DNA from: Acidobacteriota bacterium
GTDB taxonomy: Bacteria; Acidobacteriota; Thermoanaerobaculia; Gp7-AA8
NCBI GenBank assembly: GCA_025463165.1
Contig: JAOBAU010000386.1
Location: forward strand, 1 to 42,256
Length of the DNA: 42,256 nucleotides
Reading direction: 5' to 3'
Positions 1 through 42,256 of this stretch are shown here, piece after piece. Position numbers and translations under genes: made by a program. The stretch's first letter is position 1; every line of letters starts with the position of its first letter. The notes under the pieces are model-generated. The model saw only the letters and a list, made by a program, of their open reading frames with translations. It had not been told where the DNA came from and ran no database searches.

Positions 1-41
1 AACAATGAAATGCAGCATTGCTGCGTCATTCGGAGATCGTG

Positions 42-887
42 ATGGAGCTCAACCGGCTGGAGCCCGAGCAGCGGCGCGCGTTCGACGAGGACGGATTTCT
101 CGTGCTGCGGAACGCGCTCGATGCAGACACTGTCGCTGCGCTCGTCAAAGCAGGCGACCGGCTGGCGGGCTCGTTCCTCGACAAACCGCCGGTCTCGCAT
201 AAGACGAATTACAACCATCTCGATCTTCGTCCAGGGCTGCTGCGCGAGCAACCGTTTCTTTCGCTCGTGACGCAATCGCCGGCCGTCCCTCTCATCGTCC
301 AGTTGCTGTCACCGAATATTCATCTTCATTCGACGGCGATGATCTACAAGCGCTGGGCGGGCGAGGACGGGACGCCATTCCGGATTGGCTGGCATCGCGA
401 TATTCGCATTCCGCGCGATCTCGGCCACAGCGGACTGCCGCGCGTCGGGATCAAGGTCTGTTATTGCCTCACCGATTTTCCGGAACGCGATTCGGGAATG
501 ACGCTCTTCGCCCGCGGCAGTCATAAGAAGACCGATCCGCTCGCGCTACGGAAGGGCGAAGTCGATCCGGACGACGTCGAGGTGTGCGACATGCAACTCA
601 ATGCCGGCGACGCCTTCATTTTCGAGAACCGTATTTTCCACAGCGCCGCGCCGAATTTCAGCAAACGGACGTCGAAAGTGATCATGTACGGCTACGCCTA
701 TCGCTGGATGAAGCCGGAGGTCTATCTCGAAAATCCCGACGACCGTCGCCTGATGATGCTCGATCCGATCACCCGCCAGCTCCTCGGCGGCTATAAGGAC
801 ATCGACACGCCGCCGTGGGCATTGCAGGACTGGGCGTCGCGCGCAGGCGTCATGCCGCCGGCCATTCCGTGGACGGTGGAGGTCTGA
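42..887 (+). CDS. Phytanoyl-CoA dioxygenase (PhyH) family Fe(II)/2-oxoglutarate oxygenase
   Basis: This 281-residue protein has the PhyH layout: N-terminal helices with the family phrase DGFLVLRNALD at about residues 17-27, then a cupin core. The iron triad is visible as HRD (His118, Asp120) and a distal His200 in FENRIFHSAAP, followed by an Arg in SKRT near 209 that probably binds 2-oxoglutarate. The retained Asp favours hydroxylation over halogenation, because halogenases of this fold replace it with Ala or Gly. An in-frame ATG exists at 18, but the ATG at 42 has GGAG about six bases upstream and matches the usual family N-terminus. It is the first of four same-strand genes, and its stop lies two bases before the first LLM monooxygenase gene, so a shared oxidative pathway is likely. 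The substrate is unknown. Confidence 0.88.
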   Translation: MELNRLEPEQRRAFDEDGFLVLRNALDADTVAALVKAGDRLAGSFLDKPPVSHKTNYNHLDLRPGLLREQPFLSLVTQSPAVPLIVQLLSPNIHLHSTAMIYKRWAGEDGTPFRIGWHRDIRIPRDLGHSGLPRVGIKVCYCLTDFPERDSGMTLFARGSHKKTDPLALRKGEVDPDDVEVCDMQLNAGDAFIFENRIFHSAAPNFSKRTSKVIMYGYAYRWMKPEVYLENPDDRRLMMLDPITRQLLGGYKDIDTPPWALQDWASRAGVMPPAIPWTVEV

Positions 888-889
888 CG

Positions 890-1969
890 ATGGATCTCCG
901 TTTCCACTGGATGCTGCCGAAGCCGGGCGAAGTGGCGATGCAGACGGCGCTCGACGCCGTCCGTTTTCGATGCGAATCAATGACCAGCCGGACGTCGCCG
1001 GCGCGGCTCACCGATATGGACGGCTGGCTGAGGTTCGCGCGGCATGCAGAGGAAGCAGGAATCGATTCGTCGCTCATTCCATTGACGCGCAATGAGCCCG
1101 ATCCGCTGCTGGTCGCCTGCGCGCTCGCGCAGGAAACGGAGAAGCTGAAATTCATCATCGCGTATCGGTCGGGATTAATGCAGCCGGCGACGTTCGTGCA
1201 GCAGTTCAATACGCTGTCGCGCTTCAGCGATGGCCGTGTCGCGCTGAATCTTGTCGCCGGCAGTTCGACCGCCGAGCAACACGGCTATGGCGATTTTCTG
1301 TCGCACGATGAACGGTATGCGCGCGCCGAAGAGTTCCTCGCCGTCTGTCACGCGTTCTGGCGCGGCGGCGACGTCGATTTCAACGGCCGCTACTATCAGG
1401 TCGAGCGAGGCCGCATTCACACGACGCTCGGCATGCCCGCGCCGGAAATTTATATCTCCGGCCACTCCGAACAGTCAGAAGAGCTGGCGGTTTCGCAGGG
1501 GACGACCTGGCTGCGTGTCGCCGATGCGCCGGAGAAACTGCAGGCGTCGGTCGGAAGCATGCGCGCGCGCGGCGCGGCGGTCTGTCTCAGCGTCTGCATC
1601 ATCTGCCGCCCTACGCGCGAGGAAGCGATTCGCCATGCGCAGAGCATGCTGCCGGCCGGTACGACGTCGAACCTCACGGCGGTCAAAGACGATTCGCGGA
1701 TGTACGCCGAATCAGCGGCCATTGAGCGCGACGCCTATTTCCTGAAGCCGTGGCTGTGGGCCGGACTCGCGCCGCATTATGGTCCGGTCTGGACGACGCT
1801 GGTCGGCACGCCCGACGACCTCGCGGAAGCATTCATCGAGTACAAGAGAATCGGCGTCAGTGAATTCATCCTCTCCGGCTGGCCGGAGATCGCAGAGCTC
1901 GATCTCTTCGGCCGCGAAGTGTTACCACGTGTTCGCGAGCGCGAGAGCCGCATGCGAGGCGTGGCGTGA
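890..1969 (+). CDS. LLM class flavin-dependent oxidoreductase (SsuD/NtaA-like)
   Basis: This 359-residue TIM-barrel protein belongs to the bacterial luciferase-like family of reduced-flavin-dependent monooxygenases. The opening strand LRFHWMLPKPGE, the flavin-pocket stretch AYRSGLMQPATFVQQ, and DGRVALNLVAGSS followed by DERYARAEEFL are typical of the alkanesulfonate/nitrilotriacetate monooxygenase subgroup. The ATG at 890 matches the start of the paralogues at 1966 and 30750, so I prefer it over an in-frame upstream start at 815 that would lie inside the PhyH gene. The gene overlaps the next LLM gene by four bases (GTGA). Such enzymes need an external flavin reductase, and none is visible in the window. 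The substrate cannot be named. Confidence 0.9.
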   Translation: MDLRFHWMLPKPGEVAMQTALDAVRFRCESMTSRTSPARLTDMDGWLRFARHAEEAGIDSSLIPLTRNEPDPLLVACALAQETEKLKFIIAYRSGLMQPATFVQQFNTLSRFSDGRVALNLVAGSSTAEQHGYGDFLSHDERYARAEEFLAVCHAFWRGGDVDFNGRYYQVERGRIHTTLGMPAPEIYISGHSEQSEELAVSQGTTWLRVADAPEKLQASVGSMRARGAAVCLSVCIICRPTREEAIRHAQSMLPAGTTSNLTAVKDDSRMYAESAAIERDAYFLKPWLWAGLAPHYGPVWTTLVGTPDDLAEAFIEYKRIGVSEFILSGWPEIAELDLFGREVLPRVRERESRMRGVA

Positions 1970-3051
1970 ACGGCGCGCTTCGCTTCCACTGGATGATGCC
2001 GAAGGGCGGCGAAGTCGGGATGCGCACCGCGCAGGAAACGACTCGTGTAGCAACGCGGAAATCCGAATCGCCGGCCGCAATCCCCGACATGGAAGGGTGG
2101 ACGCGCTTCGCGCGCAACGCCGAAGAGGCCGGGATCGAATCGGTGCTGCTGTCGTTCAGCCGTTACGAGCCTGACACGATTCTCATCGCCTGCGCGATGG
2201 GTCGCGCCACCACAAAACTGAAATTCATCGTCGCATACCGCTCGGGACTCATGCAGCCGGCGACGTTCGTGCAGCAGATCAATACGGTCTCCGCGCTGAC
2301 GAACGGGCGCGTAGCGATCAATGTCGTCGCCGGCAGTTCCACCGAGGAACAGCGAGGCTATGGCGATTACCTCGAGCACGACGAGCGTTACGCGCGCGCC
2401 GACGAATTCCTCGGCATCTGTCGCGATTTCTGGCGCGACGGCGCCGGCGTGAATTTCAGCGGGAGCTACTATCGCGTCGAGAACGGCCAGATCAACACGC
2501 CGTTCGTCGATCCCTCGCGCAATGCGCCGGAGATTTATGTTTCCGGACACTCGGACGCCGCCGAACGGCTCGCCTTCTCGAAAGCATCCGCGTGGCTGCG
2601 GCTGATTGATACGCCGGAAAACCTCGCGCCGCTCGTCGCAAAAATGCGCGCCGGGGGCCTGGAGAGCTGTCTGCGTCTCTGCGTCGTCTGCCGCCCGACG
2701 CATGACGAGGCGGTCGCGGCTGCGAAAGCGCTCCGTCCGAGCGAAGCGATCGAGAAAGAAGAACGCGCCATCCTCGAGGCGAGCGATTCAAAGGGATTGA
2801 AGGATGCGCTCAACGCCGCCGATGACGTCGGCTGGCTCGATCGGAACCTCTGGGCAGGGCTCGTTCCGTACTACGGATCCTCGGCAATGACGCTCGTCGG
2901 TTCTCCGGAAGAGTTGTGCGATGCGTTCCTCGCCTACAAAGAGATCGGCGTGACGCAGTTCATCATTGCCGGTTGGCCGAAACTCGAAGAAATGATGATT
3001 TTCGGGCGCGACGTCCTGCCCCGAATCCGACAGATGGAGGATCAATCGTGA
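1966..3051 (+). CDS. LLM class flavin-dependent oxidoreductase, tandem paralogue
   Basis: This 361-residue protein is closely similar over its whole length to the product of 890-1969. It shares LRFHWMMPKGGEVGM, AYRSGLMQPATFVQQ, VVAGSSTEEQRGYGDYLEHDERYARADEFL and a matching C-terminal EIGVTQFIIAGWP segment, so the two arose by tandem duplication. It starts with GTG inside the stop of its neighbour and ends overlapping the GTG of the next gene, which implies translational coupling. It is presumably an FMNH2-dependent monooxygenase. Keeping two paralogues side by side suggests either successive oxidations or a heteromer, as in bacterial luciferase alpha/beta. That interpretation is inference. 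Confidence 0.9.
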   Translation: MNGALRFHWMMPKGGEVGMRTAQETTRVATRKSESPAAIPDMEGWTRFARNAEEAGIESVLLSFSRYEPDTILIACAMGRATTKLKFIVAYRSGLMQPATFVQQINTVSALTNGRVAINVVAGSSTEEQRGYGDYLEHDERYARADEFLGICRDFWRDGAGVNFSGSYYRVENGQINTPFVDPSRNAPEIYVSGHSDAAERLAFSKASAWLRLIDTPENLAPLVAKMRAGGLESCLRLCVVCRPTHDEAVAAAKALRPSEAIEKEERAILEASDSKGLKDALNAADDVGWLDRNLWAGLVPYYGSSAMTLVGSPEELCDAFLAYKEIGVTQFIIAGWPKLEEMMIFGRDVLPRIRQMEDQS

Positions 3052-4223
3052 CCGCAGAAGCCCCGAGCGCCTCGTATCGCAAGATGTATTACGGCCACCC
3101 CGAAAACGTCTTCTATGGCACCGATGACGGCGCGCAGGACGGCTCCTTTCGCGAATTCGCCGAGTTCCGCGCGCACTACGAAAGCGTCGATCCCGCGCGC
3201 CGCGACAACATCCACATGATCAGCGTCGTCGGCGGCCTGTACGGACTGAACCTCATTCCACTATGGAAGCCGAAAAAGCTGACGATCTTCGACGTCAACC
3301 CGACAGCCATCACCTATTTCCGCCTGATCCATCGCGCCTGGACGACGAGCAATGACGCCGCGCAGTTCCTGCAGCGCCTGACGGACGGTGATTACGAAGC
3401 GTTCGACGACGAGGAAGAATTCGTCCGCGAGAACATTCAGTTGCGCCGCAAAGACGCGCTCCCGCGCGAGCGCGGCTCCAGCAAACGTTCTTATGAAGAG
3501 AGCTGGCAATACGCGCTCGAGCATTTCGACGTGACGAAAAAGATCATGCTCGAATCAGAGCTCGAACTGCGCGGCGAACCGATGGAAAGCGACAGCTTCC
3601 GCGAATTCATCCGCGGCAACAAAAACATCTGGATCTACGCGTCGAACATCACCGAGTTCCACTATTTCGACCTCGACTTCGAGCATCCCGACAATGCCGT
3701 AGTCCTGCAGATCATCCACCCCGAACAACCACAACTCCTCGACCTCGCCCCGCACGCCGGCAGTCCTGTGAAGGTGAAATTCGAGATTCCGCTGAAAGCC
3801 GAGCCGCTCGCCCACCCGCCCGTCAGCAAATCGCGCATCGCCACAAACGCCGCCCCGCCCGCCACCGGAACGTTCTCGCAGGCAATCCGAACGGGAAACC
3901 TCGTCTTCCTCGCTGGCCAAACCGGTCGCAATCCCGAAACCGGCGAGCTCGAAGAAGGACTCGAAGCACAAACGCATCGAATGCTGTCGAATGTCGACGC
4001 CATCCTCAACGCCGCCGGCTGTACGCCAGCTGACATCGTGAAAGTAACGCTGCTGATGGCCGACATCAAAGACTTCAAGGCCATCGACGCCATTTACGCC
4101 GCGTGGCTCCCGGGACGCGGAATTACCCCGCTCCCCGCGCGAACCGCGTTTGCGGCGCTCGGCTTACCGGCGGGAGCGCGGGTAATGCTGGATGTGGTGG
4201 CGGCGGCGCCGAAGGGAGGCTAG
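3048..4223 (+). CDS. Two-domain protein: SAM-binding-like N-terminal domain fused to RidA/YjgF
   Basis: The protein has 391 residues from the GTG at 3048. The C-terminal ~130 residues are a RidA/YjgF/UK114 domain, with TGTFSQAIRTGNLVFLAGQTGRNPETGEL, a central TPADIVKVTLLMADIKDF and the ligand-binding Arg in PLPARTAFAALGLPAGARV. The first ~255 residues are not a family I can name with certainty. ISVVGGLYGLNLI (58-70) followed by LTIFDVNPTAITYF (79-91) resembles the glycine loop and acidic strand 2 of a class I SAM-binding Rossmann fold. IWIYASNITEFHYFD later in the domain recalls DUF3419/BtaA-like aminocarboxypropyl transferases. RidA domains hydrolyse reactive imines or enamines, so the fusion suggests an unstable nitrogen intermediate in the pathway. 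The gene ends directly against the convergent gene at 4224. Confidence 0.7.
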   Translation: MTAEAPSASYRKMYYGHPENVFYGTDDGAQDGSFREFAEFRAHYESVDPARRDNIHMISVVGGLYGLNLIPLWKPKKLTIFDVNPTAITYFRLIHRAWTTSNDAAQFLQRLTDGDYEAFDDEEEFVRENIQLRRKDALPRERGSSKRSYEESWQYALEHFDVTKKIMLESELELRGEPMESDSFREFIRGNKNIWIYASNITEFHYFDLDFEHPDNAVVLQIIHPEQPQLLDLAPHAGSPVKVKFEIPLKAEPLAHPPVSKSRIATNAAPPATGTFSQAIRTGNLVFLAGQTGRNPETGELEEGLEAQTHRMLSNVDAILNAAGCTPADIVKVTLLMADIKDFKAIDAIYAAWLPGRGITPLPARTAFAALGLPAGARVMLDVVAAAPKGG

Positions 4224-5042
4224 TTAGAAGCCGTTCGGCACGAGTCCGGGGCACTGTTTCATCAACACGTCCTTGTGTTTTCTCAGGACATCGAGATCTT
4301 TTGCCACGGGATTACCTCCGCGGTCGACGGCGCGTTTAGTGGCCTCAAGATCTCCTTCCATCACTGCGATGAAAAGCTCGACGTCGGCATCGACGACGCC
4401 TCCTTCTTTGACGCACTTCATCATGCGCAGGATGGCCTGCTCGCGAGGCTCGGGTTTTGGCGCAGAGGCGTTCGCGCCAGGCACCGCGGCATCGCCGTCT
4501 TTGCGGGGATCCTTCGCGGCCTCTCGGGTTGCTGCTTTGTGGACCTCTTTGACACTTTCCCACCACGAAACGGTGTCAGCGATCAGTTGTTTCGCGGAAA
4601 CGACCTGTTGATTCATCTCCTTTGACTGCGCCGCCACGTTCGCTTTCGCGGAGGCAAGCACGTCGTGCATCTCGCGCTGCGACTTCTCGGCGGTTTCTTT
4701 CGATTCGCTGGCGGCAACGCCAGCCTGCGTTCTCAGCGCCACGACATCTTCGAGAGCACTGCTCTTCAGCTTTTCGATTTCCTTCTGCTGTGCAGCGATC
4801 TGCTCGTCTACCGAGTTCTTCACGATGCCGTTGATGCTGACAAAACCGCCCAGCGTGGCGATCACGCCGACGACGCCGATCGTCCACATAATGCGCTGCA
4901 CGCGCTTATAGAAATCCTCCCGAATCTCGGTCGCGAGCTGATGCGACCGCAGTTCCAGTTGTGAGGAAGCATTCGTATATGCCGTCTCGATGGCCTGCTT
5001 AAAAAAAGCGTACTCCCGATCCCGGTCCTCGTTCTCCGGCAT
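4224..5042 (-). CDS. Membrane-anchored coiled-coil protein with C-terminal ankyrin-like segment
   Basis: This is a 272-residue protein of unknown function. Residues 1-45 are charged and helical. One transmembrane segment, IMWTIGVVGVIATLGGFVSI, follows at about 52-71. A long heptad-rich region of Lys/Glu/Gln/Ala runs to about residue 160, then comes a Pro/Ala/Lys linker. The C-terminal ~70 residues include VELFIAVMEGDLEATKRAVDRGGNP, which resembles one ankyrin-type helix pair. The ATG at 5042 has a perfect AGGAGG five bases upstream. The in-frame GTG at 5057 overlaps that ribosome site and is less likely. An ECF-type promoter element lies 17 bases upstream at 5060-5089, shared with the SCO operon and an ECF sigma gene. 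It is probably an inner-membrane protein, and a stress or envelope role is only a guess. Confidence 0.75.
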   Translation of the reverse strand: MPENEDRDREYAFFKQAIETAYTNASSQLELRSHQLATEIREDFYKRVQRIMWTIGVVGVIATLGGFVSINGIVKNSVDEQIAAQQKEIEKLKSSALEDVVALRTQAGVAASESKETAEKSQREMHDVLASAKANVAAQSKEMNQQVVSAKQLIADTVSWWESVKEVHKAATREAAKDPRKDGDAAVPGANASAPKPEPREQAILRMMKCVKEGGVVDADVELFIAVMEGDLEATKRAVDRGGNPVAKDLDVLRKHKDVLMKQCPGLVPNGF

Positions 5043-5059
5043 GACGACCTCCTGCACTC

Positions 5060-5089
5060 GGAGTGTCGCAAGCTACCGATTCTCCTACC
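5060..5089 (-). promoter_or_regulatory. Candidate ECF sigma promoter, site 1
   Basis: Read on the minus strand, the site holds GGTAGGAGAATCG and, after a short spacer, TTGCGACACTCC. It ends 17 bases before the ATG at 5042. The block is almost identical to site 2 (10099-10127) and shares its -35-like half with site 3 (38435-38465). All three sites face the start of a gene. Similarity of both halves with nearly constant spacing outside coding sequence supports a promoter over chance. Confidence 0.7.
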
Positions 5090-5130
5090 CGTCGGTGGCA
5101 ACACGCCGTCATGCTAAAGTCGCCCCTCCG

Positions 5131-5907
5131 ATGCTCACCATCCTCGTCGTCGACGACAACGCCTCTTTCCGCGCGCAGGCAGCGCGGCTTTGCGCGGAGG
5201 AGGGATTCGCGACTGTGACGGCGGGCTCGCTGTCGGAGCTCGCGGCGGTCCTCAGCAGCGCGACGCCTGACCTGGCGCTGGTCGACATCGAGTTGCCGCA
5301 GATTCCGGGACATCGTCTTGGGACGCTCATTCGTGCGCGGCGCTCGATTCCGATCGTGCTCGTCTCCGCGCTGGCGGAGGAGCATCTGCGGCGTTTGTTC
5401 GAGGCATCCGACGCCGACGGCTGGATTTGCAAGCCGCTGACGCGCGACAAGTTGATTGGGGCGGTCACTCGCTTCGTTGTTGCGAACAGGAAGGAGCCGC
5501 TGCTTCCTGACGCGGCGTCGGCCGCACCTCGCGCCGGTCAGCGCACGTCCATTCTCCTCGTCGAAGATGAACCGATGATCACCGATCGGGTCACGTCGGC
5601 GCTTGCGTCCGACTACGACGTCACCGTCGTCACCGATGGCGACACGGCGATTCAGCAACTCCTGCTGCGCGATTACGACGGCGTGCTGCTCGATTTAATG
5701 CTGCCGCATTTGAGCGGTTTCGACGTGTTGCGAAACATCATCGTGCGCAAACCGGCACTGCTCAAACGAACGTTCATCATGACCGCGGCCACCGACGAAT
5801 CGCTGCAATTCATCGAGCGCGCCGCGGTGGCGGGGATTCTGCGCAAGCCGTTCGAGATCGCGATGCTGCCGGAATTGATTGCATCGGCGATCAAACAGCA
5901 GACCTGA
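5131..5907 (+). CDS. Response regulator with two receiver domains and no output domain
   Basis: The 258-residue protein is two REC domains joined by a ~20-residue Ala/Pro/Arg linker. The first begins LTILVVDDN with phosphoacceptor Asp52 (ALVDIELP), a switch Ser in VLVSALAEE and Lys in CKPLT. The second begins SILLVEDEP with an Asp in GVLLDLMLPHLSG and Lys in RKPFE. No DNA-binding, GGDEF or enzymatic domain follows. It therefore probably works by phosphotransfer or protein-protein contact. The ATG at 5131 immediately precedes the first conserved strand, and the in-frame codons upstream back to 4990 are not REC-like. No histidine kinase is adjacent. The macrodomain gene starts three bases after its stop, so the two are probably co-transcribed. 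Confidence 0.88.
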   Translation: MLTILVVDDNASFRAQAARLCAEEGFATVTAGSLSELAAVLSSATPDLALVDIELPQIPGHRLGTLIRARRSIPIVLVSALAEEHLRRLFEASDADGWICKPLTRDKLIGAVTRFVVANRKEPLLPDAASAAPRAGQRTSILLVEDEPMITDRVTSALASDYDVTVVTDGDTAIQQLLLRDYDGVLLDLMLPHLSGFDVLRNIIVRKPALLKRTFIMTAATDESLQFIERAAVAGILRKPFEIAMLPELIASAIKQQT

Positions 5908-5910
5908 CGC

Positions 5911-6423
5911 GTGGCCGGAATCGAGCTCTTTCGCGGCGACATCACGACGCTCAGCGTCGACGCCATCGTCAATGCCGCAAATCCCGGACTGACGCCGGGC
6001 GGCGCGGTCGGACTGGCCATTCATCGTGCGGCCGGACCGGAATTACATGCCGAATGCATGAGCCTCATGCGCGGCTGCCATCCCGGCGACGCGGTCATTA
6101 CAGGCGCCCATCGCCTTTTGGCGAAATACGTCATTCACGCGGTCGGTCCGTCATGGCACGGCGGCGAGGATTTTGAAGCGGAGCGGCTGGCGCAAACATA
6201 TCAGCGCTGTTTCGCCCTCGCCGAAAAACACGGCGTCCGAAGCATCGCCTTTCCGGCGATCAGCTGCGGTTTGTACAGCTATCCGAAACCGGAAGCGGCG
6301 GCGATTGCAATCCGCGAGAGCGGCGCGGCACTCGCGCGCGGCGGGTCGGTCGAGCGGGTGATCTTCGCTTTATTCGCGGAGGATGTTTTCGACGCGTTCA
6401 ATGAGGCACTCCGCGTGCGATAA
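5911..6423 (+). CDS. Macrodomain protein, probable ADP-ribose/O-acetyl-ADP-ribose hydrolase
   Basis: The 170 residues cover one complete macrodomain of the YmdB/MacroD type. VDAIVNAANPGLTPGGAVGLAIHRAAG near residues 11-37 holds the Asn and Gly-rich ADP-ribose loop, followed by GDAVITGAHRL, KYVIHAVGPSWHGG and FPAISCGLYSYP, the second phosphate-binding loop. Such proteins remove ADP-ribose from acidic residues or deacetylate O-acetyl-ADP-ribose in the cytoplasm. The start is GTG, three bases after the response-regulator stop. The pairing with a double-receiver protein is unusual but may only be positional. Confidence 0.9.
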   Translation: MAGIELFRGDITTLSVDAIVNAANPGLTPGGAVGLAIHRAAGPELHAECMSLMRGCHPGDAVITGAHRLLAKYVIHAVGPSWHGGEDFEAERLAQTYQRCFALAEKHGVRSIAFPAISCGLYSYPKPEAAAIAIRESGAALARGGSVERVIFALFAEDVFDAFNEALRVR

Positions 6424-6441
6424 TTCGGTCACTACATTCAT

Positions 6442-7716
6442 ATGACCGACGCACAGTTCTTCGCCTCAGGTCATCCCGTAATGAGCCGGTTCATCGACTG
6501 GGGACCGGTCGCCTTCGGCGTTCGCCTCGGCATCGCCGCCGCTGTCCTGCTGCTTCTCCCCGCGGCGATCGTCGGAGTCCATTCCTTCCCTCTGCCCGGC
6601 GACGATCGCGGACTCTGGTTCGAGCCGAACTGGTCGCTCGTGTACGTGATCGTCTTTCCGAGTCTGTTCGGAGGACTCGTTCACATCATCTCGCTGATGC
6701 GAAACGCGTTGCGGCTGCTCACATCTGATGCGGTGAGAGTCATCCTTCGCGATGGAGAGCCGGCGGCCGATTTCGAGGCGTACATTGCGAAACGGATGGC
6801 GGCCGGAGCGACACGGTTCCGATGGCTTTGTATATCGCTTGCCATCATCCTCACGGCAGTCCATGGCGCGACGCTGGCGCGATTCCTCATTACGCGCGAA
6901 GGAATGCCGCCGGTTCTCGACTGGACGACTGAATTCACAACGGGCCGGATTCCATTCAGAGCAAACGTCGCCTTCGATTTGCTGGCTTATTCGGTGGAGT
7001 GCTTCGTCATCTTCGTCGGTTTCTTCTTCGTACTGAAGTTCTGGTTCTTCCTCAATATCTTTTCGCGAGCGCTCCGCGACGAGTCGACCGATTACACGTT
7101 TAACCCTCTGATTAACGATCCCGACCAGCGCCTCGGTCTCCGGCCTCTCGGCGACTTCATGAATCTGTACCTCTTCCTTGTCATCGTTTTCGAGGCCTAT
7201 GTCCTCAGCCGCCGATTGCAATTAGTCGGCAAATCGGGCGACTTCACGCTATCCGGTTATGTGACGGCGCTCGCCGATCGCGCACATCTCCTCGGCAACG
7301 CGCTGTCCGAGCGAATGTACCAGTGGCACACCATCGACGCCGGGCTGTGGGCGCTGCTCATCTTCATGACGCTGCCGCTCATCGTCGCCGCCTATTTCCC
7401 GCTATGGACATTGCGGCGGTATGTGGGCAAACGACGCTTAGATCTGTGGGAGGAATCGGTGCGTGATCATGACGAGGCCGTCAAGCGCGAAGACGATATC
7501 GAAGCCGCGAGACTATGGAAGAAGATGTCGCAGCTGAAAAGCACACAGCTCTGGCCCAACGGCGACAGTGAGGGATGGCTGCTGCTTTCGGGATCGGTTG
7601 CCATCAGCATTGCAGCATGGGCTCCGCCATTTTGCGCATGGCTGATCGGACTGGCCGCGACGATCGGCGCCGGGAAGTTGCTTGGAAGCCTCAAGCCTTC
7701 GCGGAGAAGCGATTAA
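6442..7716 (+). CDS. Polytopic membrane protein of unknown function
   Basis: The protein has 424 residues with about seven hydrophobic segments. The clearest are FGVRLGIAAAVLLLLPAAIV near 25, SLVYVIVFPSLFGGLVHII near 65, LCISLAIILTAVHG near 130, a long stretch VECFVIFVGFFFVLKFWFFL near 190, NLYLFLVIVFEAYVL near 240, LWALLIFMTLPLIVAAYFPL near 305, and a C-terminal pair after 380. A charged, helical cytoplasmic segment (about 330-375) separates the last two groups. No family motif is recognised. The ATG at 6442 lacks a good ribosome-binding site. Its stop abuts the convergent cytochrome gene, with no room for a terminator. Confidence 0.75.
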   Translation: MTDAQFFASGHPVMSRFIDWGPVAFGVRLGIAAAVLLLLPAAIVGVHSFPLPGDDRGLWFEPNWSLVYVIVFPSLFGGLVHIISLMRNALRLLTSDAVRVILRDGEPAADFEAYIAKRMAAGATRFRWLCISLAIILTAVHGATLARFLITREGMPPVLDWTTEFTTGRIPFRANVAFDLLAYSVECFVIFVGFFFVLKFWFFLNIFSRALRDESTDYTFNPLINDPDQRLGLRPLGDFMNLYLFLVIVFEAYVLSRRLQLVGKSGDFTLSGYVTALADRAHLLGNALSERMYQWHTIDAGLWALLIFMTLPLIVAAYFPLWTLRRYVGKRRLDLWEESVRDHDEAVKREDDIEAARLWKKMSQLKSTQLWPNGDSEGWLLLSGSVAISIAAWAPPFCAWLIGLAATIGAGKLLGSLKPSRRSD

Positions 7717-8916
7717 TTACCGCCCACTCACCCGCACCACACTCACTTCACTGCTCCCCACATGATTCTTCGGCGTCCACGTTACCGGTCGCGTGACCTC
7801 CGTCGGCTCCTGGTAAAACGACTCCAGCATTTTCGTCAGCGACTCGCGATCGAGATCGCGGCCAGTTCGTTCCAATGCACGGACGAACAACTTCGCGGCC
7901 GCGAGCGCCGTAGCGCGGACGGGGGTTGGGGCGGGAAGCTCGGCGCGGCCGGCGACGGTGACATCGGCGCTCGACCACGGCACGGCCACGAACACGTTCG
8001 CGCCGTGCGGGGGCGGCGGGACGTAGTACGCGGCGGGGACGAGCAACGTGTTTGTGGTCAGCGGCAACGGCGTCATCAGCACGAGAATGTTCGGCGCGTG
8101 GGGATCGGTCGTGATGCGGTCGCCGAGATCGGGCGGTGCCTTTCCGGCGACGCGTACCTTTCCTTCGGTCGATGCGATCAGCGCGCGGCATTGCTCTTCG
8201 AGTCCGGCGAGGATCTGGAATCCGCCGGTGCCGAGGGCGGTGATGGTCGGGATGTGCGCGTCGGCGGTTCCGAATGAGGGGGCGATCGCGAACGGCTCTT
8301 CATCGAAGGTGAAGCGCGGCTCGATGCGGCGTCCGAAGATGCCGCCTTTCGCATTGATGCTCGCGTAATACGCGCTGACGACTTCGCGCACGCCGCTATC
8401 GCCCGGCGGCACGATCACGCCGACCACGATCGCGTCATCGCTGGTTCCGGGATCGCGATCGCTGCCGAGCAGCGGCAGATAGGCGACGAGATCATCGAGA
8501 TCGCTCATCGACATCCGATAGCGCGGCATCGCCGGCAGCAGACGATTCTTCGCCGGATCGCTGCCCATCGTGATGGCGCGCTTCAACATCGGCAGCGTGT
8601 ACGGCGGATGCGTACGCCCGCCGGCCGTCGCCACTTCGTACGGTTTCGCCAGCGCGTCCCACTGCAGATTCGTCGGCGTCACGCCGCCTTCCGCTCTCCC
8701 CTTTCCGTCGCGGCCGTGACAGCTCGCGCATGGCATCGCCGTGGCGCCGACTTCAACGTCTTCGGTGCCGACGAGTGCGACGATCGGCGTGCCGGACTGG
8801 CTCTCGCCGGTGCGATAGATCGCCCGGCCGCGCAGTTGTTGCGGCGTCAGCGTCGCGGCGGTGAGCGCGTGTGCGGCGAAGAGGAGCGCGAGCGTGACGG
8901 CGCGAGCGCGCGTCAT
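7717..8916 (-). CDS. Exported c-type cytochrome fused to a periplasmic ligand-binding-like domain
   Basis: The protein has 399 residues from the ATG at 8916. The signal peptide ends around ALTAATL (residue 20). A monohaem cytochrome c domain follows, with CASCH at residues 63-67 and a candidate axial Met in LPAMPRYRMS. From about residue 145, VVGVIVPPGDSGVREVVSAYYASINAKGGIFGRRIE is typical of type I periplasmic binding proteins of the branched-chain amino-acid receptor class. The remainder (TITALGTGGFQILAGLEEQC onwards) fits a shortened version of that fold. The gene lies four bases downstream of two SCO1 genes and is probably the last cistron of their operon. A role as periplasmic electron carrier or redox-linked sensor is inference. 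An upstream in-frame start at 8961 would overlap the SCO gene and precede the signal peptide. Confidence 0.8.
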   Translation of the reverse strand: MTRARAVTLALLFAAHALTAATLTPQQLRGRAIYRTGESQSGTPIVALVGTEDVEVGATAMPCASCHGRDGKGRAEGGVTPTNLQWDALAKPYEVATAGGRTHPPYTLPMLKRAITMGSDPAKNRLLPAMPRYRMSMSDLDDLVAYLPLLGSDRDPGTSDDAIVVGVIVPPGDSGVREVVSAYYASINAKGGIFGRRIEPRFTFDEEPFAIAPSFGTADAHIPTITALGTGGFQILAGLEEQCRALIASTEGKVRVAGKAPPDLGDRITTDPHAPNILVLMTPLPLTTNTLLVPAAYYVPPPPHGANVFVAVPWSSADVTVAGRAELPAPTPVRATALAAAKLFVRALERTGRDLDRESLTKMLESFYQEPTEVTRPVTWTPKNHVGSSEVSVVRVSGR

Positions 8917-8920
8917 GCGA

Positions 8921-9499
8921 TCAGTGCGTGCCCGCCGGGGTTTCGCCGCGATCGTTCGCAACGCTGACGATCACGTCATAGACGTCTTTCGGCTTCGCCA
9001 GCGCGAAGATTTTCTTCCACAGTCCGGTGCGATCGTTGCCGGCGATCATTAGGTTCAGGTGTTCCTCGCGCGTCGCCACGTACTGACCGACCTTTCGCAG
9101 CGCCGCCTCAACCTCCGCGGGCGATCCGGTCAGGAAATACCAGCCGCGCTTCGCGTTCATCTTCTTCGCGTAGTCGTGCAGCACCGCCGGCGTGTCGTTG
9201 GCTGGATCGACCGTGATGGAGATCAGATTCACTTCGGCGCCGAGGCGCGGGCCGAGCTCCTGCTGCGCGTGAATGAACGCGCGACCCATCACCGGACAGC
9301 TGCCGGTGCAGCTCGCAAAGAACGAGTTGATGACGACCGTCTTTCCCTTCATCAGATCGTTATAGAGATCGACGCGATGGCCATCCTGATCGACGAGTGA
9401 AATGTTCGCGAAGTACGACGCCGCGGGACTCTTCGGTGGCTCCTGCGCGAACACCGAAACGGCGGCCAGCAGCACGAATGCGAAAACGAATTGGCGCAT
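8921..9499 (-). CDS. SCO1/SenC family copper chaperone or thiol oxidoreductase
   Basis: The 192-residue exported protein opens with the signal peptide MRQFVFAFVLLAAVSVFAQ. The thioredoxin-like SCO fold shows FFASCTGSCPVMGRAF with Cys64 and Cys68. A candidate third copper ligand His lies in TREEHLNLMIAG, and LISITVDPANDTPAVLHDYAKKM is the usual SCO middle segment. SCO proteins deliver copper to the CuA site of cytochrome oxidase or reduce its cysteines. The start ATG overlaps the stop of the upstream SCO gene by one base. Open frame continues upstream to 9583, but that region belongs to the other SCO gene. Two tandem SCO genes beside a cytochrome c and near a huge copper oxidase point to copper handling in the periplasm. 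Confidence 0.9.
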   Translation of the reverse strand: MRQFVFAFVLLAAVSVFAQEPPKSPAASYFANISLVDQDGHRVDLYNDLMKGKTVVINSFFASCTGSCPVMGRAFIHAQQELGPRLGAEVNLISITVDPANDTPAVLHDYAKKMNAKRGWYFLTGSPAEVEAALRKVGQYVATREEHLNLMIAGNDRTGLWKKIFALAKPKDVYDVIVSVANDRGETPAGTH

Positions 9500-10083
9500 C
9501 ACTTCCCCTTCTCTTCGCCGCTCATCCGATCGATGACGGCGACGATCGATGAGGGAGCGGCCAGTCCGTCGATCCGTTCCCATCGACCCATCTTCTCATC
9601 GCCGACGAGCACGACGGGCGAATGCGCGGCGGGATCGGCGTTGAAAAGGCCGAGCGATTTCAGCAGCCGATCGACGTCCGTCTTCGCACCGGTGACGAGC
9701 GTCCATCCCGGTTTCGCGCCGAGACGTTTGCTCCAGACGGCGAGTCGCTCCGGCGTGTCGACGGTCGGATCGATGCTGACGGAAATCATCGCGACGTTGC
9801 GCGTGCCGAGCAGTCGCTGCACGCGCGCGAACGTCGCGCCCATCGTCGGGCAGATCGTCGTGCAGCTGGTGAAGATGAAGTTCATCACCACGACGCGGCC
9901 TTTCACGAGGTCGGTGTAGAAGTGAACCTGCTGGCCGGTCGCGGTGAGCATCGGCACGTCGGGGATCGTGTAGGTGCGCGAGGCGGCGGGCGGCGGAGCC
10001 GCCATCAGATGATGATGATGTTCCTGGGAAACGGCGGGGACAGCAATGGCGAGCGCGCAGAGCAGGAGAAAGGGACGATTCAT
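9499..10083 (-). CDS. SCO1/SenC family protein with His-rich N-terminus
   Basis: The 194 residues comprise a signal peptide (MNRPFLLLCALAIAVPAVSQ), then EHHHH at 21-25 as a likely metal-binding tail, then a SCO domain. The CxxxC motif is FTSCTTICPTMGATF (Cys74, Cys78), the His ligand lies in PAAHSPVVLVGDE, and MISVSIDPTVDTPERL is the family middle motif. It is the first gene of the SCO/SCO/cytochrome operon. A candidate ECF promoter (10099-10127) ends 15 bases before the ATG, and TGGAG precedes the ATG by six bases. It probably loads or protects copper sites in the periplasm. Confidence 0.92.
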   Translation of the reverse strand: MNRPFLLLCALAIAVPAVSQEHHHHLMAAPPPAASRTYTIPDVPMLTATGQQVHFYTDLVKGRVVVMNFIFTSCTTICPTMGATFARVQRLLGTRNVAMISVSIDPTVDTPERLAVWSKRLGAKPGWTLVTGAKTDVDRLLKSLGLFNADPAAHSPVVLVGDEKMGRWERIDGLAAPSSIVAVIDRMSGEEKGK

Positions 10084-10098
10084 CGGGGCTCCATTTCA

Positions 10099-10127
10099 GG
10101 AGTGTCGCATGCGGCGATTTCCCTACC
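10099..10127 (-). promoter_or_regulatory. Candidate ECF sigma promoter, site 2
   Basis: On the minus strand this reads GGTAGGGAAATCG, a seven-base spacer, then GCGACACTCC. It ends 15 bases before the first SCO gene. The first 17 bases are identical to the element upstream of the ECF sigma gene at 38380, and the second half is identical to site 1. It lies in the 87-base divergent gap between the SCO operon and the GT4 gene, and no plus-strand equivalent is visible. Confidence 0.72.
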
Positions 10128-10170
10128 CTCTTTCACGCCGGCGCGCGGCCCGGCGTCTTCATCGCAGACG

Positions 10171-11304
10171 ATGAGGGTGACGATCGTGGTCGGCAGTCTG
10201 CGCGCCGGCGGACAGGAGCGTGTCGCCGCGAACATGGCGAACCACTGGGCGGCGAAAGGGTGGCGGCCGTCGATCGTGACGATCTATCAGCGCGGACGCG
10301 AGATCGCGTTCGACCTGCATCCGAACGTTACCGTGCATGACGTCGGCTGGTTCCGCGCGCCGCGCGAGCACGAGCTTGATGCGGAAACGATGAGTGCGGT
10401 GGCGCGGGCGATGAATCTGTCGCGCGATTCCGAGGAGACGCTGCTCGCGGACGTGGTACTCGTTGGGCTGTTGCGGCGAACGATCATCGAGACTGCAGCC
10501 GATGCGGTGGTCTCGCTCGGTGATTCGACGAACATTCGGATGTTGCTTGCGACGGATGGACTACCGATGCGGCGGATCGTGTCGGAGCATTGCGATCCGC
10601 GGTTTTGCACGATCGGCGACTGGGAAGTTTTGCGGCGGCGGTTTTATCCGCGAGCGGATGCGGTGGTGACGTTGACCGCGGACGCGGCGGGTTTGATCGG
10701 GCGATACGGAACGCGCTGCACCGTCGTACCGAGCTTCGTCGTCGCGTCGCCGGTGCAGCGCAGTGGCACAACACATCACCGCGTGATCACCGTGACCAGG
10801 CTCGATCCTGCCAAGCGAATCGGGATGTTGATCGAAGCATTTGCGCGCGTTGCGCTGCAACATCCGCGGTGGCGGCTGGAGATCTGGGGCGACGGTCCGG
10901 AACGTGCGCGAGTGGATGCACACATCGAGCGGCTGTCGATGCGCGACCGCATCACGCTGCATGGCGCGACGCGTGACGTCTCCGCTGCGCTTGCGCGCGG
11001 CGACATCTTCGCGATGACTTCGGCGACAGAAGGATTTCCGAATGCGCTTTGCGAAGCGATGGCGGCCGGTTTGCCGGCGGTCGTCGTCGATTGCGGCGCA
11101 GGCGTTCGCGACATCGTGCGTGATGGCGTTGATGGACTGCTCGTTCGCAGTCACGCCATTCGCGACTTTGCATCGGCGCTCGAGCGGCTGATGTCGAATG
11201 ATGATGAGCGTCGCGCACTCGCGGCACGTGCGCCGGAGATCGTCGAGCGCTTCAGCGCGGCGCGGGTCATGGGTCAGTGGGAGGAACTGCTCGGATGGAA
11301 CTGA
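10171..11304 (+). CDS. Family GT4 glycosyltransferase
   Basis: The protein has 377 residues from the ATG at 10171. The N-terminal Rossmann domain starts VTIVVGSLRAGGQERVAANMA, a typical GT4 acceptor-side motif with the glycine loop. The C-terminal domain has ITVTRLDPAKRIGMLIEAFA, LEIWGDGPERARV, ITLHGATRDV, and the donor-binding EX7E-like TSATEGFPNALCEAMAAGLP. This is a retaining GT-B enzyme using a nucleotide sugar, usually cytoplasmic and glycan-assembling. In-frame codons continue upstream into the antisense of the SCO genes and are not coding. The gene overlaps the next glycosyltransferase by ten bases, so the two form a transcription unit convergent with the repeat-protein operon. Confidence 0.9.
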   Translation: MRVTIVVGSLRAGGQERVAANMANHWAAKGWRPSIVTIYQRGREIAFDLHPNVTVHDVGWFRAPREHELDAETMSAVARAMNLSRDSEETLLADVVLVGLLRRTIIETAADAVVSLGDSTNIRMLLATDGLPMRRIVSEHCDPRFCTIGDWEVLRRRFYPRADAVVTLTADAAGLIGRYGTRCTVVPSFVVASPVQRSGTTHHRVITVTRLDPAKRIGMLIEAFARVALQHPRWRLEIWGDGPERARVDAHIERLSMRDRITLHGATRDVSAALARGDIFAMTSATEGFPNALCEAMAAGLPAVVVDCGAGVRDIVRDGVDGLLVRSHAIRDFASALERLMSNDDERRALAARAPEIVERFSAARVMGQWEELLGWN

Positions 11305-12044
11305 TTCAGATGCTGTGGGTCGGGCCGCGGCTGTCGGTGATGGAGCGGCTGGCGCTGACGTCGTTCGTCGCGAATGGACACGAAACGCATCTCTACACCT
11401 ACGGCGACGTCGACGGCGTACCGGCCGGCGTCGTCGTGCGCGACGGCCGCGAGATCCTGCCGGAGTCGATGATCTTTTTCTATCGCGAGCATCGCTCGTA
11501 TTCAGGCTTCTCGAATTTCTTTCGCTACAAGCTGCTGCTCGAGCGCGGCGGCTGCTGGGCTGACACCGACATGATCGCGTTGCGGCCGCTCGCCTTCGAC
11601 GATGAGTACGTCTTCTCGAGCGAGGACTCGCCGAAAGGGGCGGTGATCAACGCCGGCTTCATCAAAGCACCGCGCGGCAGCGAGGCGATGCGCTTCGCGT
11701 GGGAGACGTGCGAGGCGAAGGATCGCGACAACATTCGCTGGGGCGAGACCGGACCGGCGCTGGTCGGCGCGACCGTCGAAAAATTCGCGCTGCAGCGTTT
11801 CGTTCGTCCGCCGGAGGTGTTCTGTCCGATCGGCTATCGCGAGTGGGAGTTACTGCTCGCGCCGGAACCGCCTGCTTTGCCGCTGTCGTCTGTGGCGGTT
11901 CATCTCTGGAACGAGATGTGGCGGCGCGGCGGGCGCGACAAAGATGCGTCGCACGATGCGGGCTCGATGTATGAGGAGTTGAAGCGGCGCTACGCGATCA
12001 GAACAGAAACGCGATCCGCCGCAGGAAGCGCGAGTACTTCATGA
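11295..12044 (+). CDS. GT32-like DXD glycosyltransferase
   Basis: The 249-residue protein has the features of the DXD sugar-binding (Gly_transf_sug/GT32) family. It opens ELIQMLWVGPRLSVMERLALTSFVANGHETHLYTY. It then has FSNFFRYKLLLERGGCWADTDMIALRPL, in which DTD is the metal/nucleotide-sugar motif and FRYKLLLERGG is the family hallmark. HLWNEMW near the C-terminus matches the usual late His-Trp motif. It starts inside the end of the GT4 gene. Its last 47 bases overlap the convergent 684-residue gene on the other strand. It is likely to act with the GT4 enzyme on a glycan or glycosylated protein. Confidence 0.85.
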   Translation: MELIQMLWVGPRLSVMERLALTSFVANGHETHLYTYGDVDGVPAGVVVRDGREILPESMIFFYREHRSYSGFSNFFRYKLLLERGGCWADTDMIALRPLAFDDEYVFSSEDSPKGAVINAGFIKAPRGSEAMRFAWETCEAKDRDNIRWGETGPALVGATVEKFALQRFVRPPEVFCPIGYREWELLLAPEPPALPLSSVAVHLWNEMWRRGGRDKDASHDAGSMYEELKRRYAIRTETRSAAGSASTS

Positions 12045-14052
12045 TCGTCTCGACGTACTCGTTCGCCAGCTGCTCGGTGTAACCGCGCTCGGCGAGAAAC
12101 GTTCGCGTCTCGCTCTTCCACGCGTTGCGCGCGGCGGCGTTGCGCGGCGTGCCCATGTAGCGGCCGACGACCTCGTCCCAGTCGCCGAATTTTTCCATGA
12201 ACGCGACCTGGAACAGCTCGCTCGTCGCGGCATCATTGCGCATCGTCGACTGCGTCTTGTCGTACGCGATCTTCATCGCTTCGCGCATCGCGGCCATGCC
12301 GCGGCGTTCGGCGACGCGATTCACTCGATAGATCTCGCGCAGGTAATCGACGGAGCCGCGCACGTAGCGCTTGCCCGAATAGCCGCCGAAGATGAAGCGC
12401 GCATCTTTCGCGGCGCAGCGCACCGAACCGGCCGGGTGATAGGCGTTGCGATGACGCGACGCGAACGACAGCGAGTCATGATCCATGAAGACCATTCGCA
12501 AACGCCATTCGCCATCTTCGAAGACGCTTCGCAATCCGGCGTTGCGCGATACGAACGATTCTCCTTCGCTGTGTCCGCGCGCGCCGAGGAGCGTTCCCCA
12601 CATGCGGCCGAACTGCGCCATCGCGTCGAGGTAATTCGCGTTGGCGCGGCGGCGATTCGCGCGCACCGCGTACGCGGCGTCGAGATAGCTCGCGTAGCTG
12701 CGATACGGAATGCGCGGCGGCTCGTAGACGCAGAGAATCTCGTCGAGCAGCTCATCGGCGAAACGCCGTGCGGCGGCGGGCGTGAAGTCGACGCCGCGAT
12801 CGCGGCCGAAGAAACGCGCATCGCCGTTCGGCGCGAGATATGCGGCGAGCCGCTCGAGGCGAAAGGACGTTGTCCCGACCTGCACCGCCTGCGCCGGCTT
12901 GATCTGGCCGAGGAATTCGAGCGTGAGCGAGAGCTCGTTGATCGGCGGCTCGCGATCCTTCTTCTGCTGGCTGGCGAGCTCCGCGACGCAGTCATTCATC
13001 CGCTCGCGCATCGCTTTGTAACGCTCGCCGAAGACGTGCGGCTCGGTGAAGTAATCGAGCACGTCGAATTCGCCGTCGGGCGTCGGGATCGTGTAGACGG
13101 TGGCGAGGTGAATCGTTCGCGACATCGGCGCATCTACGCCGTGCACGCTGCGATAGAGCCGCGACAAGACGCTCGCCTGCGACGTCTCGAACGCGAGGAG
13201 ATGTTCCATCGAGCCGCCGTGCAGGAAGTGCGAGTTCGGCACGATGTAGCCGCCGCGCGAGAAGACGACGTCGAACGGAAACGGCTCGCGCACGCCGGCG
13301 CGTTTGATCTCGATCTCGATGTCGCTGCCGGGCGGCTTGATCACCGCGACGACGGTGCCGACCGGATGCTCGACGAGCGTGTTGATGTCGTCGCTCGTTC
13401 GTTCGGTGGTGAAGCGAATGGTCGCGTCGCGGCCGAGGTGCTCGACGATCGCCCGATCCATCGGCGCGAGCGTGGAGAGGATGTGATCGGCCTCTTCGTA
13501 GACGAGGTGGTGACCGTAATCGGGCTTGCTTCGCAGTCCGCGCGAGCGGCGGAGATCGCGTTCGATTTGTGCGACGACTTCCTTCGCGCCGAACGTGTAT
13601 CGCGCCAGCGTCAGACGGCAGTCGCGTGCGGCGATGTGAAGAAAGTCGCCGAGCCCTGTATCGGTGGCGATCGATTCATGCACGCGCGCGAGGCGAGACA
13701 TCCGTGCGCGAAGGTGGTGTGCGTCGATGCCGGTGATGCGGAGCTCGCGCATCCACCAATGCCATTCCGATACGTCATCGGTTCGGAGCAGAAGATGTTC
13801 GAGGATGAGCGTTGCCGCGCGGCGCACAGGCCACGCTTCCGCGCCGTCGCGCGCAAGCTCCGCCGCCGTCCGCGCCAGTGCGCGGAGGTAGCCGCGTTGC
13901 GCGAGCACGGCGTCGACGAGCAGCGCGAGATCGCGATGCTCGCCGGCATGCTCGCGCACGAGTCGCTCCGCGCGCGCGCTCGGACGCCGCGGGCGAACCG
14001 GTCGCATCGTGGGGCGGAGCAGACGCTCGCGCCCCGGAGAGATGCTCGACAC
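11998..14052 (-). CDS. Large protein of unknown family with faint kinase-like signatures
   Basis: The 684-residue protein is one I cannot assign to a named family. Residues 1-200 are Arg-rich and helical. From about 232, VGTVVAVIKPPGSDIEIEIKRAG could be kinase-type strands with a nucleotide-binding Lys (239 or 250). SMEHLLAFETSQASVLSRLY (281-300) could be helix C with its Glu. GHSEGESFVSRNAGL (His494, Asn504) then WRLRMVFMDHDSL (Asp524/526) mimic the HxD...N and metal-Asp order of aminoglycoside-phosphotransferase-like folds. This is inference from spacing only. The start is GTG at 14052 or ATG at 14007, and neither has a good ribosome site. It lies nine bases downstream of the Gly/Thr/Lys repeat protein and probably acts on it or with it. 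Confidence 0.6.
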   Translation of the reverse strand: MSSISPGRERLLRPTMRPVRPRRPSARAERLVREHAGEHRDLALLVDAVLAQRGYLRALARTAAELARDGAEAWPVRRAATLILEHLLLRTDDVSEWHWWMRELRITGIDAHHLRARMSRLARVHESIATDTGLGDFLHIAARDCRLTLARYTFGAKEVVAQIERDLRRSRGLRSKPDYGHHLVYEEADHILSTLAPMDRAIVEHLGRDATIRFTTERTSDDINTLVEHPVGTVVAVIKPPGSDIEIEIKRAGVREPFPFDVVFSRGGYIVPNSHFLHGGSMEHLLAFETSQASVLSRLYRSVHGVDAPMSRTIHLATVYTIPTPDGEFDVLDYFTEPHVFGERYKAMRERMNDCVAELASQQKKDREPPINELSLTLEFLGQIKPAQAVQVGTTSFRLERLAAYLAPNGDARFFGRDRGVDFTPAAARRFADELLDEILCVYEPPRIPYRSYASYLDAAYAVRANRRRANANYLDAMAQFGRMWGTLLGARGHSEGESFVSRNAGLRSVFEDGEWRLRMVFMDHDSLSFASRHRNAYHPAGSVRCAAKDARFIFGGYSGKRYVRGSVDYLREIYRVNRVAERRGMAAMREAMKIAYDKTQSTMRNDAATSELFQVAFMEKFGDWDEVVGRYMGTPRNAAARNAWKSETRTFLAERGYTEQLANEYVETIMKYSRFLRRIAFLF

Positions 14053-14061
14053 GCGCGGACG

Positions 14062-14493
14062 TTACTTCTTGCCGGTCTTCGCGCCGCCGGTGGTCGACTT
14101 GCCGCCACCGGTCGTCGTGGTCCCGCCGCCTGTGATCGACTTGCCGCCGCCGGTCGTCGTGGTTCCGCCACCCGTCGTCGTCTTGCCGCCACCGGTCGTC
14201 GTTCCGCCACCGGTCGTGGTTTTGCCGCCGCCGGTCGTCGTCCCGCCGCCCGTGGTCGTCTTCCCGCCACCGGTCGTGGTCTTGCCGCCCGTGGTCGTCT
14301 TTCCACCACCGCCGGTCGACTTGCCGCCGCCCTTTCCGCCTTTACCCTTCTTGCCCTTGGTGATCTTCTTGATCGGTTTCGAGCCGAGGGCGATCGTGAT
14401 CGCGGTCAGGAACTCTTTGGCGCATGCGCGGCTGACGGTGATCACGACGACATCGCTGCCACCACCACCGCCACCATTGGTTTTGCCACCCAT
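14062..14493 (-). CDS. Gly/Thr/Lys repeat protein, possible modified peptide or surface protein
   Basis: The 143-residue protein has three parts. The first is a Gly-rich N-terminus (GGKTNGGGGGGSD). The second is a conserved-looking hydrophobic/amphipathic segment, VVVITVSRACAKEFLTAITIALGSKP (15-40), containing the only Cys. The third, after a Lys/Gly linker, is about 80 residues of repeats of the type KTTTGGG and TTTGGG, ending in GKK. The minus strand is clearly the coding one, because the ATG at 14493 has a perfect AAGGAGGT five bases upstream, the best ribosome site in the area. The opposite strand also lacks stops but has no comparable start. It sits between a GT2 glycosyltransferase and the 684-residue protein with 9-11 base gaps. 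The Thr clusters would suit O-glycosylation or phosphorylation. The function is unknown. Confidence 0.75.
   Translation of the reverse strand: MGGKTNGGGGGGSDVVVITVSRACAKEFLTAITIALGSKPIKKITKGKKGKGGKGGGKSTGGGGKTTTGGKTTTGGGKTTTGGGTTTGGGKTTTGGGTTTGGGKTTTGGGTTTTGGGKSITGGGTTTTGGGKSTTGGAKTGKK
14080..14328 (-). repeat. In-frame tandem repeats encoding KTTTGGG/TTTGGG units
   Basis: About a dozen degenerate 18-24 base units encode Thr3-4 and Gly3 blocks separated by Lys (residues 56-138 of the repeat protein). On the plus strand they appear as variants of CCGCCGGTCGTCGT. Unit length varies in multiples of three, with KTTTGG, KTTTGGG, TTTGGG and TTTTGGG forms, so expansion and contraction have kept the frame. 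Synonymous changes between units suggest selection on the peptide more than recent slippage. Confidence 0.85.
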
Positions 14494-14498
14494 GACTT

Positions 14499-14506
14499 AC
14501 CTCCTT
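14499..14506 (-). promoter_or_regulatory. Perfect Shine-Dalgarno site of the repeat protein
   Basis: The minus strand reads AAGGAGGT, ending five bases before the ATG at 14493. It matches the anti-Shine-Dalgarno sequence fully and overlaps the stop codon of the upstream GT2 gene. The other genes of this operon lack such a site, so the repeat protein is probably made in much greater amount than its neighbours. Confidence 0.85.
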
Positions 14507-15284
14507 ATGCCGGGAAACGTACTTCTGTCGTCTGCAAAGACGATTCGGCCGCATCCTTTGTGAATGTGAGCGGCGCATAACGAGGCCGCGTCCGCAGCCA
14601 GGCGGCGTTGCGAATCCCCTCTTCGGCCATGCGCCGCTTCGGATCGTGATGGCTCAGCCGGTTGTAAAGCATGAGCGGCTCGGCGATGTGATGCGCGCGC
14701 CGCGTCGTCGCCATCTCGAACATCGGAAACATGCATGCGAGGTCCTCGGTGATCCGCAGCCAGCGTCCGCGCTCGTCGCGAAAATCATTCGGATCGATGA
14801 GATCCCACAGCCACTTTTTCCACGTGCGGATCGCGGTGCCGAGCCAGCGCTCGCCGCGGAAATCCGTAATGTCATCGCGATACGCGGGCCAGCGTCCCGG
14901 ATGTCCGGACTGATTGCTGATCCAGCTGCCGTACGTCATCCAGCAGCCGCTCTCCTCGTACGCCGCAACGATGCGCGCGAACGCGTCATCATCGATCAGC
15001 CAGTCGTCGCCATCGAGAATGACGATGATGTCTTCCGCCTCGGCGCCGCTGCGCTCGATGGCGCTGACGATGTTGCGCATCGGGTAACGCCGCCGCGCGT
15101 TCTGCACGATCACGAAACGCTCGTCGCCGCCGCTCGCTTCGAGCGCACGTTCGTACGTTTTGTCGCCGCGCCGATCGACCGTCACGAGCGCCCGCCAGCC
15201 GCCGTAACTCTGGCGGCGCACGGAAGCGAGGCAGTCGCCGATGAACGCCTCACAACGGCCGCAGTTGATGACGACCTTCAGCAT
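14505..15284 (-). CDS. Family GT2 glycosyltransferase
   Basis: This is a 259-residue GT-A fold enzyme. It begins LKVVINCGRCEAFIGDCLASVRRQSYGGW, the normal GT2 start with the SVRRQSY helix. The nucleotide-sugar motif is ILDGDDWLIDDDAF near residue 91-100, and acceptor-side conserved blocks (MTYGSWISNQSG, ITEDLACMFPMFEMA) follow. No membrane helix is present, so it is soluble or peripheral in the cytoplasm. It is the first gene of the operon with the Gly/Thr/Lys repeat protein. The gap to that gene is 11 bases, and its stop lies in that gene's ribosome site. Direct glycosylation of the repeat Thr residues is an attractive but unproved role. Confidence 0.87.
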   Translation of the reverse strand: MLKVVINCGRCEAFIGDCLASVRRQSYGGWRALVTVDRRGDKTYERALEASGGDERFVIVQNARRRYPMRNIVSAIERSGAEAEDIIVILDGDDWLIDDDAFARIVAAYEESGCWMTYGSWISNQSGHPGRWPAYRDDITDFRGERWLGTAIRTWKKWLWDLIDPNDFRDERGRWLRITEDLACMFPMFEMATTRRAHHIAEPLMLYNRLSHHDPKRRMAEEGIRNAAWLRTRPRYAPLTFTKDAAESSLQTTEVRFPA

Positions 15285-15379
15285 GCTCTGTACGGGAAGA
15301 CGCGCCCGCGTTGCACGACGTGAAATCCTTCACGAAAGGGGACGGAAACGCGTCTTTTAGTCAGATGGAGGAATCCTGC

Positions 15380-18300
15380 ATGTCAGCACTTCGTGTCCGT
15401 GGTCTGTCTTCACTCATCCTCGGACTTTTGTTTGCCTCGTGCATGTCGTATGGCGCGTCGCCCGCGCCGCAACCGGCCCCGGCTCCGCAGCCCGCGCCGA
15501 TGCCCGCTCCCGCTCCGATGTCCGACACGACCGGCTGCGAACGAACGATCACCGCGAAAGTGGTGGCGCTCGATCAGCCGTATCTCGTCAATCGTCTCGG
15601 CGCCGCGATGCCCGAGGGGATGGTGTTCGCGCTCGAACGCGATGTGGTGCCGAAGAGCGGAACGGGGACGACGCTAACGCACGGCAACGTGATGCTGCGT
15701 TACGGCAAACGTCCGCGCCCGATCGTGCTGCGCGCGAACGTCGGCGACTGTCTCGCCATCACGTTCCGCAACCTCCTCAGCGACGCACCGGTGGCCACGC
15801 AGCCGGCCACGCGGTACGCGTCGGTACACGTCGCCGGCATGCAGATGGTGAAGACGATTCTCGACGACGGCTCATTCGTCGGCGCGAATGCGAACTCCAC
15901 GATCCCGCCATCGGATACGAACTCGATCACCTACACACTGCGTGCAACGGAGGAAGGAACGTTTCTCCTCAATAGCGAAGGCGCGGCATTCGGCGGCCAG
16001 AACCAGCCGAACGACGGTGCGCAGCAGACGGCCGGACTCTTCGGCGCGGTCAACGTGCAGCCGCGCGGCGCCGAGTGGTATCGCAGCCAGGTGTCGCACT
16101 CCGATCTCGAGTTCGCGATCGACACGACGCACGGCGGCGGCTTCAGCTCCATCGGCCAGCCGTTCATCGATTACACCGCTGTTTATCCTCCGGGCAATCC
16201 GATGGCCGGCACGCCGGTGCTGGCGATGCTGAACAGCAACAACGAGATCGTCCACACCGATCTGACCGCCGTCATCACCGGACCGCATCACGGCCGCTTC
16301 CCGGCCGGCACCAGCGATCCGAATCTGCAGAAGATCAACATCGAGCCGAATCGTCTCGACCCATATCGCGAGTTCACGATCGAGTATCACGAGCTCAATG
16401 ACGCCGTGCAGGCCTTCCCGCTGTTCAACGATCCCGCGCGGCCCGGCATCGCCAACACGCTCGGCGCCGCGGGCGACGCGTTCGCGATCAACTACGGCAC
16501 CGGCGGCATCGGCGCGGAGATTCTCGCGAATCGTTTCGGCGTCGGACCGATGGGCAGCTGTCCCGACTGCCGCTTCGAAGAATTCTTTTTGAGCGCGTGG
16601 TCGAGCGGCGATCCCGCGATGCTCGTCGACGTGCCGGCGAACGTGCCGTGCGGCGACGGCTTCCAGAATCAGACCGCGGTCACCATCGCCGGCGTGCCGA
16701 AGGTTCCGTGCAGCGAAGGGGTGGCCGGCAATGCGCCGAAAGACATCATTCCGGTTCGCAAAGCTCACAAGGCGCTCTTCGATGATGACCCGTCGAACGT
16801 CTATCACAGCTACATCAACGACCGCGTGAAGTTCCGGATCCTCCATTCGGGCACCGGCGTTTCGCACGTCCATCACCTGCACGCGCACCAGTGGGTCCAT
16901 TCGCCGAACAGCGACGGCTCCGCATATCTCGACAGCCAGCTGATCAATCCCGGCAGCGCGTACACGCTGGAGATCGCGTTCAACGGCGGCGGCAATCGCA
17001 ACAAGGTCGTCGGCGACTCGATCTTCCACTGCCACTTCTATCCGCACTTCGCGGCCGGCATGTGGGCGCTCTGGCGTTCGCACGACGTGTACGAAGTCGG
17101 CTCGCCGTACGCGTCGACCGGCTTCGACAAACTGGCGCGCTACAAGACGCGCGCGCTGCCCGACGGCGAGATCGCCGCCGGCACTCCGATCCCGGCGATC
17201 ATTCCGATGCCGACGCTGGCGATGCCGCCGATGCCGGCCGCGGTGACGCTCGTGCCGGTCAACGATCCGAACGGTACGCCCGGTCTGAAGCCGGTCGGCT
17301 ACAAAGCGGAAGTCGATCCGGGCGACATGAACAAGGGCATCAACCCCGGCTTCCCGTTCTTCATCCCCGGCGTGGCCGGCGTCCGCGCGCCGCATCCGCC
17401 GCTCGATTTCGCGACCGACGCCGCCAACAAGCCGTACGACGGCGGCCTGCCGCGGCATCTCATCATCAACGCGAACATCTTCAACGAGCAGCACACGACG
17501 AAGAACTTCAGCAAAGACATGAACAAGGTCAACGCTTACGAGCTGCCGGAAGACGGCACCGCGGAAGAAAAAGTGGCGATGGCCTACCACGAGAAATGTT
17601 TCCATCCGTCATTTACGCCGGAAGGAACCGCGAGCCCGTATCGGACGAACGGCCTCCCGCGCGCGTCGGGCGCGCCGTACGCGAATCCGGGACTCGTGCC
17701 GTATGACGAGAACGATCCGCCGGCCGGCGATCTGCAGTGCAAGCCGATCAACAACTGGATCAAATACAAAGCGGCGGTCATTCAGACCGACTTCGTCTTC
17801 AACAAGAAGGGGTGGCACTATCCGCAGGCGCGGCTGATCACGCTGTGGCGCGACGTGCTGCCGACCGCGTATTCCGACGTGCCGCCGCAGCCGTTCTTCA
17901 TCCGCGCCAATGCCGGTCAGGGCGTCGAGTTCTGGCACACCAATCTCGTGCCAAACTACTTCCTGCTCGACGACTACGAAGTGCGCACGCCGACCGACAT
18001 CATCGGCCAGCACATCCACCTCGTGAAGTTCGACGTCACGTCATCCGACGGCGCCGCGAACGGCTACAACTACGAGGACGGCACGCTCAGCTACGAGGAA
18101 GTGGTCGACCTGCTCAAAGGAATCAACGAGTGCGGCGGCCTCGCGCTGACCGCGAACGACCTGAAGAAGTGCAACACCAACAACGTCAAGCGGGTGAAGC
18201 GCAACCCGGCGGCGCCGCCGACCGAAATCTGCGCCTCGCCCGATCCGGCGCGAACCAAACATTGCACAGAGGAATGGGCCGGAGCGCAGACGACCGTCCA

Positions 18301-21154
18301 GCGCTGGCTGGCCGATCCGATTCCGCACGAGAACATCAACGGCACGCGCACGCTGCGCACCGTCTTCACGCACGATCACTTCGGTCCGTCGACGCACCAG
18401 CAGACCGGCCTCTATGCGGCGCTGCTCGTCGAGCCGACCGGCAGCACGTGGTCGAAGGGCGAGAGCGGCGAGCCGCTTCGCACGCGCGACGACGGCGGTC
18501 CGACCACCTGGAACGCGGTCATCGAAACACCCGGACAGGAGCTGAATACCTATCGCGAATTCGCGCTGGCGATGCAGGACTTCCAGTTCGCGTATCGCGC
18601 CACCAGCCGGCAGAAAGCGAGCAGCGATCCGGACATCGGCTGGTCCGATCCGTCGAACGCCATCGACCCGGTCCCGCAGCAGACCGAGCTCGGCGACATG
18701 CCGCAGCCGCAGATCATCAGCGCCGGTCCGACGCAGGGCACGACGTCGTTCAACTATCGCAACGAGCCGCTCCCCTATCGCGTCTCGCCGCCGGCGGGCT
18801 CGGGAACGGTCGATCCGAAGACGACCGATCTCTCGTACGTCTTCGCATCGAACATCGTCCGCAACGATCCGCAGATGAACAGCCAGCCGCCGCTCGGCGG
18901 CGAGATCAATCCGGCGAAACCGGGTGGCTTCATCTGGCCGAAGAAAGCGCTCACCGAAGGAATGGAGGGCGGCGATCCGTACACGCCGCTGCTCCGCGCG
19001 TATGAAGGCGATCGCGTGCAGTTCCGTATCGTCGTCGGCGCGCACATGCTGCCGCACGCGTTCACGGTCGGCGGCATGAAGTGGCTCTTCGAGCCGTCGT
19101 GGGATGAGTCCGGATTCCGCAGCTCGCAGTCGATGGGCATCTCCGAGCACTTCGAGTTCGTCTTCGAAACGCCGCGCGCCAGCCCGTCGGCGGACGCCGC
19201 GCACAACTGGAGCGATTACCTCTACCAGCCGGACGCGTCGAACCAGAAACACGGCATCGTTGACGGCACGTGGGGCATCTTCCGCGCGTACAAATCGAAG
19301 CTCCCCAATCTCGTGGAGCTCAGCACGAACCGCAACGTCACTCCGCTCCCGCCGGCGACCGCCGAGTGGGGTTACAGCTGTCCGCCGGTCTCGCCCTCGC
19401 AGGTGAAACGGTTCCGCGTCGTCTCGTCGACGCCCGCTCCGTTCAACATGAACAGCCGCGGCGCAGGCGCAGGCGGCCGCTTCAACAACACCATCACCAA
19501 CAATCAGCCGATGATGTTCACGCTGTCCGACAACACGTCGACGACCGAGCCGCTGATCATGCGCGCGAACGCCGGCGACTGCATCGCGCTGACGATCGCC
19601 AACGGATTCAATCCGACCGCGACGCAGTTCACGCAGGGCGGATCGACGGCGGCATTCGCGCCGACCATTCCGCTGCTGCCGTCGAAGCAGGCCGGTCTCA
19701 CGCCGGCGCTGCTGTCGTTCGACGCCATGCGCAGCACCGGCCTGAACGTCGGATTCAATCCCGATCAGGTCGTGCCGATCGGCGGCGAGAAAACGCTCTA
19801 CTGGTACGCGGGACAGACGAAGATTTCGTCGTCCGGTAGCACGGTGACGGTGACCGGAAGACCGATCGAGCTGGGCGGCGTGAATCTGACGCCGTCGGAT
19901 CCGCTCGAGCAGGATCTGCACGGTCTCGTCGGCGGCCTTGTTATCGAGCCGGCCAATACCATCGCCTGCCCCGACGTCTTCAACCCGCGCAACAACATGC
20001 TGCAATACGGTTCCGCGACGATCTATCGCGGCGGCGATTGCACGAATCCGGTCGGACTGCTCTACCGCGAATTCGTGCTGCTGACGCAGGACGATCTCGC
20101 CAGCGTGGCGTGGCCGGGCGCAACCTGGACGCCGCCCGCCGGCACCGCCGTTCCCTCGGCGGCCGGGTCCACGCGCGTCGCCGTCAATTTCCGCGTCGAG
20201 CCGATGGCGTATCGCTTCAACGCCGCAACGTCGACGTTCGTCGGCCGCACCGATATCTGGCAGGGCTATTCAGATGGGCTCGTGCTCGCCGAACCGCAGA
20301 CGCCGATCTTCTCCGCCGCCGCCGGCACTCCGGCGCGCATGCGTCTCCTCCATCCGGGCGGCGCCGGCGATCAGCAGGTGCTCGCGCTGCACGGACACGT
20401 GTGGCAGGAGCTGCCGTACACCGGCACCGGCGCGAACGCCTCCGGCTCCATCGGCAACAACGTGAACTCCCAATACCTCGGCGCGCGCGACAACTTCGGC
20501 ACCAACATGTCGTACGAGATCGATCTGCCGAGCGCCGGCGGCGGCGATCTGTCGAAGAATGTCTGGCCGGTCGCGGGCGACTATCTCTGGCGCACGACTC
20601 CGGCAAACTTCCTCGAGCTCGGTCTCTGGGGCGTCGTCCGCGTCACGGAGAAATCGGGATCGGATGCGGTGCGCATCGCCGGCTCGCAGTTCAGCAACGG
20701 CGAGCTGACCGTGTTCGGCTCAACGACCGTCTACGTCGATCGCAACGCGAATCCGAAGAACGGCAATCGCGCCGCGACCGTGTCGCTGTTCCTCAGCCAG
20801 CCGGGCACGCCGGGCAACGGCACGCAGCTTTCAGCAGACGTGAAGGTCGGCGAGAACGGTCTCTGGAGTTTCAGCACCACGAGCAGCGGCATTACGACCA
20901 ATGATCCGCGCGTCGTGACCGCGATCTCTCCGAATGGCGGCATCGCCACGCATCCGGTCGAGAACGTAATTCTGCTCGGCCAGCCGCAAACACCGCAGCC
21001 TGAAGTCCAGGGTGAGAGCGGCCGCTTCGTCTCCTCGCCGCGTCAGCACGCCGGCGAAGACAAGCCGAAGGATGAGGAAGCGCCGAAGACGCTCACCGCT
21101 CCGAAGCCGATCGAGCAGGGGAAGAAACCGGTCACCACTCCTCCCGCGCATTGA
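15380..21154 (+). CDS. Giant exported multicopper oxidase, MofA/MnxG-like
   Basis: The protein has 1924 residues from the ATG at 15380, with GGAGG eight bases upstream; an in-frame ATG at 15365 overlaps that site. A signal peptide with lipobox-like LLFASC is followed by a Pro/Ala-rich linker. The mature part starts ITAKVVALDQPYLVNRLG, typical of very large oxidases related to manganese-oxidation proteins. Copper motifs are spread over several cupredoxin domains: HVHHLHAHQWVH (496-507), HCHFYPHFAAGMW (from 550), HIH (878-880), HDH (998-1000), AHMLPHAF (His1222, His1226) and LHGHVW (His1671, His1673). The C-terminus is a Lys/Pro/Glu tail. The oxidised substrate is unknown; Mn(II), Fe(II) or a phenolic are options. 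The gene is monocistronic and ends at a hairpin terminator. Confidence 0.88.
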   Translation: MSALRVRGLSSLILGLLFASCMSYGASPAPQPAPAPQPAPMPAPAPMSDTTGCERTITAKVVALDQPYLVNRLGAAMPEGMVFALERDVVPKSGTGTTLTHGNVMLRYGKRPRPIVLRANVGDCLAITFRNLLSDAPVATQPATRYASVHVAGMQMVKTILDDGSFVGANANSTIPPSDTNSITYTLRATEEGTFLLNSEGAAFGGQNQPNDGAQQTAGLFGAVNVQPRGAEWYRSQVSHSDLEFAIDTTHGGGFSSIGQPFIDYTAVYPPGNPMAGTPVLAMLNSNNEIVHTDLTAVITGPHHGRFPAGTSDPNLQKINIEPNRLDPYREFTIEYHELNDAVQAFPLFNDPARPGIANTLGAAGDAFAINYGTGGIGAEILANRFGVGPMGSCPDCRFEEFFLSAWSSGDPAMLVDVPANVPCGDGFQNQTAVTIAGVPKVPCSEGVAGNAPKDIIPVRKAHKALFDDDPSNVYHSYINDRVKFRILHSGTGVSHVHHLHAHQWVHSPNSDGSAYLDSQLINPGSAYTLEIAFNGGGNRNKVVGDSIFHCHFYPHFAAGMWALWRSHDVYEVGSPYASTGFDKLARYKTRALPDGEIAAGTPIPAIIPMPTLAMPPMPAAVTLVPVNDPNGTPGLKPVGYKAEVDPGDMNKGINPGFPFFIPGVAGVRAPHPPLDFATDAANKPYDGGLPRHLIINANIFNEQHTTKNFSKDMNKVNAYELPEDGTAEEKVAMAYHEKCFHPSFTPEGTASPYRTNGLPRASGAPYANPGLVPYDENDPPAGDLQCKPINNWIKYKAAVIQTDFVFNKKGWHYPQARLITLWRDVLPTAYSDVPPQPFFIRANAGQGVEFWHTNLVPNYFLLDDYEVRTPTDIIGQHIHLVKFDVTSSDGAANGYNYEDGTLSYEEVVDLLKGINECGGLALTANDLKKCNTNNVKRVKRNPAAPPTEICASPDPARTKHCTEEWAGAQTTVQRWLADPIPHENINGTRTLRTVFTHDHFGPSTHQQTGLYAALLVEPTGSTWSKGESGEPLRTRDDGGPTTWNAVIETPGQELNTYREFALAMQDFQFAYRATSRQKASSDPDIGWSDPSNAIDPVPQQTELGDMPQPQIISAGPTQGTTSFNYRNEPLPYRVSPPAGSGTVDPKTTDLSYVFASNIVRNDPQMNSQPPLGGEINPAKPGGFIWPKKALTEGMEGGDPYTPLLRAYEGDRVQFRIVVGAHMLPHAFTVGGMKWLFEPSWDESGFRSSQSMGISEHFEFVFETPRASPSADAAHNWSDYLYQPDASNQKHGIVDGTWGIFRAYKSKLPNLVELSTNRNVTPLPPATAEWGYSCPPVSPSQVKRFRVVSSTPAPFNMNSRGAGAGGRFNNTITNNQPMMFTLSDNTSTTEPLIMRANAGDCIALTIANGFNPTATQFTQGGSTAAFAPTIPLLPSKQAGLTPALLSFDAMRSTGLNVGFNPDQVVPIGGEKTLYWYAGQTKISSSGSTVTVTGRPIELGGVNLTPSDPLEQDLHGLVGGLVIEPANTIACPDVFNPRNNMLQYGSATIYRGGDCTNPVGLLYREFVLLTQDDLASVAWPGATWTPPAGTAVPSAAGSTRVAVNFRVEPMAYRFNAATSTFVGRTDIWQGYSDGLVLAEPQTPIFSAAAGTPARMRLLHPGGAGDQQVLALHGHVWQELPYTGTGANASGSIGNNVNSQYLGARDNFGTNMSYEIDLPSAGGGDLSKNVWPVAGDYLWRTTPANFLELGLWGVVRVTEKSGSDAVRIAGSQFSNGELTVFGSTTVYVDRNANPKNGNRAATVSLFLSQPGTPGNGTQLSADVKVGENGLWSFSTTSSGITTNDPRVVTAISPNGGIATHPVENVILLGQPQTPQPEVQGESGRFVSSPRQHAGEDKPKDEEAPKTLTAPKPIEQGKKPVTTPPAH

Positions 21155-21172
21155 TCGATCATCAGTAATAGG

Positions 21173-21212
21173 AAACGTTGCGGCGGCCGGAAACGGCCGC
21201 CGCAACGTTTTT
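21173..21212 (+). terminator. Rho-independent terminator after the multicopper oxidase
   Basis: A perfect 17-base-pair stem (21173-21189 with 21194-21210) closes a GAAA tetraloop, and a run of five T residues overlaps the 3' side (21208-21212). It starts 19 bases after the oxidase stop codon. Because A residues flank the left arm, the hairpin could also work on the minus strand. Confidence 0.92.
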
Positions 21213-21237
21213 GGGGCCGGGACTCAGCTGATAGAGG

Positions 21238-21456
21238 GTGCTCGCCGCCGGCGATGCGGTCGCCGCAGCGGTCGCAATCCAGAATGGCTTCGCTGGATAC
21301 AACGCGCGCTTACCCTGGACGGAGTTGCACGTGCGAATCGGGCTGTGCGGCGGCGAGCCGGTCGCGGAAAACAATGTCCTCTTCGGAACGGTCGTGCAGC
21401 TGGCGGCGCGTCTTTGCGATCGCGCTGACGAGACTCTCGTGCGCAATCACCGCTGA
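21238..21456 (+). pseudogene. Remnant of a class III adenylate/guanylate cyclase catalytic domain
   Basis: A 72-codon open stretch translates to AAVAIQNGFAGYNARLP, LHVRIGLCGGEPVAENN and LFGTVVQLAARLCDRADETLV. These are the consecutive C-terminal motifs of class III nucleotide cyclases (RIGL.GEP, then DLFG..VQLAAR.CD.A). The metal-binding N-terminal half is absent, an in-frame TAG at 21232 lies just upstream, and the stop at 21454 comes before the normal end. There is no ribosome site. This 290-base gap between the oxidase terminator and the next gene therefore holds a decayed gene fragment and nothing else that I recognise. Confidence 0.75.
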
Positions 21457-21917
21457 TCGGTCGTAGCGCGGGGCAGCGCCATCGTCGCGGCGATCGCCGC
21501 CGGGACGCCGATCAGAAACATATGTGCAATGACGCTCGACACGATCCATACGAGGTTGAAGCGTGATGGCCGCGCCGCCGACAGCGGCACGACGATGTAG
21601 TTCATCACGACATAGACGCCGATCCCGTACAACGCGCCCCAAAGAATCGGCCGGCGACGCAGCGATTCGATGCGTCGCGCAGCGAGCCAGTAGACGAAGA
21701 CGATTGCGAATGCGATGAAGTAGTGCAGGAAGCAGCCGAGGAGCGCGGTGCGTGTGCCGCCGGTAAACGATGCGGGGCCGAGAACGCCCGCGGCGATGCT
21801 CTGCAGAATCCGGATCGGTGCCCCGCCTTGCGGCAGCCAGAATCCGATCGCGAACAGCAGGTCGAGCGTGCCGACGACAGCTGCACCGGCGAACAGCGCC
21901 GCCGCCGAACGCTTCAC
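21447..21917 (-). CDS. Small integral membrane protein of unknown function
   Basis: The protein has 156 residues with four predicted helices: SAAALFAGAAVVGTLDLLFAIGF (about 3-25), TALLGCFLHYFIAFAIVFVYWLAA (60-83), ILWGALYGIGVYVVMNYIVVPL (90-112) and VWIVSSVIAHMFLIGVPAAIAA (122-143). The start is GTG at 21917, overlapping the TGA of the flavoprotein gene upstream (GTGA), so the two are translationally coupled. In-frame codons upstream belong to that gene. No family motif is recognised. The 3' end overlaps the cyclase remnant by ten bases on the opposite strand. Confidence 0.75.
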   Translation of the reverse strand: MKRSAAALFAGAAVVGTLDLLFAIGFWLPQGGAPIRILQSIAAGVLGPASFTGGTRTALLGCFLHYFIAFAIVFVYWLAARRIESLRRRPILWGALYGIGVYVVMNYIVVPLSAARPSRFNLVWIVSSVIAHMFLIGVPAAIAATMALPRATTDQR

Positions 21918-23212
21918 GGATACCCTGCGTCTCGATCGCGGCGGAAAGCAGGACCGAACATTTTGAAGCGCTTCTGAAGCGCCACCAGTCCGAAGAAGAT
22001 GTGATTGAAAAAGCGCGTGCGCAGACTCGAATCCCACTTCCCTGCCAGCACCGTAATGACCGCGCGAAACAACAGCATCGGCGGATTCGGATCGAAAAAG
22101 AGATCGCGGAACTGCGGCGTGTAAAAGCCGACGACGAAACGCCGGAAGGTTTTGAAACGTTTGCGCTGGCGACGCGAGAACGCCGCGAAAGAGCGCGCAG
22201 AAAAATTGTTCTGCTTCAGCGCGCGATCGAGCTCCACCGCCGCTTCGATCCCCGACTCCATCGCGATCGAGACGCCGGTCGAAAATACCGGATCGAGAAA
22301 CGAACCGGCATCGCCGGCAAGAATCCAGCGATCGCCCGCATAGGTCGAAGCGCTGTACGAAAAGTCTTTCTCAACGCGCACCGGCCACTCGCGCTGCGCA
22401 TCGCGCATCAGCTCCGCGACGACCGGCGTATCGCCGATGGCGCGTTGCAACAACTCCTCGGAAGATCCGCCGGCCATCTGCGCATACCGATTCTTCGGCA
22501 GCACGACGCCAACGCTCGTCAGTTCCTTCGAGATCGGAATGATCCAGAACCAGCCGGCGTCCTCGCGAGCCACGAGCCGAATGTCATCCGGCCGATCGTC
22601 CGGCAAGCGCGGAACGTTTCGGAAGTGCGAGAAGACGGCGATGTTGGCGAGGAGCGGCTCGTCTGTGCGCAGGTTGAATTTCCGCGCGATCAGTCCATTG
22701 CGGCCGGTCGCATCGACGAGCGCACGAACGCGAACGCGACCAGTGGCGCCGTCGCCGACGGCAGCAAAATCGAGGACCGCTTCCTCCGCCGCAAACGAAC
22801 AACCGTTGACGCGATACCCCTCGCGAATGTCGACGCCCAGCTCGCGCGCGCGTTCCATCAGAATGCGGTCGAACTCCTCGCGGCAAACCTGATACGTCTT
22901 CGGCCGCGTCACCTCGCGAACGTCCGCGAAGTCGACCCCCCGCCCGCTCCGGCCATCGTGCGTAAAGAGCCGCGCGCCCCATTTATCGGGAAAACACGCC
23001 GCCTCCATCCGCTCCGTGACGCCAAGCGCATCGAACGCATCGTTCGCGGTGGAGAGCAAAGACTCCCCGATATGAAAGCGCGGAAACGTCTCGCGCTCGA
23101 AGAGCACGACCGAATGCCCGCGCTGCGCGAGCGAGATCGCCGCCGAGCAGCCGGCCGGCCCGCCACCGGCGATCGCAAAGTCGAAGTCGTATTGAACAGG
23201 TGATTCCAACAT
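21914..23212 (-). CDS. FAD-dependent oxidoreductase resembling flavin-dependent halogenases
   Basis: The 432-residue protein has the FAD-binding motif FAIAGGGPAGCSAA (12-25), ERETFPRFHIGESLL (39-53), and the late GDAGSFLDPVFSTGVSIAM block that closes the FAD site. Two features recall halogenases: WFWIIP at 221-226 fits the WxWxIP signature, and Lys77 in FPDKWGARLF sits where phenol-type halogenases carry the active Lys. The same fold also serves geranylgeranyl reductases and monooxygenases, so halogenation is unproved. The ATG at 23212 directly precedes the Rossmann strand and is preferred over 23230. It is the first gene of a pair with the small membrane protein. No flavin reductase is nearby. 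Confidence 0.82.
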   Translation of the reverse strand: MLESPVQYDFDFAIAGGGPAGCSAAISLAQRGHSVVLFERETFPRFHIGESLLSTANDAFDALGVTERMEAACFPDKWGARLFTHDGRSGRGVDFADVREVTRPKTYQVCREEFDRILMERARELGVDIREGYRVNGCSFAAEEAVLDFAAVGDGATGRVRVRALVDATGRNGLIARKFNLRTDEPLLANIAVFSHFRNVPRLPDDRPDDIRLVAREDAGWFWIIPISKELTSVGVVLPKNRYAQMAGGSSEELLQRAIGDTPVVAELMRDAQREWPVRVEKDFSYSASTYAGDRWILAGDAGSFLDPVFSTGVSIAMESGIEAAVELDRALKQNNFSARSFAAFSRRQRKRFKTFRRFVVGFYTPQFRDLFFDPNPPMLLFRAVITVLAGKWDSSLRTRFFNHIFFGLVALQKRFKMFGPAFRRDRDAGYP

Positions 23213-23249
23213 TGCCGGGGACGTTACCACCGATTGCTATGCTGAGGAG

Positions 23250-23648
23250 ATGCGCTGGTTGATCGTCGTCGTTCTCGCGTTGCATTGCACTTCGGTGCCG
23301 CCATCCTGCGATCCCGCGCAGACAATTCGGGGAGCGCTGCTGAAGGTCACCGGCGCCGCCACAATCGTTGCGCAGAACGACCTCCCGCGGCGCGGCCGAC
23401 AAGACCTCGGCGCGATTTCACAACGCGACGTGTCCGCCGTCGCAGGACTCGAGCTTCCCGAGGACTATCTTCTGATTACACGATGGGAGCGAAGCAGCGA
23501 TCGCATCAGGATTGAGGCGACGAAGGGACCCGTTCCGCATGTGCCGCGAGGATTCGTACGGCTTGCCTGCGGAACGCGCTATGCGGTCGTTCTCGTGCGA
23601 GCGAATGGATGCTGGATCGTGGAGCGCTCGACGGTGAGCGAGTGCTGA
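23250..23648 (+). CDS. Small secreted protein of unknown function
   Basis: The 132-residue protein begins with a hydrophobic signal-like stretch, [20 protein letters not shown]. The Cys in ALHC could be a lipidation site, although His before Cys is unusual. The remaining ~110 residues are a mixed alpha/beta domain with Cys at both ends ([20 protein letters not shown]), so disulfides are possible. No motif is recognised. It is divergent from the flavoprotein gene across a 37-base gap. GAGGAG lies directly against the ATG, too close for an ideal ribosome site, so the start is uncertain. The 3' end meets the higA pseudogene. Confidence 0.55.
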
Positions 23649-23651
23649 GCA

Positions 23652-24007
23652 TCAGCGACGCATTGAGGAAACCGTGAGCCGCGATGATTGATTCTCCGGT
23701 TCCGGTGCGCGGCGCTCCACCTCGAGATCGAGCTCGCCCTGCAGGTTGAGCCAGAATTGCTCTGAGGTTCCGAAATAGCGGCCGAGCCGCAGGGCCGTAT
23801 CAGCGCGGTGATGCCCCGCTTCTTCAGCACGATTTCGTTCACGCGACGCGGCGGGACGCTAATCTCTTTTGCGAGTCGATATTGCGAGACGCCCATTGGC
23901 TTCAAAAACTCTTCGAGCAGCACTTCTCCTGGATGAACCGGAGGCAATTTGCGCGAAGACGATCTCGCGGTCTTAGTGGTAGTCGAAGATTTCGATTTCG
24001 TACGCAT
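23652..24007 (-). pseudogene. higA: Frameshifted HigA-type antitoxin
   Basis: The frame from the ATG at 24007 gives [48 protein letters not shown], the N-terminal helix-turn-helix of HigA (XRE family) antitoxins. At 23800-23810 the reading frame breaks. The other frame continues [29 protein letters not shown] to a TGA at 23652, which is exactly the missing C-terminal half. One or two bases therefore changed at GCGCTGATACGG. Without correction the frame runs on into unrelated sequence to 23579. The HigB partner is also reduced to its tail, so the module is dead. A sequencing error at this one site cannot be excluded, but would not explain the toxin loss. Confidence 0.85.
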
Positions 24008-24041
24008 TACCGGCCTCCCAGCGAAAACAGATTCGCCTCTG
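23973..24041 (-). pseudogene. higB: C-terminal remnant of HigB toxin
   Basis: Twenty-two codons read [22 protein letters not shown] followed by TAA. This is the conserved end of HigB/RelE-type mRNA interferases (QWRICFRW...G....VEIVDYH). It overlaps the higA start by 35 bases, as in intact higBA pairs. Upstream of it the similarity stops and the 60-residue ORF ends only 14 bases away, so the first ~70 residues of the toxin were deleted. Confidence 0.8.
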
Positions 24042-24055
24042 CATGGGCGACAACC

Positions 24056-24238
24056 TCACCGCGCCAACTTCTTCTCCTTCCCATCGCCCTCATCATTCCT
24101 CACTACCTGTACCACTTTGGGCTGACTCATTTTCATCACCGCTTCAATTTCTTCGGGGCGGACCGGGACGCCGCACAGGGCGCCGATTTCCAAACATCCG
24201 AGAAGCATGGCTTTGCCCAGGGTTTTCTTCAACGACAT
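24056..24238 (-). CDS. Conserved-looking small protein of unknown function
   Basis: The 60-residue protein starts at the ATG at 24238, with GGAGG five bases upstream, a good ribosome site. It reads MSLKKTLGKAMLLGCLEIG, ALCGVPVRPEEIEAVMKMS and a charged C-terminal tail rich in Asp, Glu and Lys. The first half could be an amphipathic or membrane-touching helix. The PVRPEEIEAVM phrase looks like a selected motif, and I have an impression of similar short proteins in Acidobacteriota that I cannot verify here. An in-frame start at 24250 has no such site. It lies 39 bases downstream of the biosynthetic operon's last gene and could be read through from it. Confidence 0.6.
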   Translation of the reverse strand: MSLKKTLGKAMLLGCLEIGALCGVPVRPEEIEAVMKMSQPKVVQVVRNDEGDGKEKKLAR

Positions 24239-24277
24239 AGCTTCCTCCACGGGAGCGCGACTGCGAATTCGTTGCGC

Positions 24278-24511
24278 TTAGCGGGAGGTCGTTGGCAGGG
24301 CGGCGCGGGGGAGGCGGCAGGATGTTGCCAGCGCGAGGAGGGTTGGGCGCTCGAAGGAGATCGTTGCGACCGGGCGGGCGGTGGTGGTGTCCGGCGCGGG
24401 CGAAATGTCGGCAAGCAGAACAACCGGTACAAGAACGACGGCCTGCCAGACGATCAGCGCCGATACGAGAACGATCGCGATCGAGAGGATCGCTGCCGAT
24501 TTGCGCATCAT
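24278..24511 (-). CDS. Small membrane protein at the end of the biosynthetic operon
   Basis: The 77-residue product begins MMRKSAAILSIAIVLVSALIVWQAVVLVPVVLLAD, one long or two short membrane segments, followed by a Thr/Ala/Pro-rich tail with little predicted structure. Its ATG at 24509-24511 overlaps the TGA of the PhyH gene (ATGA), the same coupling used by most genes of this operon; this is the main reason for calling it real. The C-terminal half has less convincing coding character. No family is recognised. A role in anchoring or export of the pathway product is speculation. Confidence 0.45.
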   Translation of the reverse strand: MMRKSAAILSIAIVLVSALIVWQAVVLVPVVLLADISPAPDTTTARPVATISFERPTLLALATSCRLPRAALPTTSR

Positions 24512-25242
24512 CTCGCTCTATAAGCGGCCATCGACTCCGCGAATTCTTCGGGCGGCGGATCACGGTGTACTTCGAGGTGCGTGACGTCGCGGCCGCGCGC
24601 GACGACGACCGGTGTCACGGAGCGGAGCATGGCCGGCGTCGTGTAGCGGACGATGAACCCGGTGCGAGTCCAGTCCGATCGATTGGCGTTGCTGCCGTGA
24701 ATGATGTCGACGTGATGCAGCGACATCTCGCCCGCTTTCAGTTGCACGTCGACCGCATCCGCTTCGTCGACCTGCACCGCGATCTCGTGGCCGTGATTGA
24801 GCATGTTCAGCGGCTTGTTGGTTTCGGCGTGCTCGAGTTTTTGTTTCTGCGATCCGGGAACGACGCGCATGCAGCCGCTCTCGACGGTGCTGTCGCTCAG
24901 CGCGATCCAGGCGGAGACACTCGGTGCGTCGCCGAGGAAGCCGGCGTAGGCGCCGTCCTGATGCCATGCGACGAAGCTGGGGTCGTGCGGCGGCTTCGAG
25001 AGAATCAGCGTTCCCCATACGATCACGTCGTCGCCGATCAGCGACGCTACTTCATCGACGACGCGGGGATGCCGCGCCAGCTCGTACGCCCATCGAAAAT
25101 AGAGATGCGAACGGTCGAAGCGTTTCAACGGCTCGTCGTACGTCGCGGTGATGCGCGCGTAGTTTTGCTGCGCGGCGCGCAGCTCTTCGTCGCTCAGGAC
25201 GCGAATCGGAAAGCGGACACCTTCCTGCGCGAACGTGGTCAC
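24508..25242 (-). CDS. PhyH-family Fe(II)/2-oxoglutarate oxygenase
   Basis: The protein has 244 residues from the GTG at 25242, which overlaps the aminotransferase stop (GTGA). Motifs are FVAWHQDGAYAGF (His94, Asp96), GCMRVVPGSQK (125-133), KAGEMSLHHVDIIHGSNANRS with distal His182, and an Arg in TRTGFIVRY for 2-oxoglutarate. The Asp is intact, so hydroxylation is expected over chlorination. In-frame codons upstream to 25356 lie inside the aminotransferase and are ignored. It resembles dioxygenases that act on small metabolites in natural-product clusters. It is one of three HxD oxygenases in this operon and a fourth occurs at 42-887. Confidence 0.88.
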   Translation of the reverse strand: MTTFAQEGVRFPIRVLSDEELRAAQQNYARITATYDEPLKRFDRSHLYFRWAYELARHPRVVDEVASLIGDDVIVWGTLILSKPPHDPSFVAWHQDGAYAGFLGDAPSVSAWIALSDSTVESGCMRVVPGSQKQKLEHAETNKPLNMLNHGHEIAVQVDEADAVDVQLKAGEMSLHHVDIIHGSNANRSDWTRTGFIVRYTTPAMLRSVTPVVVARGRDVTHLEVHRDPPPEEFAESMAAYRAR

Positions 25243-26558
25243 GAAAACACCTTCTCGATCGCGCGCACGACGTCGCGCATGTCGTCGGTCGTGTTCGGCG
25301 GATTGACGAGCGGAAACCAGAGCAGCTCGCGATTCAGCGCTTCCGATCGCGGACACGTTCCCGTTCCGTAGCGCACGGCCGAATCGTTGAACGGCGCGCC
25401 GCGGGTGCCGTACGCGATCCGCCGCGTGAAGATCGGATTCTCGTGCAGCAGGCGCGGATAGCCGGCCACGAGAGGGATTCCTTCCGCGGCGAGAATGCGC
25501 ACGAGCTCATCGCGCGACGGCATCGAAGCGCCGGAGACATAGCGAAACTTCGGCATGTAGCAGGCGCGCTCCGCGTTCGCGGCGAGTTGCTGCGGAACAA
25601 ATTGCGGGAACGGGCGCAGCCCTTCGATGAGCGCGTTCGCATTCTCGTTGCGCACTTCATTGCGCTCGTCGAGTTGCTCGAACTGCGCGACCGCCACCGC
25701 CGCCTGCAGTTCCGTCAGCCGGAAGTTCATCCCGACGACGTTGGCCAGTTCGTCGTCGCCCCACGATTCGTCGGCCGCTCCTTCACCATGATTGCGAATG
25801 AGGCGCGACTTGATGGCGATGCGCGGATCGTTCGTGACGACGACCCCGCCTTCGCCACAGGTGATGCTCTTCGTTTCGGTGAGCGAGTAAACGCCGGCGT
25901 CGCCGATGGCGCCGACTTCGACGCCGTCGATGCGTGCGCCGAGCGACTGTGCGCAATCCTCGATCACCTTCAGGTCGTGCCGCCGCGCGAGCTCGACGAT
26001 CGCGCGCATGTCGGCCGGAATGCCGCCGAGGTGGACGGCGACGATGGCGCGCGTGCGCGGCGTGATTTTCAGCGCGCCGTCGCGCGGATCGATGCAGAAC
26101 GAATGCGGATCGACTTCGACGAACACCGGCACCGCCTGAAACGCGAGGATCGCGGTCGCCGTCGCGTGGAATGACATGCACGGCACGAGCACTTCATCGC
26201 CCGGCTCGAGGCCGATCGCGCCGAACGCCATCACGAGGCCGGACGTCGCCGAGTTGCAACCGATCGCGAACGTCGTCCGCGTGCGCGCGGCGAACATCGA
26301 TTCGAGCAGCCGCACGTAGCGGCCGCCGAGGTAGCGGACGTCGTGAAGATCGCGCGCGATTGAGGATGGGGTTGCGCAGAGATCGCGAACGTTCGCGCCG
26401 GCGCCGGCGCGGAAACCGGACCAGTTGCAGCTTTCGAGCGCGTCGAGCAGCAGCTCGCGCTCGCGGCCGCCGATGTGACAGTTGGGTGCGAACGGACGGG
26501 TGCGAATCGGCGTACCGCCATCGATCGCGAGTCGCGCCGATGTATCGATCGCCGTCAT
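25239..26558 (-). CDS. DegT/DnrJ/EryC1/StrS family PLP aminotransferase
   Basis: The 439-residue protein has the standard layout: N-terminal AIDGGTPIRTRPF (11-23), CNSATSGLVMAFGAIGLEPGDEVLVPCMSFHATATAIL, IEDCAQSLGA (199-208) with the PLP-ring Asp201 and Gln204, and SLTETKSITCGEGG with the Schiff-base Lys230. The GGxPxR start is shared by aminotransferases of aminocyclitol and AHBA-type pathways as well as by sugar aminotransferases. It overlaps both neighbours by four bases. It presumably aminates a keto-sugar or cyclic ketone. With the shikimate-dehydrogenase-like gene upstream in the same operon, a cyclohexane-derived substrate is possible but unproved. Confidence 0.9.
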   Translation of the reverse strand: MTAIDTSARLAIDGGTPIRTRPFAPNCHIGGRERELLLDALESCNWSGFRAGAGANVRDLCATPSSIARDLHDVRYLGGRYVRLLESMFAARTRTTFAIGCNSATSGLVMAFGAIGLEPGDEVLVPCMSFHATATAILAFQAVPVFVEVDPHSFCIDPRDGALKITPRTRAIVAVHLGGIPADMRAIVELARRHDLKVIEDCAQSLGARIDGVEVGAIGDAGVYSLTETKSITCGEGGVVVTNDPRIAIKSRLIRNHGEGAADESWGDDELANVVGMNFRLTELQAAVAVAQFEQLDERNEVRNENANALIEGLRPFPQFVPQQLAANAERACYMPKFRYVSGASMPSRDELVRILAAEGIPLVAGYPRLLHENPIFTRRIAYGTRGAPFNDSAVRYGTGTCPRSEALNRELLWFPLVNPPNTTDDMRDVVRAIEKVFS

Positions 26559-27319
26559 GCGGACACCTTTTGCCGCAGACAGTCATCCGGCAGCGGCACC
26601 AGCGCGGGACCATCGGCATCGCAGTGAAACCATTCGCGCTTCGGACTCAGCTCGCGGTTCGAAATCGGGCTGATGTTCATGTAGAAAATGCGGCGCGGCC
26701 ACGGCGACACGTTCGGCGCGGAGCCGTGAATGATCAGCGAGTGAAAAAGCACGACGGAACCGGGAGGTCCCATCAGCGGAATGATCCCGAGATCGTTCGC
26801 GGCCGCGGCGACGTCGGCGTCCGGAATGTCCATCGCATCGGGATTGAAAATGTGCCCGCGCTTGTGCGAACCGGGGATCACCATCACCGGACCGTTGCAC
26901 GGATTCACATCATCGAGAAACACGCCGAGCGCCATCGCGTTCGGCGTCTGCATACCATCGAGCCGATGCCATTGATTGAAGTCCTGATGCCACGCCCAGC
27001 CGGCGGAATGGAATCCCGACTTCACGTTAAAGCGCGACTGGAAGAGATATGCCGGCTCGCCGAAAAGCTGCTCGACGCGCGAGAGCAATCGCGGATGCAG
27101 CGTCAGGCGGCGAAACGTTTCGTTGAACGTGTGCGCGGCGAAGATCATCCGCACCATCGACGCGTCGCCATCCTCGCGAATCACCTCCGGCCCCTGGCGC
27201 ACGATCACCTCCGGCACGGCGGCGCGGAGGAGCTCCACTTCATCGGCGTCGAACAGCGCCGGCAGCAGCAGGTAGCCGTCGCTCGCCATCTGCGCGAGTT
27301 GCGAGTGCGAGAGTGTCAT
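26555..27319 (-). CDS. EctD-like PhyH-family dioxygenase
   Basis: The 254-residue protein is close to ectoine 5-hydroxylase in its core: LFQSRFNVKSGF (92-103), WAWHQDFNQWHRLDG (His111, Asp113), ALGVFLDDVNPCNGPVMVIPGSHKRGH (130-156) and FHSLIIHGSAPNVSPWPRR (His198, Arg209/210). These blocks match the EctD/ThpD pattern of iron and 2-oxoglutarate residues. No ectABC genes are present, so the substrate is probably another zwitterionic or amino-acid-like intermediate of the operon. It overlaps the aminotransferase start by four bases (ATGA) and the glycosyltransferase stop upstream by four. Confidence 0.88.
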   Translation of the reverse strand: MTLSHSQLAQMASDGYLLLPALFDADEVELLRAAVPEVIVRQGPEVIREDGDASMVRMIFAAHTFNETFRRLTLHPRLLSRVEQLFGEPAYLFQSRFNVKSGFHSAGWAWHQDFNQWHRLDGMQTPNAMALGVFLDDVNPCNGPVMVIPGSHKRGHIFNPDAMDIPDADVAAAANDLGIIPLMGPPGSVVLFHSLIIHGSAPNVSPWPRRIFYMNISPISNRELSPKREWFHCDADGPALVPLPDDCLRQKVSA

Positions 27320-28272
27320 GCGGTCTCCAGGACGAGCGGCAGGTGCGGTTCGAGCCAGCGTGCGACCGCGCCGCGGCGGTCGATGGTCGGCTCGAGATTC
27401 GCGAGGTCATCGGCGATGCGCAGCGAGCGGTTGTAATGAACGTGCACGAGCTCTTCGAGCGGCATGGAGCGGAACGGCTCGGCGAGCGCGGCGCGGCCCG
27501 GCAGCGGATAGTTGTAGCGGCCGTCGAGCATGCGGACGCGCGGCCAGACGCGCGTGAGCGTCGCGGCGAGTGAGAACTGATCCATGTAGTGCAGCTCGCC
27601 GCCGCGCGGCACGAGGTTCGCCGCGCAGAGCGCGAGAAAGTCTTCGCGCCATTGCGTGAAGAGTCCGGCGGAGCGGCGGACGGCGATGAGTCCCGAGTTG
27701 AAATACGCGCGGATGCGCTGGCGGCTGCAGGTCGTCTCGACGAACGGCTCGTGCTCGATGCCGAGGAGCGCGTACATGCGCGTCCAGCAATCGTCGATCG
27801 GATTCCCGGGACCGGCGGAGCTGATGCGGCGATGGTGCGTCCGCCAGAATGGATCGCCGTCATCGTCGGGCTCGTCCGGCATGCGATGAATGTCGACCGG
27901 ACGAACCGCCGCGTCGACGTCCGGCGGCAGCAGAAAGCCCGCCGGTTCCGAAGTGATCAGCGAATCACTATCGAGGAACACCACCACCTCTTCCCTCACC
28001 AGCTCCTCGGCGCGCGCGGCTGCGAAAATCTTGTTCGCGATCGCGTAGTGCGGGAAGGCGGCGTTCAGCTGTTCATCGATGTGACGAACGCCGAGCGCGT
28101 CGAGCTGCGCGGCGGTCTTCGCGGTGATGGTCGTGCCGGCGCGCGGCTGGAACGTGTAAATCGGCGCGCCGCCGAGGTGACCGCCGAAGCGGCGAATGCT
28201 GCGGCAGAGCAGCAGCGCTTTTTCTTCGAGCTCGCCGCGCTCGATGCAGGCGATGAATGCGACGCTGCTCAT
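27316..28272 (-). CDS. GT-A fold glycosyltransferase-like protein
   Basis: The 318 residues begin SSVAFIACIERGELEEKALLLCRSIRRFGG, a pattern seen in nucleotide-diphospho-sugar transferases that open with a CxExG-like strand and helix. VVVFLDSDSLITSEP near residue 100 supplies the DXD metal/sugar motif. CSRQRIRAYFNSGLIAVRRSAGLFTQWREDF and ELHYMDQFSLAATL fit the second half of GT8/GT-A-like enzymes, and HVHYNRSLR is a late His motif. The ATG at 28272 overlaps the previous stop (ATGA). The longer frame to 28305 lies inside the upstream gene. The donor and acceptor are unknown. Confidence 0.78.
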   Translation of the reverse strand: MSSVAFIACIERGELEEKALLLCRSIRRFGGHLGGAPIYTFQPRAGTTITAKTAAQLDALGVRHIDEQLNAAFPHYAIANKIFAAARAEELVREEVVVFLDSDSLITSEPAGFLLPPDVDAAVRPVDIHRMPDEPDDDGDPFWRTHHRRISSAGPGNPIDDCWTRMYALLGIEHEPFVETTCSRQRIRAYFNSGLIAVRRSAGLFTQWREDFLALCAANLVPRGGELHYMDQFSLAATLTRVWPRVRMLDGRYNYPLPGRAALAEPFRSMPLEELVHVHYNRSLRIADDLANLEPTIDRRGAVARWLEPHLPLVLETA

Positions 28273-28982
28273 CGCGCGACCTCCATCGCTTCGGCGACGA
28301 GCCATTCATCGGGCACGCCGACGCGCGGCATTTCGGCGAGAGACGTTCCCGGCGTCAGGTTCACGACGCGAATGCCGCGCCGCGCCGCTTCCTCGCACAG
28401 CAGTCCCCAGCTCGCGCAGATGCGCGCGTAACGATCGGACGACTCGGCGAAGCCGCTGGCGTGCAGACCGGCGCCCGGCGCGTGGCGGCCGTCAGCGCGG
28501 TGCATGTCGAGTCCGACATACGCGAGCGTGCGGAATCCGCGCGGGTGGCGCGACGCATGATCGCCATCCGGCCATGGATTGCCGAGCCAGTTGCCGATCA
28601 CCATCGAGGTGCTGCCGCCTTTGTAGCCCTGATTCGGATCGTCGCTCCAGCCGTACACGCCGCCGTCGGCCTCATCGACTTCGACCAGGTACGAATCGGC
28701 CGGCGTGTCTTGAGCGTCGATCGAGGTCACGCGCCATGCCTTCGTCGTGTTCCAGATTTGCGAGAGTCGCGGCACGCGATCGAAGAGATCGCGATGAACG
28801 TCCATCGCGGCGAGCAGCGTGAACTGCACGTCGTTCGCGATACAGGCATCGGCAGCGGGCGCGCCGTTGACTCCCGCAATCGCGCCGGCTTTCGCGAGCT
28901 GCTGCCATGCGTGCGCGGAGAGCGATTCGAGCGATGGTCCGGCGCAAACGATGACGGCGGTGTGGCGATCGATGGAGATCAT
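28269..28982 (-). CDS. DUF115-like protein
   Basis: The 237-residue protein opens HTAVIVCAGPSLESLSAHAW, the glycine/Pro-Ser-Leu motif typical of DUF115/MAF-flag10-type proteins, which are structurally related to sialyltransferases and 6-hydroxymethylpterin diphosphokinase-like enzymes. GAIAGVNGAPAADACIANDVQFTLLAAMD follows as the second Rossmann-like block. LAYVGLDMHRADGRHAPG holds the conserved Asp-His region, and STSMVIGNWLG may bind a nucleotide. Such proteins often accompany surface glycan genes. It sits between the 2OG oxygenase and the glycosyltransferase with four-base overlaps, so a glycosyl-type step is a fair guess only. Confidence 0.6.
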   Translation of the reverse strand: MISIDRHTAVIVCAGPSLESLSAHAWQQLAKAGAIAGVNGAPAADACIANDVQFTLLAAMDVHRDLFDRVPRLSQIWNTTKAWRVTSIDAQDTPADSYLVEVDEADGGVYGWSDDPNQGYKGGSTSMVIGNWLGNPWPDGDHASRHPRGFRTLAYVGLDMHRADGRHAPGAGLHASGFAESSDRYARICASWGLLCEEAARRGIRVVNLTPGTSLAEMPRVGVPDEWLVAEAMEVAR

Positions 28983-29683
28983 GCGGCGGCTCCGAGGTCG
29001 AAGACCTTCGTCTGCAACTCCGCCAAAAAATTCACATGCAGCCGCGGATGCGGAGTCAGCGAACGCAACGACACCGCGTGCAGCGCGTCGGGCGAATGCG
29101 GGAAGAGCACGAGCCGGTTCGCGGCGTACGCGATCGTCTTCACCTTCTCGACGAGCGTGTCGGGAACGATGCGGCCTTCATCGTAATGACGCTCGTCGCC
29201 GCGCCAGCGATAGAGCTCGAGATCGCCGCCGCGCGAATCGTCATCATCGCGGCGGAAGTAGAGCAGCCCCGCGAAGAGCGCGCATTCGCGATCGACGTGC
29301 ACAGGATGCGGACGCGACAGACGCTTCACCGGCGAGCCCCACATCAGCTGACAGTCGAGCGCGACGTCCGCGAACGGCTCGACGAAACGAATGCTCGTCC
29401 GCGCGTTCGCGAACTCCCGCAACTCGTCGGCAAACAGCTCCACGATCTCCGCGAAGAACTCGCGCGACGTATGCCTCGCGGCGAACGCGCGCCAGACCGG
29501 CGGAGCTGCGCGCAGCAGCCACTCCGCCGACGTGCGATACGTCGTGTTGCTTTCGAGCTCGCGGCCGCGCAACAGCTCTTCATCGGACGGCATCGTCGCG
29601 ACGAGCTCGCGATACAGATCATCATCGAGCGCGTGGTCGATGACGACGTGCGGAAACGGATCGCGTTCGATGACACCGTTCAT
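28979..29683 (-). CDS. 2OG-Fe(II) oxygenase, prolyl-hydroxylase-like
   Basis: The 234-residue protein begins DPFPHVVIDHALDDDLYRELVATMP, a common start of prolyl 4-hydroxylase-type domains. The iron triad is HPVHVDREC (His129, Asp131) with distal His202 in SPDALHAVSLRSLTPHPRLHVNF, and Arg207 or Arg214 is the 2-oxoglutarate anchor. LFAGLLYFRRDDDDSRGGDLELYRW is the characteristic middle segment. This is a different subfamily from the PhyH-type oxygenases in the same operon, so at least two independent hydroxylation chemistries are encoded. The gene overlaps both neighbours by four bases. Confidence 0.85.
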   Translation of the reverse strand: MNGVIERDPFPHVVIDHALDDDLYRELVATMPSDEELLRGRELESNTTYRTSAEWLLRAAPPVWRAFAARHTSREFFAEIVELFADELREFANARTSIRFVEPFADVALDCQLMWGSPVKRLSRPHPVHVDRECALFAGLLYFRRDDDDSRGGDLELYRWRGDERHYDEGRIVPDTLVEKVKTIAYAANRLVLFPHSPDALHAVSLRSLTPHPRLHVNFLAELQTKVFDLGAAA

Positions 29684-30750
29684 ACCGCACGCGCCTCTTC
29701 GCGCTGCTCGCGGCGGCGCACGAGCGGCAGCACGTCGCGATGAAAGTTCGTCATCTCTTCCATGTCCGGCCAGCCCATGAAGAGGAACTGCGTGATGCCG
29801 GCGGCTCGGAAATCAAACAGCGCATCGGCGACTTCATCGGGCGAACCGACGATCGCCATCGCAGGCGCGCCGAGATACGGCACCGCGCCCGACCAGAGAT
29901 ACGGCGTCAGCCACTCGCTCTGCGCGGCCAGCGCGTACGTCGACGTGAACGCGACCGAATCCGAGCGCCGCGCGAACTCCTCGTGCGTCCGTTTCGGCTG
30001 CTGTCCCACTTCCTCCAGGATCGCTTCGGCCGCTCTCATCGCCTCGGCATGCGTCGGCCGGACGATCAGCGAAACGAGCAGTCCGACTTCCGTCCCCTGC
30101 TCGACGATCTCCAGCGTTCGCGCGCGCAACTTGTCGGGCGTGTCGGGCAGACGCCAGAGACAGTCGGCGTGCGCGATGGCCTGCTGTTCCGCGACCGCAG
30201 AACTGCCGCCGAGGTAGATCTCCGGCGCGGTGCGATCGGGAGCGGCGAAGTGGAGATTGAGCTTCCCGTTCACGACGCGGTAGTGATGTCCTTCGAAGTT
30301 CACGTCGCCATCGCGCCGCCAAAACGCGCTGCAGATTCGGAGGAACTCGTCGGTCCGCTCGTAGCGCTCGTCGTGCTTGAGAAAGTCGCCGTAATAACCC
30401 TGCTCGTCCGGCGTGTGTCCGGCGACGATGTTCAGGCAGATGCGGCCGCCGGTGAGCATCGCCACCGTGTTGACCTGCTGCACGAAATAGGTCGGCGACA
30501 TCACACCGGAGCGCATCGCCACCATGAACTTGATGCGCGTCGTCAGCGCGCCGAGCGCGGCGGCGACGTTGAACGGATCGGGGCGATGAAAGCCGAACGC
30601 CATCAGCAGCGATTCGATCTCGCACTCTTCGGCGTGACGCGCGAATCGCAGCATCGATTCGAGCGACTGAATGGCCAGCGCTCCGCGCGCCTGCGCACCG
30701 CGAAGCTTTCCGCCGGCCGACGACATGCTCCAGTGAAAGCGGAGCGCCAT
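29680..30750 (-). CDS. LLM class flavin-dependent oxidoreductase, third paralogue
   Basis: The 356 residues are plainly related to the pair at 890-3051. They share LRFHWSMSSAGGK at the start, AMRSGVMSPTYFVQQVNTVAMLTGGRICLNIVAGHTPDEQGYYGDFLKHDERYERTDEFLRI in the middle, and AAGITQFLFMGWPDMEEM near the end. It is probably an FMNH2-dependent monooxygenase. It is more divergent from the tandem pair than those are from each other, so it is likely to have a distinct substrate or step. It lies three bases after the membrane/phosphatase gene and overlaps the 2OG oxygenase gene by four. Confidence 0.9.
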   Translation of the reverse strand: MALRFHWSMSSAGGKLRGAQARGALAIQSLESMLRFARHAEECEIESLLMAFGFHRPDPFNVAAALGALTTRIKFMVAMRSGVMSPTYFVQQVNTVAMLTGGRICLNIVAGHTPDEQGYYGDFLKHDERYERTDEFLRICSAFWRRDGDVNFEGHHYRVVNGKLNLHFAAPDRTAPEIYLGGSSAVAEQQAIAHADCLWRLPDTPDKLRARTLEIVEQGTEVGLLVSLIVRPTHAEAMRAAEAILEEVGQQPKRTHEEFARRSDSVAFTSTYALAAQSEWLTPYLWSGAVPYLGAPAMAIVGSPDEVADALFDFRAAGITQFLFMGWPDMEEMTNFHRDVLPLVRRREQREEARAV

Positions 30751-30753
30751 CGC

Positions 30754-32205
30754 CTATGCCACTCCGGCGCCGAGCTCGCGGAAACGCACTCGGATGTGTT
30801 CGCGAATGGCGCGCGCGCAGTCGACGTAAGTGTCGAGCGGTTTGCCGATCGGATCGTCGATGTCGCCGGCGGGATTCAATGTGTGCGTCTTCGCGGCGGC
30901 CGCGGGACGTGACGCGATGACGGCGTCGCGATGTTTCGAAGTCATGCAGAAGATCGCTGACGCTTCGTCGACCAGCTCGTTGGTCAGTTGCTGCGATGCG
31001 TGCTCGTGCGGCTTGATCGTCAGCAACTCCAGCGCCGTGCGCGCTTCCGCGGTCATCGCCTCGCCTGCTTTCGCCGAAGTGCCGGCGCTGCGAATGCGAA
31101 TGTGTGCGCCCATCGCGGCGCTCTCGGCGTTCGCGATCGCTTCGGCCATCGGCGAGCGGCAGGTGTTGCCGCTGCAGACGAAGAGATAGACACGTGCGAC
31201 CGCTTCGGCGGGACCGCTGCCGGTAACGACGGCGGCGCGCGTGCGCGGATCGCGCAGGAGGCGAATCGAATTGCGAACGTATTCGTCGAGGTGATGCAGC
31301 GGCGACAGGAACAGCAGCGCGATCACCATGATCGATGCGCCAGCCAGATCGCCGGCCGACACGCCTTTGAATCCGCTGAAACGGTGCAGCAGGTACGTCG
31401 CCGTGATGCCGGCGAGAAGACTCGATCCGCAGAAGAGCGGAATCGTGAACGTGTTCTCGCGGCGATCGAGATAGATCAGCGTGCAGAACGTGTAGAGGCA
31501 CGCGTAGAAAAAACCGATCATCACCGTCGTCAGCGAGCGATCGAAGTACCCGTCGCGCAATGCGCCGACGCCGGCGACGGCGAAGATCGCCGGCACGATC
31601 GTCAGCAGGACGCAGGCGACGAGAATCTCGCCGACGAAGTAGCGGCGCGTGATCGACGGATCGTCGACCTTGGCCACGTACGTCATGCACGGCAGACGCA
31701 ATGCGTAGCCGGTCAGGTATGCGCCGAGGTTGAGCAGGACCATCGCCGTCACGCTGTGATCGCTCGTGCGATAGATGGAGACGCCGACGGCGATGAGGCT
31801 CGCCGCCAGTGCGGCCCACGAGAACCAGCGGACGCGGCGCTTGAGGACCGTGTCGATGATCGGCGCCATCGTCAGCACGCCGCCGCGCATGAGCAGCAGC
31901 GCGAGAATCACGGAGATCCCTTTGAACGTATACGCGAGCGTCGTCGCGGCGATGATGAGCGCGACGCCGACGCCGGAGATCACGACCGCGCGCGATGGCC
32001 AGGCGGCGTGCTTCCACCAGCCGAGCAGCGTGACGATGATCAGCAGCATGACGACGGTCGTCAGCAGCGAGACCGGCAGCAGGCCAACGCCGTTCGCCTT
32101 ACGCGCCCCCGCGGTGACGAGTTTTACGATCGCGCTGTAAGGAACGTAGAACGCGAAGTAGCCGAACGCGAAAGCCCAGATGATGCGATGCGCCGGCTTT
32201 GACAT
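30754..32205 (-). CDS. Membrane protein fused to a low-molecular-weight phosphatase domain
   Basis: The protein has 483 residues. Residues 1-305 hold about nine or ten transmembrane helices (for example WAFAFGYFAFYVPYSAIV at 10, LLTTVVMLLIIVTLLG at 47, VVISGVGVALIIAATTLAY at 74, IMVIALLFLSPL at 292). The arrangement resembles drug/metabolite-type permeases. From 337 a complete LMW protein-tyrosine-phosphatase/arsenate-reductase-like domain follows: YLFVCSGNTCRSPMAEAIA gives the CX5R loop (Cys344, Arg350), IRSAGTSA the next strand, and GDIDDPIGKPLDTY the general-acid Asp (450/451). The fusion is unusual. It could couple transport to dephosphorylation of a sugar or aminocyclitol phosphate, or be regulatory. 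Spacing is 15 bases from the gene before and three from the gene after. Confidence 0.82.
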   Translation of the reverse strand: MSKPAHRIIWAFAFGYFAFYVPYSAIVKLVTAGARKANGVGLLPVSLLTTVVMLLIIVTLLGWWKHAAWPSRAVVISGVGVALIIAATTLAYTFKGISVILALLLMRGGVLTMAPIIDTVLKRRVRWFSWAALAASLIAVGVSIYRTSDHSVTAMVLLNLGAYLTGYALRLPCMTYVAKVDDPSITRRYFVGEILVACVLLTIVPAIFAVAGVGALRDGYFDRSLTTVMIGFFYACLYTFCTLIYLDRRENTFTIPLFCGSSLLAGITATYLLHRFSGFKGVSAGDLAGASIMVIALLFLSPLHHLDEYVRNSIRLLRDPRTRAAVVTGSGPAEAVARVYLFVCSGNTCRSPMAEAIANAESAAMGAHIRIRSAGTSAKAGEAMTAEARTALELLTIKPHEHASQQLTNELVDEASAIFCMTSKHRDAVIASRPAAAAKTHTLNPAGDIDDPIGKPLDTYVDCARAIREHIRVRFRELGAGVA

Positions 32206-32220
32206 GTCGTCTCCATTCCC

Positions 32221-33453
32221 TCAGGGCTTGAAGAACGACGAATCGAAGCTGCGCCCGAGGATCGATTTGCCGATCGTCGCCAGCACCTGATCGTCGTTGT
32301 CATGCCGCACGTAGATGGCGAGATCGCGAAGGACGCGTTCCATCGGGCTGGGACGATTGAGCGCGCGCGCGCCGCATGCGCGGATGCAGTGGTCGACGGT
32401 CTCGACCGCGAGGTGCTCGACGAGATGCCGCGCGCGGCTGCCGGCCACCTGCGCTTCGCCGTACGCGCCGCTCTCCCACAATCCGGCCACGTGCTTCAGC
32501 CAGAGGTGCGCGGTCTCGACGTTCATCGCCATCTTCGCGACGTGATGCTGCACGTACGGATCGTCGCCTTTCCCCTGCGAACGAATGTGTGCGAGCGCGT
32601 AGTCGTACGCCGCTTCGGCCGCGCCGAGAAACGCCGACGCGTAATGCGGCACGAAACAGGTCTGCCATCCTTCGCGCAGATACTGGCCGGGCTCGCCGAC
32701 GAGATTTTCTTCAGGGATGAACGTCCGATCGAAGATCGCGACGTGGCTGACGGTCGAGCGCATCCCGATCGGGTCCCACCACGAGCCGTCGAAGCGGATC
32801 GAAGGATCGTCGAGATCGCAGGCGATGAGCAGCAGCGTCGCCGCGGCATCGGCTGTTGCGTGACGTGCGCCGCCGGGACCGGCTGTATTGACGAGCAGCA
32901 GCGCCCAGCGCGCGCCGCCGGCGCTCGTGCAAAACGCTTTCTTGCCGTCGATGACGTAACCGCCTTCGACGCGCTCGACGCTCGTGCCGAAACTCTGTGT
33001 GTCGCCGGGCGCGCGCGATTGCGGCTCGCCGCTCCATGCGACCCATTTCTCGCCGCGCGCGACGATCCCTTCGAACCAGCGCGCTTTCTGTTGCGGCGTC
33101 GCCATACCGTCGAGCAGCACGAGCGAGTTCGCGTGACCTTCCCAGCAGCGCGCCAGCGAAAGATCGGCTTTCGCGATCTCTTTCGTCATCATCCACAGCG
33201 TGAAAACGTCGCCGCGATATGGGCCGAGCCCGAGTCCGCCGTGCTCGCGCGGCACCGTCGGCGCGTGGAGGCCGGCGGCGAAAAGATCATCGAAGTCTTC
33301 CAGTGGAAACGTAGCGGTGCGGTCGTAGTGCGCGGCGCGCGGCGCGAGCCGTTCCTGCGCCAGACGCGCCGTCCGATGGACGAGCTCGCGCTGCGCCTCA
33401 CCGAGGTACGTATCGGCGAACGTTCGCTCGCCGGTTTCCACCGCGACCGTCAT
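32221..33453 (-). CDS. Acyl-CoA-dehydrogenase-fold flavoprotein, probable class D monooxygenase
   Basis: The 410-residue protein has the full acyl-CoA dehydrogenase fold: a helical N-domain with VPREHGGLGLG (67-77), the middle beta domain (AWSGEPQSRAPGDTQSFGTSVERVEGGYVIDGKKAFCTSA), and the C-terminal helices ending PMERVLRDLAIYVRHDNDDQVLATIGKSILG. In dehydrogenases the last stretch carries the EGT motif with the catalytic Glu. Here it reads RHDNDD, with His384-Asp385, as in DszC/SfnB-type FMNH2 monooxygenases, which also use a His near residue 100 (His107 in CWEGHANS). An oxygenase role is therefore more likely than acyl-CoA oxidation. It overlaps the small unknown upstream by four bases. Confidence 0.85.
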   Translation of the reverse strand: MTVAVETGERTFADTYLGEAQRELVHRTARLAQERLAPRAAHYDRTATFPLEDFDDLFAAGLHAPTVPREHGGLGLGPYRGDVFTLWMMTKEIAKADLSLARCWEGHANSLVLLDGMATPQQKARWFEGIVARGEKWVAWSGEPQSRAPGDTQSFGTSVERVEGGYVIDGKKAFCTSAGGARWALLLVNTAGPGGARHATADAAATLLLIACDLDDPSIRFDGSWWDPIGMRSTVSHVAIFDRTFIPEENLVGEPGQYLREGWQTCFVPHYASAFLGAAEAAYDYALAHIRSQGKGDDPYVQHHVAKMAMNVETAHLWLKHVAGLWESGAYGEAQVAGSRARHLVEHLAVETVDHCIRACGARALNRPSPMERVLRDLAIYVRHDNDDQVLATIGKSILGRSFDSSFFKP

Positions 33454-33842
33454 CCCTTCGAGATCCTGTGGAAGAACTCGCGGTCGAAATAGTTCGAGCG
33501 GCCGCTGTCATCCTTGAAGCGATTGAAGCTGGCGACGACGAGCACGCCCGCTTTCACATTCGCCTGCATGCGCACTTCTTCGTAGCCGAGGTCGAAGACG
33601 GCGCTGAAGGCGCCGGCCTGGCGCGATTCGAACGTGAACGAATAGAGCGGCGCGTCGACTTCGCTCCAGTCTTCGATCTCGCCGCCGGCCGTGCGTCCGC
33701 TGCAGCGAACGCGCATCGTGCCGTCGGGATGCGACGTGCAGACGATGCGGGCGATGCCGGCTTCGGCGTTGGTGTTGATCCATTCGCCGGCGAGGACGGC
33801 GGCGTCGAGTGCGAGGGCGGCGGTTTCGGCAGCTGCGGTCAT
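33450..33842 (-). CDS. Small beta-rich protein of unknown function, paralogue of 33862-34284
   Basis: The 130-residue protein has no membrane segment or signal peptide. Its core reads GEWINTNAEAGIARIVCTSH, then GTMRVRCSG, IEDWSEVDAPLYSF, FSAVFDLGYEEVRMQANVKAGVLVVASFNRF and finally YFDREFFHR. Alternating hydrophobic strands and W/N/DW/D motifs suggest a closed beta barrel of lipocalin or avidin type. The same order of motifs occurs in the neighbouring gene product, so the two are diverged duplicates. Four-base overlap with the monooxygenase downstream implies a shared role, perhaps as a binding or cyclase-like protein for a pathway intermediate. No named family can be given. Confidence 0.75.
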   Translation of the reverse strand: MTAAAETAALALDAAVLAGEWINTNAEAGIARIVCTSHPDGTMRVRCSGRTAGGEIEDWSEVDAPLYSFTFESRQAGAFSAVFDLGYEEVRMQANVKAGVLVVASFNRFKDDSGRSNYFDREFFHRISKG

Positions 33843-33861
33843 GATCGATTCCTCATCGAGA

Positions 33862-34284
33862 TCAGGCGCGGAAGAAGAACTCGCGCGTGAAGCGGTCGGA
33901 GAGCGCGCCCGGTTGTTTGAAGGTGACGAAGGTCGCCACGACGAGGAGACCGAGGTTGTAGTTCGCCTGGACTTCGACCGACATCTCGTCGAAGTCGTAT
34001 TGCGCGACGAAGCCGCCGGCTTTCGCGCTCGACGTGTTCGATGCGCTGGCGTACGGCCACTGAATGCGAACGCGGCCCCAGTCCGCGGGAGACGGCGAAG
34101 CGCCGCCGAAGATGTGCACGTACGTGACGTCGTCGACGGTGTCGAGCTCGAGGCGCTCGATCCATTGCGGTTTGTCGCTGGTCTTGTACCAGCGGCCGTC
34201 CATCACTTCCGCTTCGATGCGCGGCGGCGGGACAGCCATCGGCAAATGCTCGACGCTCCGTCGCGATTGTTGTGGCTCACCCAT
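33862..34284 (-). CDS. Small beta-rich protein of unknown function, paralogue of 33450-33842
   Basis: The 140-residue protein carries a ~25-residue polar N-terminal extension, then DGRWYKTSDKPQWIERLELDTV, TYVHIFGGASPSPADWGRVRIQW, FVAQYDFDEMSVEVQANYNLGLLVVATFVTF and SDRFTREFFFR. The ADW, YD, QAN..GLLVVA.F and REFF.R positions align one by one with the neighbour. An alternative start, ATG at 34239 (MAVPPP) or later, is possible, because the first residues are low-complexity. It is soluble and probably cytoplasmic. Two paralogues side by side may form a heteromer. Confidence 0.75.
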   Translation of the reverse strand: MGEPQQSRRSVEHLPMAVPPPRIEAEVMDGRWYKTSDKPQWIERLELDTVDDVTYVHIFGGASPSPADWGRVRIQWPYASASNTSSAKAGGFVAQYDFDEMSVEVQANYNLGLLVVATFVTFKQPGALSDRFTREFFFRA

Positions 34285-34299
34285 TCAGTCTTCCTCCGG

Positions 34300-35799
34300 T
34301 CAGCATTCGGCGATCAACTCGGCCGGTTCGAGACCGAGGGTTTGGCGTGCAAGTCCTTCCGGCATTTCATCGCCGGTCATCAGGCGGAACTGTTCGAGCG
34401 CCTGGGTGATGAGCATGTCCCAGCCGTCGATGGTGATGCGGCCGGGTCCGCGCGTGCGGGTCATGAGCTGCGTCGGCGTATCGCGATAGACGAGGTCGAC
34501 GATTACCGCGTCGCGCTTGAGGGTTTCGATCGGAAACGAGATCTCGTCGCTGTCGCGGCCGACCGGCGTCGCGTTGACGACGATCGAAAATCCGTCGCCG
34601 GAGAACGCGTTGAGCGGCATGAACGGAAGTCGCAGCAGCCGGACGGCGAGCGATGCGCGCTCCAGTCCGCGATTGACGAGCGTGACGTCGGCGCCGGCCT
34701 GATCGAGTGCTGCCGCCATCGCGCGGCCGGAGCCGCCGCAGCCGATGACAGCGACGCGCTGCTTCGCGCACCGAATCCCTCGCTCGCGCAGCGTAAGAAT
34801 CACTCCCTCGGCGTCCGTCGTCTCCGCGACCCATTCGCCGTCGGCGCCGCGTCGAAAGAAATTCGTCGAGCCGGCGCGCCGGACGACGGGACTCTTCGAG
34901 CGCGCGGCGCCGAGCGCGATCGCTTTGTGCGGCGAGACGACCGAGAGTGCGTTGATCGAAAAGCCGAGCGATTCCAGCGCGCCGTTGCGAATCACGCGCG
35001 ACCAGAAATCGGAGAACTCGTCGACGTGAAACGGAACGTAGAGCGCGCTGCGGCCGGTGGCGCGGAACGCGGTGTTGTGAATGCGCGGTGAGTGCGAGTG
35101 CATGACCGGCGCGCCGACCATGCCGAACAGTTCGTCGATCTCCGGGAGATCGGGAAATCCGAAGCTGCCGATGAGGCGATCGATCGACGGCAGCCCTTCG
35201 GTCGTGTCGTCGTCACCGACGCGTCCGAAGACGATCGGTGCGCCGAGCCACGGCGCGACGATGCGCGACCAGAGTCCGATCGGACCGGTGGCGTACGCGG
35301 TGACGTCGGAGCGTCCCGATCCCTTGAGGAGCTGCAGCGGTGCGAGCTCATCGCCGCTGCGCTTTGCGACGGCGGAGATGCGATAGAGATGCGCGTCGAC
35401 CGACGTCATGACGCGTAATCGGTCAGTGAGATGAGTGAGCTCCGGCGCCGAGCGGCGCGAGGAAATGATCCGCTTTGATGGCGGGATTGCCTTCAGCACG
35501 GCGGGAACGAGGTCGCCGAGCTCGAGATCGATGAAGTCGTAGTCGCGGGCGGCGGCGATGAGTCGCGCGCGGCGGCTGACGTCGCCCTCGGCGCTGCCGC
35601 CTTCCGCCTGGCTGCGCAATGAATAGAGGAGCGCGCCGGGGAAGTGCGAGCGGAGCCACGAGACGTCGAGATCGCCGAGGAGATCGGCTCGGACTTCGAG
35701 CCAGCCCGCGTTTCGGGCGACGGTCGCGATCAACTCGCCGGTCGGGCGAGCATCGAGTACGGCAACGACGGTGGCGCTGGACATGGAGGGTTTGGACAC
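34300..35799 (-). CDS. AroD-AroE-like two-domain protein with a degenerate AroD domain
   Basis: The 499-residue protein fuses a type I 3-dehydroquinate dehydratase-like domain (10-215) to a shikimate dehydrogenase domain (222-499). The second looks functional: APVMHSHSPRIHN (230-242), SPHK with Lys292, AGSTN with Asn313, ETTDAEG with Asp329, and the NADP loop VIGCGGSGRA (351-360). The first retains LEVRADL (34-40) and YSLRSQAEGGS (59-69). However, the Schiff-base Lys expected in the KIAVM-like strand is Arg140 (LYRISAV), the catalytic His expected after ISS is Arg115 (IISSRRS), and the late Gln motif is not evident. It heads the 13-gene operon. The start is GTG at 35799, or ATG at 35784; neither has a ribosome site. 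A pathway-specific role is more likely than core shikimate synthesis. Confidence 0.85.
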   Translation of the reverse strand: MSKPSMSSATVVAVLDARPTGELIATVARNAGWLEVRADLLGDLDVSWLRSHFPGALLYSLRSQAEGGSAEGDVSRRARLIAAARDYDFIDLELGDLVPAVLKAIPPSKRIISSRRSAPELTHLTDRLRVMTSVDAHLYRISAVAKRSGDELAPLQLLKGSGRSDVTAYATGPIGLWSRIVAPWLGAPIVFGRVGDDDTTEGLPSIDRLIGSFGFPDLPEIDELFGMVGAPVMHSHSPRIHNTAFRATGRSALYVPFHVDEFSDFWSRVIRNGALESLGFSINALSVVSPHKAIALGAARSKSPVVRRAGSTNFFRRGADGEWVAETTDAEGVILTLRERGIRCAKQRVAVIGCGGSGRAMAAALDQAGADVTLVNRGLERASLAVRLLRLPFMPLNAFSGDGFSIVVNATPVGRDSDEISFPIETLKRDAVIVDLVYRDTPTQLMTRTRGPGRITIDGWDMLITQALEQFRLMTGDEMPEGLARQTLGLEPAELIAEC

Positions 35800-35855
35800 C
35801 GTTTGTCTACTAAAAGACGACGCGCCGCGGGTGACTGTGAATGGAAAGTCAAAGT

Positions 35856-35925
35856 CGGGGGTCAGGTCTGGAAAGTTGACTTTAGGGTCGCGCGGCTAAA
35901 GTCAACTTTCCAGACCTGACCCCCG
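35856..35925. repeat. Perfect 29-bp inverted repeat, REP-like palindromic element
   Basis: The left arm 35856-35884 begins CGGGGGTCAGGTCTGGAAAG. The right arm 35897-35925 is its exact reverse complement, ending CAGACCTGACCCCCG. A 12-base loop separates them. Imperfect similarity continues outward on both sides, with GAAAGTCAA on the left and TTGACTTTC on the right, so the whole element spans roughly 35844-35937. It fills most of the 174-base divergent gap between the AroDE-like gene and the propeller gene. The GTCAGGTCTGGAAAGTTGAC core is one I associate with dispersed bacterial palindromes moved by REP-associated transposases. No transposase is in the window. Confidence 0.85.
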
Positions 35926-35973
35926 ATGTTGACTTTCACACGCGCGCGGCGCCGGGCGTCTTATCCTCGTCAG

Positions 35974-37785
35974 GTGACAAACTTCCTCGGTGTGCTGGCG
36001 TTGGCGGCGCTCGTCTCGCAAAAGGTGACGGACGGCGGGATCGTCGTCGGTCTCGACGTTGCGAACGCGCGCGAGGGCGACACCGCCCGCGTCGAAGTGA
36101 CGCTGCGCGATCAGACCACCGGCGCGCCGCTCGGCGGCGTCTTTCCGACCGCGTGGTTCAACAAGTCCGCGGATGACAAGCCGCTCGACCGTAAGCAGTG
36201 CACCGCCACCGTCGCGACGTTCGTCGCCGGCAACGTCTACCAGCGTCCTTCGCTCGACCTCAACGTCTATTACGTCGTCGCACTGAACGGCGACGGCACG
36301 CTGACCGTCGTCGATCCGCATTTCAGTTTCGGCGGGACGCAGCTCATCGGCATGCTCGAGCTCCCCTCGCCCGGTTTCGACTGGACGCTGACTGCGGACG
36401 GCACGCGCCTCCTCGTCACGTCGCCCGCCGCCGGCAAAGTGACGGCGATCGACACCGCCCGCTGGAAGATCCTCTCGACGTTCGACGCCGGCACCGAACC
36501 GCGGCGCATCGTCGAACAGCCGGACGGACATTACGTCTGGATCTCGACGCGCGACGGCGTTACGGCGCTCCGTCGGGCCGATCTCACCATCGCCGCGAAG
36601 ATCGCCACGGGACAAGGTCCGCACGATCTCGCCGCCACTCCCGACAACCGCTCGATCATCGTCACGAACGGCGGCGACGGCACGGTCAGCATCATCGACG
36701 TCGCCACATTGAAAGAGGTCGCGCGCGGACCGGCCGGCGCGAAGCCGGTGTCGGTCGACTGGTCACCGCTCAGCAACCTCGCCTACATCGCCAGCTCCGA
36801 CGGCGCGATCACGGTGCTCGATCCCCGCGCACGAAAACCGGTCGGACGAATCATGACCGAGCCGGGACTGGAGCGGATTCGTTTCGCGCCGGGCGGCCGC
36901 TACGGCTTTACGCTCAATCCGGCGAAGGATCTGATGCACATCGTCGATGTGTCGTCGAACCGCGTCATCCAGACCGGCGAGCTGGAAGGCGGTCCGTTCG
37001 AAGTGACCTTCACCGATTCGCTGGCGTACGTTCGCCGCCGCGACAGCGAACTGGTGCTGATGGTTCCGCTCGCCAACATCGGCAAGGAAGGACGAGCGCT
37101 CGCGGTCGTCGAGTTCCCCGGCGGCCAGGAAAACTTCGGGAAGATGCCGCGACTGACCGCCGCCGACGGCATCGTCGCCGCGGCGGGCGAGAACGCGGTG
37201 CTCGTCGCGAACCCGGCTGACGGCGAGGTCTACTTCTATAAGGAAGGGATGGCGGCGCCGATCGGCCATTTCTCGAATTACCACCATCCGCCGCAGGCCG
37301 TGCTCGTCATCAACCGCAGCCTGCGCGAAGGAAAACCGGGGACGTTCACGACGACCGCCACGATGCCGGAGGCGGGAACGTACGACGTCGCCGTCTTCAT
37401 CGATTCGCCGCGCGTCATCTCCTGCTTCACCGTGAAGGTCGCTGAGAATCCCGACATCGTCGCCGCGAAGCCGCGCGTGCCGTTCAACATCGAGCAGCTG
37501 ACGAAACAGCGGATTATTACGGCGCACGAAAAAACGCAGCTGGAGTTCCGCCTCACCGACGTGAAGACGAAGCTGCCGGCGAATGCGCTGGCCGACGCGC
37601 GCGCGCTGATCATGCAGGCGAACGGCGCGTGGTCGGAACGGCTGGCGCTGCAGCCGCGCGGCGACGGACGCTACGAGGCCGACTTCACGTCACCGTCGCC
37701 CGGCGTCTACTACGTCTACGTCGAATGCCCGTCGGCAGGACTCAGGGCTAGCAATCCGCAGTTCCTCGTTCTGCAGGCGCAGTGA
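35974..37785 (+). CDS. Exported YVTN-type beta-propeller protein
   Basis: The 603-residue protein starts at the GTG at 35974, where TNFLGVLALAALVSQ forms a short signal-like stretch. The in-frame ATG at 35926 lies inside the inverted repeat and is less likely. After an N-terminal beta domain (to about 115), repeated blades such as GKVTAIDTARWKILSTFDAGTEP, GPHDLAATPDNRSIIVTNGGDGTVSIIDVATLKEV and AKDLMHIVDVSSNRVIQTGE give a seven-bladed-type YVTN/cytochrome-d1-like propeller. The C-terminal ~200 residues are two Ig-like beta domains (GKPGTFTTTATMPEAGTYDVAVFID; DGRYEADFTSPSPGVYYVYVECP). It resembles proteins accompanying copper or nitrite redox systems. The 3' end overlaps the convergent ECF sigma gene by 38 bases. 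Confidence 0.8.
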   Translation: MTNFLGVLALAALVSQKVTDGGIVVGLDVANAREGDTARVEVTLRDQTTGAPLGGVFPTAWFNKSADDKPLDRKQCTATVATFVAGNVYQRPSLDLNVYYVVALNGDGTLTVVDPHFSFGGTQLIGMLELPSPGFDWTLTADGTRLLVTSPAAGKVTAIDTARWKILSTFDAGTEPRRIVEQPDGHYVWISTRDGVTALRRADLTIAAKIATGQGPHDLAATPDNRSIIVTNGGDGTVSIIDVATLKEVARGPAGAKPVSVDWSPLSNLAYIASSDGAITVLDPRARKPVGRIMTEPGLERIRFAPGGRYGFTLNPAKDLMHIVDVSSNRVIQTGELEGGPFEVTFTDSLAYVRRRDSELVLMVPLANIGKEGRALAVVEFPGGQENFGKMPRLTAADGIVAAAGENAVLVANPADGEVYFYKEGMAAPIGHFSNYHHPPQAVLVINRSLREGKPGTFTTTATMPEAGTYDVAVFIDSPRVISCFTVKVAENPDIVAAKPRVPFNIEQLTKQRIITAHEKTQLEFRLTDVKTKLPANALADARALIMQANGAWSERLALQPRGDGRYEADFTSPSPGVYYVYVECPSAGLRASNPQFLVLQAQ

Positions 37786-38380
37786 CGCGGAGCTCGTCGC
37801 CGCGCAGGTGAACGAGTTGCGGACGGAGCATCGTCCGCGCCTGCTGCACGCGCTTGCGCGCATTCGCTTCGCTGATGGCGAGCTTCCCGGCGATGGCCGT
37901 GTACGACGCTTCCTGCACGAAACGCATCAGCGCCACGATGCGCAGCGGCTCGGGCAGCCGCGCGATCGCGCCGGCGATCGATTCGCGCATCTGCGTCGAG
38001 ACGCAGACGTCTTCGGGCGAGAGCGGCTCGGGGAGCGTCGCTTCGCGCCGCGTCAGCGATTGTTCGTCGAGCGACTCCGCTTTCCGCACGCCGCGGCCGC
38101 GCTCTTTCTTGATGTCGAGACAGACGTTGCACGTCAGGCGCGTCAGCCACGCTTCGACGTCGACGATCTCCGTTGCATATTCCGGAAGCTTCGCGTGCGC
38201 GAGGAGCATCGAGCGGCTGACCGCGTCGTCGGCGTCAGCGACGACCCATTGCATCTGGCGATAACAAACCGCATGCAGATGCGGACGGTGCAGCATCCAG
38301 AGACTCCAGAACGCGTCGCGGTCACCGACGCTCAATCTCTCGAGCAGGGCGCGCTCGAGCGATCGTGTTGCCTGTCCCAT
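37748..38380 (-). CDS. ECF-type RNA polymerase sigma factor
   Basis: The protein has 210 residues from the ATG at 38380, with GGAGG eight bases upstream. Region 2 covers DRDAFWSLWMLHRPHLHAVCYRQM to AVSRSMLLAHAKLPEYATEIVDVEAWLTRLTCNVCLDIKKERGR. Region 4 is IAGAIARLPEPLRIVALMRFVQEASYTAIAGKLAISEANARKRVQQARTML, with the helix-turn-helix. The acidic DADDAVSRS segment differs a little from the usual DAEDLVQE. Several Cys residues are present, including TADC at the end. No anti-sigma gene is adjacent. A promoter-like element at 38435-38465, shared with two other genes in the window, suggests autoregulation and a small regulon that includes the SCO operon. Confidence 0.88.
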   Translation of the reverse strand: MGQATRSLERALLERLSVGDRDAFWSLWMLHRPHLHAVCYRQMQWVVADADDAVSRSMLLAHAKLPEYATEIVDVEAWLTRLTCNVCLDIKKERGRGVRKAESLDEQSLTRREATLPEPLSPEDVCVSTQMRESIAGAIARLPEPLRIVALMRFVQEASYTAIAGKLAISEANARKRVQQARTMLRPQLVHLRGDELRVTAPAERGTADC

Positions 38381-38434
38381 AAACGAGGCCTCCCCCTGTT
38401 GTTCGACCAGCCGGCGAATGGACGCTTCCACTTT

Positions 38435-38465
38435 GAGGTGTGACCGTGGCGGCGATTTCCCTACC
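38435..38465 (-). promoter_or_regulatory. Candidate ECF sigma promoter, site 3 (autoregulatory)
   Basis: On the minus strand this reads GGTAGGGAAATCGCCGC then CACGGTCACACCTC, 54 bases before the sigma factor ATG at 38380. The first 17 bases are identical to site 2 before the SCO operon. The second half differs in detail from the GCGACACTCC of sites 1 and 2 but keeps a C-A-C core at similar spacing. Position upstream of a sigma gene supports autoregulation. Confidence 0.65.
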
Positions 38466-38500
38466 AGGCGTCTGGAACAAAAGAGGCACGAGGGCGACTC

Positions 38501-39916
38501 ATGAGCCGCGCTCTCCTGACCGATCTCTATCAACTGACGATGGCCGCCGCGTATCGAAAGACGGCGCTCCACGAGCGTGAAGCGGTGTTCCATCTCTTCT
38601 TCCGCCGCGAGCCGTTCGGCTCCGGCTTCGCGATCGCGGCCGGTCTCGCGCAGGTCGTCGAGCTGCTCGAAAATCTCCGCTTCGACGACGTCGACGTCGA
38701 CTATCTCCGTTCGCTCGGCCTGTTCGACGAGCCGTTCCTGACGTCGCTGCGTTCGTTCCGCTTCGCCTGCGACGTCGACGCGATCCCGGAAGGAACGGCC
38801 GTCTTCGCGCACGAGCCGCTCGTCCGCGTGCGCGGTCCGCTGCTGCAGGCGCAACTCGTCGAAACGGCGCTGCTCAACATCGTCAACTTTCAGACGCTGA
38901 TCGCGACGAAGGCCGCGCGGATCGTGTACGCCGCGCAGGGACGCGAGGTGCTGGAATTCGGACTCCGCCGCGCGCAGGGTCCGGACGGCGGACTGACCGC
39001 CTCCCGCGCCGCATTCCTCGGCGGCTGCTCCGCGACCTCAAACGTCCTCGCCGGCCACCGTTTCGGAATCCCGGTTCGCGGCACACACGCGCACAGCTGG
39101 GTCATGGCGTTCGATGACGAGCGAGCGGCGTTCGCGGCATGGGCGGATGCAATGCCGCACAACGCGCTCTTCCTCGTTGATACATACGACACGCTCGATG
39201 GCGTGCGTCACGCGATCGAGATCGCACCGCTGCTCGGCGAACGTGGCGGCAAGCTGCTCGGCATCCGACTCGACTCCGGCGATCTGGCGTGGCTCAGCAT
39301 CGAAGCGCGGCGGCTGCTCGATGAAGCGGGACTGACCGGCGCGCAGATCGTCGCCACGAACGATCTCGATGAGGAGCTGATCGCGTCGCTGCTGCAGCAG
39401 GGCGCGCGCATCGACGTCTTCGGCGTCGGGACGAAGCTCGCCACCGCATACGATCAGCCGGCGCTCGGCGGCGTGTACAAGCTCGGCGCGCTGCGCGAAG
39501 ACGGCGCGTGGTCGCGAAGGATCAAAGTGTCGGAGCAGGCGGTGAAGACGTCGATCCCCGGCATTCTCAATGTGCGGCGATTCGCGAGCGGCGGCGAGTC
39601 GCGCGGCGACATGCTGTGGGACGAGCTCGATGGTTCGCCGGAGACGGCGCGCATCATCGATCCGGCGAACGACACGCGCTCGAAATCGCTCGATGACTGC
39701 GAAGCGCGCGAGCTCCTCGTGCCGATCTTCCGCGGCGGAGAGCGCGTTTATGAAGTGCCGCCGCTCGCCGCATCACGCGACCTCGTGCAGCGCGAGCTCG
39801 CATCGCTGCACGACGGCATCAAGCGGCTGAAACATCCGCACGAATATCCGGTCGGACTCGAAGAGCGATTGCACGCGCGAAGAAAGATGATGATCCGCGA
39901 CGCTGCCGCAGAATAG
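38501..39916 (+). CDS. pncB: Nicotinate phosphoribosyltransferase
   Basis: The 471-residue enzyme makes nicotinate mononucleotide from nicotinate and PRPP in the cytoplasmic NAD salvage route. Family features are [14 protein letters not shown] at the start, [48 protein letters not shown], and [17 protein letters not shown] with the His that is phosphorylated by [16 protein letters not shown] and [22 protein letters not shown] complete the phosphate-binding barrel. Length matches the shorter bacterial enzymes with a C-terminal helical extension. It is divergent from the sigma gene across 120 bases and is followed four bases later by the membrane protein gene. Confidence 0.93.
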
Positions 39917-39920
39917 AGAG

Positions 39921-40598
39921 ATGCAGACGTTTCGCTACGGGATGGTGTGGCGCGCCATGGGCGCGTTTCCCATTTTTCTCGCGATCGCCATCCCGATCCT
40001 GTCGGCGTTGAACAACGAGAAGTTCGATGGCGAGTTCGTGCTGATGCTCATCGTCTCCGCGGTGCTCGGCATCTGGGCCTGCGCCTACTTCACGAAATAC
40101 ACGGTCACGCTCGGCGCGGACGGATTAACCGTCGTCCGTTTCGCGCGCCGTCCGCTCGTGATCGCGTGGCGCGAAATTCGTCAGGCGCGCGACAAAGGGG
40201 GAGAGCTGACATTCACGACGACCGACCATCGGCGCATCAGGTTCAATTCGTACTTTCCCGGATATGCCGCGATTGTGGAGGCCGCCAATCTCAACCTTCC
40301 CGAGGTCGCGTTCGGTCCGAAGTCGCCGCCCGCGCGCGTGCCGTTTGCCAATGATCCGCGGAAATCTCTCCGCCAATACTTCTGGATGACCTGCGGATTC
40401 ACCGCGCTTTATCTCGGCCTCGGCTTCGCCGCGGCTCACATCAACTTCCACGAGCTCTCCCGAGCGACGGCAGGAAGAATTCTCTCCATCATCGTGCACG
40501 TGCGATGGATGTCGTTCGTGTGCGCCGTGATCGACGCCGTCGCGACCGTCTTCTTCTTCATCTTCTATCTTCGCAACGTCGCGCGCGCCCGCCGGTAA
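39921..40598 (+). CDS. Membrane protein with a PH-like domain between helix pairs
   Basis: The 225 residues begin with two hydrophobic segments (MGAFPIFLAIAIPILSAL near 13-30; EFVLMLIVSAVLGIWACAYFT near 38-58). A soluble beta-rich part follows (YTVTLGADGLTVVRFARRPLVIAWREIRQARDKGGELTFTTTDHRRIRF) that resembles the bacterial PH-like domain of YdbS/YcxB-type proteins. The C-terminus has two more helices (YFWMTCGFTALYLGLGFAAAH; FVCAVIDAVATVFFFIFYL). It lies four bases after pncB and is probably co-transcribed. The function is unknown. Confidence 0.75.
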   Translation: MQTFRYGMVWRAMGAFPIFLAIAIPILSALNNEKFDGEFVLMLIVSAVLGIWACAYFTKYTVTLGADGLTVVRFARRPLVIAWREIRQARDKGGELTFTTTDHRRIRFNSYFPGYAAIVEAANLNLPEVAFGPKSPPARVPFANDPRKSLRQYFWMTCGFTALYLGLGFAAAHINFHELSRATAGRILSIIVHVRWMSFVCAVIDAVATVFFFIFYLRNVARARR

Positions 40599-40668
40599 TA
40601 TCGCCTTCATTGGTCCGTTCCGCTTCGCCATCCGCGCGGATGTGCTCCATTACGATGTCGGATCAGAG

Positions 40669-41685
40669 ATGGCTCAGCGGCATACCGACAGACTCCTTGC
40701 CCTGAATGATTCGCGGCTCGCCGCTTTCCTGGGTGCAGAGTGTGAGGACGAACGCGATCGGCAGCTCGATCGCGTCGTCGAAGAGCACGTCCGTTCCACG
40801 GCGCACCGAACGATCGCCGCGCACATGCGCGGCGAGTGGCGCATCGATTCGCATGACGCGGAGGATGTCGTCTCCGGCGTGGTCCTCATGATGATCCGGA
40901 AGTTGCGCGCGGCGCTCATCCTCGAGGAGGAAAGTCTGCAGAACCTGGAAGCGTACGTCACCACGGTCACGCGCAACGTGCTGCGCGATCTGGTGCGAGC
41001 GAGATCGCCGGGCCGGATGCGCGTGCGCAGCCGGCTGCGCTATCTGCTCGCGCACGATCGGCGGCTGGCACTCTGGAATTGTGATGGCGTCGCCGTAGCC
41101 GGACTCTCCTCGCAACTCGATCGCGACCCGGTCAATCCGGAGACGGAAAACCTGGCGGCTGCAATCCGGAACCTTCCGGCGTCACCCGACCGCGCGCCCG
41201 ACGCGCTGATCAGGCTTTTCGCGCAGCTCGGCGGACCGCTGCGCTTCATCACTCTCGTCTCCGCATTCGTCGAGCTCTGGGGCGTTCGCGATGGCGAGAG
41301 CTCGAACATCGAAGCGGTCGCCGACGAGAACGACAGGCCGGGCCAGCGGCTCGAGTGGCGGCAGTATCTCGATCTCCTCTGGCGCGAGCTGCTCGGCCTT
41401 CCGGTCCGCCAGCGCTCCGCGCTGCTGCTCAATCTGCGCATGCCGCACAGCGAGAACGCCATCGCACTGTTCATCGCGGCCGGCATCGCCCGCTTCGAAG
41501 AGATCGCAGAAGCGCTGGGGATGTTGCCGCCGCAACTCGCGGCGATCTGGGATGAGCTGCCGCTCGACGACGAAACGATCGCGTCGTCACTCGGCGGCTC
41601 GCGGCAGCAGGTGATCAATCTCCGCAAGGCGGCGCGCGAACGGCTCGCGCGGCGGATGGCCGCCCACTCGAGGCCGGGTCCATGA
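40669..41685 (+). CDS. Atypical sigma-70-family factor
   Basis: The protein has 338 residues from the ATG at 40669; an in-frame GTG at 40642 is an alternative. Region 2-like sequence is VVEEHVRSTAHRTIAAHMRGEWRIDSHDAEDVVSGVVLMMIRKLRAAL, then SLQNLEAYVTTVTRNVLRDLVRAR. After that lies an unusually long ~120-residue linker, then WRELLGLPVRQRSALLLNLRM, where region 4 begins. Another ~60-residue segment follows before the terminal DDETIASSLGGSRQQVINLRKAARERLARRM helix-turn-helix. The length and split region 4 are unlike ordinary ECF factors of about 180-210 residues. The next gene, four bases on, encodes a zinc-finger anti-sigma factor, which supports the assignment. Confidence 0.78.
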   Translation: MAQRHTDRLLALNDSRLAAFLGAECEDERDRQLDRVVEEHVRSTAHRTIAAHMRGEWRIDSHDAEDVVSGVVLMMIRKLRAALILEEESLQNLEAYVTTVTRNVLRDLVRARSPGRMRVRSRLRYLLAHDRRLALWNCDGVAVAGLSSQLDRDPVNPETENLAAAIRNLPASPDRAPDALIRLFAQLGGPLRFITLVSAFVELWGVRDGESSNIEAVADENDRPGQRLEWRQYLDLLWRELLGLPVRQRSALLLNLRMPHSENAIALFIAAGIARFEEIAEALGMLPPQLAAIWDELPLDDETIASSLGGSRQQVINLRKAARERLARRMAAHSRPGP

Positions 41686-41689
41686 GCAG

Positions 41690-42256
41690 ATGGAGCAGAC
41701 GATGACGACGCACGTGAGCGAAGCGGATCTCGATCGGTTGCAGCGCGGAGTCTCCACGCTGGACGAGCTGCGTCGGCTCGGCGAACATCTGCGAGCGTGC
41801 GACGCGTGCGCGGTACGCGCCGCACGTCCGTTCGCGGGCGACGTCGCGGCGCTGACCGACGCTCTCGGCGAAGAAATGCCGGATGACGTTCAGGCTCACG
41901 ACGATCTCGATGCGTACGTCGACGGCACGCTCTCTCCCGAACGGCGGCAAGCCTTCCTGCTGCACGTCAAACGCTGCGGCGACTGTCGTGCGGCGATCGG
42001 GGACGTGGAGCGATTCGCTCGCGCCATTCGTTTGCGCCGGATGGCGCCGGCCGCCGCCGCACTGGCGATTGCGGCGACGATCGCGGCGGTGTTCGTCCTC
42101 ACGCCGCGGCCGAACGTGACGCCGCCGATTCCGCTCACGCCGCGATCGATGTCAATACCGGCGCTCGCTACGTCGCACGACGCGGCGCCAATCGCCGCCG
42201 CGCGCAAGCCCGAATGGCAGGCGCTCGTGAGCGAGACGATGCGCACCGGCCGCCTC
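41690..42256 (+). CDS. Anti-sigma factor with two zinc-finger motifs (3' end outside window)
   Basis: At least 189 residues are encoded and the frame is open at the window edge. Translation from the ATG at 41690 gives two HxxxCxxC units, HLRACDAC (about 33-40) and HVKRCGDC (about 92-99), each preceded by a helix typical of anti-sigma zinc-finger domains (DLDRLQRGVSTLDELRRLGE; DDLDAYVDGTLSPERRQAF). A transmembrane helix, APAAAALAIAATIAAVFVL, follows at about 119-137, then a Pro/Ala-rich extracytoplasmic part. Two such fingers in one protein are unusual. It presumably holds the adjacent sigma factor at the membrane. ATG 41702 is an alternative start. Confidence 0.85.
   Translation, partial: MEQTMTTHVSEADLDRLQRGVSTLDELRRLGEHLRACDACAVRAARPFAGDVAALTDALGEEMPDDVQAHDDLDAYVDGTLSPERRQAFLLHVKRCGDCRAAIGDVERFARAIRLRRMAPAAAALAIAATIAAVFVLTPRPNVTPPIPLTPRSMSIPALATSHDAAPIAAARKPEWQALVSETMRTGRL

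Follow-up and report, generated by a model that had tools for sequence, protein, structure and literature searches.

A conserved pairing of a small basic repeat protein with an unnamed large protein in Acidobacteria suggests a peptide-modification system

In class V lanthipeptide systems, Ser and Thr residues on a ribosomal peptide are activated in kinase style. Class III lanthipeptides, too, have Ser/Thr residues of a ribosomal peptide activated by kinase-type chemistry (PMC10604976). The class II synthetases (LanM), which carry the dehydratase domain PF13575, are large enzymes found beside a short Ser/Thr-rich leader-core peptide; the conserved active-site residues of one of them, CylM, are Lys274, Asp347, His349, Asn352 and Asp364 (PMC4550811), and LanM sequences from the same phylum as the locus described here display the succession YKP[RK], D.H.EN and [IV]D.E.L. 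Beyond the lanthipeptides, diatoms have silaffins, whose short, basic repeats rich in Lys and Ser receive phosphate from a dedicated kinase, tpSTK1, with a preference for basic substrates; silaffin lysines are also hydroxylated and methylated, and hydroxyls glycosylated and sulfated (PMC4557024).

The window, by which we mean the whole analyzed stretch of 42,256 nucleotides of acidobacterial DNA, contains a minus-strand operon that likewise places a large protein beside a short Ser/Thr-rich peptide. Its first gene codes for a GT2 glycosyltransferase (14505-15284; PF00535, E 3e-13), and is followed after 11 bases by a 143-residue small basic repeat protein, the putative precursor or substrate peptide (14062-14493), and after a further 9 bases by a 684-residue putative modifying enzyme (11998-14052). 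Two plus-strand genes converge on these, namely a GT4 glycosyltransferase (10225-11304), with homologues in the L034 and L035 clusters, and a GT32-like glycosyltransferase (11277-12044; PF04488/PF04572, weak but above the cut-off), with homologues in the G253 (62%) and G256 (52%) clusters. The arrangement given in a preliminary description of this DNA, with three genes on one strand separated by 9-11 bases and two converging glycosyltransferases, is thus borne out by the coordinates, as is the perfect ribosome site that it ascribed to the repeat protein: the small ORF is preceded by AAGGAGG (14500-14506), which overlaps the GT2 stop codon. The 684-residue ORF starts with GTG and has no ribosome site, and no sigma-70-like promoter was found in 11800-15500. 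On the plus strand, antisense ORFs span the repeat (14009-14563) and the enzyme (12436-14580); both were rejected, as homology supports the minus strand.

The repeat protein comprises 52 Gly, 39 Thr and 21 Lys residues and returned no match in Pfam, NCBIfam, PADLOC or PHROGs. It divides into a conserved N-domain (residues 13-53; 14335-14457, minus strand), which presents a leader-like strand and amphipathic helix followed by a Lys-rich linker, and a tail of GGG(K)TTT units (14065-14322, minus strand), the putative core. In L021, L023, L032 and L034, homologous small proteins are encoded immediately upstream of the gene for the large enzyme; their N-domains are related across loci (pairwise shuffle z mostly 4-16), whereas the tails, rich in Lys, Ser, Thr, Gly or Ala, are hypervariable in length and composition. 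The small proteins therefore have the form by which RiPP precursors are recognized, a short ORF with a conserved N-terminal leader and a variable C-terminal core. Among 147 genomes of the class, convincing matches to the N-domain (profile A6) came only from the window locus and its syntenic counterparts; weak hits in other genomes (E 0.001-0.1), mostly short matches within long frames, were judged to be chance. When repeat units picked by pattern were compared, differing pairs of codons in the Thr triplets numbered 62 synonymous versus 25 nonsynonymous, and in the Gly triplets 66 versus 0; as the differences are mostly synonymous, the peptide repeat appears, at the level of codons, to be maintained as protein. 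For the hydrophobic segment at residues 15-40, two roles had been proposed, leader or membrane anchor. The conservation of this region beside a hypervariable tail favors the former, while the latter was rejected on hydropathy and charge, since the segment bears Arg, Lys and Glu and reaches a hydropathy of no more than 1.36 over any 19 residues.

The 684-residue protein, earlier said to belong to no recognized family, indeed has no credible match in Pfam, NCBIfam, PHROGs, PADLOC or the PDB sequences. We found five homologues, all in Acidobacteria, with 32-48% identity, and the resulting family of six sequences, the window's included, is conserved over its full length. Its signature consists of the blocks [KR]PPGS..E.E[IL]KR.G, GESF..RN.GLR and DHD.L, together with an [FW][ED] pair in the helix after the first block. 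In the window's protein the first block, in the form LVE.P.GTVV..[IVL]KPPGS..E.EIKR.G (residues 226-253; 13294-13377, minus strand; alignment A2), contains K240 and K250, either of which is a candidate ATP-binding lysine, and falls on AF2-predicted strands 234-238 and 247-251. The second (residues 497-508; 12529-12564, minus strand) is a candidate catalytic loop, in which G497, E498, S499, F500, R503, N504, G506, L507 and R508 are invariant in the six sequences; the third, a candidate DFG-like motif (residues 524-526; 12475-12483, minus strand), follows predicted strands 505-512 and 515-521, and its D524, H525 and D526 are likewise invariant. K240/K250, E498..N504 and D524 lie in the order in which a kinase has its lysine, catalytic loop and metal-binding Asp, and K250, N504 and D524 are invariant, but the Asp-His of known catalytic loops is absent.

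Structure prediction, recommended in the preliminary description, yielded two AF2 models (pTM 0.76 and 0.79) with low confidence in or beside the catalytic segments. They predict an order of strands, a helix with a conserved acidic residue, strands, a long helix, the catalytic-loop candidate, a beta hairpin and DHD, a predicted order that resembles the one in PI3K/PIKK, HipA and other atypical kinases. However, neither model had a significant Foldseek match in the PDB (best E 1.6 and 0.13), nor was there any among viral models, searched once (best E 0.41); the kinases that turn up repeatedly in these searches, PIKK/PI3K included, do so at chance level only. A HipA search (PF07804) was negative for both the protein and its own genome. 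Profile comparison by hhalign with LanM and HipA sets gave no signal, and since the LanM-HipA control failed as well, that comparison is uninformative. With LanM the protein shares a similar motif order (KP, a loop with N, D.[ED].L), but it differs in that GESF takes the place of D.H, so that the Asp-His of LanM and PI3K loops is not kept, in having no LanC part, and in lacking a PF13575 match by hmmscan, as does the rest of its genome; moreover, the small proteins have only 0-1 Cys each, whereas the thioether rings of lanthipeptides call for Cys in the core. From the kinase-plus-lyase enzymes of classes III and V it is set apart by the absence of Pkinase, lyase and LanC family matches, and no such neighbors were seen. 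The motif order and predicted secondary structure nonetheless suggest an atypical kinase-like or LanM-dehydratase-like enzyme whose targets would be the Ser/Thr residues in the tail.

The small protein and the enzyme are adjacent, and in the same order, at five of the six loci (G000, G253, G246, G172 and G008), which span two classes; the sixth, G256, has only a 25-residue Lys-rich ORF there, without the N-domain. Those of the relatives that are named are metagenome-assembled Acidobacteria. Across loci, ribosome sites of the GGAGG type precede the small ORFs, though L034, which has two such ORFs, shows a weaker GGGGGT on one of them; the enzyme genes have none, starting at most 35 nt from the small ORF's stop. 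The pairing of N-domain and large protein, to judge from gene order, is more than chance, since the two stay neighbors in other genera and in a second class. The co-occurrence check that had been proposed thus came out in favor of the pair, and a gene conserved beside a precursor gene, as expected of RiPP loci, is what we see, with a modifying role for its product being our inference. Scans of the genome collection gave no match with the single 684-residue sequence and only two contigs already found with a four-row enzyme alignment; viral contigs and plasmids gave no match.

A wider cluster of paired luciferase-like monooxygenases, PhyH and glycosyltransferases accompanies the enzyme at four loci. 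Of its plus-strand members in the window, the one lying where the contig ends codes for a PhyH-type Fe(II)/2OG oxygenase (18-887; PF05721), 64% identical to a homologue on the G253 contig; the others are two luciferase-like monooxygenases (815-1969, PF00296; 1966-3051) and a protein that joins an unnamed domain to a RidA-like one (2916-4223; PF01042), homologues of both parts of which lie on the G253 contig. The oxygenase and monooxygenases at 18-3051 had previously been left unconnected to the operon. The four genomes, among the 147 of the class, that contain close monooxygenase relatives (of the gene at 1966-3051) are exactly the four that contain the enzyme.

Thr clusters suit O-glycosylation, and one could suppose that those of the repeat protein are glycosylated by the GT2, GT4 and GT32-like enzymes to give a surface or secreted glycoprotein, with the large protein as an accessory. 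In this regard, close GT2 orthologues (51-62%) were found only in G253 and G256, so that, with the window's own, three of the 147 genomes of the class have one, each of them alongside the large protein; the gene is co-operonic with the enzyme in the window and G253 and adjoins it in G256. At least one of the three glycosyltransferases is present in each of the four clusters apart from L021 and L023, and G246 has only a GT4 homologue nearby. Against this, the pairs of the other class (G172 and G008; L021 and L023) lack GT2, GT4 and GT32 homologues within the 7-14 kb examined, their tails have no Thr triplets, and the small protein has no anchor-like segment; hence glycosyltransferases are not conserved with the acceptor, as a protein O-glycosylation system would have them. 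We regard the glycoprotein explanation as unlikely. Since both loci of the other class have peptide and enzyme alone, the core of the system, as delimited by gene content, is one that excludes glycosyltransferases. The preliminary description had held that homologues of the repeat protein without the large protein or glycosyltransferases would count against it, and these two loci therefore supply one half of that observation. Its proposal that the repeat protein is a substrate of its neighbors holds up for the large protein, as a likely partner, and less well for the glycosyltransferases, where GT2 co-occurrence stands and a universal link does not.

It is quite improbable, in our estimate, that the small protein is instead a histone-H1-like or polyanion-binding basic protein, with the adjoining enzyme serving to tune how it binds and the biosynthetic genes being bystanders. 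Net charges of +20, +31, +15, +10, +6 and +3, Lys/Ala/Pro/Ser tails and the housekeeping surroundings of the G008 pair (GAPDH, triosephosphate isomerase, SecG and RibBA, by sequence inspection) would fit this; yet one G246 protein has just 6 Lys and a charge of +3, no DNA-binding family scores meaningfully against the N-domain, and the association with luciferase-like monooxygenases in four genomes is tight. That same exact co-occurrence, with the resemblance of the monooxygenase, PhyH, DegT, acyl-CoA dehydrogenase and RidA genes to small-molecule or sugar biosynthesis, could mean that the small protein is not the product but serves the large enzyme as a carrier or non-catalytic subunit, such as a scaffold in a small-molecule pathway, and that the enzyme's substrate is a metabolite from the oxygenase/glycosyltransferase cluster. 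This too we consider to have a low probability, as the pair stands without those genes in G172 and G008 and hypervariable Ser/Thr/Lys-rich tails are unusual for a carrier or subunit.

We give just under an even chance to the reading that the small protein is a leader-core peptide served by a modifying enzyme of its own, of presumed chemistry, the candidate for the modification being the large protein itself. Neither a leader peptidase nor an exporter was noticed among the annotated neighbors. The small protein would be made in large amounts from its strong ribosome site, and the ~690-residue protein by translational coupling from the same message; the latter would bind the N-domain as the docking leader and modify Ser/Thr hydroxyls of the disordered Lys/Thr/Ser/Gly-rich tail. 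Most likely, an atypical kinase fold would phosphorylate them at the expense of ATP, and elimination of the kind known from LanM dehydratases might follow. In some lineages, that of the window included, PhyH, the luciferase-like monooxygenases and GT2/GT4/GT32 may decorate the product further.

More broadly, the occurrence of peptide and enzyme in two classes of Acidobacteria, often within a larger oxygenase and sugar-transferase cluster, suggests from gene content an undescribed peptide-modification system. A more specific version, which we put forward tentatively and with considerable doubt, is that bacteria have an undescribed class of modified peptides whose hallmark is a new enzyme family, atypical kinase-like or dehydratase-like, acting on long Lys-Thr-Gly repeats. 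In some Acidobacteria it would be joined by several glycosyltransferases along with luciferase-like monooxygenases and Fe(II)/2OG oxygenases, and the product would be a basic polymer bearing many modifications, not a small cyclic peptide. If true, this would contribute an enzyme family that Pfam and NCBIfam do not contain, and also a kind of precursor, long basic Thr/Gly/Lys repeats with almost no Cys, that genome-mining tools starting from known enzymes are unlikely to detect. Whether the enzyme modifies the peptide, and in what way, can be tested directly in E. coli with the minimal two-gene version of G172 and G008.

PhyH, methyltransferase, sulfotransferase and glycosyltransferase genes near some of the small basic peptides recall the silaffins and tpSTK1, but the likeness is one of composition, and homology, a signal peptide and a link to minerals form no part of the analogy. 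The adjacency of Lys to Ser or Thr, not significant in the window's own peptide, is mildly above shuffles over the tails as a whole (27/5000 overall).

Three ORFs on the reverse strand of the window, coding for a GT2 glycosyltransferase (14505-15284), a small Gly/Thr/Lys protein of 143 residues (14062-14493) and a large protein of 684 residues (11998-14052), lie as the preliminary description placed them, separated by 11 and 9 bases. Pfam recognises this GT2 and both of the glycosyltransferases that were said to converge on the operon. The large protein, described as having no recognised family, indeed gave no credible match in Pfam, NCBIfam, PADLOC or PHROGs; nor did the small protein in the same four collections, nor a profile of the large protein against PDB sequences. 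Phylum and class searches recovered five further relatives of the large protein (in genomes G172, G246, G008, G253 and G256), with 32-48% identity to it across most of its length, and a contig scan with an alignment query returned two contigs, both already among those of the relatives. The family, known from six sequences mostly out of fragmented assemblies, is rare, occurring in 4 of 149 class genomes and in at least 4 of 396 phylum genomes, the latter being a lower bound with two candidates scored per genome.

Directly upstream of the large gene we observed one small basic protein in each of G172, G008 and G253 and two in G246; the exception is G256, where only a 25-residue Lys-rich ORF, not a normal small protein, precedes it. 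Co-occurrence of the two proteins, which the preliminary description proposed to check, is borne out by adjacency in four of the five relatives. The small proteins share an N-domain of about 40 residues, with a V.V.L-like strand leading into a helix A.EL..AL..A.G, followed by a Lys-rich linker. Pairwise N-domain similarity is z 4-16 above shuffles in most pairs, an extra N-terminal copy in G253 being less similar to some N-domains, and a profile run over 147 class genomes found no convincing second place (next matches E 0.001-0.1). Tail repeats differ by locus: GGG(K)TTT in the window, GGKPSTGGSK in G253, GKSEPKS in G172, SSAKSSAK in G008 and APKSVA in one of the two G246 proteins. In the window, most differences between the Thr and Gly codons of the repeats are synonymous, so the peptide sequence appears to be maintained. 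The G246 proteins form a tandem pair with the same N-domain ahead of a single enzyme gene (L034:13174-13775), the second having an Ala/Pro/Lys/Ser tail and the C-terminal end CLALIWPFVA.

Every small ORF has a GGAGG-containing ribosome site except the second of G246, which has GGGGGT, and a clear site was found at none of the six large genes. The large genes start within 35 nt of the small-ORF stop, which in G008, G253 and G256 they touch or overlap. Together with the ribosome sites, this fits a putative abundant substrate with a translationally coupled enzyme. In G172 and G008, which belong to another class, the stretch examined holds the small protein and the enzyme alone, the G008 pair sitting between tpiA-secG and ribBA; the minimal unit is therefore peptide plus enzyme, to which individual lineages seem to have added the glycosyltransferases and oxygenases. 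Of the co-occurrence considered earlier, the pairing of small and large protein holds, whereas its extension to glycosyltransferases fails in the stretch examined in these two genomes.

The conserved blocks of the candidate enzyme run from GTVV..[KR]PPGS..E.E[IL]KR.G, with an acidic residue on the helix that follows, to GESF..RN.GLR past a long helix and DHD.L past a predicted beta hairpin; judged from sequence and predicted structure, they succeed one another as in a kinase-type fold. In LanM dehydratases from this phylum the motifs are YKP[RK], D.H.EN and [IV]D.E.L, but their Asp-His pair is absent from the enzyme. CylM combines a kinase-like active site (Lys274, Asp347, His349, Asn352, Asp364) with a lipid-kinase-like fold lacking detectable sequence similarity to kinases (PMC4550811). 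Foldseek with the enzyme models gave no significant match, model confidence being lowest around the conserved segments, and hhalign of the enzyme profile against LanM and HipA gave no signal, but neither did the LanM-HipA control. We therefore treat kinase chemistry as a lead which, taken alone, falls somewhat short of an even chance.

We propose that the N-domain would act as a leader and docking place for the enzyme, which would phosphorylate Ser/Thr residues of the disordered tail, with or without subsequent elimination; PhyH (an Fe(II)/2OG oxygenase), luciferase-like monooxygenases (LLMs) and glycosyltransferases might later hydroxylate, oxidise or glycosylate the product. Silaffins, whose basic Lys/Ser repeats are phosphorylated by a dedicated kinase and whose lysines are hydroxylated and methylated (PMC4557024), illustrate, by analogy only, how heavily peptides of this kind can be modified.

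The window starts with genes for PhyH, two LLMs and an unnamed domain fused to RidA; both parts of this fusion (2916-4223, forward strand; unnamed part about 290 residues) have homologues on the G253 contig. That single contig carries homologues of PhyH, both LLMs, the unnamed domain/RidA, GT4, GT32, the enzyme, GT2 and a multicopper oxidase. The last, a very large multicopper-oxidase-like protein in the window (1947-residue frame; 15311-21154, forward strand), is divergent from the GT2 operon and is a neighbour kept in G253 (62%). The G253 cluster (L035:617-7121) also has two methyltransferase-like genes of one type (F.YF...LDFGGNVGN) flanking PhyH and the LLM pair. In G256 the cluster comprises two LLMs, GT2, the enzyme and GT32, and genes of methyltransferase, GT4 and (by inspection) PhyH-like type lie close by. 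The G246 cluster comprises two LLMs, a PhyH-like gene (by inspection), GT4, a sulfotransferase, the two small proteins and the enzyme. Among the 147 class genomes sampled, those with close LLM relatives (E<1e-60) are precisely the 4 that have the enzyme. This overlap would have a chance probability of 5e-8 were the genomes independent, which they are not, three of the four being of one family; the other sampled members of that family have neither. Close GT2 orthologues are present in three of these four genomes. The roughly 6 kb between the LLM block and GT4 in the window code for a response regulator, a macro domain, cytochrome c and SCO1, and are without obvious role in this system. A second operon-like block (25239-33453, reverse strand), which probably belongs to this biosynthetic region too, encodes a DegT aminotransferase, PhyH, a glycosyltransferase-like protein without Pfam match, an MptE-like protein (by inspection), a 2OG-Fe(II) oxygenase-like protein, an acyl-CoA dehydrogenase and a third LLM, 46% identical to LLM2. 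Within it lies an unusual fusion of a multi-pass membrane protein to a low-molecular-weight phosphotyrosine phosphatase (PF01451; 30754-32205, reverse strand).

Follow-up and report, generated by a model that had tools for sequence, protein, structure and literature searches.

The window analysed here is one complete contig of 42,256 bases, and its gene set may therefore be cut at the left edge. On the minus strand, 13 ORFs (GC3 0.74–0.84) located between 24278 and 35799 form a nearly gapless operon, as described by the first-pass annotation and confirmed by ORF coordinates and gap sizes. Successive genes are spaced by 15, 19, −4, 15 and 3 bases, followed by seven 4-base overlaps, placing all neighbouring genes of the operon −4 to +19 bases apart. 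While the operon is real, it is not the single unit initially assumed, but consists of two joined parts, a recurrent core (a–f) and lineage-specific tailoring genes (g–l). The starts of i and l were revised from the longest ORF to ATG 28272 and GTG 25242, respectively, each yielding a 4-base overlap, and ORF 33839–34165 was rejected as lying in the wrong frame, the true gene (b) being 33862–34284. A promoter and terminator scan of the locus yielded nothing above shuffles. The genes of the operon are:

a, 34300–35799, minus strand: AroDE-like protein, 499 aa, core gene detected at 47 of the 69 loci
b, 33862–34284, minus strand: small beta-barrel protein 1, 140 aa
c, 33450–33842, minus strand: small beta-barrel protein 2, 130 aa, avidin-like barrel (AF2 model), family in 46 of 69 loci
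d, 32221–33453, minus strand: ACAD-fold flavin enzyme, probable class D monooxygenase, 410 aa, core marker
e, 30754–32205, minus strand: DMT-type membrane domain fused to a low-molecular-weight phosphatase domain, 483 aa
f, 29680–30750, minus strand: LLM flavin monooxygenase (Bac_luciferase), 356 aa
g, 28979–29683, minus strand: putative Fe(II)/2OG oxygenase (PF13640, E 3e-4, below the curated cut-off), 51% identical in locus L015
h, 28269–28982, minus strand: uncharacterised protein, 59% identical in L015
i, 27316–28272, minus strand: uncharacterised protein, 56% identical in L015
j, 26555–27319, minus strand: PhyH oxygenase, similarity to ectoine hydroxylase below the cut-off of the latter
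k, 25239–26558, minus strand: DegT-family PLP aminotransferase
l, 24508–25242, minus strand: PhyH oxygenase, relatives in 13 core loci
m, 24278–24511, minus strand: 77-aa putative gene, possible small membrane protein

Pfam and NCBIfam matches (DHQase-I plus shikimate DH, ACAD-fold, LMWPc, Bac_luciferase, two PhyH and DegT) agree with the tailoring-type enzyme content proposed earlier. The proposed lack of a recognised core synthase also holds, as no NRPS, PKS or NIS-synthetase domain was detected among the window proteins scanned, on a contig cut on the left.

The DHQase-I and shikimate DH domains of a are both present and share the two-domain architecture of AroDE (PDB 2gpt) over residues 30–486. 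Arg replaces both catalytic DHQase residues (His and the Schiff-base Lys) in this copy; the shikimate-DH half keeps Lys/Asp/Asn and the NADP-binding motif. Among 43 core AroDE copies, the DHQase His is found in 26 and the Lys in 8 (gone in 35), both being kept in four (L016, L020, L021 and L026), and the shikimate-DH residues are present in 42 (Lys), 43 (Asn) and 34 (Asp). With its dehydratase residues gone, a probably does not supply shikimate in the ordinary way. Plain shikimate supply was rejected as unlikely also in view of a second AroDE in the same genome (G000:C129), in which both DHQase catalytic residues are present. Predicted structures of the two barrels display an 8-strand avidin-type fold (Z about 11, rmsd 2.7–3.4), which is a predicted fold only and implies no function.

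Judged from its sequence, d is a probable class D flavin monooxygenase. The protein resembles class D ACAD-fold monooxygenases (nitrososynthases, DszC, SfnB) in fold and in Pfam/NCBIfam domain matches, but differs from them by the family's own invariant motifs (CWEGH, WSGEP, WWxPxGM and HDN) and reaches no NCBIfam equivalog, the best family, SfnB, being far below cut-off. The ACAD catalytic Glu is gone, and the Asp of the near-invariant HDN motif aligns there in the sequence alignment. FMN reductase genes were found near the core in eight loci. For f, the best NCBIfam family is SsuD, likewise far below cut-off. Taken together, these best families would suit a catabolic or sulfur-scavenging operon with an SsuD-like LLM enzyme and an SfnB/DszC-like ACAD-fold enzyme. 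Such a function appears highly improbable, since equivalents of R226, H228 and R297, the substrate-site positions of SsuD, are mostly absent from the LLM proteins, and DegT, the barrels and an order-conserved AroDE fit poorly.

In e, the CX5RS motif and the DP loop of the phosphatase domain are kept. Its halves match the folds of low-molecular-weight protein phosphatases (YwlE, Z 26.2) and LicB-type DMT transporters (LicB, Z 21.8), from which e differs by uniting both in one chain. The partner of the phosphatase domain varies by lineage, being a DMT protein, a ModC/WtpC ATPase beside WtpA/WtpB, or a PstB ATPase. Arsenate reductase was considered for this domain and rejected, as the best structural match is the arginine phosphatase YwlE; the ArsC and PTP models differ little in score, both being far below cut-off.

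The tailoring genes g–l occur in the same order in just one other locus found. The earlier assignment of g as a 2OG oxygenase receives a sub-threshold PF13640 match only, although the gene itself is conserved in L015. The labels DUF115-like for h and glycosyltransferase for i find no support in Pfam, NCBIfam or PDB, and g, h and i have no relatives among PDB sequences; the 56–59% identity kept in L015 nevertheless marks h and i as real genes. No homologue of m was found in any locus fetched.

Beyond the operon, the contig harbours the following genes:

18–887, plus strand: PhyH oxygenase, left accessory block at the contig edge
890–1969 (start approximate), plus strand: LLM monooxygenase, paralogue of f
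1966–3051, plus strand: LLM monooxygenase, paralogue of f
3041–4223 (start approximate), plus strand: uncharacterised domain plus RidA (Ribonuc_L-PSP), relative near the core in L016
7717–8961, minus strand: cytochrome c plus Peripla_BP_6 protein, mnxG-type set
8921–9583, minus strand: SCO1/SenC copper chaperone, mnxG-type set
9955–11304 (start approximate), plus strand: GT4 glycosyltransferase, relatives at L009 and L016
11292–12044 (start approximate), plus strand: glycosyltransferase with DXD region, relative in L016
11998–14052, minus strand: 684-aa protein assigned to no Pfam family, with a relative at L009 (G246)
15311–21154, plus strand: MnxG-type giant multicopper oxidase (MCO), 1947 aa (NF041487, 1062 bits versus cut-off 3100)
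35926–37785, plus strand: YVTN beta-propeller/YtkA protein, mnxG-type set, divergent from a, same divergent order in L019

The giant MCO, YVTN propeller, SCO1 and cytochrome c-PBP proteins are thus all encoded on the one 42-kb contig, scattered over 30 kb and both strands. Given its score relative to the NCBIfam MnxG equivalog, the MCO is MnxG-type rather than MnxG proper. The interval originally singled out does contain the operon, but half of the system lies outside of it, the mnxG-type genes being located elsewhere on the same contig; the metal-transport context of other core loci was likewise missed. The putative mnxG operon of P. putida GB-1 comprises genes for an MCO, a YVTN propeller, two SCO1/SenC proteins, a cytochrome c-PBP protein and SurA (PMC11409713). 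MCO, propeller, SCO1/SenC and cytochrome c-PBP are common to this operon, the window and several core loci, whereas the AroDE/barrel/ACAD core is absent from the P. putida GB-1 operon, and the window genes are scattered, with the MCO below the MnxG cut-off.

The core a–f, whole or in part, was detected in 69 loci from about eight phyla, with its gene order kept across phyla. Its distribution is patchy, the ACAD gene d occurring in 2 of 396 Acidobacteriota genomes. An MnxG-type MCO is linked at nine core loci; no such linkage exists in cyanobacteria, and hardly any in actinobacteria. Among Acidobacteriota, such an MCO is encoded in 11 of 12 core-carrying genomes (one as a 213-residue fragment) versus 5 of 295 core-less genomes, a comparison uncorrected for relatedness. 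The glycosyltransferase genes located between the mnxG-type genes and the core in the window, together with the use of both strands, would agree with the two sets being independent and merely neighbours on the contig. We regard this as very unlikely, because core and mnxG-type set form one co-directional string in L025, L026, L072 and L082, such contiguous strings occurring in Bacteroidota (Aquimarina), SAR324 and Chlorobiota, because propeller and AroDE genes diverge in L019 as in the window, and because both sets co-occur.

GT4, DXD-type glycosyltransferase, GINT1_N, Capsule_synth and EPS-type glycosyltransferase genes near the core in several loci could point to decoration of a surface glycan or glycolipid, in which glycosyltransferases, DegT, PhyH and the gene initially called DUF115-like act on a polymer of the cell surface, while an unusual building block is provided by the core. 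Of the window proteins scanned, however, none was recognised as serving polymer export, and the clustered glycosyltransferase families were not found at cyanobacterial and pseudonocardiaceal core loci, making this explanation improbable.

In other lineages, the core is accompanied by TonB/FecBCD, TupAB, WtpAB, PepSY_TM or ChrB_N genes. Cyanobacterial core loci (n = 13) contain a TonB receptor in 10, FecB in 9 and TupA in 4 cases, and those of Pseudonocardiaceae (n = 9) FecCD in 4, PepSY_TM in 6 and ChrB_N in 7, as opposed to 0 of 20 control loci in either comparison, the controls being few and not position-matched. MFS genes also lie beside the core in both groups. FecBCD, TonB, PepSY_TM and MFS are thereby shared with siderophore and metallophore clusters, from which the core system differs by lacking an NRPS, PKS or NIS synthetase; moreover, neither TonB receptor nor metallophore importer was found in the window, its left edge being cut. 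The metal indicated by the genes beside the core changes from lineage to lineage, so that their association could be an indirect one. In cyanobacteria, a TupA-type transporter and a NifE paralogue are encoded near the core. These two do not single out vanadium, as VnfD was detected in only 3 of 12 genomes, and specificity for this metal was rejected; an amavadin-like product is speculation.

Since the core adjoins manganese-oxidase-type and metal-uptake genes, its product probably binds metals or is handled together with metals. We tentatively favour, at a probability somewhat short of even, a non-NRPS, non-PKS pathway whose small-molecule product is secreted and binds metal, in this organism in connection with manganese oxidation. 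The amino-cyclohexane or amino-sugar scaffold proposed by the first-pass annotation is a conjecture. The shikimate-DH half of a would act on a small polar precursor by reducing its keto or imine centre, d and the LLM enzymes may oxygenate this precursor using reduced flavin, and the two avidin-like barrels could bind or shape intermediates. Lineage-specific groups would be attached by the PhyH/2OG oxygenases, the DegT aminotransferase, h and i. Protein e might translocate a phosphorylated or oxyanion-like compound through the membrane, in a presumed direction, and dephosphorylate it. In this organism, the product would act beside the MnxG-type extracytoplasmic oxidase, e.g. as ligand for Mn(III), the presumed metal, or for other metals released in manganese cycling. 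In P. putida, the affinity of pyoverdine for Mn(III) is no lower than that for Fe(III), and Mn(III)-DFOB is oxidised by strains possessing MnxG or McoA alone (PMC5906577).

The main competing explanation, which we consider rather unlikely, is a redox-active metabolite or antibiotic instead of a metallophore, receiving its last oxidation extracellularly from the linked copper oxidases (MnxG-type, CueO/PhsA-like, GlxA-like) or a DyP peroxidase, with the metal genes serving these oxidases or self-protection. It accords with the lineage-dependent identity of the linked exported oxidase: besides the MnxG-type, a CueO/PhsA-like oxidase is encoded at L022, L037 and L074, the matches of the CueO-like protein including the o-aminophenol oxidase PhsA, and five Streptomyces core loci carry GlxA-like/DyP genes instead of uptake systems. 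It leaves unexplained, however, why TonB/FecBCD, PepSY_TM, TupAB and WtpAB genes accompany the core in cyanobacteria, Pseudonocardiaceae and other carriers.

Extending the metal-binding product favoured above to all carriers, a new class of non-NRPS metallophores in about eight phyla seems unlikely, but can be outlined. Here, a reductase (AroDE-like, or octopine-dehydrogenase-like in cyanobacteria) and the ACAD-fold monooxygenase would assemble the chelating moiety, with N-oxygenation as the probable chemistry, and the metal would follow the linked genes, mnxG-type oxidases implying Mn, Tup/Wtp-type transporters Mo/W/V oxyanions and FecBCD Fe. In mnxG carriers, the product would then serve specifically as ligand for Mn(III), its genes accompanying that of the oxidase.

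No published cluster matching the core was found in the open-access literature, where this small-molecule pathway is to that extent undescribed; it would represent a class of specialised metabolites without the marker enzymes customary in genome mining. Hydroxamate warhead clusters employ AurF-type N-oxygenases (PMC5719088). The purpose of bacterial manganese oxidation is treated as an open question in PMC11409713 and PMC11930936, and a small-molecule pathway in one string with an mnxG-type oxidase in several phyla provides a genetic handle on this process. In lichen-type Nostoc, the core lies beside tungstate-type and TonB transporters, and its presence there would be relevant to how nitrogen fixation is supplied with metals.

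The nearly gapless 13-gene operon proposed in the first-pass annotation was confirmed: 13 ORFs with high third-position GC content run on the minus strand from 35799 down to 24278. Neighbouring ORFs are spaced by 15, 19, -4, 15 and 3 bases, followed by seven successive 4-base overlaps, figures that hold after two start changes (i to 28272, l to 25242). The operon combines a conserved core (genes a to f) with tailoring genes (g to l). The following domains were called.

Domain calls for the operon ORFs, minus strand, 35799 down to 24278
a: DHQase-I and shikimate dehydrogenase (AroDE-like)
d: ACAD domains
e: LMWPc
f: Bac_luciferase (LLM)
g: 2OG, weak match
j and l: PhyH
k: DegT

The domain search assigned no family to the two small proteins b and c or to h and i, and no homologue of the last, unproven ORF m was present in any of the fetched loci. 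Since the window is an entire contig (of a 5.1-Mb assembly in 471 contigs), the gene set may extend left of base 1.

Within Acidobacteriota, the ACAD gene d was detected in 2 of 396 genomes (E 1e-60) and the barrel family of b and c in 2 of 297, both of which also carry the ACAD gene. An ACAD-pair scan with one genome per species yielded 69 loci (L numbers below) from Acidobacteriota, Actinomycetota, Cyanobacteriota, Bacteroidota, Pseudomonadota, Chlorobiota and SAR324, plus a single entry under the title "Deltaproteobacteria"; many entries are MAGs, and the taxon labels are the submitters' own. According to our own HMMs, the fetched flanks contain the AroDE-like gene at 47 loci, barrels at 46, the phosphatase domain at 39, LLM at 21 and an MnxG-type multicopper oxidase (MCO) at 9, counts from loci many of which are interrupted by contig ends. 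The gene-order comparison suggested in the first-pass annotation revealed the order a-b-c-d-e-f to recur from Acidobacteriota to Bacteroidota. L015 retains a to l in the same order, e missing, at 50-78% identity to the window, and is, among the loci found, the only one besides the window to unite g, h, i, j and k. In a maximum-likelihood ACAD tree, the window groups with L015 (100/95) and L078 (98/94); Cyanobacteriota and Bacteroidota each form one group, Acidobacteriota and Pseudomonadota do not. This grouping is compatible with some transfer, short of proving it.

The system is larger than the operon interval originally flagged. The window also encodes an MnxG-type MCO of 1947 aa, which at 1062 bits stays below the NF041487 cut-off of 3100, together with a YVTN/YtkA propeller, SCO1 and a cytochrome c-PBP protein, the same protein kinds as contained in the putative mnxG operon of Pseudomonas putida GB-1 (PMC11409713). 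Genes of the mnxG type and the core form a single co-directional string at L025 (Chlorobiota), L026 (SAR324) and L072 and L082 (both Aquimarina), and likewise at L071, where it is visible from SCO1 onward; L019 shares the divergent propeller/AroDE arrangement of the window. Of 297 Acidobacteriota genomes, 7 carry an MnxG-type MCO, among them both core carriers of that sample (Fisher p 5e-4, kinship ignored). Such an MCO is likewise present in 11 of 12 core-carrying Acidobacteriota genomes, in one as a short fragment only and again with kinship ignored.

The divergent AroDE/propeller gap is filled by a 42-base inverted repeat (35844-35937, 95% complementary, 10-base loop) that overlaps the listed propeller start. 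Its motif GGGGTCAGGTCTGGAAAGTTGACTTT has 14 matches in the genome, mostly as facing pairs (reversed control, 0). We take the repeat for a REP-like element; the propeller start may accordingly lie further downstream. Between the MCO and the operon lies an FAD enzyme (21914-23230; Trp_halogenase similarity, 97.7 bits), no counterpart of which was seen near other core loci. A 684-aa protein without Pfam family (11998-14052) shares 36% identity with a protein adjoining L009.

Other lineages place the core in further metal-related contexts. Cyanobacterial core loci lack the AroDE-like gene and carry varying sets of an octopine-dehydrogenase-like gene, FMN reductase, TonB receptor, FecB/FecCD, TupA/TupB-like transporter, HTH-PBP_like regulator and NifE-type gene. 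The latter, one among several NifE-type copies per genome, lies beside the ACAD gene at L028-L030, L034, L035, L040-L042, L044 and L083, loci of lichen-type cyanobacteria and their relatives. Pseudonocardiaceae core loci contain PepSY_TM, MFS, ChrB_N and FecBCD genes. HMMs built from core-linked members detected none of the linked genes of these two groups in 20 control loci per group, which are few and not position-matched. Five Streptomyces loci carry genes for a GlxA-like copper oxidase and a DyP peroxidase.

A small metal-binding molecule as operon product, for which we infer all chemical steps, is the simplest single account, because it accounts both for the uptake genes of certain lineages and for the oxidases of others. 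Its main rival is a redox metabolite that exported oxidases would complete; this alternative accounts better for the oxidases and less well for the importers. A metal-binding product would also agree with the published findings that pyoverdine has affinity for Mn(III) and that strains possessing MnxG alone or McoA alone oxidise Mn(III)-DFOB (PMC5906577). A search of open-access full texts brought up no published cluster with this composition. The operon is described as probably a metallophore-like biosynthetic cluster rather than as categorically new.

The AroDE-like protein, which matches plant DHQ-SDH across residues 30-486, has in the window Arg at both dehydratase catalytic positions. Among 43 core copies, the dehydratase His is present in 26, the Schiff-base Lys in 8 and both in only 4; the SDH residues Lys, Asn and Asp are kept in 42, 43 and 34, respectively. 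The constraint thus falls on the reductase half, and most copies show decay of the dehydratase half. A second AroDE of the same genome (contig 129) possesses both dehydratase residues.

In the ACAD-fold protein d, the catalytic-Glu position is occupied by Asp within a near-invariant HDN motif, and CWEGH, WSGE and WWxPxGM-type motifs are invariant across 67 sequences. Structurally known relatives include dehydrogenases, DszC and nitrososynthases; d is compatible with a class D monooxygenase, short of proof. SsuD substrate-site residues are mostly absent from the LLM enzymes. At L081 (Streptosporangiales MAG), five P450-family genes in a row follow downstream of the ACAD gene.

The barrel AF2 model (pLDDT 93) had no Foldseek match at E 0.001 and aligned with monomeric streptavidin in VIA-align (Z 11.2, rmsd 2.7, 102 residues), a model-based likeness of fold, not of function. 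L009 (genome G246, 2681-5920) has two barrel genes, each of two fused domains; they lie downstream of a large ORF resembling an FAD/NAD(P)-binding protein. In the AF2 model of e (pLDDT 89), YwlE phosphatase is matched by the C-terminal half (Z 26.2, rmsd 1.2, 143 aligned), whereas the N-terminal half resembles the DMT proteins LicB (Z 21.8, rmsd 3.2, 252 aligned) and the CMP-sialic acid transporter. The phosphatase CX5RS and DP loops are present in nearly all of 40 copies. The phosphatase domain is fused to a ModC/WtpC-type ATPase at L020, L023, L054 and L074, where WtpA/WtpB adjoin, and to a PstB-type ATPase at L026, where PstS/PstC-type proteins adjoin. The domain is thus associated with three kinds of transporter, of which two handle tetrahedral oxyanions. 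The fusion of an LMW phosphatase with a molybdate/tungstate- or phosphate-type ABC ATPase at these five loci is unusual in its own right.
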